Source: Oryzomicrobium sp.
Lineage (GTDB): Bacteria > Pseudomonadota > Gammaproteobacteria > Burkholderiales > Rhodocyclaceae
DNA: 64,000 nt
Assembly (NCBI RefSeq): GCF_021287045.1
Contig: NZ_JAJTBG010000002.1
Span: 124,001-188,000 of the forward strand
Direction: 5' to 3'
Part shown: positions 1 through 64,000 of the stretch, one piece after another
How the letters are laid out: each line of letters opens with the position of its first letter
How positions within the stretch are numbered: the stretch's first letter is position 1
Program-made: the position numbers and the translations under genes
The notes under the pieces: generated by a model
What the model saw: the letters and a program-made list of their open reading frames with translations, nothing else
Database searches by the model: none
What the model was told of the DNA's origin: nothing

Positions 1-1
1 C

Positions 2-2740
2 CGCCGCAACGGCGCGGTGGTGGCCTTCAACCCAGACAAGATCACCGTGGCCCTGACCAAGGCCTTCCTGGCGGTGGAAGGCCACCAGGGCGCCACCTCG
101 GCCCGCGTCCGCGACGTGGTGGGCGAACTCACCGCCACCGTGGTCCAGGCGCTCACCCGGCGCCTGCCCGGCGGCGGCACGGTGCACATCGAGGACATCC
201 AGGACCAGGTGGAACTGGCCCTGATGCGTTCCGGCTCCCACGACGTGGCCCGGGCCTACGTGCTCTACCGGGAGAAACGGGCCGCCGAGCGGGCCGCGGC
301 ACGGGCGGCCCAGGCCACCGACGAGCGCGTCGACGAGCCGGTGTTGCACGTGGTGGACGGCGAGACCCGCCGCCCCCTGGACCGGGCCGCCCTGCTGGCC
401 ACGGTGCAGGAAGCCTGCGCCGACTTGGCCGACGTTTCCGCGGAAACCGTGCTGGAACACGCCCTGCACAACCTCTACGACGGCGTGCCGGTGGTGGCGG
501 TGCGTCAGTCCCTGGTGCTGGCCGCCCGCACCCTGATCGAGCGGGAACCGGCCTACAGCAAGGTTTCCGCCCGGCTGCTGCTCGATTCGATCCGCGTCGA
601 GGTGCTCGGCCAGCCCACCACCCACGGCGCCATGACCGCCGGCTACGCCGAGTATTTCCCCCGGGCCATCCGCCGCGGCATCGCCGCCGAGCTGCTCGAC
701 CCGCGCCTGGCCGAATTCGACCTGGAGGTGCTGGGCCGCGCTCTGGTGGCCGACCGGGACCTGCAGTTCGACTACCTGGGTCTGCAAACCCTCTACGACC
801 GCTACTTCCTGCACGAGGACGAGCAGCGCATCGAGCTGCCGCAAACCTTCTTCATGCGCGTGGCGATGGGCCTGGCCCTGAACGAGATCGACCGGGAAGC
901 CCGGGCCATCGAGTTCTACAACCTGCTCTCGTCCTTCGACTTCATGAGCAGCACGCCGACCCTGTTCAACAGCGGCACCCGCCATTCCCAGCTGTCGTCC
1001 TGCTACCTGACCACCGTCTCCGACGACCTGGAAGGCATCTACCAGTCGGTCAAGGAAAACGCCCTGCTGCAAAAGTACGCCGGCGGCCTGGGCAACGACT
1101 GGACCCCGGTTCGCGCCCTGGGCAGCCGCATCAAGGGCACCAACGGCAAGAGCCAGGGGGTGATCCCCTTCCTCAAGGTGGTCAACGACACCGCCGTGGC
1201 GGTGAACCAGGGCGGCAAGCGCAAGGGGGCGGTGTGCGCCTACCTGGAGAGCTGGCACCTGGACATCGAGGAATTCCTCGAACTGCGCAAGAACACCGGC
1301 GACGAGCGCCGCCGCACCCACGACATGAACACGGCCAACTGGATTCCCGACCTGTTCATGCAGCGGGTGATGAACAACCAGGACTGGACCCTGTTCTCCC
1401 CCAGCGACACGCCCGATCTGCACGACAAGTACGGCAAAGCCTTCGCGGCCGCCTACACCGCCTACGAGGCCAAGGCCGACCGGGGCGAGATCAAGCTGTT
1501 CAAGCGCATTCCCGCCGTGCAGCTGTGGCGCAAGATGCTGACCATGCTGTTCGAGACCGGCCATCCCTGGATCACCTTCAAGGACGCCTGCAACCTGCGC
1601 TCGCCCCAGCAGCACGTGGGCACCGTGCACAGCTCCAACCTGTGCACCGAGATCACCCTCAACACCTCCGAGACCGAGACCGCGGTGTGCAACCTGGGCT
1701 CGGTGAACCTGCCGGCCCACCTGGTGCAGGTGGACGGCCAGTGGACCCTGGACCAGGCCAAGCTCAAGCGCACCATCCGCACCGCCATGCGCCTGCTCGA
1801 CAACGTGGTGGACATCAACTTCTACGCCACCCCCAAGGCGCGCAACGCCAACGTGCGGCACCGCCCCGTCGGTCTGGGCATCATGGGCTTTTCCAACTGC
1901 CTCCAGGAAATGGGCCTGCCCTACGCCTCGGACGAGGCAGTGGTCTTCGCCGACCGCTCCATGGAAGCGGTGTGCTACCACGCCTACTGGGCCTCCACCG
2001 ACCTGGCCGAGGAGCGGGGCCGCTACTCCAGCTTCACCGGCAGCCTGTGGGACAAGGGCATCCTGCCCCTCGACTCCCTGCAACTGCTCGAAGACGCCCG
2101 GGGCGGTTTCGTCGAGGTGGACCGCGGCGCCACCCTGGACTGGGAGGCCCTGCGCCAGCGCATCGCCCAGGTGGGCATGCGCAACTCCAACTGCGTGGCC
2201 ATCGCCCCCACCGCCACCATTTCCAACATCGTCGGCCTCTCGGCCTCGATCGAGCCCGAGTACCAGAACCTCTACGTCAAATCGAACCTGTCCGGCGAAT
2301 TCACCGTGGTGAACGAAGCCCTGGTGCGCGACCTCAAGGCCCAGGGCCTGTGGGACGAGGTGATGGTGGCCGACCTCAAGTACTTCGACGGGTCGCTGGC
2401 CCCCATCGACCGCATCCCGGCCGAGCTCAAGGCCCGCTACGCCACCGCCTTCGAGATCGACCCGGCGTGGCTGATCGAGGCCGCGGCACGGCGCCAGAAG
2501 TGGATCGACCAGGCCCAGTCCCTCAACCTGTACGTGGCCGTGGCCTCGGGCAAGAAGCTCGACGAGATCTACAAGCTGGCCTGGAAGCGCGGCCTGAAGA
2601 CCACCTACTACCTGCGCACCCTGGGCGCCACCGCCATGGAAAAGACCGGGGCGCCGATCGACCGGGCTGCTGTGTCTGCTGCCCCGGCCGAACCCAAGTT
2701 CTGCTCCATCGACAACCCGGATTGCGAGGCCTGCCAATGA
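2..2740 (+). CDS. nrdA: Ribonucleoside-diphosphate reductase class Ia, alpha subunit (5' partial)
   Basis: This is the large subunit of the aerobic ribonucleotide reductase, which reduces NDPs to dNDPs in the cytoplasm with NrdB. The reading frame is open to the window edge: the codons before the first GTG already read RRNGAVVAFNPDKI, a typical ATP-cone opening, so the true start lies upstream. An N-terminal ATP-cone is followed by a second cone-like stretch (about residues 105-190). The active-site cysteines are visible in SSCYLTT, NLCTEI and AVCNLGSVNL. The C-terminal thiol relay ends in CSIDNPDCEACQ, preceded by the radical-transfer tyrosine pair in TYYLRTLG. Its stop overlaps the nrdB start by 4 bp (ATGA), so the two are translationally coupled. 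Family assignment is secure. Confidence 0.97.
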   Translation, partial: RRNGAVVAFNPDKITVALTKAFLAVEGHQGATSARVRDVVGELTATVVQALTRRLPGGGTVHIEDIQDQVELALMRSGSHDVARAYVLYREKRAAERAAARAAQATDERVDEPVLHVVDGETRRPLDRAALLATVQEACADLADVSAETVLEHALHNLYDGVPVVAVRQSLVLAARTLIEREPAYSKVSARLLLDSIRVEVLGQPTTHGAMTAGYAEYFPRAIRRGIAAELLDPRLAEFDLEVLGRALVADRDLQFDYLGLQTLYDRYFLHEDEQRIELPQTFFMRVAMGLALNEIDREARAIEFYNLLSSFDFMSSTPTLFNSGTRHSQLSSCYLTTVSDDLEGIYQSVKENALLQKYAGGLGNDWTPVRALGSRIKGTNGKSQGVIPFLKVVNDTAVAVNQGGKRKGAVCAYLESWHLDIEEFLELRKNTGDERRRTHDMNTANWIPDLFMQRVMNNQDWTLFSPSDTPDLHDKYGKAFAAAYTAYEAKADRGEIKLFKRIPAVQLWRKMLTMLFETGHPWITFKDACNLRSPQQHVGTVHSSNLCTEITLNTSETETAVCNLGSVNLPAHLVQVDGQWTLDQAKLKRTIRTAMRLLDNVVDINFYATPKARNANVRHRPVGLGIMGFSNCLQEMGLPYASDEAVVFADRSMEAVCYHAYWASTDLAEERGRYSSFTGSLWDKGILPLDSLQLLEDARGGFVEVDRGATLDWEALRQRIAQVGMRNSNCVAIAPTATISNIVGLSASIEPEYQNLYVKSNLSGEFTVVNEALVRDLKAQGLWDEVMVADLKYFDGSLAPIDRIPAELKARYATAFEIDPAWLIEAAARRQKWIDQAQSLNLYVAVASGKKLDEIYKLAWKRGLKTTYYLRTLGATAMEKTGAPIDRAAVSAAPAEPKFCSIDNPDCEACQ

Positions 2741-3945
2741 GTGCCTTCCTGCTCAACGACTGGGACGACGGCCCCGCCGTCGCAACGCCCCCTGCCCAGG
2801 CCCCTGCGCCAAACCCCGCGCCCATGGCCGATCTCCAGGCAGGTGCCACGGAAAGCCACGCCCCTGCTGGCGCTCCGGCCATACCGGCCGGAGAACAAGC
2901 ACCGGCGCGGACTTCCGCCCTGCCGCCGACGGGGCTGTCCCTCGCCCCGATCAACCCGGAGGACAAGCGGGTGGTGAACGGCAAGGCCGACATCAACCAG
3001 CTCGCCCCCTTCAAGTACCCCTGGGCCTGGGAGTTCTTCCTCAACGCCAACCGCAACCACTGGACGCCCCTGGAAATTTCCATGGCCCAGGACGTGCACG
3101 ACTACAACCACAAGCTGACCCCGGCCGAGCGCCACGTCTTCGAGAACGTGCTGTCCTACCTCACCACCTCCGACATCCTGGCCATGCGCAACATCGGCCT
3201 GGCGGTGATGGAAAAGATGAGCGCCCCGGAATTGCAGATCTACCAGGCCCGCCAGGTCTACGAGGAGGCCCTGCACACCTGGACCTACCAGCACTGCATC
3301 GAGAGCCTGGGCCTCAACCAGCAGGAGATCTACAACCGTTACCGGGTGGTGCCGCAGATCCACGGCAAGATCGCCCTGGCCAACCGGCGCCTGGAGCGGG
3401 TGATGCGCTCCGACTTCGATCTCACCGACCGGGACAACCTGCACGAATTCGCCCTCTCCTACCTGTTCTTCGCCGGCATCTTCGAAGGCTGCTGGTTCTA
3501 CAACGGCTTCACCCCCATCTTCGCCCTGCAACGCCGGGGCCTGATGAAAGGCACCGCCGAGCAGCTGCAATACATCATGCGCGACGAGGTGCTGCACTGC
3601 GCCTTCGGCATCCGGGTGGTGCGCCAGCTGCTCCAGGAAGAAAACCTGACCCTGGACCCGGCCGCCGTGAAGGCTCTGTGGGAAGAAGCGGAAGCGGCCG
3701 AAGCGGCCTATGCCGGCTACATCCTGCGGGAGCCCATCCTCGGCTACAACGCCGACCTGCACCGGGGTCAGTTTCGCTTCATCGCCAACCGTCGCGCCCG
3801 CCAGCTGGGCCTGGCCGAGCCCTTCCCCGGGGCCGAGAACGTGCTGCCCTGGCTCGACGAACAGGCCAACATGCGCAAGGAGAAGAACTTCTTCGAGACC
3901 CGGGTCACCGAGTACCAGACCGGCGGCGCCCTGGCCTGGGAATGA
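2737..3945 (+). CDS. nrdB: Ribonucleoside-diphosphate reductase class Ia, beta subunit
   Basis: This is the radical-generating diiron subunit, 402 aa. I chose the ATG that overlaps the nrdA stop (ATGA); it gives the N-terminus MSAFLLNDWDDG. The first 70 or so residues are an Ala/Pro-rich extension before the ferritin-like fold starts near NQLAPFKYPW. Ligands follow the E. coli spacing: E177, H180 and the radical tyrosine Y184 lie in EEALHTWTY, and further ligands lie in TTSDILA, FFAGIFEG and DEVLHCAF. The retained tyrosine at E+7 argues for a Tyr-radical class Ia enzyme rather than class Ic. The extension is longer than usual and may be a flexible tether. A strong GC hairpin follows the stop. 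Confidence 0.96.
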   Translation: MSAFLLNDWDDGPAVATPPAQAPAPNPAPMADLQAGATESHAPAGAPAIPAGEQAPARTSALPPTGLSLAPINPEDKRVVNGKADINQLAPFKYPWAWEFFLNANRNHWTPLEISMAQDVHDYNHKLTPAERHVFENVLSYLTTSDILAMRNIGLAVMEKMSAPELQIYQARQVYEEALHTWTYQHCIESLGLNQQEIYNRYRVVPQIHGKIALANRRLERVMRSDFDLTDRDNLHEFALSYLFFAGIFEGCWFYNGFTPIFALQRRGLMKGTAEQLQYIMRDEVLHCAFGIRVVRQLLQEENLTLDPAAVKALWEEAEAAEAAYAGYILREPILGYNADLHRGQFRFIANRRARQLGLAEPFPGAENVLPWLDEQANMRKEKNFFETRVTEYQTGGALAWE

Positions 3946-3952
3946 CCGCCCC

Positions 3953-3984
3953 GCCGGCCGGGCGCCCCCTGGGGCCCGGCCGGC
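3953..3984 (+). terminator. GC-rich hairpin after nrdB
   Basis: An 11-bp perfect stem (GCCGGCCGGGC paired with GCCCGGCCGGC) with a 10-nt loop lies 8 bases after the nrdB stop. There is no T-run, so it may be a weak or Rho-assisted terminator, or a 3'-end stabiliser. Confidence 0.5.
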
Positions 3985-4107
3985 GCCTGTGCGAAGCCAG
4001 GTCAGACTTTGGTCATGATTGTTGCAAAACGCGCTATCATCGCCCCTCTTTCCGGACGGGACGGCCCTGCCGACCGGAACACAATACGCAGTACAGGGCC
4101 ACGCAGT

Positions 4108-4336
4108 CAAAGGTGTCCGGCGGCAGCAGCCGCCGGGTGAAACGGGAACGAAGTAACGGCCTAACCGCCGCCAAGCTTCGGCTGCCCCCGCAACGGTAAG
4201 TGAGCGCGGATGCGCCACGGCCCCTCCTCCCCGGAAGGGCCAGCCACTGAAACCGCACGTGACCCCGGATTTCCGGGCAAGCGACGGCTTCGGGAAGGCG
4301 ACGCATCAAATCTCACGAGCCCGGAGACCGGCCTTT
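4108..4336 (+). promoter_or_regulatory. Cobalamin (B12) riboswitch, leader of the receptor/CobN-like operon
   Basis: The conserved blocks of the cobalamin aptamer appear in order: GGTGTCCGG opening the P1/P2 region, GGGTGAAACGGGAA at about 4135-4148, TGCCCCCGCAACGGTAAG at 4183-4200 (B12 box region), GCCACTG at 4243-4249, GGGAAGGCGACGC at 4292-4304, and the closing GAGCCCGGAGACCGGCC at about 4317-4333. It sits about 210 bases upstream of the TonB receptor start. By family knowledge it lowers expression when adenosylcobalamin is plentiful. No clear terminator is visible between it and the gene, so control may act on translation. Confidence 0.95.
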
Positions 4337-4546
4337 GACGCCAACGTGCCGACCGCTTTCGCCAGCGGTCGCCAAGGCACGAGCCAAGCACCGGTCGCGG
4401 GGATGCGAACGGAGCCGCGTAGCGAAAAGCCCGGGTCGCCCCTAGCCGCACCATGCCCGTCCTCCGCGCACCGCCATTCCGGCGCGCTGTCTTTTCACCG
4501 CTGCTCCCTCCGCCCGGCCGGTCATCGACTGGAGTCACGAGAGAGC
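4337..4546 (+). other. Long untranslated leader between riboswitch and receptor gene
   Basis: About 210 bases follow the aptamer before the receptor start codon. I see short complementary segments (for example GACCGCTTTCGCCAGCGGTC at 4351-4370) that could form the expression platform, but no convincing terminator T-run and no coding frame with a ribosome binding site. An in-frame open stretch runs through the aptamer, but it is not coding. Confidence 0.5.
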
Positions 4547-6850
4547 ATGCGCAGCACCACCAAGAAAAAGATCGTCGCCACCGCCATTGCCGCCTGTTTC
4601 ACCCAGGCCGGCGCCTTCGGCGAGGAACGGGAACCCGACAACGACAAGCACCTGGCCAACGTGGTGGTCAGCGCAGCGCGGATCGAACAAACCACCCTGG
4701 AAGCCCCCGCAGCCGTCACGGTGATCGATGCCGACAAGCTGGACGCTTCCGGTGCTGTGCGCATCGGCGACGCCCTCACCGCCAAGGTGCCCAGCTTTTA
4801 CATGCGCTTCGGCCTGGGCACCAGTTCCCGCATCAACACCGCCCCCATCGTCACCTTCCGAGGCCTCTCCGACGGCCGTGTGAAGATGATGGTGGACGGC
4901 ATGAGCCTCTCCGACGGTAATGCAGCAGGCCTGACCAGCCTGATGAGCATACCCATGGGCGAAGTGGAACAGATCGAGGTAGTACCCGGCTCGGCCTCCG
5001 CCCTGTACGGCAGCGATGCCATGGGCGGTGTTGTGAATGTGATCACCAAGATCCCTACCAAACGGGAAACGAACGTCAAGATCAGCCATGGCTTTGGCGA
5101 CGGCGAGCGCAACGCTCTAGAAGCCAGCTACCGTAACAAGTGGGATAACGGCATCGCCGCCACCCTGGGCCTCGGCTACGAGGACATGGCCGGTTTCGCT
5201 GGCAGCGACCTGGTAGTGCTGCCGGTAAGCACTACGGGAACCGGTGCCAACGCAGTCCAGGGTGGCCGGCCCACCACCACGGTGGATGGCACGAAGGCCT
5301 ACGTGGTAGGGGATCAGGGCGCCATTCCCTCCCATGCCAATTCCTTGCATGCCAAAGTGTTTTATAGCCTGGATGCCCAATCCCGCTTCTTTGCCGGCTT
5401 CAACCGCAGCGAAAGCAACATCGGCTACCAGCGCTTTAACAACTACCTCACCAAGAACGGCGCCCCCCTCAGCCTGCCGGCCAGCAACGTCTCCATCAAC
5501 GGCGACAAGCTGGGCGACAAGCTGGGCAACATCACGGCATCCAGCTTCTGGAATTCCAGCAACCCCAACTACCGCCAGGAGACCCGCTACTTCGCCGGTT
5601 TCGACGGCAAGCTGGGTGGCGGCTACGACCTCAAGGTCAATGTGGGTTATTTCGACCGGGACTCCTACTACGTGGGTTCGGGTAGCGGCGCCACCTTCGC
5701 CGGCGGCCCGGGCACCCGCACCAGCACCCCCAACACTACCTTGGACGCCTCGGCTCAGCTTGGGTTTGCCGTGGGCAGCAGCCAGTACCTGATCGTCGGC
5801 CTTTCCACCAACCGTGCCAACCTGCACCGCAAGGTCTATCAGCTCTCCAGCTGGCGCGACCCAGGCAGTACCACCGGGGCTTTGAACGAGAAATCCGACG
5901 GAGAAAGCACCACCAATTCCATCTTTCTTCAGGACCAGATTTTTCTCGGCAGCGCCCTCACCCTCTACGTGGGGGGCCGCTACGACCGCTGGAGCACCTC
6001 GGGGAAGATGCAGAGATACGTAGGCACTCCTGTCGGCACTCTGGATGCGCCGGAACGCTCCGATTCCGCATTTTCTCCCAAGGTGGCAGCGGTCTACCGC
6101 CTGACCCCCAATACCAGCCTGCGCAGCTCCCTGGGCAGGGCCTTCCGCGCCCCCTCCAACTACGAGATGTACGCCACACCGAGCGTCAGTACGAGCAACG
6201 GTGTATCTAGACTGTTGGTGGCCGACCCCAACTTGAAACCGGAAACCGCCACCTCCTGGGACCTGGGCATCGAAACAGCCCTGGCCGACCAGGGTTCGGT
6301 CAAGGCCACCTATTACCGCACCCGGCTGCAGGACATGATCTACCGCAAGCTCAGTCCCTATACCGGCCCGCTCCCCAATGTGAGTGTCTTTGCCACCGCA
6401 ACCAATGCGGGCGAAGCCAAAGTGGAAGGCGTGGAACTGGCGGCAGAAATCCCCCTGACTTCCTGGCTGCGGGCGTCGGCCAGCTACACCTGGACCGACA
6501 GCCGCATCACCCGCGATGACAGCAGCACCGGTCTGCAGGACAAGCGCCTGCGCTACGTGCCGAAGAACACCGCCTTCTTCGCCCTGGATGCCCAATGGCA
6601 GAAATGGCGCGCCTACCTTTCCACGGCGTACACCGGGGAGCAGTTCAGCAAGGAAGACAACAGCGACACCGTCAAGAACGTCTATAGCGGCGTCAGCAGG
6701 TACTGGTTGAGCAATCTCAAGGTCAGCTACCAACTCGACCGGAATTTCAAGGCCAGCGTCGGCATCAACAATCTCTTCGACAGAACCTATTACGAGTATT
6801 ACCAGATGCCCGGGCGTAATGCTTACGTCGAACTGAGCGCCTCGTTCTGA
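4547..6850 (+). CDS. TonB-dependent outer-membrane receptor, probably for cobalamin/corrinoid (BtuB-like)
   Basis: This 767-aa outer-membrane receptor has a signal peptide (MRSTTKKKIVATAIAACF, cleaved near AGAFG), a TonB-box-like LANVVVSAAR at about residue 35, and a plug domain with VTFRGLSDGRVKMMVDG and GSASALYGSDAMGGVVNVIT. A 22-strand barrel ends in the aromatic residue of VELSASF. The long in-frame extension upstream overlaps the riboswitch; I chose the ATG behind GGAG/GAGAG because it gives a proper signal peptide. The B12 riboswitch makes corrinoid or cobalt uptake the likely function. At 767 residues it is longer than E. coli BtuB (about 600). An ExbB-like gene follows 20 bp downstream. 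Confidence 0.9.
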   Translation: MRSTTKKKIVATAIAACFTQAGAFGEEREPDNDKHLANVVVSAARIEQTTLEAPAAVTVIDADKLDASGAVRIGDALTAKVPSFYMRFGLGTSSRINTAPIVTFRGLSDGRVKMMVDGMSLSDGNAAGLTSLMSIPMGEVEQIEVVPGSASALYGSDAMGGVVNVITKIPTKRETNVKISHGFGDGERNALEASYRNKWDNGIAATLGLGYEDMAGFAGSDLVVLPVSTTGTGANAVQGGRPTTTVDGTKAYVVGDQGAIPSHANSLHAKVFYSLDAQSRFFAGFNRSESNIGYQRFNNYLTKNGAPLSLPASNVSINGDKLGDKLGNITASSFWNSSNPNYRQETRYFAGFDGKLGGGYDLKVNVGYFDRDSYYVGSGSGATFAGGPGTRTSTPNTTLDASAQLGFAVGSSQYLIVGLSTNRANLHRKVYQLSSWRDPGSTTGALNEKSDGESTTNSIFLQDQIFLGSALTLYVGGRYDRWSTSGKMQRYVGTPVGTLDAPERSDSAFSPKVAAVYRLTPNTSLRSSLGRAFRAPSNYEMYATPSVSTSNGVSRLLVADPNLKPETATSWDLGIETALADQGSVKATYYRTRLQDMIYRKLSPYTGPLPNVSVFATATNAGEAKVEGVELAAEIPLTSWLRASASYTWTDSRITRDDSSTGLQDKRLRYVPKNTAFFALDAQWQKWRAYLSTAYTGEQFSKEDNSDTVKNVYSGVSRYWLSNLKVSYQLDRNFKASVGINNLFDRTYYEYYQMPGRNAYVELSASF

Positions 6851-6870
6851 CCCCCTCCGGAGAACGCCCC

Positions 6871-7479
6871 ATGGAAATCGTCACCCTCATCGAGCACCTG
6901 CTCTACCAGGTCTCCACCGCCCTCTACCTGCCGGTGATCGGCGGCTGTGCCCTGCTTGTCTGCTATGTGCCAGTGCAGCTCGGCATGGCCCTGTTCGAGG
7001 CCTGGCAACGCCAGCGCGGGCGTTTTCCCGACCGGGACGGCTTTTCCCGCCGCCTGGCCCTGCTGCGCGGCCGCCACCGCCATGCGCCGCAGCGCCTGGC
7101 GATCGAGGTGGAGCGCCAGCTCCAGGCAGAGGAGCTGACCCTGGCGCGGCGCCTCGACCGCATCCGCTTCGTCATCAAGGTGGGTCCGGCCCTGGGGTTG
7201 ATGGGCACCCTGATCCCCATGGGCATTTCGCTGGCGGCCCTGGCCGAGGGCAACATCCCGAAGATGGCCGGCAGCATGGTCACCGCCTTCACCGCCACCG
7301 TGGCCGGCCTGGGCGCCGGGGTGCTGGCCTACCTGATCGCCCTGTCCCGGGAACGCTGGGTGCGCGCCGACGTGCGCGAGATGGCCCACGACGCCGAACT
7401 GGCCCTGGCCGACGCCGGCCTGCCCCAGCCCCACCACCTGCAAGCGGAGGCCGACGATGCGGTTGCTGCAGCGGCGTAG
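6871..7479 (+). CDS. MotA/TolQ/ExbB-family proton channel protein
   Basis: This 202-aa inner-membrane protein has one N-terminal membrane segment (LYLPVIGGCALLVCYVPVQL), a cytoplasmic loop rich in basic residues, and two later helices: VGPALGLMGTLIPMGISLAAL and the helix after MVTAFTATVAGLGAGVLAYL. The GLMGTLIPMG and TAFTATVAGLG segments match the pore helices of ExbB/TolQ/MotA. By family knowledge these form proton channels with an ExbD/MotB-type partner. The ATG follows CCGGAGAAC. The gene overlaps the DUF2149 gene by 23 bp, which implies translational coupling. Because it sits between a B12-regulated receptor and a CobN-like protein, it may energise either of them. Confidence 0.88.
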   Translation: MEIVTLIEHLLYQVSTALYLPVIGGCALLVCYVPVQLGMALFEAWQRQRGRFPDRDGFSRRLALLRGRHRHAPQRLAIEVERQLQAEELTLARRLDRIRFVIKVGPALGLMGTLIPMGISLAALAEGNIPKMAGSMVTAFTATVAGLGAGVLAYLIALSRERWVRADVREMAHDAELALADAGLPQPHHLQAEADDAVAAAA

Positions 7480-7798
7480 GCGCTTCTCCCTGGACGGCGA
7501 GGCCCTGGAAGACCCCATCGCCGGGGTCGCCAACCTGTTCGACGCCAGCATCGTCTTCATCGTCTCGATGATGATCGCCCTCTTCATGGCCTACAACATG
7601 ATGGACCTGCTCGACCCCACCTCCGAGGTGACCCTGGTGAAGAAGAACGCCAGCGGCGAGATGGAGATCATCACCAAGAAGGGCAACGAGATCAAAGCCT
7701 CCAAGGTCACCGACGAGAAGCTCTCGGGCCGGGGCGAACGCCTCGGCACCGCCTACAAGCTGCCCGACGGGAGGGTCGTCTATGTTCCGGGCAACTGA
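7457..7798 (+). CDS. DUF2149 protein, ExbD-like partner of the proton channel
   Basis: This 113-aa protein has a short basic N-terminus, one membrane helix at about residues 29-49 (DASIVFIVSMMIALFMAYNM) and a periplasmic tail of about 60 residues ending in LPDGRVVYVPGN. I recognise the family as DUF2149, which commonly accompanies MotA/ExbB-like and CobN-like genes. The Asp at the membrane entry (NLFDASIVFIVSMM) lies where ExbD carries its essential proton-relay Asp before LVLLIIFM, so I infer an ExbD-like role. It overlaps both neighbours: 23 bp with the ExbB-like gene and 17 bp with the CobN-like gene. Confidence 0.82.
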   Translation: MRLLQRRRRFSLDGEALEDPIAGVANLFDASIVFIVSMMIALFMAYNMMDLLDPTSEVTLVKKNASGEMEIITKKGNEIKASKVTDEKLSGRGERLGTAYKLPDGRVVYVPGN

Positions 7799-10700
7799 TC
7801 TGCTCACCACCGCCCTGCGCGGCCTGCTGCTCTGCCTGTGCCTGGGCGGCGCGGCCTGGGCCAAGCCCCTGTCGGTGGTGCTCATCCCCGGCGCCCCGGC
7901 CACCCTGCCGGCGGTGGGAGCGGTCAAGCAGCTGCGCCAGCAGGCCCGGGACCGGGCCGTGCCCGAGGCCGAACGGCGGGCCTTGGCCCAGGTGCGTTTC
8001 CACATCGTTTCCTCCACCCAGCTCTCCGCCGCCGACCTGGAGACCCTGGCCCAGGCCGATGCCGCCCTGGTGTACAACATGGGCCGGGAACTGGCCGCCA
8101 CCATCACCCCGGCGGTGCGCGCCATGGCCGCCCGGGGCGCCCGGGCCTACGCCGTGGGCTCGCCCTTCGAGGAAGGCGAAAAACAGGCCGGCCTGACCCG
8201 GGACGAGACCCTGCGCGCCTACGCCCAGGCCGGCGGCCAGGACAATCTGGTGGCCATGCTGCGCCGCCTGCTGGCCCGGGACTTCAAGCAGCCCCTGGCC
8301 TACCCCGAGGCCCGGCCCTTCCCCGCCACCGGGCTGTGGGAGCCGCGCGGCAACCGGCTCTACGCCAACTTCGACGACTACGCCCGGGATTACCTGGCCC
8401 GCCGCCCCGACGCCGCCGGCCGGGTATGGGTGGGGGTGCTGTTCAACCGGGTCACCGCTCAGGCCGGCAGCTCGCCGCTGCTCGAGGCCATCGTCGGCCG
8501 CCTGGAAGCCCGGGGCTTCAACGTAGTGCCGGCCTTCGGCTTTCCCTCCGAGATTCCGGCGGAACGCTATTTCCTCGACGCCCGGGGCCAATCCCGGGTG
8601 GCCGCCGTGGTGGGCCTGGCCCTGAAGATGGGCAACGTCCCGGAAAAGACCATCCCGGTGATGCGGCGCCTGGACGTACCGGTGGTCAATGCCATGACCC
8701 TGTACAACCAGACCCGGGAAGAATGGGAAGCCTCGCCCCTGGGCCTGTCCCTGTCGGAGCGGGCCTGGCAGGTGGCCGGCGCCGAATTCGCCGGTGCCGT
8801 GGCTCCCACCGTGGTGGCCTCCAAGGAACGGGTGGTGGACCCGGACAGCGGCCTCGCCTACATGGTCGAGACGCCCATCCCCGAGCGCGTCGAGCGCCTG
8901 GCGGACCGCATCAAGAAGTGGGTGGCGCTGCGCTACGAACTGCCGGCCAACAAGAAGGTGGCGGTGATCTACTACAACTACCCGCCGGGCAAGGAGAACA
9001 TCGGCGCCTCCTATCTCAACGTGCTGCCCCGCTCCCTGTGGCAGATTCTCGGCCGCCTGGAGCAGGCCGGCTACGACGCCCAGGGCCGCCCGGCCACGGA
9101 GGCAGCCCTGTTCGACGCCCTGCGCGAGCACGGCACCAACATCGGCAACTGGGCCCCCGGCGCCCTGGAAAAAATGGTGCGCGGCGGCCACGCCATGCTG
9201 CTGCCGGTGAGCGACTACCGGAAGTGGTTCGACCGCCAGCCGGAGGCGCTGCGCAGCGCCATGGTCAAGGCCTGGGGCGAGCCGGAGAACTCCAAGGTGA
9301 TGCTGTGGAAGGACGGCAGGGGCAAGCCTCACTTCGTCTTCCCCGCCCAGCGCTACGGCAATCTGGTGTTTGCGCCCCAGCCTTCCCGGGGCTGGGAGGG
9401 CGATATCAAGAAGATGTACCACGACGTGGCCCTGCCGCCCCACCATCAATACCTGGCCTTCTACCTGTGGCTGCAAAAGGGCTACCAGGCCCATGCCATG
9501 GTGCACGTGGGCACCCACGCTACCCACGAGTGGCTGTCCGGCAAGGAGGTGGGTTTCACTGCCGCCGACCCGGGGGAGGCCATGGTGGGCGACGTGCCCC
9601 AGCTCTACCCCTACATCGTGGACGACATCGGCGAGGCTCTGCAGGCCAAGCGGCGCGGCATGGCCACCATCGTCTCCCACATGACGCCGCCCTTCGACAA
9701 GGCCAGCCTCAACCTGGAACTGGTCAAGCTGCGGGGCCTCATCGACGACTACGTGGTGGCAGCCCAAAAAAGCGAATCAGCCGCGGCCGCCGCCCTCGGC
9801 GAGATCAACGCCCAGGGCCGCAAGCTGGGCGTACTCAAGGACATCGGCAAAACAGCCCTGGCCGACGGCGAAGACGTGGAGGAGCTGGAGCATTACCTGA
9901 AGGAGGTGAGCGAACACCAGGCCCCCTACGGCCTGCACACCTTCGGCGTCGCCCCGCCCAAGGACATGCAGCGCAGCACCGCCGAGGCCATCCTGGCCCT
10001 GGCCGGCAAGCTGGCCCCGGTCGAACACCAACGCCGCCTGGAAGCCCTGATGGCCAATATGGAAGCCAGCGGCAAGGCCGAGCTGGACGCCCTGGAAGCG
10101 GGGCTGGCCGGCCGCTACGTGGCTGCCGGCCCGGGCAACGACCCGATCCGCAATCCGGACTCCCTGCCCACCGGGCGCAACCTCTACGGCTTCGACCCCT
10201 CCCGCCTGCCCACTCCGGGCACCTGGGAACAGGGCCGCAGCCTGGCCGAGAAGTTCGTCGCCGACTACCGGCAGCGCCACGGCCAGTATCCGGACCGGGT
10301 GGTGTTCAACCTGTGGAGCACCGAGGCCATGCGCCATGAAGGCGTCACCGAGGCGGAGATTCTCGCCCTGCTGGGGGTGAAACCCCAATGGGACGAGCGG
10401 GGCCGGGTCAGCGGCCTGGAGATCATCTCCCGCCGCGACCTGGGCCGCCCCCGGGTGGACGTCACCGTGGTGCCCTCGGGGCTCTACCGGGACGCCCTGC
10501 CGACCCTGATGCAGCTGGTGGACGAGGCCGTCTCCAAGGTGAAGGACCTGGAGGAGAACGACAACCCGATCCGCGCCAACGTGCAGAAGACCCGCCAGGC
10601 CCTGGAGCAGCGGGGCATCGCCCCGGCCGAGGCGGCGCGCCTGGCGACGGTGCGGGTGTTCACCGAACCTTCCGGCGCCTACGGCACCGGGGTGGACAAC

Positions 10701-11822
10701 GTGATCCAGGCCGCCAACACCTGGGATAAGGAAAGCCAGGTGGCCGACGTGTACTTCAACCGGGTCGGCCATCTTTTCGGCCAAGGCTACTGGGGCGACC
10801 GCCCCGGCGGCGCGGCCCTGGCGGTGGACGTCTTCAAGATGGCCCTGAAGGATGCCAAGGCGGCCATCCACTCCCGTTCCTCCAACCTCTACGGCACCCT
10901 GGATAACGACGACGTGTTCCAGTACCTGGGCGCCACATCCATGGCCATCCGCCAGGTGAACGGCAAGTCGCCGGAAACCCTCATCCTCAACCTGGCCGAC
11001 GGCAAGGGCGGCAAGCACGAGACCCTGGACAAGTTCATGGGCCGGGAGATGCGCACCCGCTACACCAACCCGGAATGGGTCAAGGCCATGCTCAACGAAG
11101 GCTACGCCGGCGCCCGCTTCGTCATGAAGGTGACCGAGCACCTGTGGGGCTGGCAGGTGACCGTGCCCGAAGCGGTGGACGGTGCCAAGTGGCAGGAGAT
11201 GTACGAGACCTACGTGGCCGACCGCAACCGGCTGGGCGTGAAGGACAAGTTCCGCGAGGCCAAGAACCTGCGCGCCTACCAGGCGGTGGTGGACAAGATG
11301 CTGGTGGCCATCAACAAGGGCTACTGGCAGGCCGACCCCCAGGTGAAGGCCCATCTGGAGCAGGTGAACCGGGAAGTGATCGCCGAAGCCGGCGTGGCCT
11401 GCAACGCCGCCTCGTGCAGCAGCGCCGAGGTCACCGCCCTGGCCCAGGCCCAGGACGCCCGGGACATGGCCGACGCCCGCGCCCTGCCGGCGCCGGGAGC
11501 AGGTGCCCGGGCCCCCGGCAGCGGCAGCGCCGCGCCTGCCGGCGGCCGAACCGCCACGGCAACCACGCCGGCCACGGCGACCACGGCGACCAACGCCCAG
11601 CCTGCCGCCGTCCGGCCCCAGGCGGCGGACCGCGCCAGCCAGGCCACTCCGCCGGCCCAGCCCCCGGCACCGGCCAGCGAAGCGGTGGAGGGCTACGCGA
11701 TGAAGGAAGAAAAGCGCACCGCCGCCCCCGTGCCGCCCGAGGCCGCCTCCTGGGCCCTCGCCGGCCTTGGCGTGCTGGTGGCCCTGGGCTTTGCCTGGGG
11801 TGCCCGGCGGCGCCGCGCCTGA
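7782..11822 (+). CDS. Exported, membrane-anchored CobN-like (cobaltochelatase large-subunit family) protein
   Basis: This 1346-aa protein is of the CobN/Mg-chelatase H family. The ATG at 7782, behind GGGAGG and inside the DUF2149 gene, gives a classic signal peptide (FRATDLLTTALRGLLLCL, then GGAAWA before KPLSVVLIPG). The CobN core includes LPRSLWQILGRLEQAGYDA, HVGTHATHEWLSGKE (residues 575-589), YPYIVDDIGEALQAKRRG and SHMTPPF. A low-complexity Ala/Pro/Thr linker (about residues 1225-1310) leads to a C-terminal membrane helix (SWALAGLGVLVALGFAWG) and an RRRRA tail. The bulk is therefore predicted in the periplasm, unlike the cytoplasmic chelatase, and no CobS/CobT genes are nearby. A periplasmic role in corrinoid or metal handling is inference. 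Confidence 0.9.
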   Translation: MFRATDLLTTALRGLLLCLCLGGAAWAKPLSVVLIPGAPATLPAVGAVKQLRQQARDRAVPEAERRALAQVRFHIVSSTQLSAADLETLAQADAALVYNMGRELAATITPAVRAMAARGARAYAVGSPFEEGEKQAGLTRDETLRAYAQAGGQDNLVAMLRRLLARDFKQPLAYPEARPFPATGLWEPRGNRLYANFDDYARDYLARRPDAAGRVWVGVLFNRVTAQAGSSPLLEAIVGRLEARGFNVVPAFGFPSEIPAERYFLDARGQSRVAAVVGLALKMGNVPEKTIPVMRRLDVPVVNAMTLYNQTREEWEASPLGLSLSERAWQVAGAEFAGAVAPTVVASKERVVDPDSGLAYMVETPIPERVERLADRIKKWVALRYELPANKKVAVIYYNYPPGKENIGASYLNVLPRSLWQILGRLEQAGYDAQGRPATEAALFDALREHGTNIGNWAPGALEKMVRGGHAMLLPVSDYRKWFDRQPEALRSAMVKAWGEPENSKVMLWKDGRGKPHFVFPAQRYGNLVFAPQPSRGWEGDIKKMYHDVALPPHHQYLAFYLWLQKGYQAHAMVHVGTHATHEWLSGKEVGFTAADPGEAMVGDVPQLYPYIVDDIGEALQAKRRGMATIVSHMTPPFDKASLNLELVKLRGLIDDYVVAAQKSESAAAAALGEINAQGRKLGVLKDIGKTALADGEDVEELEHYLKEVSEHQAPYGLHTFGVAPPKDMQRSTAEAILALAGKLAPVEHQRRLEALMANMEASGKAELDALEAGLAGRYVAAGPGNDPIRNPDSLPTGRNLYGFDPSRLPTPGTWEQGRSLAEKFVADYRQRHGQYPDRVVFNLWSTEAMRHEGVTEAEILALLGVKPQWDERGRVSGLEIISRRDLGRPRVDVTVVPSGLYRDALPTLMQLVDEAVSKVKDLEENDNPIRANVQKTRQALEQRGIAPAEAARLATVRVFTEPSGAYGTGVDNVIQAANTWDKESQVADVYFNRVGHLFGQGYWGDRPGGAALAVDVFKMALKDAKAAIHSRSSNLYGTLDNDDVFQYLGATSMAIRQVNGKSPETLILNLADGKGGKHETLDKFMGREMRTRYTNPEWVKAMLNEGYAGARFVMKVTEHLWGWQVTVPEAVDGAKWQEMYETYVADRNRLGVKDKFREAKNLRAYQAVVDKMLVAINKGYWQADPQVKAHLEQVNREVIAEAGVACNAASCSSAEVTALAQAQDARDMADARALPAPGAGARAPGSGSAAPAGGRTATATTPATATTATNAQPAAVRPQAADRASQATPPAQPPAPASEAVEGYAMKEEKRTAAPVPPEAASWALAGLGVLVALGFAWGARRRRA

Positions 11823-11835
11823 ACCGTTCCCTCGT

Positions 11836-11859
11836 GGGGGGTACCTGCCCCCCTTTTTT
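11836..11859 (+). terminator. Intrinsic terminator 1 after the CobN-like gene
   Basis: A 6-bp G:C stem (GGGGGG with CCCCCC) and a 6-nt loop are followed directly by six T residues, 13 bases after the CobN-like stop. It closes the B12-regulated operon. Confidence 0.85.
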
Positions 11860-11860
11860 G

Positions 11861-11888
11861 GCGCAGCCTTCGAGCTGCGCATTTTTTA
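11861..11888 (+). terminator. Intrinsic terminator 2, in tandem
   Basis: A 7-bp stem (GCGCAGC with GCTGCGC) and a 6-nt loop are followed by ATTTTTTA. It begins two bases after the first terminator's T-run, giving a double stop before the PepSY gene. Confidence 0.85.
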
Positions 11889-11915
11889 CCCCGACCAACC
11901 TAAATCCCCGATCCC

Positions 11916-13097
11916 ATGCGCATCCGCCGCCTGTGCTCCCTGCTGCACCGCTACACCGGCCTGGCCCTGGCCGCTTTGGTGGGCCTCGCCGCCGTCACCG
12001 GCAGCCTTCTCGTCTTCACCCCGGAACTGGACCGGCTGCTCAATCCGGAGCTGCTCACCATCGCCCCACCTCGGGCGGATGCCGTGCCCCGGCCCCTGGC
12101 CGAGCTGCTCGACACTGCCCGGCGCAACCATCCCGCCCACCAAGCGGTGTCCATTACCCCGCCGGCCCGCCCGGGCGATGCCACGGCGGTATGGCTGAAA
12201 CAACCCCGGGCCGGCGAGCCGGGGCGCTTCGACTGGCTCCAGGCCCTGTTCGACCCCTACAGCGGCCGCGAGCTGGGCGCCCGGGAACGCAGCCGCATCG
12301 ACTTCAGCCGGACCGGCCTGCTGCACCTCGTCAACCACCTGCACGGCCAGTTGCTGCTCGGCGAGTTCGGCCTGTGGCTGATGGCCGGCGCCGCCCTGGC
12401 CTGGAGCCTCACCTCCCTGGTCGGCCTTTACCTGTGGTGGCCGGGCCGGCGCAAGCTGCGCCTAGCCCTGACGGTCAAGCGCAATGCCGGAACGGGGCGC
12501 CTGCTGTTCGACCTGCACCGGGCCGCCGGCTTCTACACCCTGCCCGTGCTGCTCGTCCTGGCCGTCACTGGCATGTACATGGCCCGGCCCGCCACCGTGA
12601 AGCCGGTGGTGGGCTGGTTCGCCCCCCTGGACGCGGACAAGCCGCCCCGGGTCGAGCCACGCTCCGGCCAGGCACCCCTGACCCCGGACGAGGCGGTGGC
12701 CGCCGCCCAGGCCGCCCTGCCCCAGGGCGCCCTCAAGCGCATCGGCCTGCCCCAATCGCCCCGGGACGCCTACGCCGTCTCGTTCCTGCTGCCTGGCGAG
12801 GTGCGCCGCCCCAGCGGCGGCCGCAGCACGGTGTGGGTCGATCCCTGGCGCGGCGACGCGCTGCGGGTCAAGGACGCCACCCGCCTGCCCGCCGGCGAGG
12901 CCTATCTGGCCTGGCAGACACCCCTGCACACCGGCAGCGCTTTCGGCCTGCCCGGCCGCCTGCTGGTGGCCGCCGCCGGCCCCCTGGCCTTGCTGCTGGC
13001 CGCCACCGGGGTGCTGATGTGGCTGCGCCGGGGCAAAAAGCCCAAAGCAGCCGGCCAGGCGGTGCGTCCGCTGGAAACCGCCGCCGTCAAGCCTTGA
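11916..13097 (+). CDS. PepSY-associated membrane protein (PiuB-type, iron-regulated family)
   Basis: This 393-aa inner-membrane protein has an N-terminal helix (LHRYTGLALAALVGLAAVTG), a periplasmic PepSY-like region, paired helices at about residues 140-175 (LLGEFGLWLMAGAALAWSLT), another near residue 205 (FYTLPVLLVLAVTGMYMA) and a C-terminal helix (LLVAAAGPLALLLAATGVLM). Conserved His residues in LHRYTG, LVNHLHG and DLHRAAG fit the PepSY_TM family, some members of which are linked to siderophore-iron reduction. No strong ribosome binding site is visible. Two tandem terminators separate it from the CobN-like gene, so it is probably transcribed alone. Its substrate is not evident. Confidence 0.82.
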   Translation: MRIRRLCSLLHRYTGLALAALVGLAAVTGSLLVFTPELDRLLNPELLTIAPPRADAVPRPLAELLDTARRNHPAHQAVSITPPARPGDATAVWLKQPRAGEPGRFDWLQALFDPYSGRELGARERSRIDFSRTGLLHLVNHLHGQLLLGEFGLWLMAGAALAWSLTSLVGLYLWWPGRRKLRLALTVKRNAGTGRLLFDLHRAAGFYTLPVLLVLAVTGMYMARPATVKPVVGWFAPLDADKPPRVEPRSGQAPLTPDEAVAAAQAALPQGALKRIGLPQSPRDAYAVSFLLPGEVRRPSGGRSTVWVDPWRGDALRVKDATRLPAGEAYLAWQTPLHTGSAFGLPGRLLVAAAGPLALLLAATGVLMWLRRGKKPKAAGQAVRPLETAAVKP

Positions 13098-13136
13098 AAA
13101 CCCTGGCAAAAAGTCGCACCATGCCGCCCCTTTTTG

Positions 13137-13163
13137 CCCCCGCCCACGGCGGGGGATTTTGTT
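13137..13163 (+). terminator. Intrinsic terminator after the PepSY gene
   Basis: An 8-bp stem (CCCCCGCC with GGCGGGGG, 3-nt loop) is followed by ATTTTGTTTTC. It lies between the PepSY gene and the ParB-like gene. Confidence 0.85.
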
Positions 13164-13194
13164 TTCTTCTTTTGCTTCGTTTGCAGGAACGGCC

Positions 13195-14160
13195 ATGGCC
13201 TTCAAGGACACCCCACCCGATTTCAAGCTGATCGACTTGGCGTTGATCGACCCGGACCCGGAACACCCGCGCAAGCAGGTGGATACCGCCGGACTGAAGG
13301 CCCTGGTGGCCTCGATCCAGGCCAAGGGGCTGATCCAGCCCCTGATCGTGCAACCCGCCGGTAGCGACGGCCGGCATCGGCTCATCGTCGGCGAACGCCG
13401 CTGGCGCGCCGCCATGCTCGCCGGCGAAACCCGGGTGCCGGCCCTGGTGCGCCCCTGCGCCGCGGAGGAGGCCCTGGAGATCCAGGTCTTCGAGAACCTG
13501 GGCCAGGGCGTGCGCGCGCCCTTGGAGAGCCGGGAGATGGCCAACGCCATCCAGGCCATCGCCCAGCGCTTCGACAGCCGCGAAGCCGCCGCCGAGCACT
13601 TCGGCCGGCCCCAATCATGGCTCACCCAGGCCACCGCCGCCGCCAACCTTTCGCCCAAGGTCAGCGCCCTGCTCGACTCGGGCAAGATCACCAGTACCGC
13701 CACCGCCATCCAGTTGGAAAAGCTGGCGCAGAAGAACGAGGCCCGGGTGGATACCCTGATCGAACAGGTGCAGGACGGCGCGAAGCTGGCCAAGCAGGCG
13801 GTGGAAAGCGCCCTCTCTGCCGAGGGCCTGAAGCGCGGTCGCAAGAAGGCGGAAGCGTCCGAAGCACCGGCTCCTGCCGCTGCGGCGGCCGGCGGACACG
13901 GCGATGGGGCCGGGGCAGCCGCAGCCGCTGTACCGGGCCAACCCGGTGCCGCCGCTGAGTCCGGTGCAGCCACCGCGCCTGCCGCTCCGGCCAAGCCCTC
14001 CGCGGCCGAGGCACCGGCCACCCCGCGCCACATCAATCCGGGTAAGGCTCGCCGTGCCGCCCAGCTGCTGGGGCTGTCCGACGACGACAAGGACGCCTTG
14101 CTGGCCCGCCTGATCGACGAATTCCTGGCCCTCAAGGGCGAGTCCGACCCACCCTTCTGA
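13195..14160 (+). CDS. Solitary ParB/RepB/Spo0J-family protein
   Basis: This 321-aa protein has an N-terminal ParB domain: DPDPEHPRKQVDTAGLKALVASI, then GLIQPLIVQPA, then the box RLIVGERRWRAAMLAGETRVP with the GERRWRA signature. A helix-turn-helix region follows (about residues 115-160, REAAAEHFGRPQSWLTQ), then an Ala/Pro-rich linker and a C-terminal helical module (INPGKARRAAQLLGLSDDDKDALLARLI). I chose the ATG preceded by CAGGAACGGCC; an upstream TTG would run into the terminator. No parA lies beside it, so it is probably not the chromosomal partition gene. It may be a nucleoid-occlusion or plasmid-derived DNA-binding protein. Confidence 0.85.
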   Translation: MAFKDTPPDFKLIDLALIDPDPEHPRKQVDTAGLKALVASIQAKGLIQPLIVQPAGSDGRHRLIVGERRWRAAMLAGETRVPALVRPCAAEEALEIQVFENLGQGVRAPLESREMANAIQAIAQRFDSREAAAEHFGRPQSWLTQATAAANLSPKVSALLDSGKITSTATAIQLEKLAQKNEARVDTLIEQVQDGAKLAKQAVESALSAEGLKRGRKKAEASEAPAPAAAAAGGHGDGAGAAAAAVPGQPGAAAESGAATAPAAPAKPSAAEAPATPRHINPGKARRAAQLLGLSDDDKDALLARLIDEFLALKGESDPPF

Positions 14161-14639
14161 TCGTCGCTCCGGTAGCCCCGCGCCATGGCGCGGGGCGGCT
14201 TGCCGCTCCCTAATCCCCCATCCCCGTTTCTCCCCTTCCTCCGCCGGCCGCCTGGGCCGGCGGACGGCATCCCGGCCAGTTCGGCCAACTCGGCTTCGGC
14301 CGGTCATCCCGCCGGTCTTAAGCAGCCCCATTCCTCGCCCCCGCCCGTGGCGGCGCCCACGCGCCATGCCCCATGGCAAGGCGGCCGGGCCGTTCTGTAT
14401 CGAAATCCTTACATTTTTTTACGCGCTTTCGGCGTGATGGCCGCGTTTCAGGTCAGATCACGGTCAAACGTCAGGATTAATGTGATTTCGCCCCAGCCAG
14501 GACGGTCGCCCCCCGGCCCTCAACCCTGGCGTAATGGCTGCATTGGCAGGGAGTTACCGGAAAGCGACGGCGCTTTTGCGCCACGCTCCGCCGATTCCAC
14601 ACCAAGCCGCCATTTACGGGTTTTTATCCGATATCGCAT
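14161..14639 (+). other. Intergenic region, no gene seen
   Basis: This 479-bp region separates the ParB-like gene from a lipoprotein gene. It holds a perfect hairpin (CCCCGCGCCATGGCGCGGGG at about 14176-14195) without a T-run, which could be a weak terminator. From about 14400 the sequence becomes AT-richer (ACATTTTTTTACG, GGATTAATGTGATTTCG), which suits a promoter for the lipoprotein gene. A 152-codon open frame across it lacks a ribosome binding site and coding-like composition, so I do not call it. Confidence 0.5.
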
Positions 14640-14978
14640 ATGAACAAGCCATCCGCCTTCCTCGTCCCGCTGCTGGCCTGCACCCTGGCCCTGGGCGCCT
14701 GTACCGTGGTGCCGCCCCGGGTGACGATCAGCGGCCCCAGCGTGGCCGTGGTCGCCCCTGTGGCCCCGCCGCCGCCCCGAGTGGAAGTGATCCCCGAGGC
14801 TCCGGGCCGTGATTTCTTCTGGGTGCCCGGCTACTGGCACTGGGAAGGCAACCAGCACCGCTGGATCGAGGGCCACTGGGAACGCCACCGGGAGCGGGAG
14901 CACTGGGTGCCCCACCGCTGGGACCGGGGTGACCAGGGCCAGTGGCGCCTGAGCGGCGGTTACTGGCACCACGACTGA
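14640..14978 (+). CDS. YXWGXW-type repeat lipoprotein
   Basis: This 112-aa protein has a lipoprotein signal (FLVPLLACTLALGAC, lipobox LGAC, Cys at about residue 21), a Pro/Val-rich spacer, and then a Trp/His/Tyr-rich region: FFWVPGYWHWEGNQHRWIEG, HWERHREREHWVPHRWD and GGYWHHD. This pattern fits the YXWGXW repeat family of small exported proteins, whose function is unknown. It is probably attached to the outer membrane. It stands alone, with a 136-bp gap to the next gene. Confidence 0.8.
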   Translation: MNKPSAFLVPLLACTLALGACTVVPPRVTISGPSVAVVAPVAPPPPRVEVIPEAPGRDFFWVPGYWHWEGNQHRWIEGHWERHREREHWVPHRWDRGDQGQWRLSGGYWHHD

Positions 14979-15114
14979 TCCGATTCCACCGGCAACGGGG
15001 AGGCAGTTGCGCCCCGGCCGCCCTAGCCGTCTTGCCTGACACCGACCGAGCCTTCACGCAGTCCCCGCCACGCCCAGGCGCCATCGCAATGCGCCGCCCT
15101 ATCAGGAGAACGCC

Positions 15115-15681
15115 ATGCTGATCCGCAAGACCCTTATCGCCCTCGCCGTGTGCACCCTGTGCGCCGGCGCCGCCTTCGCCCAGACCAGCACCAGCCCGAC
15201 CCCGCCGAGCGGCGGCAACCCGGCCGTGAACCAGGATAACCGCGACATCCGCCAGGATCGCCGCGATCTGCGCCAGGACAATCGGGACATCCGCCAGGAC
15301 CGCAGCAACATCGCCAACGACCGGACCGACCTGCGCCAGGACCGCAACCAGCTCAACCAGGACCGCAGTGCCGACCAGCAGGCCGCCGCCCAGCGCCGCC
15401 AGGACCTGAACACCCTGCGCAACGACCGCCAGAGCGGCAACTCCACCGCCCTCGCCCAGGACCGCCAGAACCTGCGCCGCGACGATTCCACCCTGCGCCA
15501 GGACAACCGGGCAGTGCAGCGGGATCGCCGCGACATCGGCAACGACCGCCGCGACCTGCGCCAGGACCGCCAGGATCTGCACACCGACCGGGCCGACCGC
15601 CGCCAGGACCACCGTGACCTGAACGCCGACCGGGCAGAACGCCGCAACGACGCCCGCGCCGCCCGCCCGCACCGGGGCTGA
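15115..15681 (+). CDS. Secreted low-complexity protein built of D-x-R-Q-D-R repeats
   Basis: This 188-aa protein has a clear signal peptide (MLIRKTLIALAVCTLCAGAAFAQ, cleaved after AFA) and a strong ribosome binding site (AGGAGAACGCC). The mature part is almost entirely a degenerate heptad-like repeat of the form DNRDIRQDRRDLRQD, interrupted by a Gln/Ala-rich segment around residues 85-115. It contains nearly only Asp, Arg, Asn, Gln, Leu and Ile, which predicts a long, highly charged alpha-helix or coiled coil in the periplasm. I recognise no catalytic domain and assign no function. Coding is supported by the signal peptide and frame-specific repeat pattern. Confidence 0.8.
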   Translation: MLIRKTLIALAVCTLCAGAAFAQTSTSPTPPSGGNPAVNQDNRDIRQDRRDLRQDNRDIRQDRSNIANDRTDLRQDRNQLNQDRSADQQAAAQRRQDLNTLRNDRQSGNSTALAQDRQNLRRDDSTLRQDNRAVQRDRRDIGNDRRDLRQDRQDLHTDRADRRQDHRDLNADRAERRNDARAARPHRG

Positions 15682-15703
15682 GCGCCGCCCAGGACGCCCT
15701 TGC

Positions 15704-15739
15704 CGGCCCCGGAAGGTTCGCGCCTCCGGGGCCGTTTTA
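15704..15739 (+). terminator. Hairpin terminator after the repeat protein
   Basis: A 10-bp perfect stem (CGGCCCCGGA with TCCGGGGCCG) and an 11-nt loop are followed by TTTTAC. It lies 22 bases after the stop of the repeat protein. Confidence 0.75.
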
Positions 15740-15764
15740 CATCCTCCGCCCCTCAGGTGACGCC

Positions 15765-16154
15765 ATGTTCCGCAACTCCCCCCGTACCGCCCTCCGCCGC
15801 GCCCTGCCCCTGCTCCTCGCCCTCGCCGGCCTGCCCGCGATCGCCCAGGCCCAGACGCCCCCCGCCTGCCAGGCCGACGTCCAGAAGTTCTGCCCCGGCT
15901 CCGGCCCCGCCCAGGAATGCCTGCTCGACCACCAGCAGGACATTTCCGACGGCTGCTACAACGCCCTCAAGCAGCGCCTGGACAACCAGCGCGGCCTGGC
16001 CGCCTGCAAACAGGACGTAGGCCGCCTCTGCCAAGGCGTCCAACCCGGCGGCGGCCGCATCGTGAACTGCCTGCTGGACCACCAGAAGGAAGTATCGGAC
16101 GGGTGCTACGACATGCTGGCGAAGCGGATAGAGAAGGGGAATAAGCGGCAGTGA
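15765..16154 (+). CDS. Secreted cysteine-rich repeat protein (GLG1-type repeats)
   Basis: This 129-aa protein has a signal peptide (RRALPLLLALAGLPAIAQAQ) and two tandem copies of a roughly 40-residue Cys-rich repeat. Copy one runs ACQADVQKFCPG to CLLDHQQDISDGCYNAL; copy two runs ACKQDVGRLCQG to CLLDHQKEVSDGCYDML. Each has four Cys in the pattern C-x(7)-C-x(n)-C-x(11)-C, like the cysteine-rich repeat of Golgi GLG1 and its bacterial relatives. The cysteines probably form disulfides in the periplasm. The function is unknown. It is the last gene before the AT-rich block. Confidence 0.8.
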   Translation: MFRNSPRTALRRALPLLLALAGLPAIAQAQTPPACQADVQKFCPGSGPAQECLLDHQQDISDGCYNALKQRLDNQRGLAACKQDVGRLCQGVQPGGGRIVNCLLDHQKEVSDGCYDMLAKRIEKGNKRQ

Positions 16155-16332
16155 TTGGAAGAGCTATGCGATAGAAGAGTTATTTCCCATCCCTCTCGAT
16201 ATAATGGATTAATTGCACCATAGACTTCGTTATGAAAATAAAAATTGAAACCATGAACAGATACAGAGCTTAAAATCGCCGAACTCGTAAAAAGGCACAC
16301 ACAAATCCGGGAAACAGAAGGCCAGCCTTTAT

Positions 16333-17298
16333 TTAAAAAATGGAATATTTCACTTGAATTCCTTTCAAATAATCTGACGCCTTATCTTTTTGTTGAGAAC
16401 TGGGAACAGCAGAAGAGCAGCCCCCAATAACAAGGCCATATGTTTGGTCGATTGCGCTTATGGAAGGATCGCTAGACTGCTTGTACTTTGCCTTTGCATC
16501 ATTGCAACTTCTTCCATCCTTGATTTGCTGTAGTGCGAAAGCTGAAGCAACATTACTCCTCAAGTTATCCTGTTCTTCGCTGGCAACGATTCCCAAACGG
16601 GCCATTGATGGAGTTGTAGCTGCATCAGCCGTTAGTTTTATAAGATCACTGTGAATTTTTGCGAACTCGCCATAAGTCTCAACATTCAACTCTTTACCAG
16701 AAATCCCTGCAATTAGTGTTGGTATTTGCGGGTTTGAGAACCCAAAAATCTGCACCTGCACTGAGTTGCTCTTCCCCCCAATAGTTGCATTGGCAGCAAT
16801 AGCAGGCAGGCTCAGATTTGCTTGTGAATCAAAGTTGGCTATAGTGATTACAGTACGAATTGTCTGCCCGTATAGAAGCCTTGTTTGGCTATCTGTAGCA
16901 AGGCATTCTTTTGTTCGAGAATAATCCTGCACCAGTACCATTTGATTACCTGTTGCCGTTACGTTTGCCACAGGCACTCCAAGTTTTACTGCAGCAGAAC
17001 TAGCCAGTAGCACTCGCTTATAATCGAATGATCCAGATACGTCATTTGTAGTTGGCACTGGCGAGCATTCTGGAAATACTGCGGCCTTATCAGGTGTCAA
17101 TGTTGATAGCAGCCTAACGTCAGCGCTAATTGAATCTAGCCCCAGGCGCTTAGTTAGTAGATTTTTTGTGGAAGCAGTTATTTCCCCACTTTTACTCTTT
17201 ACTGCAGGGTCTATCGGAACATACATTTGTGCCCTTGCGGGAGCAAGAATAAACAACATCAGGACAACGCTGACAGTCACGCTGAAAAAATTTCTCAT
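16333..17298 (-). CDS. Secreted protein of unknown function in an AT-rich island
   Basis: This 321-aa protein has a signal peptide (MRNFFSVTVSVVLMLFILAPARAQ) and a strong ribosome binding site (AAGGAGGGTCTC before the ATG). I recognise no family. The mature part looks globular, with a few Cys (FPECSP, TKECLA, RSCNDA, GGCSSA) that could pair in the periplasm. Base composition is visibly lower in GC than everything around it, from about 16160 to 17500, and codons often end in A or T. That suggests acquisition by transfer, although no integrase, tRNA or direct repeats flank it. It points away from both upstream neighbours. Confidence 0.75.
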   Translation of the reverse strand: MRNFFSVTVSVVLMLFILAPARAQMYVPIDPAVKSKSGEITASTKNLLTKRLGLDSISADVRLLSTLTPDKAAVFPECSPVPTTNDVSGSFDYKRVLLASSAAVKLGVPVANVTATGNQMVLVQDYSRTKECLATDSQTRLLYGQTIRTVITIANFDSQANLSLPAIAANATIGGKSNSVQVQIFGFSNPQIPTLIAGISGKELNVETYGEFAKIHSDLIKLTADAATTPSMARLGIVASEEQDNLRSNVASAFALQQIKDGRSCNDAKAKYKQSSDPSISAIDQTYGLVIGGCSSAVPSSQQKDKASDYLKGIQVKYSIF

Positions 17299-17507
17299 GA
17301 GACCCTCCTTATCAAGAACAAAAATAGAGTACCTTGTAATATCTCCGATCTAATGCAGTCACTGCTGATGTCATCAGCCATATTTCTATATATGTTTAGC
17401 ACTTCATCCTAGTAACCAATCAATAAAATGTCAAAAGCATTTACCAATATAGTGATAGCATCTACTCTTCAGACGTAATACCAGTTCCACACACGCAACC
17501 AAAAACA

Positions 17508-17542
17508 AAAAGCCCGCCCCAGTTCCCCGGGGCGGGCTTTTT
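17508..17542 (-). terminator. Bidirectional terminator between the AT-rich block and ahpF
   Basis: A 10-bp stem (AGCCCGCCCC with GGGGCGGGCT, 8-nt loop) is flanked by A-run and T-run on both sides, so it can act in both directions. It lies 20 bases after the ahpF stop. Confidence 0.88.
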
Positions 17543-17561
17543 GTTGCTGCGGCGGTAAAAC

Positions 17562-19124
17562 TTACGCCGTCACTGACGTGCGGATCAGGTGGTCGAAGGC
17601 GGCGAGGCTGGCCTTGGCGCCTTCGCCCATGGCGATGATGATCTGCTTGTAGGGCACCGTGGTGCAGTCGCCGGCGGCGAAGACGCCGGGGATCGAGGTC
17701 TGGCCCTTGTCGTCGATGATGATCTCGCCTCGGCTGGACAGCTCCACCGTGCCCTTGAGCCAGTCGGTGTTGGGCAGCAGGCCGATCTGGACGAAGATGC
17801 CTTCCAGTTCCACCTTCTTCGTTTCACCGCTCGCCCGGTCCTTGTACACCAGGCCGTTGACCTTCTGGCCGTCGCCGGTGACTTCGGTGGTCTGGGCCTG
17901 GGTGATGACGGTGACGTTGGGCAGGCTGTAGAGCTTCTTTTGCAGCACGGCGTCGGCGCGAAGTTCGGCACCGAATTCCAGCAGGGTGACGTGGGCGACG
18001 ATGCCGGCCAGGTCGATGGCCGCTTCCACACCGGAGTTGCCGCCACCGATCACCGCCACGCGCTTGCCCTTGAACAGGGGGCCGTCGCAGTGGGGGCAGT
18101 AGGCCACGCCCTTGGTGCGGTACTCGGCTTCGCCGGGCACGCCCATCTCGCGCCAGCGGGCGCCGGTGGAAAGGATCACCGTCTTGCTCTTGAGCACCGC
18201 GCCGTTGGCCAGGGTGACCTCGGCGGGCTTGCCGTCGGCGGCGGGCTTGAGGCCCACGGCGCGTTGCAGGTTCATGATGTCCACGTCGTAGTCGCGCACG
18301 TGCTGTTCCAGGGCCATGGCCAGCTTGGGGCCTTCGGTTTCCTTCACCGAGATGAAGTTCTCGATGCCCAGGGTGTCGAGCACCTGGCCGCCGAAGCGCT
18401 CGGCCGCCACGCCGGTGCGGATGCCCTTGCGGGCGGCGTAGATGGCGGCGGCGGCGCCGGCCGGGCCGCCCCCCACCACCAACACGTCGAACACGTCCTT
18501 CTGGGCGATCTTCTCGGCGGCCCGGGCGGCGGCACCGGTGTCGAGCTTGGCGATGATTTCGCCCAGTTCCATGCGGCCCTGGCCGAACAGTTCGCCGTTG
18601 AGATAGACGGCGGGCACGCCCATGATCTGGCGGTCTTCCACTTCCTGCTGGAACATGCCGCCGTCGATCATCACCGCTTCGAAGCCGGGGTTGAGCACGG
18701 CCAGGGTGTTGAGGGCCTGCACCACGTCCGGGCAGTTATGGCAGGACAGGGAGACGAAGGTCTCGAAGCTGAACTTGCCTTCCAGGCCCTTGATCTGCGC
18801 GATCACGTCGGCTTCGATCTTGGGCGGGTGGCCGCCGCTTTGCAGCAGGGCCAGCACCAGGGAGGTGAACTCGTGGCCCATGGGGATGCCGGCGAAGTGG
18901 ATGCGCGGGGTCTCGCCGGCCTTGGCGATGGCGAAGGACGGGCGGCGGGCGGCGGTGCCGTTCTCGCGCAGGGTCACCTTGGGCGACAGTTCGGCGATAT
19001 CCAGCAGCAGGCCGCGCATTTCCTGGGCCTTGGCAGAATCGTCCAGGGAGGCCACGAGTTCGATGGGCTGGACGAGCTTTTCAAGGTAGGCCTTGAGCTG
19101 GGTCTTGATGTTGGTGTCGAGCAT
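17562..19124 (-). CDS. ahpF: Alkyl hydroperoxide reductase subunit F (NADH-peroxiredoxin reductase)
   Basis: This 520-aa cytoplasmic flavoprotein passes electrons from NADH to AhpC. An N-terminal double-thioredoxin-like domain carries the CHNC redox site (about residue 130, [14 protein letters not shown]). An FAD-binding [17 protein letters not shown], the second redox pair CPHC in [14 protein letters not shown], the NAD-binding [17 protein letters not shown] and the closing GVFAAGDCT follow. I chose the ATG giving [16 protein letters not shown] because it matches AhpF N-termini; the open frame extends upstream only into the intergenic region. It lies 181 bp after ahpC on the same strand, with a GC hairpin between them that may attenuate its expression. 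Confidence 0.96.
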
Positions 19125-19305
19125 GGCGGTCTCCCGAAGAATCTGGAATCTGGATGAGAATTTGAGAATTGCAGGGGGAAAGCGTCTGAGCCTGATGGCA
19201 GGCGCCTTGCCGCTGGGATCCCGGAACCGGGCAACATCTTGCCCGCCCCCCGGGCCGGGGCCCGGGGGTTGGTTCCTGCTTGGGGTTGGGGTGCTGCGGT
19301 GGCGC

Positions 19306-19875
19306 TTAGATCTTGCCGACCAGGTCCAGGGACGGGGCCAGGGTGGCGTCGCCTTCCTTCCACTTGGCGGGGCAGACTTCGCCCGGGTGGGAGGCCACGT
19401 ACTGGGCGGCCTTGACCTTGCGCAGCAGCTCGGCGGCGTCGCGGCCGATGCCACCGGCGTTGATCTCGATGATCTGGATCTTGCCCTGGGGGTCGATCAC
19501 GAAGGTGCCGCGCTCGGCCAGGCCGGCTTCTTCGATCATCACGCCGAAGTTGCGGGTGATGGCGCCGGTGGGATCGCCGATCATCGGGTAGGTGATCTTG
19601 CCGATGGTCTCGGAGCTGTCGTGCCAGGCCTTGTGGGTGAAGTGGGTGTCGGTGGAAACGGAGTAGATTTCCACGCCCAGCTTCTGGAACTCGCCGTAGG
19701 TGTCGGCCAGGTCGCCCAGTTCGGTCGGGCAGACGAACGTGAAGTCGGCGGGGTAGAAGAAGACCACGGACCACTTGCCCTTCAGGTCGGCGTCGGAGAC
19801 CGGCACGAACTTGCCGGCGTGGAAGGCGGTGGCGTTGAACGGCTTGATTTCGGTGTTGATCAGGGAGGTGCTCAT
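19306..19875 (-). CDS. ahpC: Alkyl hydroperoxide reductase subunit C (typical 2-Cys peroxiredoxin)
   Basis: This 189-aa peroxiredoxin reduces hydroperoxides and is recycled by AhpF. The peroxidatic cysteine C49 lies in [12 protein letters not shown], and the resolving cysteine lies in [11 protein letters not shown] near the C-terminus (about residue 168). Length and the opening [13 protein letters not shown] match the AhpC1 group. The ATG follows AGGAGAATCACAG. It is the first gene of ahpC-ahpF, and an OxyR-like site lies about 90-130 bp upstream, so peroxide induction is likely. Confidence 0.97.
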
Positions 19876-19965
19876 CTGTGATTCTCCTTAGCTGGTTGTG
19901 GCAAATCGGGTTGGGGTTGGGTGCTGCGATGGGTGAATCTTAGGGGCCCTCCGTCAGTTAATCCA

Positions 19966-20002
19966 GTCAATTGTATTCATATTGAAAATAGCAAAAGACT
20001 AT
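19966..20002 (-). promoter_or_regulatory. Probable OxyR binding site upstream of ahpC
   Basis: On the minus strand the sequence reads ATAG-N7-CTAT, then after 7 more bases a degraded second half (ATGA-N7-TGAC). The first half-site pair is a perfect match to the OxyR consensus (ATAG/CTAT quartets with 7-bp spacing); the second is weak. The position upstream of ahpC fits activation. No OxyR gene is in the window. Confidence 0.65.
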
Positions 20003-20068
20003 AAATCGCCCATCCCCGCCCCGGACCGACCCTGCCCTGGGGCCGGGCGGTCCTCGCCCAGTGCCGGA

Positions 20069-20953
20069 TCAGCCCGGGTGCGTGCCGCGGAACGGCTGGG
20101 GCACCGGCGTGGGACGTCCATCGTAGCCCACCGCCACCAGCACGAAGCGGCCCCGGGTGCACAGGCGGCGCCGGCCGCTCAACAGGTCTTCGCCGTACAT
20201 CAGCACATCCACGGTCATCGAAGTGTTGCCCACCGCCACCACCCGGGCGGCGAGATCGACGATCTCGCCTTCCAGCACCGGGGCGTGGAAGTCGATGCGC
20301 TCGGAAGCGGCCATCACCACCGGCAGCCGGGCGTAACGCGTGGCGGCCACCATGGCGGCCTTGCCCAGGCGGGCCAGGGCCTCGCCGCCGAACAAGGTAC
20401 CGTGATGGTTGGTATGGCCGGGGAAGACGATCTCCACAAGGTGGGTGACCGGCCCCAGGCCCGCCAGGACCACCGGGTCCGGGGCTGCCGGCGGGGTAGC
20501 GCTGCCCTCGCCCACCGCCACCAGCACGAAGCGGGCGGTGGCGCAGGTTTCCCGTGTCCCCCGGGTCATGTCCTCGGCGGCCAGCACCACTTCCACCTCC
20601 ACCGAGCGGTTGCCGCGGCGCGCCACCCTGCCCGACAGCTCCACCAGCCGCCCCTGGGGGATCGGGCGGAGGAAGTCGATGGCCCCGGTGCTGGCGGTGA
20701 CCATGGGGCGCCGGGTTTCCCGGGTGGCGACGAGAAAGGCCAGCTTGTCCATCATCGCCAGGGCGGCGCCGCCGAAGAGGGTGCCGTGGTGGTTGGCCTG
20801 GTCGGGAAAGACCACGTCCACCAGCACCGTGGGCGACGGCGCCGGCAGGGTGTCAGCGGCGGGAACGGAAGAATCGGGGAAATCGTGGGAATCGAGGGGT
20901 CGAGCGGTGGCCGTCCCCGCGACGGCGGCCTGCTCCAGTGCTTCCATGCGCAT
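20069..20953 (-). CDS. Acyl-CoA thioesterase with two hotdog domains
   Basis: This 294-aa protein carries two hotdog thioesterase domains. Each begins with a near-identical segment: VDVVFPDQANHHGTLFGG then AALAMMDKLAF, and VEIVFPGHTNHHGTLFGG then EALARLGKAAM. The NHHGTLFGG motif with its catalytic Asn/His/Gly is typical of YciA/ACOT-type acyl-CoA hydrolases. The start is uncertain. I prefer the middle of three ATGs, 6 bp after AGGAG, but the frame stays open with coding-like third positions to an ATG at 21103 (344 aa). A cobalamin riboswitch lies directly upstream on the same strand, which is unexpected for this family. Confidence 0.85.
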   Translation of the reverse strand: MRMEALEQAAVAGTATARPLDSHDFPDSSVPAADTLPAPSPTVLVDVVFPDQANHHGTLFGGAALAMMDKLAFLVATRETRRPMVTASTGAIDFLRPIPQGRLVELSGRVARRGNRSVEVEVVLAAEDMTRGTRETCATARFVLVAVGEGSATPPAAPDPVVLAGLGPVTHLVEIVFPGHTNHHGTLFGGEALARLGKAAMVAATRYARLPVVMAASERIDFHAPVLEGEIVDLAARVVAVGNTSMTVDVLMYGEDLLSGRRRLCTRGRFVLVAVGYDGRPTPVPQPFRGTHPG

Positions 20954-21149
20954 GCGCATCTCCTGAAGGGTGCGGAGCGGGCGTGGCCGGAACGACGGGA
21001 GCGAAAGCGGCAGGCCACCCGGACGGGCGGCCATGACGGACCGGCGCAGCCGCAGGGAGCGGACGCCGGGCCAGGACAGCGGTTGCAGATGCGCGCATTC
21101 CATTCCTCCGGGGACACCCCGCCCCACTTGGATTGATGAAAGAACGCCG

Positions 21150-21383
21150 CGGCAGGTCTCCTGGCTTGCGGGTCGCCGTATCGCGCCAGCCTTCCCGGCA
21201 TGACATCGCCAGTGGCAAAGAATGGGCGCGACACTCGCCGCTTACAGTTGCGGGGGCAGCTCCGGACTGGGATTCGGGGAGGTTTCCCCCAATCCGCACC
21301 GGATTCCCTTTTCATCCCCGGGACGGGGAACCGAAGCCCGGGCAGGGTAGCGCGCTGCGGTGCAGCACGTCAAACGGGCACCA
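21150..21383 (-). promoter_or_regulatory. Second cobalamin (B12) riboswitch, minus strand
   Basis: Read on the minus strand, the conserved blocks occur in order: GGTGCCCG at 21382, GATGAAAAGGGAA at about 21314-21302, CTGCCCCCGCAACTGTAAG at about 21261-21243, GCCACTGGCGATGTCATG (about 21217-21200), CCGGGAAGGC (about 21198-21189) and AGCCAGGAGACCTGCC (about 21166-21151). It is a closer match to consensus than the aptamer at 4108. The first downstream gene on this strand is the thioesterase, about 200 bases away. No cobalamin biosynthesis or transport gene lies on this side. Confidence 0.95.
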
Positions 21384-21553
21384 GGCGGCGGCCCTTGCGG
21401 CAAACGCCGGACGAGCCCGCACCGCCATGCCTCGCCGTACCGGCACCGTGTCGTTGTGCAGCAACGCCCCCCGCGCGTTGCTCCGGGCCCGGGGCCTCTC
21501 TACAATCGCCGCTCCCGGGGCAGCCGCCCCGCCTTACCGAGCGTGGCCCCGTC

Positions 21554-22714
21554 ATGAGCGACATCCCCCAACTCTGCTGGACCGACGGCGACGGCCACCA
21601 CAGCGCCCGCTGGCGCTCGGAAAACGGCAGCCCACCGCCCAAGAAGGTGCAGCTCGCCGACGACACCCTGAACGCCGACGCCGCCTACCGGCTGGCCTGC
21701 GAGGGCACCGCCCTGCTCTGGCGCGGCGACTTCCACAACGCCCGGCAGTTGCTCCAGGCCCTGGCCCGGCGCGCCGACAAGCCCAGCCCGGCGGCGCGCA
21801 AGAAGGCCAAGGCCCCCGGGACCGCCACGCCCCCCACCCCGGCTGAAGCCTTCCACCGCCACCGCCAGACCCAGGGGGAACGGGCCCGGGTGCTGGGGAA
21901 GGTGCTGATTCCCCTGGATGCCGACTACCGCATCCCCCTGCGCCGCGCTCCGGACGTGGCCGCCGCCTGCCTGGAAGCCTACGGCCCGGCGGACGGCCCC
22001 TCGGTGCTGTCGCTGCGCGAACTGCTCGGGCTGGTGGGCGCCCACGAGTGGCGCAAGAAGGGGGTGGAGATTGGCGCCCTGGGCGGACGCATCCACCCCT
22101 ACTACGGCGTTTTTTCGCCGGTGCGCGGCGAGTACGTGGACCTGGTGGCGAGCGTGCCCCTGCCCAGCCCGGCGCCGGCCCTGGCCTTCGACATCGGCAC
22201 CGGCAGCGGCGTACTGGCGGCAGTGCTGGCGCGGCGCGGCATCCCGCGCATCGTCGCCACCGACCAGGACCCGCGCGCCCTGGCCTGCGCCCGGGACAAC
22301 CTGGCCCGGCTGGGGCTGGCGCGGCAGGTGGAGGTGATCGAGGCCGACCTGTTCCCGGAAGGCCGGGCGCCCCTGGTGGTGTGCAACCCGCCCTGGGTGC
22401 CGGCCAAGCCGACCTCTGCCGTGGAGTACGCGGTCTACGACCCGGACAGCCGCATGCTGCGCGGCTTTCTCGCCGGGCTGGCGGCCCACCTCCCCCCTGG
22501 CGGCGAGGGCTGGCTGATCATTTCCGACCTGGCCGAGCACCTGGGGCTGCGCCCCCGGGAGCAACTGCTCGCCTGGATCGCCGAGGCCGGGCTGACGGTG
22601 CTCGGCCGCCACGACGTCCGCCCGCGCCACCCCAAGGCCGGCGACCCGGACGACCCGCTGCATGCGGCACGCAGCAAGGAAGTCACCTCCCTGTGGCGCC
22701 TCGGCGCCGCCTGA
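21554..22714 (+). CDS. Class I SAM-dependent methyltransferase (HemK/PrmC-like NPPW motif)
   Basis: This 386-aa protein has a Rossmann-type methyltransferase domain in its C-terminal half: motif I AFDIGTGSGVLAAVLARRG, motif II IVATDQDPRALACA, and the catalytic VVCNPPWVPAKP. The NPPW motif is shared by enzymes that methylate amide or ring nitrogens (PrmC, N6-adenine methylases) and by RsmC. The N-terminal part (residues 1-110) is Ala/Lys-rich and not recognised. The frame is open far upstream through the second riboswitch, but ATG 21554 is the natural start. The substrate cannot be told from the sequence. Confidence 0.82.
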   Translation: MSDIPQLCWTDGDGHHSARWRSENGSPPPKKVQLADDTLNADAAYRLACEGTALLWRGDFHNARQLLQALARRADKPSPAARKKAKAPGTATPPTPAEAFHRHRQTQGERARVLGKVLIPLDADYRIPLRRAPDVAAACLEAYGPADGPSVLSLRELLGLVGAHEWRKKGVEIGALGGRIHPYYGVFSPVRGEYVDLVASVPLPSPAPALAFDIGTGSGVLAAVLARRGIPRIVATDQDPRALACARDNLARLGLARQVEVIEADLFPEGRAPLVVCNPPWVPAKPTSAVEYAVYDPDSRMLRGFLAGLAAHLPPGGEGWLIISDLAEHLGLRPREQLLAWIAEAGLTVLGRHDVRPRHPKAGDPDDPLHAARSKEVTSLWRLGAA

Positions 22715-22733
22715 GCGGGGCCGCCGGGAAGGT

Positions 22734-23078
22734 TCAGCCCTGGGCCTCGGGGGGCGCAATGGCATCCATCACCCGGGCCGAATAGACCAGCGCCGCCCCG
22801 GCGTTGAGGGCCACCGCCACGCCCAGGGCCTCGGCGATCTCCTCCCGGCTGGCGCCCTGCTTCAGGGCCGCCGCCGAATGTACGGCGATGCAGCCATCGC
22901 AGCGGGTGGTCACCGCCACCGCCAGGGCGATCAGTTCCCGGGTCTTGGCATCCAGGTGGTTGGTGGCCTGGCCGGCATTGCTCAGGGTCTGATAGCCCTT
23001 GACCGTCTCCGGGCTGAGGCCGGCGATTTCGCCGATGCGGGTAACCAGCTGCTTGCGGTAGGTTTTCCAGTCCAGCAT
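22734..23078 (-). CDS. Carboxymuconolactone decarboxylase / AhpD-like family protein
   Basis: This 114-aa all-helical protein has the AhpD-type redox motif in TTRCDGCIAVHSAAALKQGA (Cys-x-x-Cys followed by His), then GASREEIAEALGVAVALNAG, which is the CMD family signature. Members act as small alkylhydroperoxidases or thiol-disulfide helpers. I chose the ATG giving MLDWKTYRKQL because AAGGAGATCGAC precedes it; the upstream extension is not coding-like. It is convergent with the methyltransferase gene and divergent from the DedA gene. Confidence 0.88.
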   Translation of the reverse strand: MLDWKTYRKQLVTRIGEIAGLSPETVKGYQTLSNAGQATNHLDAKTRELIALAVAVTTRCDGCIAVHSAAALKQGASREEIAEALGVAVALNAGAALVYSARVMDAIAPPEAQG

Positions 23079-23230
23079 GTCGATCTCCTTGTGAATGCAC
23101 GGGTGCCCCGCAGGGCACCCCGGTGTCGACAGTATGCGCCGCGCAGAAATCCGCTCCACCCATCGTTCCGGCCCGCCGCCCCGGGCCGCTTCGGCTATGC
23201 TTGCCCCTCACCCGACCCCGGACCGGCCCC

Positions 23231-24163
23231 ATGGACATCGCCCAGCTCACCACCGCCCTACAGCGCGACGCCGTCTGGGTGGTCTTCCTCAACGTGCTCA
23301 TGCAGCAGGTGGGGCTGCCGGTACCGGCGGTGCCCACCCTGCTGGTGGCGGGCAGCCTGGCCCTGGCCGGCGGCCAGGCCGGCGCCCTGCTCGGCGCGGC
23401 GGTGCTGGCCTCGATGTTTGCCGACTGGCTGTGGTACCTGGCCGGGCGGGCCTTCGGCTACCGGGTGCTGAACGGCCTGTGCCGGCTGTCGATCAACCCC
23501 GGGTCCTGCGTATCCGAAACCGAGGGACGCTTCATCCGCTGGGGAGTGTGGTCCCTGGTGGTGGCCAAGTTCGTCCCCGGCTTTTCCACCGTAGCTCCGC
23601 CCATCGCCGGCGCCCTGCGCATGCCCCTGCCGAGCTTTCTCGCCGCCGCCGGCCTGGGTGCGGCGCTCTGGGCCGGTGCCGCGCTGCTGGCCGGCTGGCT
23701 GCTGCGCGGCCAGGTCCAGGCAGCCATCGCCGCCCTGAGCGCCAACGGCGGCCTGGTGGCGGGGGCCCTGCTGGCCGCCTTCGTCCTGTGGCTGGGTTGG
23801 AAGTTCTGGCAGAAATACCGTTTCGAGCGGCTGGCGGCGATTCCCCACATCAGCCCGGCCGAACTGCTGGCGGCCCTGGCCTCTGACCGGCCGCCCCTGC
23901 TGCTCGACCTGCGCGGGGCGGCGATGATCGCCGAGACCGGCCCCATCCCCGGGGCCGTGGCCCTGCCCGCCGACCAGCTGTGCCAGACCGCCGCCGCCTG
24001 GCCGAAGGACCGGTCCATCGTCACGATGTGCGCCTGTCCCGGGGATGCCACGGCGGTGAAGGTGGCGCGGGAACTGCAACAGCGCGGGCACACCTCGGTG
24101 CGCCCGCTCAAGGGGGGCTACGCCGCCTGGCAGGCGGCCGCCCCCGGCGCAACACCGGCCTAG
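23231..24163 (+). CDS. DedA-family membrane protein fused to a rhodanese domain
   Basis: This 310-aa protein has two parts. Residues 1-200 form a DedA/VTT membrane domain: VGLPVPAVPTLLVAGSLAL, the family segment VVAKFVPGFSTVAPPIAGAL with its conserved Arg/Gly pattern, and LLAAFVLWLGWKFWQKY. Residues 205-300 form a rhodanese domain: HISPAELLAAL, LLLDLRG, IPGAVALPADQL and the active-site loop TMCACPGDATAVKVARELQQ (catalytic Cys in the C-A-C-P-G loop), ending GGYAAWQ. DedA proteins are tied to membrane lipid handling, and the rhodanese half adds a sulfur-transfer or sensory function. The two stops of this and the next (convergent) gene overlap by 4 bp. Confidence 0.87.
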   Translation: MDIAQLTTALQRDAVWVVFLNVLMQQVGLPVPAVPTLLVAGSLALAGGQAGALLGAAVLASMFADWLWYLAGRAFGYRVLNGLCRLSINPGSCVSETEGRFIRWGVWSLVVAKFVPGFSTVAPPIAGALRMPLPSFLAAAGLGAALWAGAALLAGWLLRGQVQAAIAALSANGGLVAGALLAAFVLWLGWKFWQKYRFERLAAIPHISPAELLAALASDRPPLLLDLRGAAMIAETGPIPGAVALPADQLCQTAAAWPKDRSIVTMCACPGDATAVKVARELQQRGHTSVRPLKGGYAAWQAAAPGATPA

Positions 24164-24915
24164 GCGCCCGGCGCCTTGGCGGCCCGATGGACCGGACGCG
24201 GCGCGCCGGGGCCCGGGTCGGCGCAGTATTCCTCGATGGCCCGCAACGAGATCGCGTAGGTGTGGCGCAGCTGGGCCTCGTCGTAGCGGTGCTCGGTCCC
24301 CACCGGGCAGGCGAGGCGGGCGACGCAGGTGGCCTTGCAGCGGGAATCATCGCGGCGGCGGTAGGCGATGCAGCGCTCCAGGGCGAACCCCTCCCCCGCC
24401 AGGGCGTCGGCCGGGCAGGCGGCGACGCAGGGCCGGCCGGCACAGCTGGCGCAGGGCGGGGCGTGGCGCAGAGGCCGCGTGGGCACCAGGTCGCTGTCGG
24501 CGAGCATGGCCAGCCGGTAGGCGTACCAGGTGCCCCAGCCCGGCTGGATGCCGATCATGAAGGGGGTGGGATGGTGCCAGCCGGCCAGCTTGCCCAGGGC
24601 CTGGAGCCCCACCGGGGCGTCGCCGGGATAGACGATGCGCCACGCCCGGCCCGGGCAGCGTTCGGCGAACCAGGCGGTGGCGGTGGCGACGCTGAAATCG
24701 TCGATGGGGTCCGCCGACGCCAGGCTGGCGGCCTGCACCGCCGTCCACAGGGTCCGGCCGGCGTGGCCGAGCAGGATCAGCTGGCGGTAGCGGCCCGCCG
24801 GGTCGAAACGCCGGCGCAGGTCGGCCGCCAGTTCATCGGGCAGGGCATCCAGGTCGAACACGGCCTGGAGATTGAGGCCCGCCCGGTCCAGGGCGGCGAA
24901 GTCGTTGGCGCTCAT
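24160..24915 (-). CDS. QueG/MMACHC-like protein with 4Fe-4S ferredoxin domain
   Basis: This 251-aa protein has an N-terminal half (residues 20-140) with segments resembling the cobalamin-processing MMACHC/QueG fold: YRQLILLGHAGRTLW, DPIDDFSVATATAWFAERCP and MIGIQPGWGTWYAYRLAML. The C-terminal half is a ferredoxin-type module with CASCAGRPCVAACPADAL and CKATCVARLACPVG, enough Cys for two clusters. It is shorter than true QueG (about 370 aa), lacks the QueG C-terminal HEAT-like region, and is not flanked by queuosine genes. A role in reductive corrinoid processing is inference; databases may call it epoxyqueuosine reductase-like. It follows a thioredoxin gene by 4 bp. Confidence 0.75.
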   Translation of the reverse strand: MSANDFAALDRAGLNLQAVFDLDALPDELAADLRRRFDPAGRYRQLILLGHAGRTLWTAVQAASLASADPIDDFSVATATAWFAERCPGRAWRIVYPGDAPVGLQALGKLAGWHHPTPFMIGIQPGWGTWYAYRLAMLADSDLVPTRPLRHAPPCASCAGRPCVAACPADALAGEGFALERCIAYRRRDDSRCKATCVARLACPVGTEHRYDEAQLRHTYAISLRAIEEYCADPGPGAPRPVHRAAKAPGA

Positions 24916-24919
24916 GCGT

Positions 24920-25252
24920 TCATGCCGGGTCGATCAGGGCCAGGGCCCGGGCGATCTCGTCGGCGTCGTTGGGCCGCACCAGGCGGGCGACCTCTTCACC
25001 GTCGCGCAGGAACACCAGGGTCGGCCACAGGGTGACGCGGTAGGCCCGCCCCAGGCGGCGCCCGGGGCCATCCTCAATGACGATGCGACGCACCCCGCCG
25101 TGGCCGGCCCAGGCGGTGGCGATCAGGGGCTGGGCGGCCTTGCAGTGGCCGCACCAGGAGGCGCCGAATTCGAGCACGGCCGGCCCGGCCAGGGCCGCGA
25201 TCTCGGCCCGGGTCGGCTCGGCGTTGGGGGAAGGGGGAGTGGTGGATTGCAC
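24920..25252 (-). CDS. Thioredoxin-family protein
   Basis: This 110-aa protein has the thioredoxin active site in LEFGASWCGHCKAAQPLIATA and the cis-proline in YRVTLWPTLVFLRDGEEVARLV. No signal peptide is seen, so it acts in the cytoplasm. The start is uncertain. I chose a GTG because it gives a normal thioredoxin length; an ATG at 25345 would add 31 unrelated residues across a likely promoter. It ends 4 bp before the QueG/MMACHC-like gene, so the pair is probably co-transcribed and it may reduce that protein or its substrate. Confidence 0.82.
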   Translation of the reverse strand: MQSTTPPSPNAEPTRAEIAALAGPAVLEFGASWCGHCKAAQPLIATAWAGHGGVRRIVIEDGPGRRLGRAYRVTLWPTLVFLRDGEEVARLVRPNDADEIARALALIDPA

Positions 25253-25360
25253 GATGGTCGGATGCTCGGGAGCAGAGGCGATCCCGCCGTGGAAGATGGA
25301 TGCCCGCCAAGCATAGCCCAGCCGACACAGCGGAGCGGCATCCAAAACAAGAAGGCCGAA

Positions 25361-25385
25361 AAGAAGAAGGCCGGCAGTGCCGGCC
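25361..25385 (-). terminator. Intrinsic terminator after the FabMG-like gene
   Basis: On the minus strand a 7-bp stem (GGCCGGC with GCCGGCC, loop ACT) is followed by TTCTTCTTTTC. It lies 30 bases after the stop of the upstream gene. Confidence 0.75.
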
Positions 25386-25415
25386 CTCTCGCTCCTATCT
25401 ACCGTAACGCCAGAC

Positions 25416-26732
25416 TCAGCCGTGCAGGGCAGCCAACTGCTTGGCGATCACGTCGTGATTGAGCCACAGCACCGGGCCGCTCGGGGCGCCGGCCTCGTTG
25501 AACATGAGCGGGCCGGTGGCCTCGATCACCAGGGCGCTCAGGTGGTCGGTGATCAGGGCGGTGCGCTCCTTATGCAGGGCGGTGATGCCCTCGGCGGTGC
25601 CGATCATGCACTCGGCCAGCTCGGGGGTATTGTCCATGGGCCAGGCGTCGAAGTTGCGGAAGCCGACCATGACCGGGTCGGTGTTGTAGCGGTTGAGGGT
25701 GGCGAGCACCTCGGCCAGGGAGGCGTCGTCCTTGAGCAGGGCCTGACAGGCCGCCCACTGGGCTTCGCCCCAGGCGCCGCAGCCTTCGCGTTTGAGGGCG
25801 TTGAGCAGGGGGACCAGGGACAGTTCCACGCCGACGAAGATGTCGGAGGAGTTGGTGCGGATTTCCGGGCAGTTGAAGACGGTGGCCTTGATGCCCTGGT
25901 CCCAGGCGGCCCGGGCGATGTCCTCCAGGCGCTTCTTGGCGTAGCCCTGGGTGTAGTTGGTGTAGGTCTGCCACTGGTACTGGCCGTCGATCAGGATCTC
26001 GGTGCCGTGGTAGCCGTAGGCGGTGTAGCGGGTGCTGCCGCCGCTCTTTTCGATGCGCGCGCGCAGGGCGGCGCTGCCCTCGATGAGGTAGCCGAAGGTG
26101 TTGGCGGTGACCTCGTCGAAGTTCATCAGGTTGAGCTTGCCAAGATCGGAATCGAGCAGGGCGCGGGAGGACATGAAGCGCTCACCGCGGCCCTTGTAGA
26201 TGCGGTTGGCGATGGCCAGGAAGACCTTGGCCTTGACCAAGCCGCCGGCCATGGTGTGGGCGAAGAAGACGTTGGCGCCGTCCGGGATCAGACCGTCCAA
26301 CTGGGCCATGGCCTCGGCCACGCCGGCCTTGAAGCGGGCCACACCGACGGCGCGGCAGGCTTCCACCTGGGCCCAGTCGAGCTTGTCGTCCTGCCAGGTC
26401 TTGAGGCCCATGCCGCCGACCATCTCGGTGGGGGTCGGGGTGCCGGCCGGGGCGTCCATGTCGAAGCCGGCCATCAGGGGCACGTTGATGATCTTGCCGC
26501 CCAGGTTGGCTTCGGCGGCGGCCAGCTCCTCGTCGGTGAGGCGGCGCAGGGAACCGTCGGACTCGCGCCGGCCCACGGTCATACCGATCAGGGTCATGCC
26601 CGCTTCCCGGGCCTGGTTCACCAGGCCGTTGGCGTAACCGCGGCCGAACAGCTCGCCAAACAGGACGAACACGTCGCCCTTGCGGAACAGGGTCTGGTTG
26701 CTCAGGTGTCTCAGGCCGACGGGAGCGCTCAC
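25416..26732 (-). CDS. FabMG-like enoyl-ACP reductase family protein (tentative)
   Basis: This 438-aa cytoplasmic protein opens with LRHLSNQTLFRKGDVFVLFG and ELFGRGYANGLVNQAREAGM, a nucleotide-binding-like strand-loop-helix with a Gly-rich turn. I recall this N-terminus from proteins named enoyl-ACP reductase FabMG, hence the tentative name. A Y-x8-K arrangement in QTYTNYTQGYAKKRLEDIAR recalls the FabV catalytic pair. Further conserved-looking blocks are FFAHTMAGGLVKAKVFLAI and NCPEIRTNSSDIFVGVELSL. It has its own terminator and is divergent from the MarR-GNAT gene across 286 bp. If correct, it would be a triclosan-insensitive alternative to FabI; function is unproven from sequence alone. Confidence 0.6.
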   Translation of the reverse strand: MSAPVGLRHLSNQTLFRKGDVFVLFGELFGRGYANGLVNQAREAGMTLIGMTVGRRESDGSLRRLTDEELAAAEANLGGKIINVPLMAGFDMDAPAGTPTPTEMVGGMGLKTWQDDKLDWAQVEACRAVGVARFKAGVAEAMAQLDGLIPDGANVFFAHTMAGGLVKAKVFLAIANRIYKGRGERFMSSRALLDSDLGKLNLMNFDEVTANTFGYLIEGSAALRARIEKSGGSTRYTAYGYHGTEILIDGQYQWQTYTNYTQGYAKKRLEDIARAAWDQGIKATVFNCPEIRTNSSDIFVGVELSLVPLLNALKREGCGAWGEAQWAACQALLKDDASLAEVLATLNRYNTDPVMVGFRNFDAWPMDNTPELAECMIGTAEGITALHKERTALITDHLSALVIEATGPLMFNEAGAPSGPVLWLNHDVIAKQLAALHG

Positions 26733-26966
26733 GATTGGGTCCTTGCTTGTTCAGTTGGGGCAAGGATTTTACCGCATCCGCCTGACCGCTTCGCCACCGC
26801 ATGCGGGCCCCGAGCACTCGCCGCCCGGAACCGGCTCGGCTCCGCCCGTGTGCTTTCGGCCGGGTGCGAAGCTGCCGCAAGCACCACTGCGAGGGGGATT
26901 GGGGCCATATCCCGGGCCTCGACGGCGCCTGAATGCGCTTCGGTAATTTCTCCGCCGGTTGCCACA

Positions 26967-26994
26967 TACAACCTTATGGTTGTACAAAACAACC
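26967..26994 (+). promoter_or_regulatory. Probable MarR-type operator upstream of the MarR-GNAT gene
   Basis: A perfect inverted repeat TACAACC-TTAT-GGTTGTA (26967-26984) is followed by a further ACAACC half-site (26989-26994) pairing with the same GGTTGT. It sits 25-50 bp before the start codon, so it likely serves autoregulation and possibly control of the divergent FabMG-like gene. Confidence 0.7.
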
Positions 26995-27018
26995 ATCATT
27001 CAACACGAGAGTTGCGCC

Positions 27019-27993
27019 ATGGCGACCGATCCATCCCTTGTCGAAGCGATTCGCTCCGTATCGCGCACGATGGTGCGCGAACTGGGGTTCATGGGCGGGG
27101 ATTTCGCCGGCACCGATCTTTCGCCCTCCGCCGTGCATGCCCTGATCGAATTGGAGCGGGGCTGCGCCACCGCCCGCGACCTCGGCGCGCGCCTGCGCCT
27201 GGAAAAATCCAGCGTCAGCCGGATGCTGCGCAAGCTCGTGCTTGCCGGCGACATCCAGGAAGAGGCCGGGCAGGAGGATGGCCGCGTCAAGCGGCTTTCC
27301 CTCACCCCCGCCGGCCACCGGCGCGTCGCGGCAATCCATGCGTTCGCCCGCACCCAGGTGGCCGAGGCCCTTGGCCGGCTCCAACCCGGCCAGGACCGGG
27401 CCGTGCTGGAGGGGCTGCGCCTGTATACCGGCGCCCTCGCGTCCCAGGCAGAGGATCTCCCCCCCATTTCTCCCATCGAGATCGTCGGCGGCTACCAACC
27501 GGGCCTCATCGCGCGCATCACGGAAATGCACGCCCTCTACTACGCCCGCGCCTCAGGCTTTGGCCAGCGTTTCGAATCGGTCGTGGCCCGCGGCCTGGCG
27601 GATTTCTGCGACCGCCTAGAGCGCCCCCGAAACGGGCTGTGGACCGCCCGGCAAGACGGCAAGATCCTCGGCTCGATCGCCATCGACGGCGAGGACATGG
27701 GCGAGGGCATCGCCCACCTGCGCTGGTTCATCGTTGACGATGGTGCCCGCGGCGGCGGCGTCGGACGCGGGCTCATCGCCACGGCCCTGGCCTTCGCGGA
27801 TGAACGGGGTTTCGCGGAAACCCAGCTGTGGACCTTCGCCGGCCTGGCTGCCGCCCGCCACCTCTATGAGACCCACGGGTTTGCCTGCGTGGAAGAAAAG
27901 CCCGGCACCCAATGGGGCAGCGAAGTGCTGGAACAGCGCTTCGCCCGGCCCCGGCCCGCAACCGCGCACCCCGAGCCCCTCATGACCCAGTGA
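27019..27993 (+). CDS. MarR-family regulator fused to GNAT acetyltransferase
   Basis: This 324-aa protein has an N-terminal winged-helix MarR domain (residues 1-140: LSPSAVHALIELERGCATA, RLRLEKSSVSRMLRKLVLAG, QEDGRVKRLSLTPAGHRR) and a C-terminal GNAT domain (residues 155-310: HLRWFIVDDGARGGGVGRGL with the acetyl-CoA loop GGGVGRGL, then TFAGLAAARHLYETHGF). Such fusions are known bifunctional regulators. The ATG is preceded by CACGAGAGTTGCGCC. A palindromic operator lies directly upstream, indicating autoregulation. The effector or acetyl acceptor is unknown. Confidence 0.88.
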   Translation: MATDPSLVEAIRSVSRTMVRELGFMGGDFAGTDLSPSAVHALIELERGCATARDLGARLRLEKSSVSRMLRKLVLAGDIQEEAGQEDGRVKRLSLTPAGHRRVAAIHAFARTQVAEALGRLQPGQDRAVLEGLRLYTGALASQAEDLPPISPIEIVGGYQPGLIARITEMHALYYARASGFGQRFESVVARGLADFCDRLERPRNGLWTARQDGKILGSIAIDGEDMGEGIAHLRWFIVDDGARGGGVGRGLIATALAFADERGFAETQLWTFAGLAAARHLYETHGFACVEEKPGTQWGSEVLEQRFARPRPATAHPEPLMTQ

Positions 27994-28019
27994 GGCCGGG
28001 GTTCGCAGCCCGCATCGGT

Positions 28020-29732
28020 TCAGCGCATCACCCGCGCCCGTTCGACGATCAGGTCCGCCTGGGCCTGGGTGACGCTCGGGCCGAGCGTGCCGAACATGGC
28101 GCCCCAGCTGTTCGTACCGCCCCCCAGCCGGGTCTTCATAAACACGTCGATGACTTCCGGCGTCGAATGGCGCAGCAGCTCCGCCCCTTGCAGGGAGCGG
28201 GCAATGGCCTCCGCGGCCGGGCGGGCCAGGAATTCGTCCTGGAGCATCGCTTCCAGCAACGGCCCCATGGCATCCACGTAGCCGTCGAAGCGGGCGTCCT
28301 GGCCGCGCACGTCGGCCAGTTCGGCAAACAGTGCATCGCGGCAGTTCGCATCCTTGGTCATGGCGCGGCGCACGTCCATGCACATCATGTTGGCGGTGCC
28401 TTCCCACACGCTGTTGAGCGGCGCCTCCCGGTACAGGCGGGCCATCGGGCCATCCTCGACGAAGCCGTTGCCGCCGTGGCATTGCAGGGCCTCGTTGGCC
28501 ACCGCCACCACCCGGGAACAGTTGAAGTACTTCGCCATCGGCGTCGCCACCCGGGCGAACGCCTTTTCCTGCGCATCGCTCTCGATGTAGTCCGTGGCCT
28601 TGGCGATGCGCAGCGCCATCAGCGTCGCCGCCTCGACCTCGACCGCCATGTCGGCCAGCACGTTGGCCATCATCGGCCGCTTGGCCAGGGGGGAGCCGAA
28701 GCCGCCGCGGGTCGTGGCGTGGTTGAGGGCCAGGGTGAGCACCTGGCGCATCAATCCCGCCGAGCCCACGGCGAAATCCAGGCGGGTCAGGTGGGAGTGG
28801 GAAATGATCTCCCGGATGCCGGCGCCTTCCTCGCCGACCCGGATCGCCAAGGTGCCGCTGTACTCGACTTCGCTGCCGGCGTTGGAACGGTTGCCGGCCT
28901 TGTCCTTGAGGCGCTGGATGAAGAAGCGGTTGTAGCTGCCGTCGGGCAGCGTGCGCGGCAGGAAGAAGCAGGTCACGCCGCCGTTCACCTTGGCCAGGGT
29001 GAAGAAGCCATCGGACTGGGGCACCGAGCAGAACCACTTATGGCCGGTCAGCTCGTACCAGTGGGCAGTGGCGCCGTGGTAATCGGCGGCATGGGAAAAC
29101 ACCGCGGTGGTCTGGGTCTCGCGCAGGTCGGAGCCGCCTTGTTTTTCGGTCATGGCGTAGCCGATGACCACCGACGGCTTGTCGGCCACCTCGCGGCGGC
29201 TGTTCTCATAGACCGTGCCCAGGGACTTTTCCGCCCAAATCCGCAGCGCAGGCTCGTGGCAAAAGCCGGCGTAGGAGGCATAGGCCATCCCGGTGGGGCA
29301 TCCCGTTCCCTGCTCGACCTGGTTCCACAGGTAGGACAGCACCGCCCGGGCGTAGTGGGGATGCTTTTCCGTGGCCGTCCAGGCCAGCGTCGGCACTTCA
29401 TGTTGCCACGCCAACGACATCAGTTGATGCCAGGCCGGATGGAAATCCACCCAGTCGATGCGGTTACCGAAGCGGTCATGGGTCTTCAGCTCGGGGATGT
29501 TGCGATTGGCCTGGCGGGCAAGCTCCTGGATCGCCTCGTCCCCGGCAAGCTGGCCGACGGCCGAGCACTTGGCCGCCGCCCAGGGCGCCTCGCGCCCGAT
29601 GGCCGCCTTCAGCACGGCGTCGTCGTCGAAGGCGTTGAAGCCGGCCGGCATCGCCGCCTGGTTCTTCACGACATGGGTTGAGAAACGGCCTGCGGCGGCC
29701 TTGATGGTCTCTGCCGGGGTGGGGGCGTTCAT
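28020..29732 (-). CDS. aidB: AidB-type acyl-CoA dehydrogenase family protein
   Basis: This 570-aa flavoprotein is of the acyl-CoA dehydrogenase superfamily. The AidB-type signature VVIGYAMTEKQGGSDLRETQ binds FAD, followed by ELTGHKWFCSVPQSDGFFTL, GSEVEYSGTLAIRVGEEG and ALQCHGGNGFVEDGPMARLY. AidB is linked to the alkylation (Ada) response and binds DNA at its C-terminus; some relatives are true isovaleryl-type dehydrogenases. I chose the ATG after GGAGACAGCC; the longer frame runs into tetR. It is the second gene of a tetR-aidB pair (41-bp gap), so a fatty-acid or stress signal sensed by that TetR is likely. Confidence 0.85.
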   Translation of the reverse strand: MNAPTPAETIKAAAGRFSTHVVKNQAAMPAGFNAFDDDAVLKAAIGREAPWAAAKCSAVGQLAGDEAIQELARQANRNIPELKTHDRFGNRIDWVDFHPAWHQLMSLAWQHEVPTLAWTATEKHPHYARAVLSYLWNQVEQGTGCPTGMAYASYAGFCHEPALRIWAEKSLGTVYENSRREVADKPSVVIGYAMTEKQGGSDLRETQTTAVFSHAADYHGATAHWYELTGHKWFCSVPQSDGFFTLAKVNGGVTCFFLPRTLPDGSYNRFFIQRLKDKAGNRSNAGSEVEYSGTLAIRVGEEGAGIREIISHSHLTRLDFAVGSAGLMRQVLTLALNHATTRGGFGSPLAKRPMMANVLADMAVEVEAATLMALRIAKATDYIESDAQEKAFARVATPMAKYFNCSRVVAVANEALQCHGGNGFVEDGPMARLYREAPLNSVWEGTANMMCMDVRRAMTKDANCRDALFAELADVRGQDARFDGYVDAMGPLLEAMLQDEFLARPAAEAIARSLQGAELLRHSTPEVIDVFMKTRLGGGTNSWGAMFGTLGPSVTQAQADLIVERARVMR

Positions 29733-29773
29733 GGCTGTCTCCTTTGGTATGTGTTTAGTGAAGCGAGGGGGTT

Positions 29774-30406
29774 CTACCGGGCGACTGCGGCACAGCACAC
29801 CTCGGCAATCTGCCCGGCCAAGGCATGCACGGCTTCGGGGCCTTGCGGACCCGAAGCGTCGAAATCGGCGTTGAGCGGGGACAGGGGGCCGATCAGGCTT
29901 TCCATGAACCCACCAACGATGATCGTGGCGGCGATGCTCGGGTCGAGATCGGCGCGGAACTCCCCACGCTCCTGGCCCTCCTTGACGATGCGCATGATCT
30001 GCTTGCTGATGGCATGGCGATAAACCAGGCGCGCCTCGTCGATTTCCTTCTCGCACGGCTCGGCAATCAGGGCATAGGCCAGCCGGCGGTTGCGCATGGC
30101 CCGCGCGACGAAGGTCGAGATGGCCACGTGGAGGTTCTGGTGGGGCGAGTCCCCGTTGTCGGCAATGGCCTCCAGCACGTCGACCTCCCGTTGCGAGACG
30201 ACCGACAGCACCTCGACGAACAAGTCCGCCTTCGAGGGGAAGTAGCGATAGACAGAACCCGTGGCGACACCGGCGGCGGAGGCGACGTGACTGACTTGTG
30301 CCTCCCCCCACCCCCCTTCCGAAACCAGCTCGCGGGCAGCCGCGAGGATGCGCTGGCGGTTGTCCGCCAGCCGTGCTTCGACACGTTCGGTTTTACGATA
30401 GGCCAT
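29774..30406 (-). CDS. TetR-family transcriptional regulator
   Basis: This 210-aa protein has a standard TetR helix-turn-helix at residues 15-65 (RQRILAAARELVSEGGWGEA, QVSHVASAAGVATGSVYRYF, PSKADLFVEVL) and a helical C-terminal ligand domain (ADLDPSIAATIIVGGFMESL). It lies directly upstream of aidB in the same orientation. Two palindromes just before its start are probable operators, so it likely represses itself and aidB. The ligand is unknown; an acyl-CoA is plausible given the partner gene. Confidence 0.92.
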   Translation of the reverse strand: MAYRKTERVEARLADNRQRILAAARELVSEGGWGEAQVSHVASAAGVATGSVYRYFPSKADLFVEVLSVVSQREVDVLEAIADNGDSPHQNLHVAISTFVARAMRNRRLAYALIAEPCEKEIDEARLVYRHAISKQIMRIVKEGQERGEFRADLDPSIAATIIVGGFMESLIGPLSPLNADFDASGPQGPEAVHALAGQIAEVCCAAVAR

Positions 30407-30413
30407 GATGAAG

Positions 30414-30448
30414 TGAATTTTGATTCATTAAGTGAACCATAATTCACA
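30414..30448 (-). promoter_or_regulatory. Two palindromes, probable operators of the tetR-aidB pair
   Basis: TGAAT-TTTG-ATTCA (30415-30428) and GTGAA-CCATAA-TTCAC (30433-30448) lie immediately upstream of the tetR start. Centres are about 19 bp apart, close to two helical turns, which would suit two TetR dimers. Confidence 0.65.
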
Positions 30449-30581
30449 ACTTTACCCGGTGCAAGCGTTCGTGCCCAATTTTTCAGCACAGGACCGCATC
30501 CATCGCCATATCGATGCCCGCCGTTTCAGGCGGAATGGGTCATTGCGAGCACACACCGCGAGCGGCCGCCAAGGCCGAAGA

Positions 30582-30620
30582 AAAAACACAAAGGCCGCTC
30601 AATGAGCGGCCTTTGTGTTG
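30582..30620 (-). terminator. Strong intrinsic terminator after lipA
   Basis: A 16-bp perfect stem (AACACAAAGGCCGCTC with its complement, 3-nt loop) is followed on the minus strand by six T residues. It lies about 65 bases after the lipA stop. Confidence 0.9.
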
Positions 30621-30683
30621 GCTGGGCGCATGAACTATGCGCTGTCCGAAATAGCGGTGTTCATTCCAATTTATCGATGGAAT

Positions 30684-31625
30684 TTATACAACACCTGCCC
30701 CATGGGCCTGCTGATCCGCCCAATAGCTGGAACGCACCATCGGCCCGCAGGCGGCGCCCGAAAAGCCCATCTCCTTGGCCTTTTCCTCAAACATCTTGAA
30801 GGTGTCCGGGTGCACGTAGCGCTGTACCGGCAGGTGGTGGTTGGAGGGCGCCAGGTACTGGCCGATGGTGAGCATTTCCACGCCGTGGGCGCGCAGGTCG
30901 CGCATCACCTCAAGGATTTCCTCGTCGGTCTCGCCCAGGCCGACCATCAGGCCGGACTTGGTCGGCACGTCCGGGTAGCGGCGCTTGAACTCCTGCATGA
31001 AGGTCAGCGAATGCTGGTAGTCGGCGCCGGGCCGGGCGGCCTTGTACAGGCGCGGCACGGTTTCCATGTTGTGGTTGAGGATGTCGGGCAGACCTTCGCC
31101 GAGCACGTCCAGGGCGGTATCCATGCGGCCGCGGAAGTCGGGCACCAGGGTTTCGATGGTGGTGCTGGGGGATTGCTCGCGCACGGCGCGGATCACGTCC
31201 ACGAAATGGCGGGCGCCGCCGTCGCGCAGGTCGTCCCGATCCACGCTGGTGATGACCACGTAGCGCAGCTTGAGGCGGGCCACCGAGTCGGCCAGGTGGG
31301 CGGGTTCGTCCGGGTCCGGGGGCAGGGGCTTGCCGTGGCCGACGTCGCAGAAGGGGCAGCGGCGGGTGCAGATGTCGCCCAGGATCATGAAGGTGGCGGT
31401 GCCGCGGCCGAAGCATTCGCCGATGTTGGGGCAGGCGGCTTCCTCGCACACGGTGTGCAGCTTCTGCTCGCGCAGCATCTGCTTGATCTCGCCGAAGCGC
31501 CCGTCCGGGTTGCCGGCCTTGACGCGAATCCACTCGGGCTTGCGCTGGGGCGCCTGGGGCACGATCTTGATGGGGATGCGGGCGGTTTTCTGTTCGCCCT
31601 TTTGCTTGACGCCGGCTTCAGCCAT
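30684..31625 (-). CDS. lipA: Lipoyl synthase
   Basis: This 313-aa radical-SAM enzyme inserts two sulfurs into octanoyl groups on the lipoyl domains of pyruvate and 2-oxoglutarate dehydrogenases. The auxiliary-cluster cysteines are in [16 protein letters not shown] and the radical-SAM cysteines in [33 protein letters not shown] and the C-terminal RSSYWADQQ complete the family pattern (RSSY serine motif). It is the last gene of the dacC-dat-ybeD-lipB-lipA run and ends at a strong terminator. Confidence 0.97.
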
Positions 31626-31695
31626 GGGTTGTCTCCGCGCCCGGCGGCCGGCCGCTTATGGCGGCGGGGCAGGCGCTTGTTTCAGCGTGGTGTTG

Positions 31696-32385
31696 TTACG
31701 GTTGGATTGCCGGGGGATCGCGGCGTTCGAGCTGGGCGACCAGGTGGGAGGCCAGGGCCTCGGCCACTTCCGGGGGGCTCAAGGATACCCCCAAGTCGCG
31801 GGTCTGTGTCACCGCCAAACCCTCGTAACCACAGGGGTTAATGGCGGAAAACGGGGCCAGGTCCATGTCCACGTTGAGTGACACGCCGTGGTACGAACAG
31901 CCGTTGCGGATGCGCAGGCCGAGGGCGGCGATCTTGGCGCCCATGGGGCCCAGAGTGGCGCCGGGGATGTCCACATACACGCCGGGGGCGCCGGCCTCGC
32001 GCCGGGCGGCGATACCCAGGTCGGCGAGCAGGTCGATCACCGCCTGCTCGATGCGGCTGACCAGTTCGCGCACCTTGAGGCCGCGCCGGTGCAGGTCCAC
32101 CAGGGCATAGGCCACCACCTGGCCGGGGCCGTGGTAGGTGACCTGGCCGCCCCGGTCGATCTTCACCGTGGGGATGCCCACGTCGCGGAGCAGGTGCTCG
32201 GGCTTGCCGGCCTGGCCCAGGGTGAACACGGGGGGGTGCTCCACCAGCCAGAGCTCGTCGGGCGTGTCGGCGGTGCGACCGGCGGTGAAGGCCTGCATGG
32301 CCTGCCAGGTAGGCTCGTAGTCGGCCCGGCCGAGGCGGCGCAGGACGATGGGGGGCGCAGGGGGCGTGGCGGGGTGGTCGCTCAC
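31696..32385 (-). CDS. lipB: Octanoyl-[ACP]:protein N-octanoyltransferase
   Basis: This 229-aa enzyme transfers octanoate from ACP to lipoyl domains, the step before LipA. Family blocks are [43 protein letters not shown], the catalytic Lys in [19 protein letters not shown] and the catalytic Cys in [16 protein letters not shown]. The start is a GTG overlapping the ybeD stop (GTGA), which gives a normal LipB length; no internal ATG would keep the whole domain. Confidence 0.95.
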
Positions 32386-32654
32386 AGCACCATCAGCACC
32401 AGGGGATGACCGGTCAGCTCCATGTACAGGGCGTCGAGCTGGGGCTGGGAGGTGGCGGTGACGGTGACGGTCAGGGCCAGATAGTTGCCGGCCTTGCTCG
32501 GGCGCATCTCCATGGTGGCGCCGTCGAAGTCCGGGTCGTGGCGCAGCACCACCTCCAGCACGGCCTGGGCGAAGGTGTCCTCGCGCCGCCCCATGATCTT
32601 GAGGGGAAAGGCGCAGGGGAATTCGAGGAGGGTGTCGCGGGGGGTGGGAATCAC
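32382..32654 (-). CDS. ybeD: YbeD/DUF493 family protein
   Basis: This 90-aa protein has an ACT-like fold. It opens [22 protein letters not shown]-type and ends GHPLVLMVL, matching the DUF493 family that sits between dacA/dat and lipB in many proteobacteria. The start is a GTG; the frame runs on upstream but without coding character. It overlaps lipB by 4 bp, so it is translationally coupled. Its exact role is not established; the location suggests a regulatory link to lipoate attachment. Confidence 0.9.
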
Positions 32655-32746
32655 GGTACTGCCTTTGCGTTGGACGGCGGAAGGTCCGCCATTCCATTGA
32701 ATATGGAGGCGCCCCGGCCGGTTTTCAAGCGGCGGACGGGCGCCGG

Positions 32747-33631
32747 TCAGTCGTCCCGGCCGGTCCGCATCACGTCGTTCTTGAACTGCTGGTACCACTG
32801 CCACATGCGCTCGCCCAGGGGGCCCGGCTTTCCGGCGGCGGCGCCGTGGCCCACGGGGCGGCCGTCCAGGGTGGCGATGGCCAGCACTTCCTTGGTGGAC
32901 GAGGTCATCCACAACTCGTCGGCTTCCGGCAGCTCGTCGGCGAGGATGTCCCGCACCTCGGTGGGCACCCCGTGGCGGGCCGCCAGTTCGAGCACCACGT
33001 CGTAGGTGACGCCCGGCAGCATCAGGTGGCTCTTGGGCGGGGCCAGCAGCACCCCGTTCTTGACCAGAAAGACGTTGGACGCGGCGCCCTCGGTGACGAA
33101 GCCGTCGCGCACCAGGATGGTCTCGGCGCAGCCGTGGTCCACCGCCTGCTGGCGCAGCAGCACGTTGGCGAGCAGGGCCAGGGTCTTCAGGTCGCAGCGC
33201 AGCCAGCGGTTGTCCACCGCGGTCACGGCGCTCACCCCCAGGGTGCGCACGGACTCGCCCGGCGTCACCAGGGGCCCGGCGAACATGAAGACGGTGGGCG
33301 CCACGCCGGTGGGAAAGGCGTGGTCGCGCTTGCTGTCGGCGCCCCGGGTCACCTGCAGGTAGATCTGGGCGTCGGCGAAGGGGGCGTGGCCGATCATCTC
33401 GCGGACCCGGGCCTGCCACTGGGCGTGGCTGTAGGGGTTGGGCAGGCGGATGCCGTCCAGGCTGGCCTGGAGGCGGCGCAGGTGCTCGTCGAGGCGGAAG
33501 GGCTGGCGGGAGTACACCGGGATCACCTCGTAGACCCCGTCGGCGAACAGGAAGCCCCGGTCCAGGGGCGAAATCTTGGCATCGGCCAGGGGCAGGAACT
33601 GGCCGTTGAGGAAAACGATGTCGGCGATCAT
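32747..33631 (-). CDS. dat: D-amino-acid aminotransferase (PLP fold type IV)
   Basis: This 294-aa PLP enzyme interconverts D-amino acids and 2-oxo acids, supplying D-Glu/D-Ala for peptidoglycan. Fold-type IV features are DRGFLFADGVYEVIPVYSRQ near the N-terminus, the PLP lysine in DLKTLALLANVL (about residue 148), the Glu in FVTEGAASNVFLV and SSTKEVLAIATLDGRPVG. A branched-chain aminotransferase is the alternative, but the gene order beside dacC and ybeD favours D-amino-acid aminotransferase. Confidence 0.9.
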   Translation of the reverse strand: MIADIVFLNGQFLPLADAKISPLDRGFLFADGVYEVIPVYSRQPFRLDEHLRRLQASLDGIRLPNPYSHAQWQARVREMIGHAPFADAQIYLQVTRGADSKRDHAFPTGVAPTVFMFAGPLVTPGESVRTLGVSAVTAVDNRWLRCDLKTLALLANVLLRQQAVDHGCAETILVRDGFVTEGAASNVFLVKNGVLLAPPKSHLMLPGVTYDVVLELAARHGVPTEVRDILADELPEADELWMTSSTKEVLAIATLDGRPVGHGAAAGKPGPLGERMWQWYQQFKNDVMRTGRDD

Positions 33632-33684
33632 GGCGCGAACTCCCGGGAAAGGCCGCCCGCAAGCGGGCGGCGCCTAGGTGCGGA

Positions 33685-34899
33685 TCAGGCGAACCACATG
33701 CGGATGGTGTCCCACAGGCGGCCGAACCAGCCGGCCACCGGCACGTCCTCGGTGGCCACCACCGGGTACTCGCCGTAGGGCTTGCCTTCCAGGGTGACCT
33801 TCATGGTACCGACCACGTCGCCCTTGTTGATCGGTGCCACCAGGGGCTGCTTCGATTCCAGGGTCACCGCCAGCTTGCCCGAAGCGCCCTGGTTGAGGGC
33901 GCCGGACACGGCCCCCTTGGGCACGGCGATCACGAAGTCGTTGAGGAAGCCGGCACCCACGGTGTTCTCCTTGCCCTTCCACACCCGCATCTTGGAGGCC
34001 GGTTGGCCGGCGGCGTAGAGCTTGACCGCGTCGTAGTACTGGTAGCCGTAGTTGAGCAGCTTGAGGGATTCCTGGGCCCGGGCGCCGTCGCTCGGGGTGC
34101 CCAGCACCACCGACAGCAGGCGCCGCTCGCCGCGCTTGGCCGACGAGATCAGGCAATAGCCGGCGGCGTCGGTGTGGCCGGTCTTGACCCCGTCCACGCT
34201 GGGATCGATGAACAGCAGGCGGTTGCGGTTGGGCTGGGTGATGTTGTTGTAGCGGAATTCCTTCATCGAGTAGTACTTGGCGTACTCGGCGGGGAAATCC
34301 CGGATCAGCGCCGTGGCCAGCTTGGCCAGGTCGGTGGCGGTGGTCATGTGCTGCGGGTCGGGCAGGCCCGTGGCGTTCATGAAGTGGGTGTTGGTCATGC
34401 CCAGGCGGGCCGCTTCCTTGTTCATCAAGTCGGCGAACTGGACCTCGCTGCCGGCGATAGCCTCGGCCAGGGCGATGCAGGCGTCGTTGCCGGACTGGAC
34501 GATCATCCCCTTGATCAGGTCTTCGACGATCACCGGGCGCTTCGGGTCGATGAACATGCGCGAGCCCTGGGCGCGCCAGGCGGCTTCCGACACCTGCACG
34601 GTCTGCTCCAGGGTCAGCACCCGGTGGTGCAGCGCCGAGAAGGTCAGGTAGGCGGTCATCAGCTTGGTCAGCGACGCCGGCTCGATCTTCTGGTCGGGGT
34701 TCTGGGCGGCCAGGGTCTGGCCGGAACCGAACTCCAGCAGCAGCCAAGCCTTGGCGTCGAGGGCCGGGGCCGGCATCTGCTGGGCCTGGACAGGCAGGGC
34801 GGCGGCCAGCAGCGCCACCGACAGGGCCAGGGCGGCGGGCCGGGCGATCAGGGAGGCGGGGGCGGAGCAGGCGGAGGGGGAGCGGAAGACGGAATGCAT
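33685..34899 (-). CDS. dacC: D-alanyl-D-alanine carboxypeptidase (PBP5/6 family)
   Basis: This 404-aa periplasmic protein trims D-Ala from peptidoglycan pentapeptides. After a signal peptide (LALSVALLAAALPVQAQQ), the penicillin-binding motifs appear in order: SxxK in IEPASLTKLMTAYLTF, SxN in QSGNDACIALAEAIAG and KTG in GVKTGHTDAAGYC. The C-terminal amphipathic tail (WFGRLWDTIRMWFA) anchors it to the inner membrane. I chose the ATG giving MHSVFRSPSAC as the first that leaves a proper signal peptide. It heads the run to dat, ybeD, lipB and lipA. Confidence 0.95.
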   Translation of the reverse strand: MHSVFRSPSACSAPASLIARPAALALSVALLAAALPVQAQQMPAPALDAKAWLLLEFGSGQTLAAQNPDQKIEPASLTKLMTAYLTFSALHHRVLTLEQTVQVSEAAWRAQGSRMFIDPKRPVIVEDLIKGMIVQSGNDACIALAEAIAGSEVQFADLMNKEAARLGMTNTHFMNATGLPDPQHMTTATDLAKLATALIRDFPAEYAKYYSMKEFRYNNITQPNRNRLLFIDPSVDGVKTGHTDAAGYCLISSAKRGERRLLSVVLGTPSDGARAQESLKLLNYGYQYYDAVKLYAAGQPASKMRVWKGKENTVGAGFLNDFVIAVPKGAVSGALNQGASGKLAVTLESKQPLVAPINKGDVVGTMKVTLEGKPYGEYPVVATEDVPVAGWFGRLWDTIRMWFA

Positions 34900-35328
34900 G
34901 GGCTTACCTGAGGAGAGAGGGCGGGCGAAACAGAGGCTCGGGAGGTCCGCCACGGGCCGCCAGCACGCTGTGGATGGCGTTTTGGGGCGATCCGGCCGGC
35001 CTCCGCGGCGGTCAGGAAGCAGTCGATCATAGCACAGGGCCGTTGCCCGCCGAGCCTTGCCGGCCAAGGCTTTACCTACCGTTACAGAAGCCGCGCCGGG
35101 GCGCGCTTTCCGCCACTTTAGGCCACTTCCCACCGGGGTTTTGTCAGAAAACTGACTAATTACTGACTGTTACGGAATCGGCAGCCGCGTTTCCCTAAAA
35201 TCCGCAAAAGGCAAATTTCGTCAGCTTTGCGTCAGACAAATCGGACAACGCGTCAGCCACGGATTTCCCCTCTTCCACCCCTTTCCCGACCTGCCCCCTC
35301 CCCCCCGGCCGTTCCGCCGCCCCATCCC
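34900..35328 (+). promoter_or_regulatory. Divergent promoter region with a GTCAG-AAAA-CTGAC palindrome
   Basis: This 429-bp divergent region serves dacC (minus) and the efflux operon (plus). At 35143-35156 there is a perfect palindrome GTCAG-AAAA-CTGAC, followed by another TACTGAC (35161-35167) and, further on, two GTCAG repeats near 35219 and 35229. This resembles a regulator binding cluster upstream of a metal-efflux operon. I could not define -35/-10 boxes with confidence and saw no gene. Confidence 0.5.
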
Positions 35329-36744
35329 ATGTCTCCCCTCCCCTGCCCTTCGGGTGCGCCGCTGACGGCCCACCGTTCCCCGCCCCTGTCTGCCGCCCTG
35401 ACCCTGTCGGTGGCGCTGGCCCTGGCCGCCCCGGCCATCCACGCCGCCGACCCGGCCAAGACGCCGGCCGCCAGGAGCGCCCCGGCGGGCGCTGCGCCCT
35501 CCCAGGCCGCCCCCGCCTTCCGGCTGGAGCAGTTGGTGGCGCTGGCCGTGTCCGCCCACCCGGCCAGCGAGGCCGCCCGAGCCCAGCGCGACGCGGCGGC
35601 GGCCGGGATCGACACCGCCCGGGCCTTTCCCAATCCGGAGGTGGAATACCTGGCCGGCAACGCCCGGCCCAACCAGCCCGGCACCAGCCGGGGCAACGCC
35701 TACACGGTGGCGGTGACCCAGCCCCTGGACCTGCCCTGGGTGCGCGCGGCGCGCATCGGCACGGCGGAAGCCGGGCTGCGCGTGGCCGAGGCCGAATACC
35801 GGGGTTTTCTCGCCGACGTGACGGCCCGGGTCCGGCTGCACTACTACGAGGTGCTGCGCCGCGACGCCGAACTGGCTGCCGCCCGGGAAGACCAGCAGTT
35901 GATGGAAGACATCCACGGGCGCATCGCCTTGCAGGTGAGCACCGGCGAAGCCGCCCGCTACGAACTGATCAAGGCCGACGCCGAAATGCTCTCGGCCCGC
36001 AACCGGGCCAAGAGCGCCGCTTTCCGCGTCACCCAGGCCAAGGCCGCCCTGCGCCAGTACGTGGGCCAGGGGCTGCCGGCCGACTTCGCCCTGGACGGCG
36101 GCCTGCCCACCCGCCTGGAGGTGCCGTCCCTGGAACGGCTGCGCGACGACATCCTGGCGCGCAACCCGGACCTGGCCCGCAGCCGCGAGGCTGCCGAGCA
36201 AGCCGAGGCCCGGCTGTCCCTGGAGCGCAGCCTGCGCACCCCGGCGGTGGCCCTCAAGGCCAGCCGGGACAACGACCCGGACGTGCGCAACGACAAGCTC
36301 GGCGTGGTGGTGACCATTCCCCTGTGGGACCGGCGCAGCGGCCTGGTGGCCGAGGCCGCCGCCCAGGCCCGGCGCAGCCGCTACGCCCTGGAAGAACAGC
36401 GTTTCACCCTGCTCCAGTCCTTGGAAGGGGCCTACCACCAGTACGAGATCGCCACCAGCCAGGTGGCCGCCCTGGAAACGGGCATCGTGCGCCAGGCGGA
36501 AAACGCCTTGAAGGTGGCCGAGGCCGCCTACCGCTACGGCGAGCGCGGCATCCTCGACTACCTGGACGCCCAGCGGGTCTACCGGGCGGCGCGCAACGAA
36601 CTGATCGCCGCCCGCTACGAGTTGGCCGCCGCCGTGGTCGAGCTGGAACGGCTGCGCACCGCCCCCACCACCAGCGCAGCCAGCCCGGACGACGCCGCCG
36701 CCCTGCCCTCTTCCCCCTCCTCTCCCGCCGCCTCCGGGCGTTGA
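35329..36744 (+). CDS. Outer-membrane efflux channel of an RND system (CzcC/TolC family)
   Basis: This 471-aa protein is the outer-membrane channel of a tripartite efflux pump. A signal peptide (SAALTLSVALALAAPAIHAA) precedes two OEP repeats with the coiled-coil character of TolC/CzcC: RLEQLVALAVSAHPASEAAR, FPNPEVEYLAGN, then a second half from SLERLRDDILARNPDLARSR to GERGILDYLDAQRVYRAARN. I chose the ATG that puts the signal peptide at the N-terminus; the frame extends 34 codons upstream without one. It is the first gene of the operon, 4 bp before the adaptor gene. Confidence 0.9.
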   Translation: MSPLPCPSGAPLTAHRSPPLSAALTLSVALALAAPAIHAADPAKTPAARSAPAGAAPSQAAPAFRLEQLVALAVSAHPASEAARAQRDAAAAGIDTARAFPNPEVEYLAGNARPNQPGTSRGNAYTVAVTQPLDLPWVRAARIGTAEAGLRVAEAEYRGFLADVTARVRLHYYEVLRRDAELAAAREDQQLMEDIHGRIALQVSTGEAARYELIKADAEMLSARNRAKSAAFRVTQAKAALRQYVGQGLPADFALDGGLPTRLEVPSLERLRDDILARNPDLARSREAAEQAEARLSLERSLRTPAVALKASRDNDPDVRNDKLGVVVTIPLWDRRSGLVAEAAAQARRSRYALEEQRFTLLQSLEGAYHQYEIATSQVAALETGIVRQAENALKVAEAAYRYGERGILDYLDAQRVYRAARNELIAARYELAAAVVELERLRTAPTTSAASPDDAAALPSSPSSPAASGR

Positions 36745-36748
36745 TCCC

Positions 36749-37927
36749 ATGACCTCCCACACCCTTCGTGCGCCCCGCCGTCCGGGCCTGATCCTGGCTG
36801 CCGCCCTGGCCGCCGCCCTCCTCTCCCTTTCCGGCTGCGGCAAGGAAGACGCCAAGCCGGCCGCCGCCACGGTGGCCGACCCGGCCCTGGTCACCCCCCA
36901 GCCGGCCCTGCTGCAAAGCCTGAAAGTGGCTGCCGCCGAGCCCACCCAGGTGGCCGAAACCCTGCGCGTGGCCGGACGGCTGGATTTCGACGAGCAGCGC
37001 CTAGCGCGCATCGGTGCGCCGATCACCGGCCGGGTCTCGGAAATCCGCGCCACCCTGGGCCAGGCGGTCAAGCCCGGCGAGATGCTGGCGCGCATCAACT
37101 CCACCGAGCTGGGCCAGGCCCAGCTGCAATACCTGAAGAGCCGCGCCGCCTCGGAACTGGCGCGGCGCAGCGTGGAGCGGGCGCGCACCCTGCACGAGGC
37201 CGGGGTGATCGCCTCGGCCGAATTGCAGCGGCGCGAAAACGAGTACGGCACCGCCCAGGCCGAGACCCGGGCCGCCGCCGACCAGCTGCGCATCCTCGGC
37301 ATGTCCGGGGGCAGCATCGAGCGCCTGGCCGCCAGCGGCGCCATCGATTCCTTCTCGCCGGTGGTGTCCACCGTGGCCGGCACCGTGGTCGAGCGCAAGG
37401 TCACCCAGGGCCAGGTGGTGCAGCCCGCCGACGCCCTGTTCACCGTGGCCGACCTGTCCCGCCTGTGGGCCGTGGCCGACGTGCCGGAGCAGCAGGCGGC
37501 CCTGGTCAAGGTAGGCCAGGACGTGCAGCTCGACATTCCCGCCCTGGACGACGCCCGCCTCACCGGCAAGCTCATCTACATCAGCGACACGGTGAACCCG
37601 GAAACCCGCACGGTGCTGGTGCGCACCGAGCTGGACAACAAGGAGCGCCGCCTCAAGCCGGCCATGCTCGCCACCATGCTCATCGCCGCCCGCCCCGAGC
37701 CGCGTCTGACCGTGCCGGCCGCAGCCGTGGTGCGCGAGGACAACAAGGACCACGTGTTCGTCGAGGTGGCCGCCGGCCAGTTCCGCCTCACGCCGGTGAC
37801 CCTGGGCCCGGACAACGGTGGCGTGCGCGTCGTCCAGGCGGGCCTCAAGCAGGGGCAAAAGATCGTGGTGGAAGGCGCCTTCCACCTCAACAACGAGCGC
37901 AAGCGCGCCGAACTGGAAGGGGCGTAA
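36749..37927 (+). CDS. RND periplasmic adaptor lipoprotein (CzcB-like membrane fusion protein)
   Basis: This 392-aa membrane-fusion protein links the RND pump to the outer channel. It has a lipoprotein signal (LAAALLSLSGCGKEDAK, lipobox LSGC), a barrel-sandwich/lipoyl half (GAPITGRVSEIRATLGQAVK), a helical hairpin (about residues 115-185, RSVERARTLHEAGVIASAEL), the return lipoyl half (SPVVSTVAGTVVERKVTQGQ) and a beta-barrel domain with VNPETRTVLVRTEL. The heavy-metal pump downstream identifies it as CzcB/CusB-type; no N-terminal His/Met metal-binding stretch is seen. Confidence 0.92.
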   Translation: MTSHTLRAPRRPGLILAAALAAALLSLSGCGKEDAKPAAATVADPALVTPQPALLQSLKVAAAEPTQVAETLRVAGRLDFDEQRLARIGAPITGRVSEIRATLGQAVKPGEMLARINSTELGQAQLQYLKSRAASELARRSVERARTLHEAGVIASAELQRRENEYGTAQAETRAAADQLRILGMSGGSIERLAASGAIDSFSPVVSTVAGTVVERKVTQGQVVQPADALFTVADLSRLWAVADVPEQQAALVKVGQDVQLDIPALDDARLTGKLIYISDTVNPETRTVLVRTELDNKERRLKPAMLATMLIAARPEPRLTVPAAAVVREDNKDHVFVEVAAGQFRLTPVTLGPDNGGVRVVQAGLKQGQKIVVEGAFHLNNERKRAELEGA

Positions 37928-37930
37928 GCC

Positions 37931-40900
37931 GTGATCGACGCCCTTATCCGCGCCTCGCTCAAGCAGCGCCTGATCGTCGTCGTGCTGGCGGCGATCCTCT
38001 GCGCCTTCGGCCTGGACGCCGCGCGCAAGCTGTCGGTGGACGCCTTCCCTGACGTGACCAACGTCCAGGTGCAGATCGCCACCGAGGCCCCGGGCCGCTC
38101 ACCCGAAGAGGTGGAGCGCTTCGCCACGGTGCCCCTGGAAATCGCCATGACCGGCCTGCCCGGGCTGACCGAGATGCGCTCGCTGAACAAGCCGGGCCTC
38201 TCCCTGATCACCTTGGTGTTCACCGACCAGACCAGCGTCTATTTCGCCCGCCAGCTGGTCATGGAGCGCATGCTCGAAGTGGGCTCGCGCCTGCCCGCCG
38301 GCATCACCCCGGTGCTCGGGCCCGTCTCCACCGGCCTGGGCGAGATCTACCAGTACACCCTGGACCGGGCCGACGACGGCGACCGGGTGCTGACCGAGGA
38401 AGAGCTGATGATGCGCCGCGTCGCCCAGGACTGGGTGGTGCGGCCGCTGCTGCGCTCGATCCCCGGGGTGGCCGAGATCAACTCCCAAGGCGGCTACGTC
38501 AAGCAGTACCAGGTGCTGGTGGACCCCAACCGACTGCGCCACTACGGCCTGACCGTGGCCGAGGTGTACCAGGCGGTGGCGCGCAACAACGCCAACTCCG
38601 GCGGCGGCGTGCTGCCCCACTACGCCGAGCAGTACCTGATCCGCGGCGTCGGCCTGGCCAAGGACGAGGACGACCTGCGCGCCATCGTGCTCAAGGAAAA
38701 GGACGGGGTGCCGGTGTACCTGCGCGACGTGGCCAGTGTCGAGATCGGCCACGAGGTGCGCCAGGGCGCCCTGGTCAAGAACGGCGTCACCGAGGCGGTG
38801 GGCGGCATCGTGCTGATGACCGCCGGCGGCAACGCCAAGCAGATCGTCAGCCGCATCAAGGAGCGGGTACAGGAGATCAACGACCGGGACATGCTCCCCG
38901 GCGGACTCAAGATCGTGCCCTACTACGATCGCTCCGAACTGGTGGACGCGGCCCTGTGGACCGTCACCAAGGTGCTGCTCGAAGGGGTGGTGCTGGTGGT
39001 GGTGGTGCTGTTCCTGTTCCTCGGCGACGTGCGCTCGTCCCTGATCGTGGTGGCCACCCTGGTGCTCACCCCGCTGCTCACCTTCTTCGCCATGAACAAG
39101 GCCGGGCTGTCGGCCAACCTGATGTCCCTGGGCGGCCTGGCCATCGCCATCGGCCTGATGGTGGACGGCTCGGTGGTAGTGGTGGAGAACGCCTTCGCCC
39201 ACCTGGGCCGCCACGGCGACTCGGGGGAAAGCCGCATCCGCATCCTGTTCAACGCGGTGACCGAGGTGGCCACCCCGGTGATCTTCGGCGTCGGCATCAT
39301 CATCCTGGTGTTCCTGCCGCTGATGACCCTGGAAGGCATGGAAGGCAAGATGTTCGCACCCCTGGCCTTCACCATCGCCATCGCCCTGGCGGTATCCCTG
39401 GTGCTGTCCCTGACCCTGTCGCCGGTGCTCTCCTCCTACCTGCTCAAGGTGCCGGCGGGCCAGGGCGAGCACGACACCTGGCTGATCGCCAAGCTGAAGA
39501 AGCCCTACCTGAAGATGCTGCACTGGGCCCTGGCCCACGGACGCAAGACCGTGGGCGGAGCGGTGGCGGCCTTCATCGCCTCCCTGCTGCTGATCCCCCT
39601 GCTCGGTACCGCCTTCATCCCCGAGATGAAGGAAGGCTCGGTGGTGCCGGGCATCAACCGGGTGCCCAACATCTCCCTGGAGGAATCGATCAAGATGGAA
39701 ATGGAGGCGATGCGCCTGGTGATGGAGGTGCCCGGGGTGAAGTCGGCGGTGTCCGGCGTGGGCCGCGGCGAGTCGCCGGCGGACCCCCAGGGGCCCAACG
39801 AATCGACCCCCATCGTCAGCCTCAAGCCGCGCAGCGAGTGGCCCGCCGGCTGGACCCAGGACGACATCGACACCGCCATCCGCGACAAGCTCAAGGTGCT
39901 GCCCGGGGTCCAGGTGGTGATGGCCCAGCCGATTTCGGACCGGGTGGACGAAATGGTCACCGGGGTGCGCTCGGACATCGCCGTGAAGGTGTTCGGCGAC
40001 GACATCGAGCAGCTACGCAAGACCGCCGAGGCCATCGCCAAGATCGCCCAGGCCATCCCCGGCGCCCAGGACCTTCGCGTCGAACGGGTCACCGGCCAGC
40101 AGTACCTGCTGATCGAGATCGACCGCCAGGCCATCGCCCGCCACGGCCTCAACGCTTCCGACGTGCACGACGTGATCGAGACCGCCATCGGCGGCAAGGA
40201 GGCCACCGACATCTACGAAGGCGAGCGGCGCTTCGCCACGGTGGTGCGCCTGCCCGAGCGCTTCCGCAACAACGTGGAAGCCATCCGCCGCATCCTCATC
40301 AGCAGCCCGGGCGGCGCCCAGGTGCCCCTGGAGGACGTGGCCGAGATCCGCCTGTCCGACGGCCCGGCCCAGATCAGCCGCGAGACCGCCAAACGGCGCA
40401 TCGTCGTCGGCGTGAACGTGCGCGACCGGGACCTGGGCGGCTTCGTCGCCGAGCTGCAGCAGAAGGTGGGAGAAAAGATGAAGCTGCCGGAAGGCTACTA
40501 CCTGGAGTGGGGCGGCCAGTTCCAGAACATGGAGCGGGCCCTGTCGCACCTGATGGTGATCATCCCGATCACCGTGGCAGCCATCTTCTTCCTGCTCTTC
40601 CTGCTGTTCGGCTCCCTACGCTACGCCACCCTGATCATCATGGTGCTGCCCTTCGCCTCCATCGGCGGCATCATCGGCCTGGCGGTCACCGGCGAGTACC
40701 TGTCGGTGCCCGCCTCGGTGGGCTTCATCGCCCTATGGGGCATCGCCGTGCTCAACGGGGTGGTGCTGGTGTCCTACATCCGCGGCCTGCGCCGCGAGGG
40801 CATGAGCCTTGCCGAGGCGGTGGTGCAGGGCGCCACCCTGCGCTTCCGCCCGGTGATGATGACCGCCACGGTGGCCATGCTCGGCCTGATCCCGTTCCTG

Positions 40901-41041
40901 TTCGCCAACGGCCCGGGTTCGGAAGTGCAGCGGCCCCTGGCCATCGTGGTGATCGGCGGCCTGATCACCTCGACCCTGCTCACCCTGGTGGTGGTGCCCA
41001 CCCTGTACCGCTGGTTCGACGAAGAAGAGGTAGAAGCATGA
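37931..41041 (+). CDS. Heavy-metal efflux RND transporter (CzcA/CusA family)
   Basis: This 1036-aa inner-membrane proton antiporter of the HME-RND family starts with a GTG 3 bp after the adaptor stop. The N-terminal AFPDVTNVQVQIATEAPGRS and PLEIAMTGLPG are HME-RND signatures, and twelve membrane helices are arranged in two halves (ILLEG-type VLVVVVLFLFLGDVRSSLIV; LFGSLRYATLIIMVLPFASI). The charged helix 4 reads AIGLMVDGSVVVVEN (D412), which differs from both DFGxxxDGAVVxxEN (CzcA, Zn/Co/Cd) and AIGxxxDAAIVxxEN (CusA, Cu/Ag), so the metal cannot be assigned. A PII-like gene overlaps its end. Confidence 0.93.
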   Translation: MIDALIRASLKQRLIVVVLAAILCAFGLDAARKLSVDAFPDVTNVQVQIATEAPGRSPEEVERFATVPLEIAMTGLPGLTEMRSLNKPGLSLITLVFTDQTSVYFARQLVMERMLEVGSRLPAGITPVLGPVSTGLGEIYQYTLDRADDGDRVLTEEELMMRRVAQDWVVRPLLRSIPGVAEINSQGGYVKQYQVLVDPNRLRHYGLTVAEVYQAVARNNANSGGGVLPHYAEQYLIRGVGLAKDEDDLRAIVLKEKDGVPVYLRDVASVEIGHEVRQGALVKNGVTEAVGGIVLMTAGGNAKQIVSRIKERVQEINDRDMLPGGLKIVPYYDRSELVDAALWTVTKVLLEGVVLVVVVLFLFLGDVRSSLIVVATLVLTPLLTFFAMNKAGLSANLMSLGGLAIAIGLMVDGSVVVVENAFAHLGRHGDSGESRIRILFNAVTEVATPVIFGVGIIILVFLPLMTLEGMEGKMFAPLAFTIAIALAVSLVLSLTLSPVLSSYLLKVPAGQGEHDTWLIAKLKKPYLKMLHWALAHGRKTVGGAVAAFIASLLLIPLLGTAFIPEMKEGSVVPGINRVPNISLEESIKMEMEAMRLVMEVPGVKSAVSGVGRGESPADPQGPNESTPIVSLKPRSEWPAGWTQDDIDTAIRDKLKVLPGVQVVMAQPISDRVDEMVTGVRSDIAVKVFGDDIEQLRKTAEAIAKIAQAIPGAQDLRVERVTGQQYLLIEIDRQAIARHGLNASDVHDVIETAIGGKEATDIYEGERRFATVVRLPERFRNNVEAIRRILISSPGGAQVPLEDVAEIRLSDGPAQISRETAKRRIVVGVNVRDRDLGGFVAELQQKVGEKMKLPEGYYLEWGGQFQNMERALSHLMVIIPITVAAIFFLLFLLFGSLRYATLIIMVLPFASIGGIIGLAVTGEYLSVPASVGFIALWGIAVLNGVVLVSYIRGLRREGMSLAEAVVQGATLRFRPVMMTATVAMLGLIPFLFANGPGSEVQRPLAIVVIGGLITSTLLTLVVVPTLYRWFDEEEVEA

Positions 41042-41370
41042 AGGAAATCAAGGCGGTCATCCGCCCCAACAAGCTCACCGCCCTGCGCGCCGCCCTGCGC
41101 GACCTGCCCGGCTTTCCCGGCATGACGGTGAGCAAGGCCGAGGGCTGCAGCGCCCCGAGCCGCCACGCCCCGCCCTCGTCGATCAAGGAGGAACTGACCG
41201 ACTACACGCCCAAGGTGCGCATCGAGATCGTCGCCCCGGACGACGTGGCCGAGGCCATCGTCGACTGCATCGTCACGATCAGCCAGACCGGCCAGATCGG
41301 CGACGGGCTGGTGTGGATGACCGACGTGACCCGCTCGGCCTTCATCTACAAGACCACCGGCCCGGCCTGA
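41038..41370 (+). CDS. PII-like signalling protein linked to the metal-efflux operon
   Basis: This 110-aa protein of the PII superfamily opens MKEIKAVIRPNKLTALRAAL and continues YTPKVRIEIVAPDDVAEAIV, ISQTGQIGDGLVWMTDV and the C-terminal SAFIYKTTG, matching the PII core strands and the TGxIGDG nucleotide loop. The T-loop region (GCSAPSRHAPPSSIKEELTD) lacks the uridylylated Tyr of GlnB/GlnK. Such divergent PII proteins encoded at the end of CBA metal-efflux operons are a known subgroup (PII-NG). It overlaps the pump stop by 4 bp (ATGA), so it probably modulates the pump or senses metal. Confidence 0.87.
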   Translation: MKEIKAVIRPNKLTALRAALRDLPGFPGMTVSKAEGCSAPSRHAPPSSIKEELTDYTPKVRIEIVAPDDVAEAIVDCIVTISQTGQIGDGLVWMTDVTRSAFIYKTTGPA

Positions 41371-41405
41371 TCTTCGGCGCTCATCCCGCGGAACCCCGCA
41401 TGGAT

Positions 41406-41446
41406 AAAGGCCCTTGGAGCACGATGCACCAAGGGCCTTTGTTTTT
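41406..41446 (+). terminator. Intrinsic terminator after the efflux operon
   Basis: A 12-bp perfect stem (AAAGGCCCTTGG with CCAAGGGCCTTT, 11-nt loop) is followed by GTTTTTG. It lies between the converging efflux operon and rlpA and may serve both. Confidence 0.9.
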
Positions 41447-41544
41447 GCGCCTCTCCACGGTGCCTGCCCGGAGAACGAGGCGGGGCGCGGGGTTTAGGTG
41501 GGGAGGGTGAAGCCGGGGATCGGCCGCAACCGGCCGGCGCCGCG

Positions 41545-42597
41545 TCAGCGGGTGACGATGGTGGGCTTGAAGCCCAGGGCCAGGCGGATTTTTTCCGCCA
41601 CCCGGTCGGCTTCGCCCCGGTTGGCGAAGGGGCCGGCCTGGACGCGGTGGATGCCGCCGGCGGCGAAGATGCCCAGGCCGTCGAGCCAGTCCAGTTCCCG
41701 GGACAGGCGGGCGCGCAGGGATTCGGCGTTGTCGGCGCTGGAGAAGGCGCCGAGCTGGACGAACAGGTTGCCGATGGCCGAACTCTTGGCCGGCGTCTCG
41801 GCCCGGTTGAGGCGCTTTTCCAGCTGCTCCAGCTCGGCCTGGGCGGCCGGGCCCAGGTCCGGGCGGCTGTCGCCGGCAGTGGTGCTGGCGGCGGGCGCGG
41901 ACGCCGGCGCCGCGGCGGGGCGGACCGGGGGCGGCGGCGCCACCTGGGCGTAGGTCGCCCCGGCCGGCGGGAAGTCGCCGGGCAGGATGGATTCCACCTC
42001 CACCAGGGTGCTGCCGTTGTTGATGTAGCCGAGCTTGTAGGCGGCGGTGTAGGACAGGTCGATCACCCGGTCGGCGTGGAACGGCCCCCGGTCGGTGACC
42101 CGCACCACCACCGAGCGGCCGTTGGCCGGGTTGGTCACCCGCACGTAGGAGGGAATCGCCAAGGTCGGGTGGGCGGCGGTCATGGCGAACATGTCGTAGG
42201 GTTCGCCGATGGAGGTTTTCTGGCCGTGGAATTTCTTGCCGTACCAGCTGCCGATGCCCCGCGCCTTGTAGGGCTGCAGGCTGGTGTTGGGCACGTACTC
42301 CTTGCCCAGCACCACGTAGGGCCGGTTGGCGAAGCGGTGCAGGGGTTCCAGGCGCGGCACGGCGTCGGGCACCTGGTCCAGGTCGGCGGGAATCTCGTCT
42401 CCCGGGCCGTCGTCCTGATAGTAGCCGCCCCCCTTGCGCGCCGGGATCATGCGCTTGGCGCTCTTGCCCGGGGCCTTGGCGTCGGCGCCGTCGCCGCTGC
42501 GGACCGGCGCGCCGCCGCAGGCGGCCAGGGCGGCAGCCAGGGCGGAGGCGGCGCACAGGGCCAGCCAGCCGGGGAGGGCGCGGTCGGTTCGGCTCAT
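41545..42597 (-). CDS. rlpA: RlpA septal-ring lytic transglycosylase-like lipoprotein
   Basis: This 350-aa outer-membrane lipoprotein (lipobox in SALAAALAACGG) cleaves or binds denuded peptidoglycan at division sites. A double-psi beta-barrel runs from about residues 110-200: GIGSWYGKKFHGQKTSIGEP, MFAMTAAHPTLAIPSYVRVT and RVTDRGPFHADRVIDLS, keeping the Glu and Asp of the catalytic pair. A Pro/Ala linker leads to a C-terminal SPOR domain (NLFVQLGAFSSADNAESLRA to RVQAGPFANRGEADRVAEKI). Its start overlaps the rodA stop by 4 bp. It is the last gene of the mre cluster. Confidence 0.93.
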   Translation of the reverse strand: MSRTDRALPGWLALCAASALAAALAACGGAPVRSGDGADAKAPGKSAKRMIPARKGGGYYQDDGPGDEIPADLDQVPDAVPRLEPLHRFANRPYVVLGKEYVPNTSLQPYKARGIGSWYGKKFHGQKTSIGEPYDMFAMTAAHPTLAIPSYVRVTNPANGRSVVVRVTDRGPFHADRVIDLSYTAAYKLGYINNGSTLVEVESILPGDFPPAGATYAQVAPPPPVRPAAAPASAPAASTTAGDSRPDLGPAAQAELEQLEKRLNRAETPAKSSAIGNLFVQLGAFSSADNAESLRARLSRELDWLDGLGIFAAGGIHRVQAGPFANRGEADRVAEKIRLALGFKPTIVTR

Positions 42598-43697
42598 TTC
42601 TTCACCAGCATGCGGTGGGTCTGGATGCTCATCAGGATGCCCAGGCCCAGGGCGAAGGTTACCAGAGCGGTCCCGCCGTAGGACATGAACGGCAGGGGCA
42701 CCCCCACCACCGGCAGGATGCCCGAGACCATGCCCATGTTCACGAACACGCAGGTGAAGAACGAGCCGGTGACGGCGGCGGCGAGCAGGCGCGAGAACAG
42801 GGTCGGGGCGTTGGTGGCGATCACCAGGCAGCGGCCGATGAGCAGGAAGTAGAGCACCAGCAGGACGATGTTGCCGACCAGGCCCCACTCTTCGGAGAAC
42901 ACCGCGAAGATGAAGTCGGTGTGGCGCTCCGGGATGAACTCCAGGTGGGTCTGGGTGCCGTTGAGCCAGCCCTTGCCCAGGGCGCCGCCGGAGCCGATGG
43001 CGATGGTGGACTGGATGATGTGGTAGCCCGCCCCCAGGGGGTCGGAACTGGGATCGAGCAGGGTCAGCACGCGCTTGCGCTGGTAGTCGTGCAGCACGTT
43101 CCAGAGAAAGGGCAGGGCCGAGGCGCCGGCGACCAGCAGGCCCACCAGCACCTTCCACGACAGGCCGGCGAAGAAGATGACGAAGAAGCCCGCCGCCCCC
43201 ACCAGGATCGCCGTGCCCAGGTCGGGCTGCTTGGCGATCAGGCCGAAGGGCACCGCCAGGATCAGGGCCGCCACCACGTAGTGCTTGAGCCTGAGCGCCG
43301 CCTCGTGCTTGTGGAAGTACCAGGCCAGCATCAGCGGCATGGCGATCTTCATGATCTCGGAGGGCTGGATGCGGGTGAAGCCGATGGACAGCCAGCGCCG
43401 CGCGCCGTTGACCTTGACGCCGAAGAGGAAGACCAGCACCAGCAGCGCCAGGCCGACCACGTAGAGCGGCACGGCGAAGCGCATCAGGGTAGTGGGCGGG
43501 GTGCGGGCCACCAGCCACATCACGGCGAAGGCGGTGGTGATGTTGAGGATCTGGCTGGGCACCCGGGACAGGGTGGTGTAGGTGGCCGAATAGACGGTGG
43601 AGGTGCCGATCAGCAGCAGCAGCCCGGCGATCACCAGCAGGGGGCCGTCCAGGTGCTCGGACAGGCGGTTGAGGATGCGGTTAATGAGCGTCGGCAC
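42594..43697 (-). CDS. rodA: Rod-shape peptidoglycan polymerase RodA (SEDS family)
   Basis: This 367-aa polytopic inner-membrane glycosyltransferase polymerises lipid II for cell elongation together with PBP2. SEDS signatures are visible: GARRWLSIGFTRIQPSEIMK, KQPDLGTAILVGAAGFFVIF, FIPERHTDFIFAVFSEEWGL and the C-terminal LPFMSYGGTALVTFALGLGI. The start is a GTG after GGGAGAAGAAA that lies inside the end of mrdA (17-bp overlap). Gene order mrdA-rodA-rlpA is the classic arrangement. Confidence 0.95.
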   Translation of the reverse strand: MPTLINRILNRLSEHLDGPLLVIAGLLLLIGTSTVYSATYTTLSRVPSQILNITTAFAVMWLVARTPPTTLMRFAVPLYVVGLALLVLVFLFGVKVNGARRWLSIGFTRIQPSEIMKIAMPLMLAWYFHKHEAALRLKHYVVAALILAVPFGLIAKQPDLGTAILVGAAGFFVIFFAGLSWKVLVGLLVAGASALPFLWNVLHDYQRKRVLTLLDPSSDPLGAGYHIIQSTIAIGSGGALGKGWLNGTQTHLEFIPERHTDFIFAVFSEEWGLVGNIVLLVLYFLLIGRCLVIATNAPTLFSRLLAAAVTGSFFTCVFVNMGMVSGILPVVGVPLPFMSYGGTALVTFALGLGILMSIQTHRMLVKK

Positions 43698-45582
43698 TTT
43701 CTTCTCCCGAGGAGTCCTCGGCCGCCGGGCCCTTGGCCTCTTTGCCGGACAGGTAATAGTCGAGCACCTGGCGGGCGATCGGCGCCGCCGACTGGGCGCC
43801 GAAGCCGCCGTTTTCCACCAGCACCGCCAGGGCGATCTTGGGGTGGTCCACCGGGGCGAAGGCAATGAACAGGGCGTGGTCGCGCAACCGCTCGTGGGTA
43901 GCCGATTCCTTGTAGTTGCCGCCCTTGAGCGAGAACACCTGGGCAGTGCCGGTCTTACCGGCGGATTCGTAGGCGGCCCCGGCAAAGGCCCGGGCGCCGG
44001 TGCCTTCCTTCATCACCCCGACCATGGCGTGCTTGATGGTGTCGATGTTCTGCTGCTTGAAGGGGAGGCTGCGCAGGGGCTTGGGCTCGACCATGCGCTT
44101 TTCGCCGGTGCGGGTGTCGGTGATGTATTTGACCAGGTGCGGCTTGTACATCACCCCGTTGTTGGCCAGGGTGGCGGTGGCCACCGCCAGCTGCAACGGG
44201 GTGTAGGCGTTGTAGCCCTGGCCGATGCCGATGGAGATGGTCTCGCCGGCGAACCACTTCTGCTGTTCGGGGCGCTTGAAGCGGCGCTTCTTCCATTCCG
44301 GCGAGGGCAACACCCCCACCGACTCGCCGGCGATGTCGATGCCGGTGACCTGGCCAAAGCCGAGCTGCTTCATGAAGCCGGCGATGTTGTCGATGCCCAT
44401 GTCGTTGGCCAGGATGTAGTAGTAGGTGTCGCAGGACTGCACGATGGACTTGTACATGTCCACCATGCCGTGGCCGCCCTTCTTGTCGTCGCGGAACTGG
44501 TGGCCGCCGAAGTTGAAGTAGCCCGGGTCGGCGATGGCCTGGGCCGGGGTGCGCTTGCCGGTTTCCAGGGCGGCCAGGGCCATGAACGGCTTGAAGGTGG
44601 AGCCCGGCGGGTAGGCGCCGTTGAGGGCCCGGTTCACCATCGGCTTGTCCGGGGACTCGTTCAGTTCCTTCCAGCTTTGCGGGTCGATGCCGTCCACGAA
44701 CAGGTTGGGGTCGAAGGTGGGGGTGGACACCAGGGCGAGGATGCCGCCGGTGGTGGGCTCGATCGCCACCAGGGAGCCGCGCCGGTTGCCGAAGGCCTTC
44801 TCGGCCACGTCCTGGAGCTTGCTGTCCAGGGTCAGGGTCAGGTTGTTGCCCGGGACCGGCGCGGTACGCGCCAGGGTGCGGATGGCCCGGCCGCCGGCGT
44901 CCACTTCCACCTGCTCGTAGCCGGTGGTGCCGTGCAGGTCGAATTCGTAGTGCTGCTCCAGGCCGGTCTTGCCGATGTGCTCGGTGCCCTTGTAGTTGGC
45001 GCTCTGCTCGTTCTCCTCGATCCAGTCCACGTCCTTGGCGTTGATGCGGTTGATGTAGCCGACGGCGTGGGCGCCCAGGGCCCCCTGGGGATACTGGCGG
45101 AACAGGCGGGCCTTCACCTCGACCCCGGGGAAGCGGTAGCGGTTGGCGGCGAAGCGGGCCACTTCCTCGTCGGTCAGCTTGGTGCGAATCGGGATCGACT
45201 CGAAGTTCTTGCTCTCGTCGAGCAGCTTCTTGAAGCGGCGCCGGTCCCGGGGCTGGATGTCGATGAGGGTGGCGAGGTCGTCGATGGTCTCGTCCAGGTC
45301 GCCACTCTTGGACGGCACGATCTCCAGGGTGAAGGCGGAGTAGTTGCGCGCCATCACCAGCCCGTTGGCATCCAGGATCAGCCCCCGGTTGGGCATGATC
45401 GGGATCAGGGAGATGCGGTTGTCCTCGGCGCGGGTGGCGTAGTAGTCGTGCTGCACCACCTGCAAATAGAAGAAGCGGACGAACAGCAGGGTGAAGCAGA
45501 GCAGCACGAACACCCCGGCAAATCCGAGGCGGAAGCGAAACTGGGACAGCTCCCGGTCCTGGCTGGCGAAGTCGTGGGGCAT
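43681..45582 (-). CDS. mrdA: Penicillin-binding protein 2 (elongasome transpeptidase)
   Basis: This 633-aa inner-membrane transpeptidase cross-links peptidoglycan during elongation. One N-terminal membrane helix (LGFAGVFVLLCFTLLFVRFF) is followed by a dimerisation domain (NRISLIPIMPNRGLILDANG) and the transpeptidase domain with SxxK in GAYPPGSTFKPFMALAALET, SxD/SCD in SIVQSCDTYYYILANDMG and KTGT in ESAGKTGTAQVFSLKGGNYK. The length is usual for the family. It lies between mreD and rodA. Confidence 0.96.
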   Translation of the reverse strand: MPHDFASQDRELSQFRFRLGFAGVFVLLCFTLLFVRFFYLQVVQHDYYATRAEDNRISLIPIMPNRGLILDANGLVMARNYSAFTLEIVPSKSGDLDETIDDLATLIDIQPRDRRRFKKLLDESKNFESIPIRTKLTDEEVARFAANRYRFPGVEVKARLFRQYPQGALGAHAVGYINRINAKDVDWIEENEQSANYKGTEHIGKTGLEQHYEFDLHGTTGYEQVEVDAGGRAIRTLARTAPVPGNNLTLTLDSKLQDVAEKAFGNRRGSLVAIEPTTGGILALVSTPTFDPNLFVDGIDPQSWKELNESPDKPMVNRALNGAYPPGSTFKPFMALAALETGKRTPAQAIADPGYFNFGGHQFRDDKKGGHGMVDMYKSIVQSCDTYYYILANDMGIDNIAGFMKQLGFGQVTGIDIAGESVGVLPSPEWKKRRFKRPEQQKWFAGETISIGIGQGYNAYTPLQLAVATATLANNGVMYKPHLVKYITDTRTGEKRMVEPKPLRSLPFKQQNIDTIKHAMVGVMKEGTGARAFAGAAYESAGKTGTAQVFSLKGGNYKESATHERLRDHALFIAFAPVDHPKIALAVLVENGGFGAQSAAPIARQVLDYYLSGKEAKGPAAEDSSGEESADAH

Positions 45583-45619
45583 GGCAGGCGGATCTCGGGC
45601 GGGGTGGCGGGGCGCGGCG

Positions 45620-46141
45620 TCAGATGGGCCGGTTGGCGTCCCGCTCCACCGGTTGGTACTGGGGCAGCAGCAGCAGGTAGGTGACGGGCACCCAGAGCAC
45701 GGTGGCCACCAGGGGCGTGGCCAGGAAGTACAGGCTGGGCGGCTCGGCCCCGGCCCAGGCGCGGATGGCCAGTTGCAGCACCTCGGCTCCCACCAGGATG
45801 GGCAGGACGTGCAAGGCCTGGGTGAGCAGGGGGAACCACAGCACGCGGCGCGACAGGGCGGCAGCGGCGTAGGCCACCAGCACGTAGGCCAGGGCGTGCT
45901 GGCCCATCAGGCTGCCGTCGGCCACATCCATCGCCAGGCCGAGGACGAAGCCCCAGCCCATACCCACCAGGCGGGATTCGCGCACACCCCAGAAGCACAG
46001 CACCAGGGCCACCCAGTCGGGCACCCCGGGCCAGTTGCCGGTAGGCAGACAGTTGAGCAGGAAGGCCAGGATCACGGTCAGGTGCACGAACCAGGGCCGG
46101 GCCGGCAGCAGGATGCGGGACGAGGAGAAGGTCGGTTGCAT
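45620..46141 (-). CDS. mreD: Rod-shape-determining protein MreD
   Basis: This 173-aa inner-membrane protein has about five predicted helices (FVHLTVILAFLLNCLPTG, WVALVLCFWGV, GMGWGFVLGLAMDVADGSLM, ALAYVLVAYAAAALSRRV, LATPLVATVLWVPVTYLLLL). The GLAMDVADGSLMGQHALAY stretch is the conserved MreD signature. It scaffolds the elongasome with MreC. It lies 19 bp after mreC. Confidence 0.94.
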   Translation of the reverse strand: MQPTFSSSRILLPARPWFVHLTVILAFLLNCLPTGNWPGVPDWVALVLCFWGVRESRLVGMGWGFVLGLAMDVADGSLMGQHALAYVLVAYAAAALSRRVLWFPLLTQALHVLPILVGAEVLQLAIRAWAGAEPPSLYFLATPLVATVLWVPVTYLLLLPQYQPVERDANRPI

Positions 46142-46160
46142 GGCTATTCCTTGTCCAAAC

Positions 46161-47102
46161 TCAGTTGCGCCCCTGGCGGGCCTTCTTCAGCTTGTTGGAT
46201 TTGTTCATGGCCCGCTCGACGGCCTTGTCGTCCGGGTCGCTCTTGACCTCGGGCTCGGGCCGCGGCGGAGCGGTGGGGGCCGGATTAATCACCAGCACCT
46301 CGCCGTGCTGTTCGACCCCGGCCAGGGGTACGCAGATGATGCGGGCGAAGGTGTAGGAGGCATCGCGCTCGATGCGCACCACCTTGGCCACCGGGAAGCC
46401 GGCCGGGAAGACGCCGTCGAGCCCCGAGGTGACCAGCACGTCGCCGTTCTGCACGTCGGCGTTGGCCGGCATGTAGCGCAGCTCCAGGGCGCCGTTGCCC
46501 AGGCCGAACACCACCGAGCGCAGGCCGTTGCGCACCACCTGGACCGGCACCGCCTGGTCCTTGTCGGTGATCAGGGTGACCTCGGCGAGGAAGGGATAGA
46601 GCCGGGTCACCTGGCCGATCACGCCCACGTCGTCGATCACCGGCTGGCCCAGGGTCAGGCCGGACTGGCTGCCCTTGTCCACCACCACGCGGCGGGTGAA
46701 CGGGTCCCGGTTGCCGTAGATGATCTGGGCCACCTTGCCGCTGGTAGCAAGCCGCTCGCGCATGTCGAGCAGGCGGCGCAGCCGCTGGTTCTCGGTTTCC
46801 AGCTGCTGGACCCGGGCCAGGGCGGCGGCGTCCTCCAGGTGGCGGCGTTGCAGGTCCTGGTTCTCGCCCTTAAGGACGTCCACCGTGTAGAAGTAGCTGC
46901 CCACGCCGGTCATGGCGCGCAACGGGGCCTGGACCGCCTCTTGCAGGGGCAGGACCACGGTGGCGATGCCCTTGCGCAGTAGCTCCAGGTAGTGAAAGCG
47001 GTGGTCGAGGACCAGCAGCGACACGGACAGGCCGAGATAGATCGACAGGAGCGCCAGGGGCGCCGGGCCGCGCTTGAAGAACGGGGGCGGCTGATGGTCC
47101 AT
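46161..47102 (-). CDS. mreC: Rod-shape-determining protein MreC
   Basis: This 313-aa protein is anchored by one N-terminal helix (PLALLSIYLGLSVSLLVLDH). A periplasmic coiled coil (about residues 65-110, LKGENQDLQRRHLEDAAALA) follows, then the MreC beta-domains (GNRDPFTRRVVVDKGSQSGL, GVFPAGFPVAKVVRIER). A charged, basic C-terminal tail (AMNKSNKLKKARQGRN) extends beyond the fold. It connects the elongasome to PBP2 in the periplasm. Confidence 0.95.
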   Translation of the reverse strand: MDHQPPPFFKRGPAPLALLSIYLGLSVSLLVLDHRFHYLELLRKGIATVVLPLQEAVQAPLRAMTGVGSYFYTVDVLKGENQDLQRRHLEDAAALARVQQLETENQRLRRLLDMRERLATSGKVAQIIYGNRDPFTRRVVVDKGSQSGLTLGQPVIDDVGVIGQVTRLYPFLAEVTLITDKDQAVPVQVVRNGLRSVVFGLGNGALELRYMPANADVQNGDVLVTSGLDGVFPAGFPVAKVVRIERDASYTFARIICVPLAGVEQHGEVLVINPAPTAPPRPEPEVKSDPDDKAVERAMNKSNKLKKARQGRN

Positions 47103-47244
47103 CGGCGGTCAGGAGGAAACGGGGAGGGGGGAGAAAACGAAGCGGCGGCCCAAACGACACGGGCCGGGTGACTTGATCGTCCCGGCCCACGGGGTACCGC
47201 CCCAGGGAATCACGGTGTGCTCGCGCGGTGTCCGATACGCCGGA

Positions 47245-48558
<1,314 letters not shown>

Positions 48559-48846
48559 ATGTCTCTGACCCTCGACCAGGTCGCCCGGATCGCCCACCTT
48601 GCCCGCATCGAGGTGACGCCCGCCGAAAGCGAGGCCGTTCGCGACAAATTGAACGGTATTCTCGCCATGATCGACGAACTTCAGTCGGTCGACACCACCA
48701 ACGTCGCCCCCATGGCCCACGCCCAGGATCTGGCCCAGCGCCTGCGCGACGACGCCGTCACGGAAACCGACCGCCGCGCCGCCTACCAGGCCGTCGCCCC
48801 GGAAACCGAGGCCGGCCTGTACCTCGTGCCCAAGGTGATCGAGTAA
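48559..48846 (+). CDS. gatC: Asp/Glu-tRNA amidotransferase subunit C
   Basis: This 95-aa small subunit clamps GatA to GatB in the amidotransferase that converts misacylated Asp-tRNA(Asn) and Glu-tRNA(Gln). It matches GatC throughout: [40 protein letters not shown] and the LRDDAVTE segment. It is first in gatC-gatA-gatB, 3 bp before gatA. Confidence 0.96.
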
Positions 48847-48849
48847 GCC

Positions 48850-50316
48850 ATGATCAACGCCTCCCTCAAGGAACTCTCGGCCGCCCTGGCCGACAAGCGC
48901 ATCTCCAGCGTCGAGCTGACCCAGCTCTACCTCGACCGCATCGCCCGGCTCAACCCGGACCTCAACGCCTACGTCACCGTGGATGCGGCGAGGTCCCTGG
49001 CCGCCGCCCAGGCGGCGGACGCCCGCCGCGCCGCCGGCAACGCCCATGCCCTGACCGGGGTGCCCCTGGCCCAGAAGGACATCTTCTGCGCCGAAGGCTG
49101 GCGCACCACCTGCGGCTCGAAGATGCTCGAGACCTTCGTCTCGCCCTACGACGCCCACGTGGTCACCCGCCTGGAAAAGGACGCCGGCATGGTGTCCCTG
49201 GGCAAGACCAACATGGACGAGTTCGCCATGGGCTCGTCCAACGAAACCTCCTACTACGGCCCGGTGCAGAACCCCTGGGACCGCAGCCGGGTACCCGGCG
49301 GCTCCTCCGGCGGCTCCGCCGCGGCGGTGGCCGCCCGCATGGCGCCGATCGCCACCGGCACCGACACCGGCGGCTCGATCCGCCAGCCCGCCGCCCTGTG
49401 CAACCTGACCGGCCTTAAGCCCACCTACGGCGTGGTGTCGCGCTGGGGCATGATCGCCTTCGCCTCGTCCCTGGACCAGGCCGGCCCCATGGGCAAGAGC
49501 GCCGAGGACTGTGCCCTGCTGCTCTCCGCCATGGCCGGTTTCGACCCCAAGGACTCCACCAGCCTGGACCGGCCGGTCGAGGACTACGCCCGCGACCTGG
49601 AGCAGCCCCTGGCCGGCCTGAAGATCGGCCTGCCCAAGGAGTTCTTCGCCGACGGCATGAACGCCGACGTGGCCCAGGCGGTCGAGGCGGCAATCGCCGA
49701 ATACCGCAAGCTGGGCGCCGAGATCGTGGAAGTGTCGCTGCCCAACATGAAGCTGTCGGTGCCGGCCTACTACGTGATCGCCCCGGCCGAAGCCAGTTCC
49801 AACCTGTCACGCTTCGACGGGGTGCGCTACGGCCACCGCGCCGCCGAGTACACCGACCTGACTTCGCTGTACAAGAACAGCCGCGCCGAAGGCTTCGGCG
49901 CCGAAGTGAAGCGCCGCATCCTGATCGGCACCTACGTGCTGTCCCACGGCTACTACGACGCCTACTACCTGCAAGCCCAGAAGGTGCGCCGCCTGATCGC
50001 CCAGGACTTCGCCGCGGCCTTCGCCCAGTGCGACGTGATCCTCGGCCCGACCAGCCCGGACGTGGCCTTCCGCGCCGGCGAGAAGGCGGCCGATCCGGTG
50101 CAGATGTACCTCTCGGACATCTACACCATCGCCGTCAACCTGGCCGGCCTGCCCGGCATGTCCCTGCCTTGCGGCTTCGCCCAACGCGACGGCAAGCGCC
50201 TGCCGGTGGGGCTGCAATTGATCGGCGACTACTTCAGCGAGGCCCGCCTGCTGAACGTCGCCCACCAGTACCAGCGTGCCACCGACTGGCACCAGCAGAT
50301 GCCGGAGGGCCTGTAA
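48850..50316 (+). CDS. gatA: Asp/Glu-tRNA amidotransferase subunit A
   Basis: This 488-aa amidase-signature enzyme releases ammonia from glutamine for the GatB active site. The Ser-cisSer-Lys triad is visible: Lys in [20 protein letters not shown], the cis-Ser in [20 protein letters not shown] and the nucleophilic Ser in [20 protein letters not shown]. Length and composition are standard. It is followed directly, with no gap, by gatB. Confidence 0.98.
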
Positions 50317-51777
50317 ATGCAGTGGGAAGTTGTCATCGGTCTCGAGACCCACGCCCAGCTCTCGACCGTCTCCAAGATTTTCTCCGGCAGTTCCACCGCC
50401 TTCGGCGCCGAACCCAACACCCAGGCCGCAGCCATCGACCTGGCCCTGCCCGGCGTGCTGCCGGTGCTCAACCGCAAGGCCGTCGAATGCGCCATCAGGT
50501 TCGGCCTGGCGGTGGGCGCCGAGGTGTCGCCGCGCTCGGTGTTCGCCCGTAAGAACTACTTCTACCCAGACCTACCCAAGGGCTACCAGATCAGCCAGTT
50601 CGAGCTGCCGGTGGTGGTGGGCGGCAACCTGGTGCTGCAAGTCGGGCAAGGGGAAAACGCCTACGAGAAGACCGTACGCCTGACCCGGGCCCACCTCGAA
50701 GAAGATGCCGGCAAGTCCCTGCACGAGGATTTCCACGGCAAGACCGGCATCGACCTCAACCGGGCGGGCACGCCGCTGCTGGAGATCGTCTCCGAGCCCG
50801 ACATGCGCTCCTCGGCCGAAGCCGTGGCCTACGCCAAGACCCTGCACGCCCTGGTGCGCTGGATCGGCATCTGCGACGGCAACATGCAGGAAGGCTCGTT
50901 CCGCTGCGACGCCAACGTCTCGGTGCGCCCCAAGGGCCAGGAAGCCTTCGGCACCCGGCGCGAAATCAAGAACCTCAACTCCTTCCGCTTCCTGCAGCAG
51001 GCCATCGACTACGAGGTGCGCTGGCAGATCGAGACCCTGGAGGACGGCGGCAAGATCGAGCAGGCCACCGTGCTGTTCGACCCGGACACCGGCGAGACCC
51101 GGGCCATGCGCAGCAAGGAGGACGCCCAGGACTACCGCTACTTCCCGGACCCGGACCTGCTGCCCCTGGTGATTTCCGACGCCTGGAAGGCCGAGGTCAA
51201 GGCGACCATGCCCGAGCTGCCCGGCGAAAAGCGCGCCCGCCTGGAAGCCGAGTACGGCCTGTCCGCCTACGACGCGGCGACCCTGACCGCCTCCCTGGAA
51301 GTGGCCGACTACTTCGACGCCGCCCTGGCCGCCCTGGGCGCCGCCGGCAAGGCCCAGGCCAAGACCGTGGCCAACTGGGTGATGGGCGAGCTGTCCGCCC
51401 GGCTCAACAAGGACGGCCGCGAGATCGGCGATTCGCCCGTGTCCGCCGCCCAGCTGGCCGGCCTGGTGGCGCGCATCGGCGACAACACCATCTCCAACGC
51501 CATCGCCAAGAAGGTGTTCGAAGCCCTGTGGAACGGCGACGGCCAATCCGCCGACGAAGTGATCGACAAGCAGGGCTTGAAGCAGATCACCGACAGCGGC
51601 GCCATCGAGAAGCTGGTGGACGAGGTGCTGGCCGCCAATCCGGGCAACGTGGCCGAGTACAAGGCCGGCAAGGAGAAGGCCTTCAACGCCCTGGTCGGCC
51701 AGGTGATGAAGGCTGCCAAGGGCAAGGCCAACCCGCAGCAAGTCAACGACCTGCTCAAGGCCAAGCTGGCCGGCTGA
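50317..51777 (+). CDS. gatB: Asp/Glu-tRNA amidotransferase subunit B
   Basis: This 486-aa subunit phosphorylates and amidates the tRNA-bound Asp/Glu. The GatB core includes [60 protein letters not shown] and [18 protein letters not shown]. The C-terminal YqeY-like tail domain ends [18 protein letters not shown]. The ATG begins on the base after the gatA stop. Confidence 0.98.
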
Positions 51778-51816
51778 AGCCGCTTATCGGCCCGCACATC
51801 CGGCCGCCCAATGACA

Positions 51817-51840
51817 AACGCCAGCCCTCGGGCTGGCGTT
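51817..51840 (+). terminator. Hairpin between gatB and the convergent coiled-coil gene
   Basis: A near-perfect 10-11 bp stem (AACGCCAGCCC with GGGCTGGCGTT) lies 39 bases after gatB. T-runs are short (GTTGTCGTT on plus, GTTTGTC on minus), so termination strength is uncertain in both directions. Confidence 0.6.
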
Positions 51841-51897
51841 GTCGTTCGGGGCGTCGTGCTATCGCCCCACGACAACCGGATTGCGGCTGGGCCGGCG

Positions 51898-52596
51898 CTA
51901 CTGGCGCCCCCGGTCCACCCCCGGACCGGCCGTGCTCTGGGCGGGAGTCCGGCTGGTGAGTTCACGGTAACGGCGACGATCGTCGTCGAACTTGGCGCGA
52001 ACCGAATCCAATTCCTTCTTCTTGGCCTCGATGATCTCGGTCTGGGACTTGATCTCCGAGCTCACCTCGCTCACGTTGCGGCGCAGTTCCTCGGGCATCG
52101 CCTTCTTCTTGTAGAACTCGGCTTCGTCCTGGTAGCGCTTCTGTTGCTTCAGGGCGTCGGCCAGGCGGCCCTCGGCGCGCTTCAGCGATTCCTGCACGTC
52201 CCTCTCCCAACGGGCCTGGAGGAAGTCGATGTCCTTCTCGCCGTTGGGGTAGGTGTCGAGCAGGGCCTGGTCCTTGCGCCGCTGCTCACGCTTGGCCGCC
52301 TCTTCCTCCTTCTTGCGCCGGGCCTCGGCCTCGCGCTGGGCGCGCAATTCGGCGGAGATGGGGCCTTCGACCCGCTTCACCACATTGCCGCGCTCGTCCA
52401 GCTCGCGCCAGGCGTGGCCGACGCATTGGGGCGGCATCGAATCCATGCACACGGTCCGGCCGGAAGCCGGGTCCTCGCAGCACACCAGGCGGGTGCCGGC
52501 CTGGGCCGCGGCGGGCCAGACGCCTGCCGACGCGGCCGCCAGCGCCAGCAGCAGGGCCGGCGCCAATCGTGGGGTGGAACGATTAGCGGGCGACAC
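51898..52596 (-). CDS. Secreted coiled-coil protein of unknown function
   Basis: This 232-aa protein has a signal peptide ([20 protein letters not shown], cleaved near AQA), a short Cys-bearing head ([40 protein letters not shown]) reminiscent of DUF4124-type domains, and a long Lys/Glu/Arg-rich coiled coil (about residues 80-215) ending in a Pro-rich tail. I do not recognise the family with certainty. Its start overlaps the end of pyrE by 14 bp, so it is probably co-transcribed with pyrE. Confidence 0.78.
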
Positions 52597-53227
52597 CGTA
52601 GTTGGACCGGTAGCGGGCCACCGCGTCGGCGTGGGCGGCCAGGTCGGCGTGGTCGCCTAGGTAGGCCATCAGGTCGTCCAGGGTAGCCACCGCCACCACC
52701 GGGATGCCGTAGTCTCGGGTCACTTCCTGGACCGCCGACAGCTCGCCCTGGCCCCGCTCCATGCGGTCCAGGGCGATCAGCACCCCGGCGGGGGTGGCGC
52801 CGGCCTGGCGGATCAGCTCCACCGATTCGCGCACTGAGGTGCCGGCGGAGATCACGTCGTCCACGATCAGCACCCGGCCGGCCAGGGGAGCGCCCACCAG
52901 CACGCCGCCCTCGCCGTGGTCCTTGGCTTCCTTGCGGTTATAGGCGTAGGGGTAGTTCTTGCCCTGCTGGGCCAGCACCAGGGCGATCGAGGCCACCAGG
53001 GGGATGCCCTTGTAGGCCGGCCCGAACAGCACGTCGCACTGCAAGCCCGACGCCACCAAGGCCTGGGCGTAGAATTGGGACAGTTTCGCCAGCGCCTCGC
53101 CGTCGTTGAACAGCCCGGCATTGAAGAAGTAGGGCGACAGCCGCCCGGCCTTGGTCTTGAACTCACCGAAACGCAGCACGTTGCGTGCGACGGCGTAGGC
53201 GATGAATTCCTGGCGAAAATCCTGCAT
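52583..53227 (-). CDS. pyrE: Orotate phosphoribosyltransferase
   Basis: This 214-aa enzyme converts orotate and PRPP to OMP in pyrimidine synthesis. The PRPP-binding signature is in [20 protein letters not shown], and orotate-loop features are [40 protein letters not shown] and [18 protein letters not shown] chose the ATG giving [20 protein letters not shown], which matches the E. coli length of about 213; the frame is open 21 codons further up. It is divergent from xth with an 80-bp spacer. Confidence 0.97.
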
Positions 53228-53307
53228 GAACCACTCCATTTGGCCCCCGACGCCGCGAAAAACGCAGCCGTAACGGGGGAAATTGCTCAAAAACCACTAA
53301 TCGCGCC

Positions 53308-54099
53308 ATGTTACGCATCGTCTCGCTGAATCTCAACGGCATCCGCTCCGCCTGGAGCAAGGGCTTCCCCGACTGGGTCGCCACCCACGGCGCCGACATC
53401 TTCTGTTTCCAGGAACTCAAGGCCCAGATTCCCGACCTGTCCCCGGACATGGTCGCCCCCCCGGGCTACCATGCCTACTACCACTGCGCCGAAAAGCGCG
53501 GCTACAGCGGCGTGGGCCTGTGGAGCCGGCGCGAGCCCGACCGGGTGGTGGAAGGCATCGGCCACCCCGGCTTCGACGCCGAGGGCCGCTACCTGCGCGC
53601 CGATTTCGGCAAGCTCACCGTGGTTTCCCTGTACCTGCCCTCCGGCTCCAGCTCGGAAGAGCGACAGCAGGCCAAGTTCGCCTTCATGGCCGAGTTCGCC
53701 CCGGTGCTGGCCGAGCTGATGGCCGAGGCCAAGCGCGACGGGCGGGAGGTGGTGGTGTGCGGCGACTGGAATATCGCCCACAAGGAAATCGACCTGAAGA
53801 ACTGGAAGTCGAACCAGAAGAACTCGGGCTTCCTGCCCGAGGAGCGGGCCTGGCTGTCCGGCCTGTTCGACCAGGGCGGCTGGGTGGACGCCTTCCGCTG
53901 CGTGGACCCGCGCCCGGAGCGCTACACCTGGTGGTCCAACCGGGGCCAGGCCTGGGCCAAGAACGTGGGGTGGCGCATCGACTACCAGATCGCCACGCCC
54001 GGGCTGGCTGCCGCCGCCCGCCACGCCGAAATCTGGGTGGACAGCCGCTTCTCCGACCACGCCCCGCTCACCCTCGATTACGACGTTGCCCCCGCCTGA
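53308..54099 (+). CDS. xthA: Exodeoxyribonuclease III / AP endonuclease
   Basis: This 263-aa base-excision-repair nuclease belongs to the EEP family. Motifs are in order: SLNLNGIRSAWSKGFPDWVA, the catalytic Glu in ADIFCFQELKAQIPDLSPDM, VVCGDWNIAHKEIDLKNWKS, FLPEERAWLSGLFDQGGWVD, YTWWSNRGQAWAKNVGWRID and the terminal SRFSDHAPLTLDY with the catalytic His. The length is standard. Confidence 0.97.
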   Translation: MLRIVSLNLNGIRSAWSKGFPDWVATHGADIFCFQELKAQIPDLSPDMVAPPGYHAYYHCAEKRGYSGVGLWSRREPDRVVEGIGHPGFDAEGRYLRADFGKLTVVSLYLPSGSSSEERQQAKFAFMAEFAPVLAELMAEAKRDGREVVVCGDWNIAHKEIDLKNWKSNQKNSGFLPEERAWLSGLFDQGGWVDAFRCVDPRPERYTWWSNRGQAWAKNVGWRIDYQIATPGLAAAARHAEIWVDSRFSDHAPLTLDYDVAPA

Positions 54100-54224
54100 C
54101 GGCTCGCCGACCGTTACCGACGGTCACGGGGAACGCACCGTTTCACCACGGTTTCGCGTTGCAATTCCCCGGGGGAGCGATTAACGTCAACTCAGTATTT
54201 GTCTCCATCATAACGAGGTTCGCC

Positions 54225-54536
54225 ATGGCTCAAGACACCGCACTCTCCAAAGACAAACTGGTTTCCGACCTCAAGGTCGTGGTCGCCGACGCCGAAGAAC
54301 TGCTCAAGGCCACCGCCAGCCAGGCCGGCGAAAAGGCCGCCGAGCTGCGCACCCGCATCCAGGACCGCCTGCGCGACGCCAAGGTGCGCCTGGCCGACGC
54401 CGAAGCCGCCCTGATCGACACTACCAAGGCCGCCGCCCGCGCCACCGACGACTTCGTCCACGACCATCCGTGGAAGGCCGTCGGCGTCGCCGCCGCCGTG
54501 GGCCTGGTGATCGGCGTGCTGATCGGCCGCCGTTAA
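54225..54536 (+). CDS. ElaB/YqjD/DUF883 family membrane-anchored protein
   Basis: This 103-aa protein has a long N-terminal amphipathic helix (about residues 8-70, KLVSDLKVVVADAEELLKAT and RTRIQDRLRDAKVRLADAEA) followed by the DUF883 signature DDFVHDHPWKAVGVAAAVGL and a single C-terminal membrane helix ending GVLIGRR. YqjD-type proteins are inner-membrane-anchored and bind ribosomes in stationary phase in E. coli. It is the first gene of a yqjD-yqjE-yqjK-like set. Confidence 0.9.
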   Translation: MAQDTALSKDKLVSDLKVVVADAEELLKATASQAGEKAAELRTRIQDRLRDAKVRLADAEAALIDTTKAAARATDDFVHDHPWKAVGVAAAVGLVIGVLIGRR

Positions 54537-54561
54537 GCCGCCCAGCGCCACGCACCGCACC

Positions 54562-54963
54562 ATGGGTGACGCCACCCGCCCGGAGGAGGCCGCCGGCCAC
54601 TCCGGGCTTTTCACGTCCCTGAAGGGACTCCTGGCAACCTTCGTCGCCACCGCCCACACGCGTCTGGAACTCCTCGCCACCGAGGTGGAAGAGGAAAAGC
54701 TGCGCGTCTTCTCCCTGCTCGCCCTCACCGTCGGCGCCGTATTCACCCTGCTGCTCGGCGTGGTGCTGGCCATCGCCCTGGTGGTGGCGGCCTTCTGGGA
54801 CAACCGCATCGCCGTCCTGGGCGGCCTCACCGTGCTCGCCTTCGCCGCCTTCGCCCTGTTCGCCTGGCGCTTCCGCCAAGTGGCGCGGCGCAGCTCGCCC
54901 CTGTTCGCCCACAGCCTGGCCGAACTGCGCGAAGACCTGCGCCGCCTGCGCGGCCGGGACTGA
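54562..54963 (+). CDS. YqjE/phage-holin-like family membrane protein
   Basis: This 133-aa protein has two central membrane helices (SLLALTVGAVFTLLLGVVLA and the next, VLGGLTVLAFAAFALFAWRF) flanked by helical cytoplasmic segments (FVATAHTRLELLATEVEEEK and LAELREDLRRLRGRD). The TRLELLATE-x-EEEK motif is typical of YqjE. It lies 25 bp after the YqjD-like gene and 26 bp before the next small gene. The role is unknown, likely envelope or stress related. Confidence 0.87.
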   Translation: MGDATRPEEAAGHSGLFTSLKGLLATFVATAHTRLELLATEVEEEKLRVFSLLALTVGAVFTLLLGVVLAIALVVAAFWDNRIAVLGGLTVLAFAAFALFAWRFRQVARRSSPLFAHSLAELREDLRRLRGRD

Positions 54964-54989
54964 GCGGGAATCGAGGAAGCGGAGCGGGG

Positions 54990-55289
54990 ATGAACGAACG
55001 CCGTCTCGAACTGGCCATGCGGCGTGGCTGGCTGCAGTCGGAAATCGACCTGCAACGCCGCCGCATCGCCGACCAGGCCCAGCCCCTGGCCAACGCCCTG
55101 GACAAGGTGGACGGTCTGGCCGGGCGGGTACGCGGCCTGCGCGACCACCCCGGACTGATCGGCGCCGCCGTAGCCGCCCTGGTGATCCTGCGCCCCCGCC
55201 GCCTGTGGCGCTGGGGCAAGCGCGGCCTGGCCCTGTGGACCCTGGGGCGTAGCCTGCGCACCCGGCTGTCCGGCTTCTTCGGCGGCTAA
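54990..55289 (+). CDS. YqjK-like protein
   Basis: This 99-aa, very basic protein has an N-terminal helix (MNERRLELAMRRGWLQSEID, LQRRRIADQAQPLANALDKV) and one hydrophobic segment (HPGLIGAAVAALVILRPRRL). Position after YqjD- and YqjE-like genes and the LRDHPGLIGAAVAALVILRP stretch fit YqjK. The ATG follows GGAGCGGGG. The function is unknown. Confidence 0.78.
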   Translation: MNERRLELAMRRGWLQSEIDLQRRRIADQAQPLANALDKVDGLAGRVRGLRDHPGLIGAAVAALVILRPRRLWRWGKRGLALWTLGRSLRTRLSGFFGG

Positions 55290-55469
55290 GCCCGCCCCCG
55301 CCGGCTTTTTTCGGGGCGCACCGCCCTCTTCGCGGCAACTCGCCGCAATTCGCCGTGCCCGCTACCTACCGGGCGCGCGCTTGATTCCCCCATCGCCACC
55401 ATCGACCGCCCCGCGCGGAGCGACTGCCCGCGCCTTGTCTCACCCTTTGGTGCCGCTGCTCCGCCCCGC

Positions 55470-56189
<720 letters not shown>

Positions 56190-56227
56190 GAAGGCGTGGC
56201 GGTGAAGAATGCGGTTCGTGAATCGGC

Positions 56228-57751
56228 TCAGTCGTCGGCGCCGGCGGGCAGCACCGGACGGACCAGGGCGGTAAGGGCCTGGCGCATCCACCAGACCATG
56301 ACCACCCCCGGCGCGGCGATGACGATGGAGAAGAGGAAGAAGGCGGGCCAGCCGATGGATTCGGACAGCACGCCGGACAGGGGGCTCACGTAGATGCGCC
56401 CGACGGCGGCGAAGGCCGACAGCAAGGCGTAGTGGGTGGCCGAGAAGCGTTGGTTGCACAGGGCCATCAGCAGGGCGACGAAGGCCACCGTGCCCATGCC
56501 GCCGGTGATGTTCTCGCCGGCGATCACGGTGAGCAGCAGCCAGTCCAGGGCGGCCGGGGTGTGCAGGGCGACGATGCCCCAGTCGAAGGCCGGCACCTGC
56601 ACCGATCCCCAGGCACCCTTGCCGAGCAGGGCCAGGGCGTAGAAGCCGAAGTTGGACGCCAGTTGCAGCAGGCCGAACACCAGCAAGGCCCGGTACAGGC
56701 TAAGGCGGGTCATGATCAGGCCGCCGACGAAGGCGCCCAGGATGGTCAGCCAGATGCCGATCACCTTGTTGGCGATGCCCACCTCTTCCTGCAAGAAGCC
56801 CATGCCCTTGATCAGGAAGGGCGTGGTCAGGCTGCCGGCGAAGGCGTCGCCGAGCTTGTAGAGGATGATCAGCACCAGAAAGGCCGCCGCCCCGTTCTGG
56901 GCGAAGTAGCTGTTCAGGGAGCGGTTGAGGGTCTCGAAGCCGGTACGCCGGGCCAGCCAGTAGGCCAGCGGCAGGGCGCAGGCGATCTCGGCCAGGACGA
57001 ACAGCAGCTGGATCCACTTGTTGGCGTCGTTCGGGTCCAGGCCCGCCAGCACCAGGGCCTGGCGCGCCACGGCGTAGCCCGCCACCACCCCGGCGATCAT
57101 GGCGGCAAAGCCCAGCAGCTCGCGGCGCGGGTCCGAATCCAGGGGCTTGGAGACGCCCGCCACCCGAGGCAACAGGGTCAGGGACAAGGCGCCGCAGACC
57201 ATCAGGATGGTGCCCATCACCCCGTACACCCGGGGCCAGGATTGCCACTGGCCGGCCCAGATGAGGGCGATGCCGCCGGACAGGATCATCGCCAGCCGGT
57301 AGGCGAAGACGTGCACCGAGGCCCCCAGGCCCCGCTCCTCTTCCGGCAGCAGGTCGGTGCGGTAGGCGTCCACCACCACGTCCTGGGACGCCGAGAGAAA
57401 GGCCACCAGCACCGCCGCCAGGGCGAACAGCTGGGGCGTGGCGCTCGGCGACAGGGTCGCCATCCACCACAGCAGCCCGCCCAGGGCGAACTGGGTCAGG
57501 GCCAGCCAGCCGCGCCGCCGCCCCAGCCAGGGCAGCTCGAAGCGGTCCATCAGAGGCGCCCAGAGAAACTTGAAGGTGTAGGGAATGCCCACCAGGCCGA
57601 AGAAGCCGATGGTGGCCAGATCGACCCCATCCACCGTCAGCCAGGCCTGCATGGCCTGGCCGGTGAGGGCCAGGGGCAACCCGGAAGCGAAGCCGAGGAT
57701 GAGGATGGCGAGGAGCCGCCAGGCGCGGCCGATGTGGTGACGGCCGACCAT
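56228..57751 (-). CDS. ampG: AmpG-like muropeptide MFS transporter
   Basis: This 507-aa inner-membrane protein of the major facilitator superfamily has about 14 hydrophobic helices. The N-terminal GFASGLPLALTGQAMQAWLT, GIPYTFKFLWAPLMDRFELP and SASQDVVVDAYRTDLLPEEE are AmpG signatures. AmpG imports GlcNAc-anhydroMurNAc peptides for cell-wall recycling and can influence AmpC induction. It precedes the glycosylase gene on the same strand by 38 bp. Confidence 0.88.
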   Translation of the reverse strand: MVGRHHIGRAWRLLAILILGFASGLPLALTGQAMQAWLTVDGVDLATIGFFGLVGIPYTFKFLWAPLMDRFELPWLGRRRGWLALTQFALGGLLWWMATLSPSATPQLFALAAVLVAFLSASQDVVVDAYRTDLLPEEERGLGASVHVFAYRLAMILSGGIALIWAGQWQSWPRVYGVMGTILMVCGALSLTLLPRVAGVSKPLDSDPRRELLGFAAMIAGVVAGYAVARQALVLAGLDPNDANKWIQLLFVLAEIACALPLAYWLARRTGFETLNRSLNSYFAQNGAAAFLVLIILYKLGDAFAGSLTTPFLIKGMGFLQEEVGIANKVIGIWLTILGAFVGGLIMTRLSLYRALLVFGLLQLASNFGFYALALLGKGAWGSVQVPAFDWGIVALHTPAALDWLLLTVIAGENITGGMGTVAFVALLMALCNQRFSATHYALLSAFAAVGRIYVSPLSGVLSESIGWPAFFLFSIVIAAPGVVMVWWMRQALTALVRPVLPAGADD

Positions 57752-58261
57752 CAGCGCGCCCCCACGGGGGAGGACGCATCGGGGCAGCGGGCGCGGGGCG
57801 GCAGGGCAGGGCGGATCACGGGGAGCGGGTTATTGAAGTTATCGGGAGCGAGCGGAACCGGGCAGGCCAGAAACAAGGGCGGACAGCAGGCCGTGGGCGG
57901 CGGAAATTCACGCCGCGCCGACAGCCAATGCCGGGCGCGCGCCGGGGCCACAGCCGGAGCCACATGAAGGCCGCACCGCGCGGCGGCCGCAGCCGCATAA
58001 CGGCGCCGGACCGCCCGGAAGGGTCGCACATCGGGCCGGGCAGGGGAAGGGCGCATCGTCGCGCCGGCTGCACCGCGCCACACCGAAACCCTTGCCTGGC
58101 AAGGGTTTGCGCCGGGCGCGGCCAAACGCCGCCCAGGCCAAGCGATTTACTATTAAGTAATATATAAGACCTGTTTTCTTAGACACTTAGCTTATGTTGT
58201 AATTATGGATTACGTTTAGTTTGAACCCCTGACCCCCCGGGCCACGATGGAGGAAACCGTA
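57752..58261 (+). other. Intergenic region with CoA-transferase promoter; no gene seen
   Basis: This 510-bp divergent region lies between ampG and the CoA-transferase. The first 380 bases are GC-rich without a convincing gene. A small hairpin (ACCCTTGCCTGGCAAGGGT, about 58086-58104) is present. From about 58140 to 58220 the sequence turns strongly AT-rich (ACTATTAAGTAATATATAAG, TTAGCTTATGTTGTAATTAT), where the CoA-transferase promoter probably lies. Confidence 0.5.
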
Positions 58262-59812
58262 ATGCCCCAAGCCCTGCCCCCGACCCTTGCCGAGGACGTC
58301 CTGAATGCCCGCATCCGCCTGCCGCGCCTGCGCGAGCGGATCACCACCCCGGAGGCCGCCGCCGCCTGGGTCAAGGACGGCATGACCGTGGGCATGAGCG
58401 GCTTCACTCGCTCCGGCGACGCCAAGGTGGTGCCGGTGGCCATCGCCGAGCGGGCCCGCCACACGCCGCTGAAGATCGACCTGATCACCGGCGCCTCCCT
58501 GGGTAACGACCTGGACAAGATCCTCACCGAAGCCGGCGCCCTGGCCCGGCGCATCCCCTTCCAGTCCGACGCCACCCTGCGCGGCGCGATCAACAGGGGC
58601 GAGGTGATGTTCGTGGACCAGCACCTCTCGGAAACCGTCGAGCTGCTGCGCACCGGCCAGATCGGCCCGATCGACCTGGCCATCGTCGAAGCCGCCGCCA
58701 TCACCGAGGACGGCGCCATCGTGCCCACCACCTCGGTGGGCAACTCCGCCAGCTTCGCCATCCTGGCCGAGAAGGTGATCGTCGAGATCAACGTCAGCCA
58801 GCCCCTGGCCCTGGAAGGCCTGCACGACATCTGGATTCCCGGCCGCCGCCCCAACCGGGACCCGCTGCCCCTGACCTCGGTGTCGGACCGTATCGGCACC
58901 CCGGCCATCGCCATCCCGCCGGAGAAGATCGTCGCCATCGTCATCAGCGACAAGGCCGACAGCCCGGCCAACATCCAGCCGGCGGACGAAGAGACCGCCG
59001 CCATCGCCGCCCACCTGATCGACTTCTTCGCCCACGAGGTCAGCCACGGCCGCCTGACGCCGTCGCTGCAACCGCTCCAGGCCGGCATCGGCACCATCGC
59101 CAACGCCGTGCTGGCCGGCTTTGCCGACAGCCCCTTCCACGGCCTGACCATGTATTCGGAGGTGCTCCAGGATTCCACCTTCGACCTGTTCGACGCCGGC
59201 AAACTGGACTTCGCCTCGGGCTCGTCGATCACCCTATCCGCCGAACGGGGCAAGGAAGTGTTCGCCAACCTGGAGCGCTACCGCGACAAGCTGGTGCTGC
59301 GTCCCCAGGAAGTCAGCAACCACCCCGAGGTGGTGCGCCGCCTCGGCCTGATCTGCCTCAACACCGCCCTGGAAGCCGACATCTACGGCAACGTGAACTC
59401 CACCCACGTCTATGGCACCCACATGATGAACGGCATCGGCGGCTCCGGCGACTTCGCCCGCAACGGCTACCTGTCGATCTTCGCCACCAAGTCGGTGGCC
59501 AAGAACGGCGAGCTGTCCAGCCTGGTGCCCATGGTCAGCCACGTGGACCACACCGAGCACGACGTGGACATCCTGGTCACCGAACAGGGCCTGGCCGACC
59601 TGCGCGGCCTGGCGCCCCGGGAACGGGCCCGCACCATCATCGCCAACTGCGTGCATCCGGACTTCCGCGAGCCCCTGTCCGACTACTTCGAGCGGGCCTG
59701 CCTGCGCGGCGGCCACACCCCGCACATCCTCGAAGAAGCCCTGTCCTGGCACACCCGTGCCCGGGACACCGGCTCGATGCGCGAAACCAAGCGCTCCCTC
59801 AAGGTGGCCTGA
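58262..59812 (+). CDS. Acetyl-CoA hydrolase/transferase family, probable succinate (acetate) CoA-transferase
   Basis: This 516-aa CoA-transferase has the two-domain fold of succinyl-CoA:acetate CoA-transferases. Key segments are VGMSGFTRSGDAKVVPVAIA, MTVGMSG near the N-terminus, the catalytic Glu in LTMYSEVLQDSTFDLFDAG, THMMNGIGGSGDFARNGYLS and VTEQGLADLRGLAPRERART. I prefer the ATG at 58262, with GGAGGA 8 bp upstream; an ATG at 58247 lies before that site. It probably moves CoA between succinate and acetate or propionate. It stands alone before a bidirectional terminator. Confidence 0.9.
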   Translation: MPQALPPTLAEDVLNARIRLPRLRERITTPEAAAAWVKDGMTVGMSGFTRSGDAKVVPVAIAERARHTPLKIDLITGASLGNDLDKILTEAGALARRIPFQSDATLRGAINRGEVMFVDQHLSETVELLRTGQIGPIDLAIVEAAAITEDGAIVPTTSVGNSASFAILAEKVIVEINVSQPLALEGLHDIWIPGRRPNRDPLPLTSVSDRIGTPAIAIPPEKIVAIVISDKADSPANIQPADEETAAIAAHLIDFFAHEVSHGRLTPSLQPLQAGIGTIANAVLAGFADSPFHGLTMYSEVLQDSTFDLFDAGKLDFASGSSITLSAERGKEVFANLERYRDKLVLRPQEVSNHPEVVRRLGLICLNTALEADIYGNVNSTHVYGTHMMNGIGGSGDFARNGYLSIFATKSVAKNGELSSLVPMVSHVDHTEHDVDILVTEQGLADLRGLAPRERARTIIANCVHPDFREPLSDYFERACLRGGHTPHILEEALSWHTRARDTGSMRETKRSLKVA

Positions 59813-59858
59813 GCCGTGCGCCGGCAGCCTCGGTAGCAACGGCGAAACCGCACCAACG

Positions 59859-59888
59859 AAAAAGCCGGCCCGGAAAGGCCGGCTTTTT
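59859..59888 (+). terminator. Bidirectional terminator between the CoA-transferase and metW
   Basis: A 12-bp stem (AAAAAGCCGGCC with GGCCGGCTTTTT, loop CGGAAA) gives T-runs on both strands. It lies 46 bases after one stop and 39 bases from the other. Confidence 0.92.
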
Positions 59889-59926
59889 CACGTCCGCCGC
59901 CAACGACGGCAGCGGCGCCTACCGCG

Positions 59927-60598
59927 TCACACCGCCCAGTTGAGGCGGCCCAGGCGGTACAGGGCCACGTCGGCGTTAAGGTTGGGATCGTCGGCCACCG
60001 GCTGGCCGGCGGCGAAGGCGCGCCGCTCGCGCACGGCGATGCCCAGCTTGTCGCACAGGGCCTCGAAGTCGGCGATGGTGAAGAAGCGCACGTTGGGCGA
60101 GTCGTACCACTGGTAGGGCAGGTAGTCGGACACCGGCATGCGCCCGGCGGCGATGGCCGCCCGGTTCTGGTGGTAGCCGAAGTTGGGGATCGACACCACC
60201 GCCTCCCGGCCGACGCGCAGTATCTCGCGCAGCATCTGCTCGGTGTGGTGCACCGTCTGCAACGACAGGGACATGATGACGTGGTCGAAGAAGTCGTCCT
60301 CGAAGCCGGCCAGGCCGCGCTCCAGGTCGGTCTGGATGACGTTGATGCCGTTGCGGACGCAGGCGGTCACCTGGGCCGGGGCGATCTCCACGCCGTAGCC
60401 GCGCACCCGGCGTGCCGCGCCCAGGTGCTTGAGCAGGCTGCCGTCGCCGCAGCCCAGGTCGAGCACCCGGGCGCCTTCGGCCACCCAGGCGGTGATCACG
60501 TCGAAGTCGAAGCGGAAACCGCCGGCCAGGGCGTAGGGGTCTGCCGCGGCGGTATCGGCGGGGCGGGAATGGGGGGATTGGTTCTGGGTCGTCGTCAT
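59927..60598 (-). CDS. metW: Methionine biosynthesis protein MetW
   Basis: This 223-aa methyltransferase-fold protein is needed with MetX for homoserine acylation in proteobacteria. The SAM-like motif is in [20 protein letters not shown]; MetW-specific stretches are [40 protein letters not shown] and [20 protein letters not shown]. It starts 7 bp after metX ends, in the same transcript and under the SAM-II riboswitch. Confidence 0.95.
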
Positions 60599-60605
60599 GG
60601 CCGCC

Positions 60606-61775
60606 TCACACCGCGATGTTGTCGAGGTAGGCCCGCACCACGTCGTGGTACTGGGGGTCGTCGAGGAGGAAGGAATCGTGGCCGAAGTTGCACTCCACCT
60701 CGGCGTAGGTCACGTCCCGGTCGTTGTGCACCAGGGCGTAGACGATCTCCCGGCTGCGCTCCGGCGAGAAGCGCCAGTCGGTGGTGAACGACACCACCAG
60801 AAAGCCGGCCTTGGCCGGGGCCAGGGCGGCGCGCAGGTCGCCGCCGCAGTTGCGCGCCGGGTCGAAGTAGTCGAGGGCCTTGGTGGTGATCAGGTAGGTG
60901 TTGGCGTCGAAGTAGCGGGTGAACTTGTCGCCCTGGTAGCGCAGGTAGGATTCGATCTGGAATTCGGCGTCGTAGTTGTAGCCCAGTTCGCCGCCGTTCT
61001 TCATCTCCCGGCCGAATTTCTCGCCCATCTGATCGTCGGACAGGTAGGTGATGTGCCCCACCATGCGCGCCAGGCGCAGGCCGCGCACCGGCACCACGCC
61101 GTGCTCGTAGTAGTGGCCGCCGTGGAAATCCGGATCGGTGAGGATGGCCTGGCGGGCCACCTCGTTGAAGGCGATGTTCTGGGCCGAAAGCTGGGGCGCC
61201 GAGGCGATCACCAGGGCGTGGCGCACCCGCTCCGGGTGGGCCACGGTCCAGTGCAGGGCCTGCATGCCGCCGAGGCTGCCGCCGACGATGACCGCCCAGG
61301 TGCGGACACCCAGCCGGTCGGCCAGGAGCGCCTGGGCCTCGACCCAGTCCTCCACCGTCACCACCGGGAAATCGGCGCCGTAGGGCTTGCCGGTGGCCGG
61401 GTTGATGCTCATCGGGCCGGTGGAGCCGTAGCAGCCCCCCAGGTTGTTCACCCCGACGACGAAGAACTTGTCGGTGTCGAGGGGCTTGCCCGGGCCCACC
61501 AGGTTGTCCCACCAGCCCAGGCTCTTCGGGTCGTCGGCATAGACGCCGGCGACGTGGTGGCTGCCGGACAGAGCGTGGCAGACCAGCACGGCGTTGGAGG
61601 CCGTGGCGTTGAGGGTGCCGTAGGTCTCATAGACCAGTTCGAAGCCGGGCAGGGTGACCCCGGACGAGAGGGTGATCGGCGCGTCGAACACCGCCTTTTG
61701 CGGCGCGACCACGCCCACCGAGCCCGGCGCCGTGGCGGCCGGGGCGGCAGGGGTTGGGGGTGTCGTGGTGCTCAT
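60606..61775 (-). CDS. metX: Homoserine O-acyltransferase MetX (acetyl or succinyl)
   Basis: This 389-aa alpha/beta-hydrolase acyltransferase activates homoserine for methionine synthesis. The nucleophile elbow is [20 protein letters not shown]; the His is in [19 protein letters not shown] and the Asp is in [17 protein letters not shown]. The N-terminal [20 protein letters not shown] fits. Acyl donor (acetyl- or succinyl-CoA) cannot be read reliably; many betaproteobacterial MetX enzymes use succinyl-CoA. It forms an operon with metW and is preceded by a SAM-II riboswitch with terminator. Confidence 0.95.
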
Positions 61776-61790
61776 GGTGTCCTGTAAAGC

Positions 61791-61824
61791 AAAAAACCCA
61801 GTCGGCCAAGCCAGGACTGGGTTT
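61791..61824 (-). terminator. Terminator of the metX riboswitch expression platform
   Basis: On the minus strand AAACCCAGTC pairs with GACTGGGTTT (10 bp, 11-nt loop) and is followed by more T residues. It lies between the SAM-II aptamer and the metX start, so SAM binding probably favours premature termination. Confidence 0.88.
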
Positions 61825-61833
61825 CTTCGCGTC

Positions 61834-61887
61834 CCGCTTTAGCCGTATTTATTGAGCGCCCGCAAGCTGAAATCAAATCGGCGCTGA
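61834..61887 (-). promoter_or_regulatory. SAM-II riboswitch upstream of metX
   Basis: On the minus strand the compact SAM-II (SAM-alpha) pseudoknot motif is visible: a stem followed by GATTTGATTTCAGCTTGCGG, the pairing strand GCGCTC, an A/T-rich loop (AATAAATA) and the closing CGGCTAAAGCGG. Order, spacing and the GATTTGA, GCTTGC and GCTAAAG blocks match the family. It directly precedes a terminator and metX, and it should shut off metX-metW when SAM is abundant. Confidence 0.9.
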
Positions 61888-62259
61888 GGGACGAACCTTA
61901 CTCCCCGGGGGAAAACGCTGTCAATGCGTGGGCAATGCGCCAGCAAATGCACGCCAGCAAATACGCAGCCGCCGAGGCGGGGCCAGTGTGCGGCTCATGC
62001 ACGGCAGCTGTGGTGCGATGGCGCCGTAGCGCGGGATGGGCGCGGGGCGCAGGCTGCCCCCGGCCGCGCCGGGCGGCCTGGGGCTGGGAGCGTAAATTCC
62101 GCCACGCCAAACCCCGCGCCAGTAGGGCGTTTCCAGGCAGGCATCGCGGAGAGCTAGGCGGGGCGCGGCGCTCCACCATGCCATCGTGAAAGTCCGCGCC
62201 CCGCCTTGCTTTCCGGCCGATGGCCCGGAGCGCGGGTTAAGCGGCGTCCGGCAGCGGCG
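61888..62259 (-). other. Intergenic region with long GC inverted repeat; no gene seen
   Basis: This 372-bp region lies between the SAM-II aptamer and the cupin gene. Near the cupin end an inverted repeat (AGGCGGGGCGCGG at about 62155 and CCGCGCCCCGCCTT at about 62197) would form a long hairpin with a 30-nt loop, perhaps ending cupin transcription. Short open frames here lack ribosome binding sites. Confidence 0.45.
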
Positions 62260-62646
62260 TCAGTCCGCCGGCCGGTCGATCATCACGTAGCGCTTGCGCA
62301 CCGGCTCCAGCACGTGGAACTCGCCGCGGAAGCCGGCGGGGATGATGCAGGCGTCGCCGGGGCCGAATTCCTTGGCATGGCCGGCCTCGTCGAGCAGGCG
62401 CAGCCGCCCTTCCAGCACGTGAAAGAACTCGTGCCGCCCGGCGTGGAAGGCGATCTTCCACGCCCCGGGCTCGCAGCACCATTCGCCCATGGAGATGGCG
62501 CCGTCCTCGGCGCTGTAGGCCTCCCGGGTGGTGCGCAGGGGTGCCGGGGCCGGGCCCACCACCCGCTCCGGCGCGGGCCGGTCGGTGGTGGGGGCGGGCA
62601 GGGGGTCGGCGAAGGCGATCAGGGACGGAGGGCAGGGCGTGCTCAT
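62260..62646 (-). CDS. Cupin-domain protein (cupin_3/DUF861 type)
   Basis: This 128-aa small cupin has motif 1 in KIAFHAGRHEFFHVLEGRLR and motif 2 in GPGDACIIPAGFRGEFHVLE, keeping the His/Glu metal ligands of the first motif. Such proteins are often ureidoglycolate-hydrolase or ethanolamine-type cupins, but the substrate is not evident. Its start overlaps the stop of the M61 peptidase gene (ATGA), so the two are translationally coupled. Confidence 0.87.
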   Translation of the reverse strand: MSTPCPPSLIAFADPLPAPTTDRPAPERVVGPAPAPLRTTREAYSAEDGAISMGEWCCEPGAWKIAFHAGRHEFFHVLEGRLRLLDEAGHAKEFGPGDACIIPAGFRGEFHVLEPVRKRYVMIDRPAD

Positions 62647-64000
62647 GCGGCGGTCTCGGCAGTAGGGGGGGTAGCGCCCAGCCAGTCGGCACGGCGCAGG
62701 TGGGCCAAGGGCGCGGCGCGGCGGGCGGGTTTGAGCTGGGCGGTGTCGGCGGCCGGGGCGGCCAGGGTGACGGTTTTTTCCAGCAGTTCGTCGCGGCGGA
62801 ACAGGTGCAGGACCACCGCGTCGCCGGCCTGGTGGCGGGCCAGGTGCTTGTCCAGGTTGGCGCCGGTGACGCGCAAGCCGTTCCAGGCCACCAGGGTGTC
62901 GCCGGCGGACAGGCCGGCGGCGTGGGCCGGGCCGTCGGCGTAGACGGCGGCGATTTTGGCTTCGCCCGTCGCAGCGCCGCTCTCCAGCTTGATCCCCAGG
63001 ATGGGGGCCTTGGCCGGCGTGTCCCAGGTCAGTTCAACGCCCACGGCCTTGAACAGGGGCGCCAGGTCCAGTTCCTCGGCGGCCTCGACCCGGGCGCGCA
63101 GCCAGCGGGCGACGCCCGTGCCGCCCACCTCGGCCACGGCGGCGAAGATGCCGTCCTCGGCCACGCCGACCCCGGTCTGGCCGTGGCGGCGCCACAGCAG
63201 GCGCATCACGTCGTCCAGGCTGGCGGCGCCGCCGCTCGTCTGGCGCAGCTTGAGGTCCAGCCCCAGGGCGATGGCGGCACCCTTGGCGTAGTAGCTGACC
63301 ACGGCGTTGGCGCTGTTTTCGTCGGGGCGGTAGTACTTGATCCAGGCGTCGAAGGACGATTCGGCCACACTCTGGCGCAGCCGCCCCGGACCCTTCTGCA
63401 CCTGGGTCAGGTTCTTGGCCGCCAGGGCCAAGTAGGCGGCCTGGTCGATAAGGCCGCTGCGCACCAGGGCCAGGTCGTCGTAGTAGCTGGTGAAGCCCTC
63501 GAAGGCCCACAGCAGGCGGGTGTAGTTCTCCACCGCCAGGTCGTAGGGGGTGAAGGCGGCGGGCTTGATGCGCTTGACGTTCCAGGTGTGGAAATACTCG
63601 TGGCTGCACAGGCCGAGAAAGCGCAGGTAACCCTCGGGCAGGGCGCCGGTCGCGGGCAGGCCGTGGGGCAGATCGTCCCGGCTAGCGATCAGGGCAGTGG
63701 AGGCCCGGTGCTCCAGGCCGCCGTAGCCGTCGCCCACGGCCATCACCAGGAACAGGTAGCGCTCCACCGGAGCGGCGCTGCCGGGGGCACCGCCGAACAG
63801 GTCGATCTGCCACTGGCAGACGCGGGTGAGGTCGGCGCACAGGCGGTCCAGGTCCGCCGCGCTCATGGCGTGGCGGCCGGTAATGGCGATGTCGTGGGGC
63901 GCGCCGCCGGCGGTGAAGGTGGCCAGGGTGAAGGTGCCCATTTCCACCGGGTGATCCACTAGTTCATCGTAGTTGGCCGCCTCATAGCCGCCGAAGCCGT
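62643..64000 (-). CDS. M61-family metallopeptidase with PDZ domain (5' partial)
   Basis: This peptidase of the M61 (glycyl aminopeptidase) family is cut by the window edge: the frame stays open upstream with YEAANYDELVDHPVEMGTFT, a typical internal M61 segment, so about the last 450 residues are present. The zinc motif HExxH lies in LCSHEYFHTWNVKRIKPAAF and is followed by the Glu in LLWAFEGFTSYYDDLALVRS. A C-terminal PDZ domain reads AAVYADGPAHAAGLSAGDTL and VAWNGLRVTGANLDKHLARH. It may act in peptide turnover in the cytoplasm or periplasm; the N-terminus needed to decide is outside the window. Confidence 0.93.
   Translation of the reverse strand, partial: GFGGYEAANYDELVDHPVEMGTFTLATFTAGGAPHDIAITGRHAMSAADLDRLCADLTRVCQWQIDLFGGAPGSAAPVERYLFLVMAVGDGYGGLEHRASTALIASRDDLPHGLPATGALPEGYLRFLGLCSHEYFHTWNVKRIKPAAFTPYDLAVENYTRLLWAFEGFTSYYDDLALVRSGLIDQAAYLALAAKNLTQVQKGPGRLRQSVAESSFDAWIKYYRPDENSANAVVSYYAKGAAIALGLDLKLRQTSGGAASLDDVMRLLWRRHGQTGVGVAEDGIFAAVAEVGGTGVARWLRARVEAAEELDLAPLFKAVGVELTWDTPAKAPILGIKLESGAATGEAKIAAVYADGPAHAAGLSAGDTLVAWNGLRVTGANLDKHLARHQAGDAVVLHLFRRDELLEKTVTLAAPAADTAQLKPARRAAPLAHLRRADWLGATPPTAETAA

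Follow-up and report, generated by a model that had tools for sequence, protein, structure and literature searches.

The locus examined here places the gene for a large CobN homologue, with export signals, in a cobalamin riboswitch-led cluster that also encodes a TonB-dependent receptor and an ExbB-like channel. It raises the question of what a class-I chelatase body could do in the cell envelope; we are not aware of any extracytoplasmic enzyme that takes cobalt out of a corrinoid or puts it in.

Layout of the riboswitch-led module

The module lies on the forward strand of the window, a 64,000-nucleotide stretch of Oryzomicrobium sp. DNA, and begins with a cobalamin riboswitch aptamer (RF00174) at 4094..4350 (cmscan 67.7 bits, E = 1.5e-14, gathering score 31.5). 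The 767-aa TonB-dependent receptor (4547..6850), whose ATG is found 196 bases 3′ of the aptamer, is followed by a 202-aa ExbB/TolQ/MotA-like inner-membrane channel (HmuU-type, 6871..7479; PF01618, 53 bits), a 113-aa DUF2149 protein (HmuV-type, 7457..7798; PF09919, 111 bits), and a 1346-aa exported CobN-like class-I chelatase (HmuS/BtuS-type, 7782..11822; PF02514, 1012 bits), giving the order R-U-V-S. The riboswitch and the four genes listed in the initial annotation were all recovered, and the overlap it described among the last three genes amounts to 23 bases (ExbB-like/DUF2149) and 17 bases (DUF2149/CobN-like).

A terminator-like hairpin with a T run (11836..11853, forward strand) sits 13 bases past the CobN-like stop, in a 9.5-kb region with 13 comparable sites against 6.7 expected from shuffles. 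Beyond the hairpin, and missing from the initial annotation, a gene starting 93 bases past the CobN-like gene (11916..13097, forward strand) encodes a 393-aa PepSY_TM inner-membrane protein (PF03929, 213.6 bits), related to 7abw over its full length (E = 4.6e-29). It is a possible candidate for a periplasmic metal reductase, and its membership of the same operon as the four genes is uncertain.

The ExbB-like protein contains the MotA/TolQ/ExbB channel domain, as judged by PF01618 and by a profile from 16 relatives that matches ExbB (5sv0) with E = 0.0013. The DUF2149 protein has a single membrane helix bearing Asp29, invariant in a 22-row alignment, and a small β domain predicted at low confidence (pTM 0.29). 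Comparison of DUF2149 and ExbD profiles with hhalign gave a probability of 1.3 over 12 columns around the membrane Asp, which is not significant. In the proposed ExbB/ExbD-like pair, the likeness of DUF2149 to ExbD does not extend beyond topology, and the attempt to prove their equivalence from sequence failed.

The CobN-like protein and the TonB receptor

The signal peptide and C-terminal membrane helix that had been ascribed to the CobN homologue are both apparent by eye and by a crude hydropathy test. The signal peptide comprises residues 1–27 (7782..7862, forward strand) and ends in an AWA cleavage site, the N terminus reading MFRATDLLTTALRGLLLCLCLGGAAWA up to the cleavage point and KP thereafter, and the helix (residues 1322–1341, 11745..11804, forward strand) is a 20-residue hydrophobic stretch followed by RRRR. 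Of 78 family members put through the same crude test, 68 show both signals. The window protein is one of them, and its body seems to reside on the periplasmic side. The protein also contains a long Pro/Ala/Thr-rich linker.

The protein matches both HmuS (9d26, E = 5e-143) and CobN (7c6o, E = 7e-122). His579 (9516..9518, forward strand) aligns with the catalytic His538 of HmuS, which is invariant in all 117 rows of the alignment, and Asp1044 (10911..10913, forward strand) occupies the position of HmuS His1209, where CobN also has Asp; Asp is found there in 111 of the 117 rows and in all 49 riboswitch-type rows. The export signals, the catalytic His and the ExbB-like and DUF2149 companions place the protein with the HmuS/BtuS type, and it scores below the NCBIfam CobN cut-offs (864.9 versus 1248 and 603.4 versus 822). 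Two paralogues in the same genome (L013 and L014) exceed the cut-off of the CobN model NF004644, and this model is therefore not specific for cytoplasmic CobN. The CobT model TIGR01651 is unmatched in the genome, which is 98.7% complete, in agreement with the earlier view that no CobT partner is present; together with the export signals, this led us to reject authentic CobN of CobNST.

The receptor groups neither with BtuB nor with haem receptors in NCBIfam models and solved structures. It scores 218.5 bits against the haem receptor model TIGR01785 (cut-off 316.85) and less, 158.8 bits, against the BtuB model TIGR01779 (cut-off 599.7). In the ranking of solved structures, Cir (E = 1.1e-28) and BtuB (7e-18) come ahead of the haem receptor PhuR (8e-11). 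Elsewhere in the genome a riboswitch leads a better BtuB candidate, encoded with BtuCD, which scores 478 and is also under the TIGR01779 cut-off (C22). As the window receptor is no clear BtuB and this better candidate exists, a module described as being for B12 may instead be for cobalt; the B12/cobalt link drawn in the initial annotation is supported. The genome further contains a riboswitch-led anaerobic cobalamin cluster; CbiM, CbiN, and CbiX lie behind a riboswitch, and no CbiZ was found in the genome. It carries three CobN-like modules in all, one with a haem receptor (L014, over the haem-receptor cut-offs) and one with an unclassified receptor; no Zur-type box was found at L013.

Recurrence and neighbours in other genomes

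The co-occurrence on which the initial annotation turned is recurrent. A riboswitch was counted if it shared the strand of the cluster and lay either no more than 4.5 kb 5′ of it or inside it before cobN. By this rule, one precedes the gene in 41 of 80 CobN-sampled and 6 of 40 DUF2149-sampled loci, and DUF2149 is accompanied by both ExbB-like and CobN-like genes in 38 of 40 loci. Two of the 22 DUF2149 matches outside the window's own genome, G634 and G663, were under the cut-off and were left out of the sample, and gene starts in the relatives are approximate, ORFs having been called by a simple base-composition rule. One relative, L066 of Azospira oryzae, encodes a CobN-like protein with 83% identity to that of the window. 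Conversely, 52 of 74 riboswitch-model matches lie ≤1 kb upstream of CobN-like modules on the same strand (1.9 expected), with a model built partly from such loci and with which Rfam agrees. Rfam confirmed the riboswitch in 32 of 43 loci submitted, of which 21 had been chosen for prior matches; the other 22 yielded 13 confirmations.

The riboswitch-led relatives span five phyla, as labelled in the sequence records, and neighbours of the module in relatives include CbiZ, BtuF/C/D-type, CbiM, CbiK, and CobQ-type genes, all of which uphold the B12/cobalt link. Within one cluster of neighbours, 13 of 14 long members carry a CbiZ domain (corrinoid remodelling), the exception being L097, whose sole domain is of BtuF type; signal peptides can be seen by eye in at least nine. 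Exported CbiZ adjoins the CobN-like gene in at least two clades. At L070 a riboswitch-led CbiM adjoins the module, and at L113 CbiK is a neighbour. The corrin-pathway marker CbiC was detected in 30 of 44 riboswitch-type genomes versus 9 of 42 others, in searches that omit the window and L166 (of 48 with a riboswitch) and L013, L014, and L167 (of 45 without).

Proposed mechanism and alternatives

The window module shares all four gene families (R, U, V, and S) with Bacteroidota hmu, confirming the analogy drawn earlier. The available text of PMC10434189 lists a TonB receptor, a MotA/TolQ/ExbB protein, and DUF2149 among hmuYRSTUV, and that of PMC12583661 describes HmuS as a dechelatase active in vitro with NADH, without partners or ATP. 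Both systems have an exported, anchored CobN-like protein with the catalytic His; the window module differs in its B12 riboswitch in place of iron control, in Asp for His1209 and in its gene order, and neither HmuY nor HmuT is found among its four genes, between which there is no room for another. Exported CobN-like proteins (BtuS1 and BtuS2) and cobalamin riboswitches leading some hmu-like operons are already known from Bacteroides (PMC10100974 and PMC6460266, in the parts available), and the window operon is a variant of this kind, differing in its Azospira-like proteobacterial host with haem-type and unclassified paralogues and in the CbiZ partners of its relatives. In the available text of PMC6460266, a B. 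fragilis btuS1 btuS2 double mutant still made free protoporphyrin, even in increased amounts. By gene descriptions rather than sequences, and from the accessible parts of the sources, two further clusters are similar: the Zur-controlled zinc-starvation operon PA1922-PA1925 of P. aeruginosa (genes for a TonB receptor, a CobN-like protein and a protein annotated as ExbD, with one more hypothetical gene; PMC4542158, PMC8531726), which unlike the window module is regulated by a zinc repressor, and the cobN-exbB-exbD-tonB cluster on Geobacter lovleyi pSZ77, where CobN without CobST lies beside receptors and cobalamin genes and the available text does not contain the word "riboswitch" (PMC3403914). 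CobNST and ChlHID share the class-I chelatase body (PF02514) but are cytoplasmic and ATP-driven.

On balance, with some reserve, we consider the module to be an envelope system of the HmuS/BtuS (exported CobN-like) kind, and infer that it is induced by B12 shortage. The cargo that the TonB receptor would import to the periplasm is a tetrapyrrole containing cobalt (in the likeliest case a corrinoid) or some other complex of cobalt. There the CobN-like protein, best read from its sequence as a periplasmic class-I chelatase held by its C-terminal helix, would alter the metal state of the ligand. This chelatase is probably coupled to the proton motive force, with the ExbB-like/DUF2149 pair as a putative proton-channel motor passing membrane energy to it in place of a cytoplasmic AAA+ motor (CobST, ChlID). 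The activity of HmuS without partners or ATP indicates, however, that the motor may be unnecessary (PMC12583661, available text). Products could then enter through the riboswitch-controlled CbiMN-type and BtuCD-type inner-membrane systems of the same genome. Cobalt held in corrins is very inert. Cobalt release is the direction that we tentatively favour for the reaction in this genome; that imported corrinoids have cobalt inserted or exchanged appears somewhat less likely, and handling of the ligand with no change of metal equally so.

A substantial, if minority, possibility is a series of metal-harvest engines (Fe, hmu/Fur; Zn, Zur; Ni, NikR) in which this module serves for cobalt, stripping cobalt from an imported complex with CbiMNQO importing Co2+ for CbiX and de novo B12. 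The dechelatase activity of HmuS (PMC12583661) and the Zur control of PA1922-PA1925, both as described in the available texts, are consistent with this, as are the riboswitch-led CbiM, CbiN, and CbiX and the lack of CbiZ in the window's genome. The window clade also nests, tentatively (FastTree, 117 rows, long branches flagged), in a 29-row clade with NikR genes (L078, L119, and L087 by Pfam, L075 by cluster) and HupE (L075, L078, and L093); NikR-like boxes are found within this clade at L099 (one mismatch) and L073 (two mismatches). A Zur-type palindrome lies upstream of L179. However, no NikR word match with ≤3 mismatches was found at loci having NikR genes, a two-mismatch match at L111 was taken as chance, and consensus words for Zur, Fur, and NikR boxes gave random levels at the majority of loci. 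Moreover, 13 of the 44 riboswitch-type genomes, including those of the close relatives L068 and L127, have neither CbiC nor a CbiL that passes its cut-off, so that free cobalt should be unusable to them for making B12, and CbiZ in six close relatives points to the corrin rather than the metal. A rather less likely account is corrinoid salvage, in which the CobN-like protein inserts or exchanges cobalt in metal-free or wrongly metallated corrinoids that then pass through BtuFCD, CobB, CobA, and CobQ. CobN, CobB, CobA, and CobQ represent consecutive steps of the aerobic pathway, and the L164 row runs btuB-cobN-exbB-DUF2149-btuF-btuC-btuD-cobB-cobA-cobQ by type; its genome, 97% complete, yielded no CbiC and no CbiL above the cut-off. 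The CobN-like Asp1044 and the CbiZ neighbours also agree with salvage, but a periplasmic supply of metal-free corrinoids and of selective cobalt is unproven, and the characterised exported relatives act on haem iron.

Plain haem-iron HmuS now under a B12 riboswitch would fit the preference of the receptor for haem models in NCBIfam and the conserved Met100, which aligns with the HmuS haem ligand Met79. We judge it improbable because L014 is already a haem module by receptor score; in addition, solved structures rank Cir and BtuB first, the other site-1 ligand His254 corresponds to Met283 and, like His1209, is not conserved in the alignment, HmuY and HmuT are missing from the four genes and the Fur word matches nothing around the module with fewer than 8 mismatches. 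Just as doubtful is a TonB substitute, in which the ExbB-like/DUF2149 pair and the anchored CobN-like protein, receiving the cargo, energise the window receptor alone. The shared operon and an anchored periplasmic protein with a long linker would suit this role, but canonical ExbB and ExbD are additionally encoded near 10 of 121 modules, indicating that the pair is not simply the energiser of the receptor. Control searches also found DUF2149 and PF02514 in Methanosarcina acetivorans, which has no outer membrane, an argument weakened by the report, in the available text, that the entire operon is absent around BtuS in Methanosarcina barkeri (PMC10846266).

Taken together, the window module is likely a B12 or cobalt cousin of the haem iron-stripping machine HmuS. 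If so, it would account for a long-standing puzzle, the occurrence of CobN genes in B12 regulons from which CobS/CobT are missing. Corrinoid scavenging would gain a further step in many environmental bacteria, anammox bacteria among them, and a proton motor would be seen to power a type of chelatase that relies on ATP in other systems. More speculatively, a single envelope engine, a class-I tetrapyrrole chelatase with its AAA+ ATPase swapped for an ExbB-type proton motor, may have been specialised repeatedly for Fe, Zn, Ni, and Co, in up to three versions per genome, of which the B12 version, with exported CbiZ and amidase-type partners, would dismantle or re-metallate corrinoids in the periplasm, amounting to B12 biosynthesis partly reversed outside the cytoplasm.

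Architecture and active site of the riboswitch-led operon

The B12-riboswitch operon claimed in the initial annotation is real, and comprises a cobalamin riboswitch at 4094–4350 on the forward strand (Rfam, 67.7 bits), a TonB receptor gene (4547–6850), an ExbB-like channel gene (6871–7479), a DUF2149 gene (7457–7798), and a CobN homologue (7782–11822). The coordinates bear out the claimed mutual overlap of the last three genes. The signal peptide and C-terminal membrane helix ascribed to the CobN homologue are both present, the former evident by eye and the latter followed by RRRR, and a crude hydropathy test detected both features in 68 of 78 members of the CobN-like family. With these signals at its two ends, the body of the protein should reside in the periplasm. 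A PepSY_TM gene (11916–13097) lies 3′ of the CobN-like gene, and its product is related over its full length (E = 4.6e-29) to 7abw, listed as a PepSY domain-containing protein, which we take to be the siderophore reductase FoxB. Whether this gene belongs to the operon is uncertain, because a strong terminator-like hairpin (11836–11853) stands between the two genes.

HmuS, the CobN-like haem dechelatase of the Bacteroidota hmu operon, was used as the reference (PDB code 9d26, HMMER alignment). His579 of the window protein aligns with His538, reported as catalytic in HmuS (PMC12583661), and is invariant in all 117 CobN-like sequences. HmuS His1209 is replaced by Asp1044, an exchange found in 49/49 sequences from loci with a cobalamin riboswitch ahead of the CobN-like gene (riboswitch-type), and authentic CobN has Asp at the same position. 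Six sequences have His there, including that of a second module of the window genome (L013; the others are L151, L152, L173, L178, and L179). Met100 aligns with the haem ligand Met79 of HmuS, with Met found in 27/49 riboswitch-type sequences versus 4/44 sequences without a riboswitch, a difference uncorrected for kinship. HmuS His254 is substituted by Met283.

Distribution and B12-related setting of the modules

A species-level genome collection was scanned with the three CobN-like proteins of the window genome, yielding 570 confirmed relatives, of which the best 80 were sampled; sampling is therefore incomplete and biased towards closely related modules. Riboswitches were called with a model (R1) built from 16 sequences, with one Rfam hit added, and counted as ahead when they shared the strand of the cluster and lay either up to 4.5 kb 5′ of it or within it but before cobN. 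A riboswitch was ahead in 41 of the 80 loci, none was found in 23, and 16 were cut off upstream; L068, one of these 41, has a large gene clustering with reductase (nrdA by eye) between riboswitch and module. Forty loci sampled through DUF2149 gave 6 with a riboswitch, 20 without (three of which, L182, L183, and L184, have one elsewhere in the stretch), 12 cut off, and 2 lacking the module. Of the 74 model hits, 52 fell on the same strand no more than 1 kb upstream of a CobN-like module, versus 1.9 expected; such loci had contributed to the training of the model. Rfam alone placed a riboswitch ahead of the gene in 13 of 22 loci picked before the model search, and in 19 of 21 further loci chosen for having model hits, those in L182 and L183 being elsewhere. 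Among the 13 are all eight anammox and planctomycete-type loci of one Rfam batch, six of them with a close tandem pair. By record title, riboswitch-type loci occur in five phyla (Proteobacteria, Desulfobacterales and kin, Planctomycetota, Nitrospira, and Verrucomicrobia with Methylacidiphilum), and riboswitch presence requires 11 changes on the CobN-like tree (117 proteins, FastTree). In Duganella, Massilia, and kin (L098, L100–L106, L109, L110, L120, and L123) the riboswitch lies directly 5′ of exbB-DUF2149-cobN, and many of these loci have genes for a heavy-metal P-type ATPase and a MerR-type protein on the upstream side, and for an unclassified receptor on the downstream side.

The window genome (3.9 Mb, 98.7% complete) has its nearest module among the fetched loci in Azospira oryzae (83% identity). 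It encodes three PF02514 genes, each with ExbB-like and DUF2149 neighbours, and of the three the window copy has the riboswitch. A genome search for CobT gave zero matches, in agreement with its claimed absence. The receptor of the third module (L014) exceeds the curated haem/hemoglobin cut-offs (468 versus 324 and 435 versus 317 bits); its cluster includes canonical TonB, ExbB, and ExbD genes, a sigma factor gene adjoins, and a Fur-like site upstream has five mismatches, as good a match as in 34/1452 random segments. No NCBIfam model hit the L013 receptor at a threshold of 1e-40.

At least eight cobalamin riboswitches were found in this genome, a tally resting on 150 of 341 first-look candidates scored. 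One precedes nrdA and nrdB (window 17–3945) from just outside the window (G000:C13:123422–123648), and Azospira (L066) likewise has two riboswitches in this stretch. A second, stronger riboswitch in the window (130 bits; 21134–21350, reverse strand) precedes a two-domain 4HBT thioesterase gene (20069–21127, reverse strand), an unusual gene for B12 control; speculatively, the thioesterase may counter the accumulation of acyl-CoA in cells whose methylmalonyl-CoA mutase is deprived of B12. Others precede cbiM (with cbiN, cbiE/T, cbiL, cbiG, cbiH, and CbiX in that region), a nitroreductase-family gene resembling bluB by eye, two further TonB receptors, and a BtuB-like receptor elsewhere with BtuC-, BtuD-, and CobB-type genes. 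This last receptor scores 478 bits on TIGR01779 (BtuB) versus 159 for the window receptor, both under the 599.7 cut-off, and is thus the better BtuB candidate. The class of the window receptor is ambiguous: NCBIfam haem models outscore the BtuB model, but in a ranking of solved structures the haem receptor PhuR comes after Cir and BtuB.

Several neighbours of the CobN-like genes are B12-related. Two kinds of CbiZ fusion occur beside the CobN-like gene, one with a BtuF-like domain (L113, L114, L126, L129, L134, L140, and L142) and one with CN_hydrolase or DUF4019 (the window relatives L067, L068, L070, L071, L082, and L127), so that 13 of 14 long members tested of this neighbour cluster contain CbiZ, L097 having just the BtuF-like domain. 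By eye, nine have a clear signal peptide (L067, L082, L113, L114, L126, L127, L134, L140, and L142), with starts ambiguous in L068, L070, and L071 and L129 left out. These loci are not all riboswitch-type (none was found in L067, and L126, L129, and L134 are truncated on the upstream side), and zero CbiZ was found in the window genome. Exported CbiZ beside CobN-like genes has the appearance of periplasmic corrinoid remodelling. The fullest gene row (L164) runs riboswitch, BtuB-like receptor (476 bits), CobN-like, ExbB-like, DUF2149, and BtuF-, BtuC-, BtuD-, CobB-, CobA-, and CobQ-type genes. Elsewhere, CbiM lies behind a riboswitch (L070), CbiM and CbiQ adjoin a module where the model found no riboswitch (L136), and CbiK (L113) or CobQ-type (L138) genes are neighbours. 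DUF4430 is present in anammox loci; in L131 a small DUF4430 protein (9369–9800) separates the CobN-like gene from a BtuB-like receptor, the row being led by tandem cobalamin riboswitches, with similar placement in other anammox loci.

The corrin-pathway marker CbiC was found in 30/44 riboswitch-type genomes versus 9/42 others (Fisher p = 1.5e-5, kinship ignored; L110 left out, L135 and L141 counted as one genome, Azonexus genome G666 in both sets). Thirteen of the 14 riboswitch-type genomes without CbiC, Duganella, Massilia, and Azonexus isolates and three genomes at least 97% complete included, also lack an over-cut-off CbiL. The module is therefore not solely a cobalt supply for de novo B12 synthesis.

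A putative motor for the chelatase

ATP is not expected in the periplasm. Cytoplasmic class-I chelatases reportedly depend on AAA+ motors, with the twist of the motor proposed to be transmitted to the chelatase (PMC7689651). The ExbB-like/DUF2149 pair could power either the CobN-like chelatase or the TonB receptor, and we favour the chelatase because of the tight gene linkage (CobN-like and ExbB-like genes accompany DUF2149 in 38/40 DUF2149 loci), the extra canonical ExbB/ExbD sets in 10/121 modules, and the genome-level presence of both DUF2149 and PF02514 in Methanosarcina acetivorans in control searches. Among the 121 modules, ExbB-like is visible in 107 and DUF2149 in 102; L112, L121, and L134 have neither despite at least 2.5 kb of sequence on both sides. 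Against a chelatase motor, HmuS alone is reported to perform one or two turnovers with NADH (PMC12583661), and Methanosarcina barkeri is said to be without the entire operon (PMC10846266). The PepSY protein, if part of the operon, would be a natural electron source.

Metal specificity and direction of the reaction

On the FastTree tree of 117 CobN-like proteins, the window clade (10 sequences, 11 with L072) is nested in a 29-sequence clade with modules linked to NikR, HupE, or a NikR box. NikR genes lie near modules of this clade in L078, L119, and L087 (all three by Pfam) and in L075 (by cluster), and HupE genes near those of L075, L078, and L093; a riboswitch-type locus, L143, also has a NikR-cluster gene. 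Upstream sites were sought with NikR, Zur, and Fur consensus words. L099 has a NikR-like box with one mismatch (0/1452 random segments at one or fewer) and L073 one with two (11/1452 at two, about one such match being expected over ~120 loci), as does L111 from Bacteroidota; in the loci with NikR genes the consensus word found no NikR box. A perfect Zur-type palindrome was found at L179 (0/2420 random segments at zero or one mismatches) and a Fur box with two mismatches at L153 (3/1452 at two or fewer). L075, L078, L093, L119, L087, L099, and L073 suggest a nickel version of the system.

For the window module, a corrinoid- or cobalt-directed periplasmic chelatase is an assignment that we put a little above even. 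Cobalt release would be slightly ahead as its reaction, given the precedent of HmuS, the NikR- and Zur-linked sister modules, and the reported defect in haem growth of a Bacteroides fragilis mutant lacking both exported CobN-like proteins, BtuS1 and BtuS2; the same mutant, however, still freed protoporphyrin at about twice the parental level, and the authors doubted BtuS as a dechelatase (PMC6460266). BtuS1 is probably the riboswitch-led copy, as judged from PMC10100974. The CobN-like chelatase may instead insert or exchange cobalt, which is consistent with Asp1044 and with CobB-, CobA-, and CobQ-type genes beside the CobN-like one in a genome that lacks corrin synthesis, or the module may handle its substrate without a change of metal.

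Parts of this picture have precedents: hmu-like operons of Bacteroides with a cobalamin riboswitch in front (PMC10100974), a Geobacter CobN not accompanied by CobST (PMC3403914), and, for Chlorobaculum, the speculation that cobalt is inserted into cobalamin after import (quoted in PMC8620254). In the open-licence PMC literature, as far as its accessible text goes, no description was found of the spread over several phyla, of exported CbiZ as a partner, or of sister modules linked to nickel. Iron starvation is reported to induce the hmu genes, the MotA/TolQ/ExbB and DUF2149 ones included (PMC10434189), and Zur to control PA1922–1925 of Pseudomonas aeruginosa (PMC4542158, PMC8531726). By the logic applied to nickel/cobalt transporters, whose metal is told from NikR or a B12 riboswitch (PMC7689651), the CobN-like family would include versions for iron, zinc, nickel, and cobalt/corrinoid.
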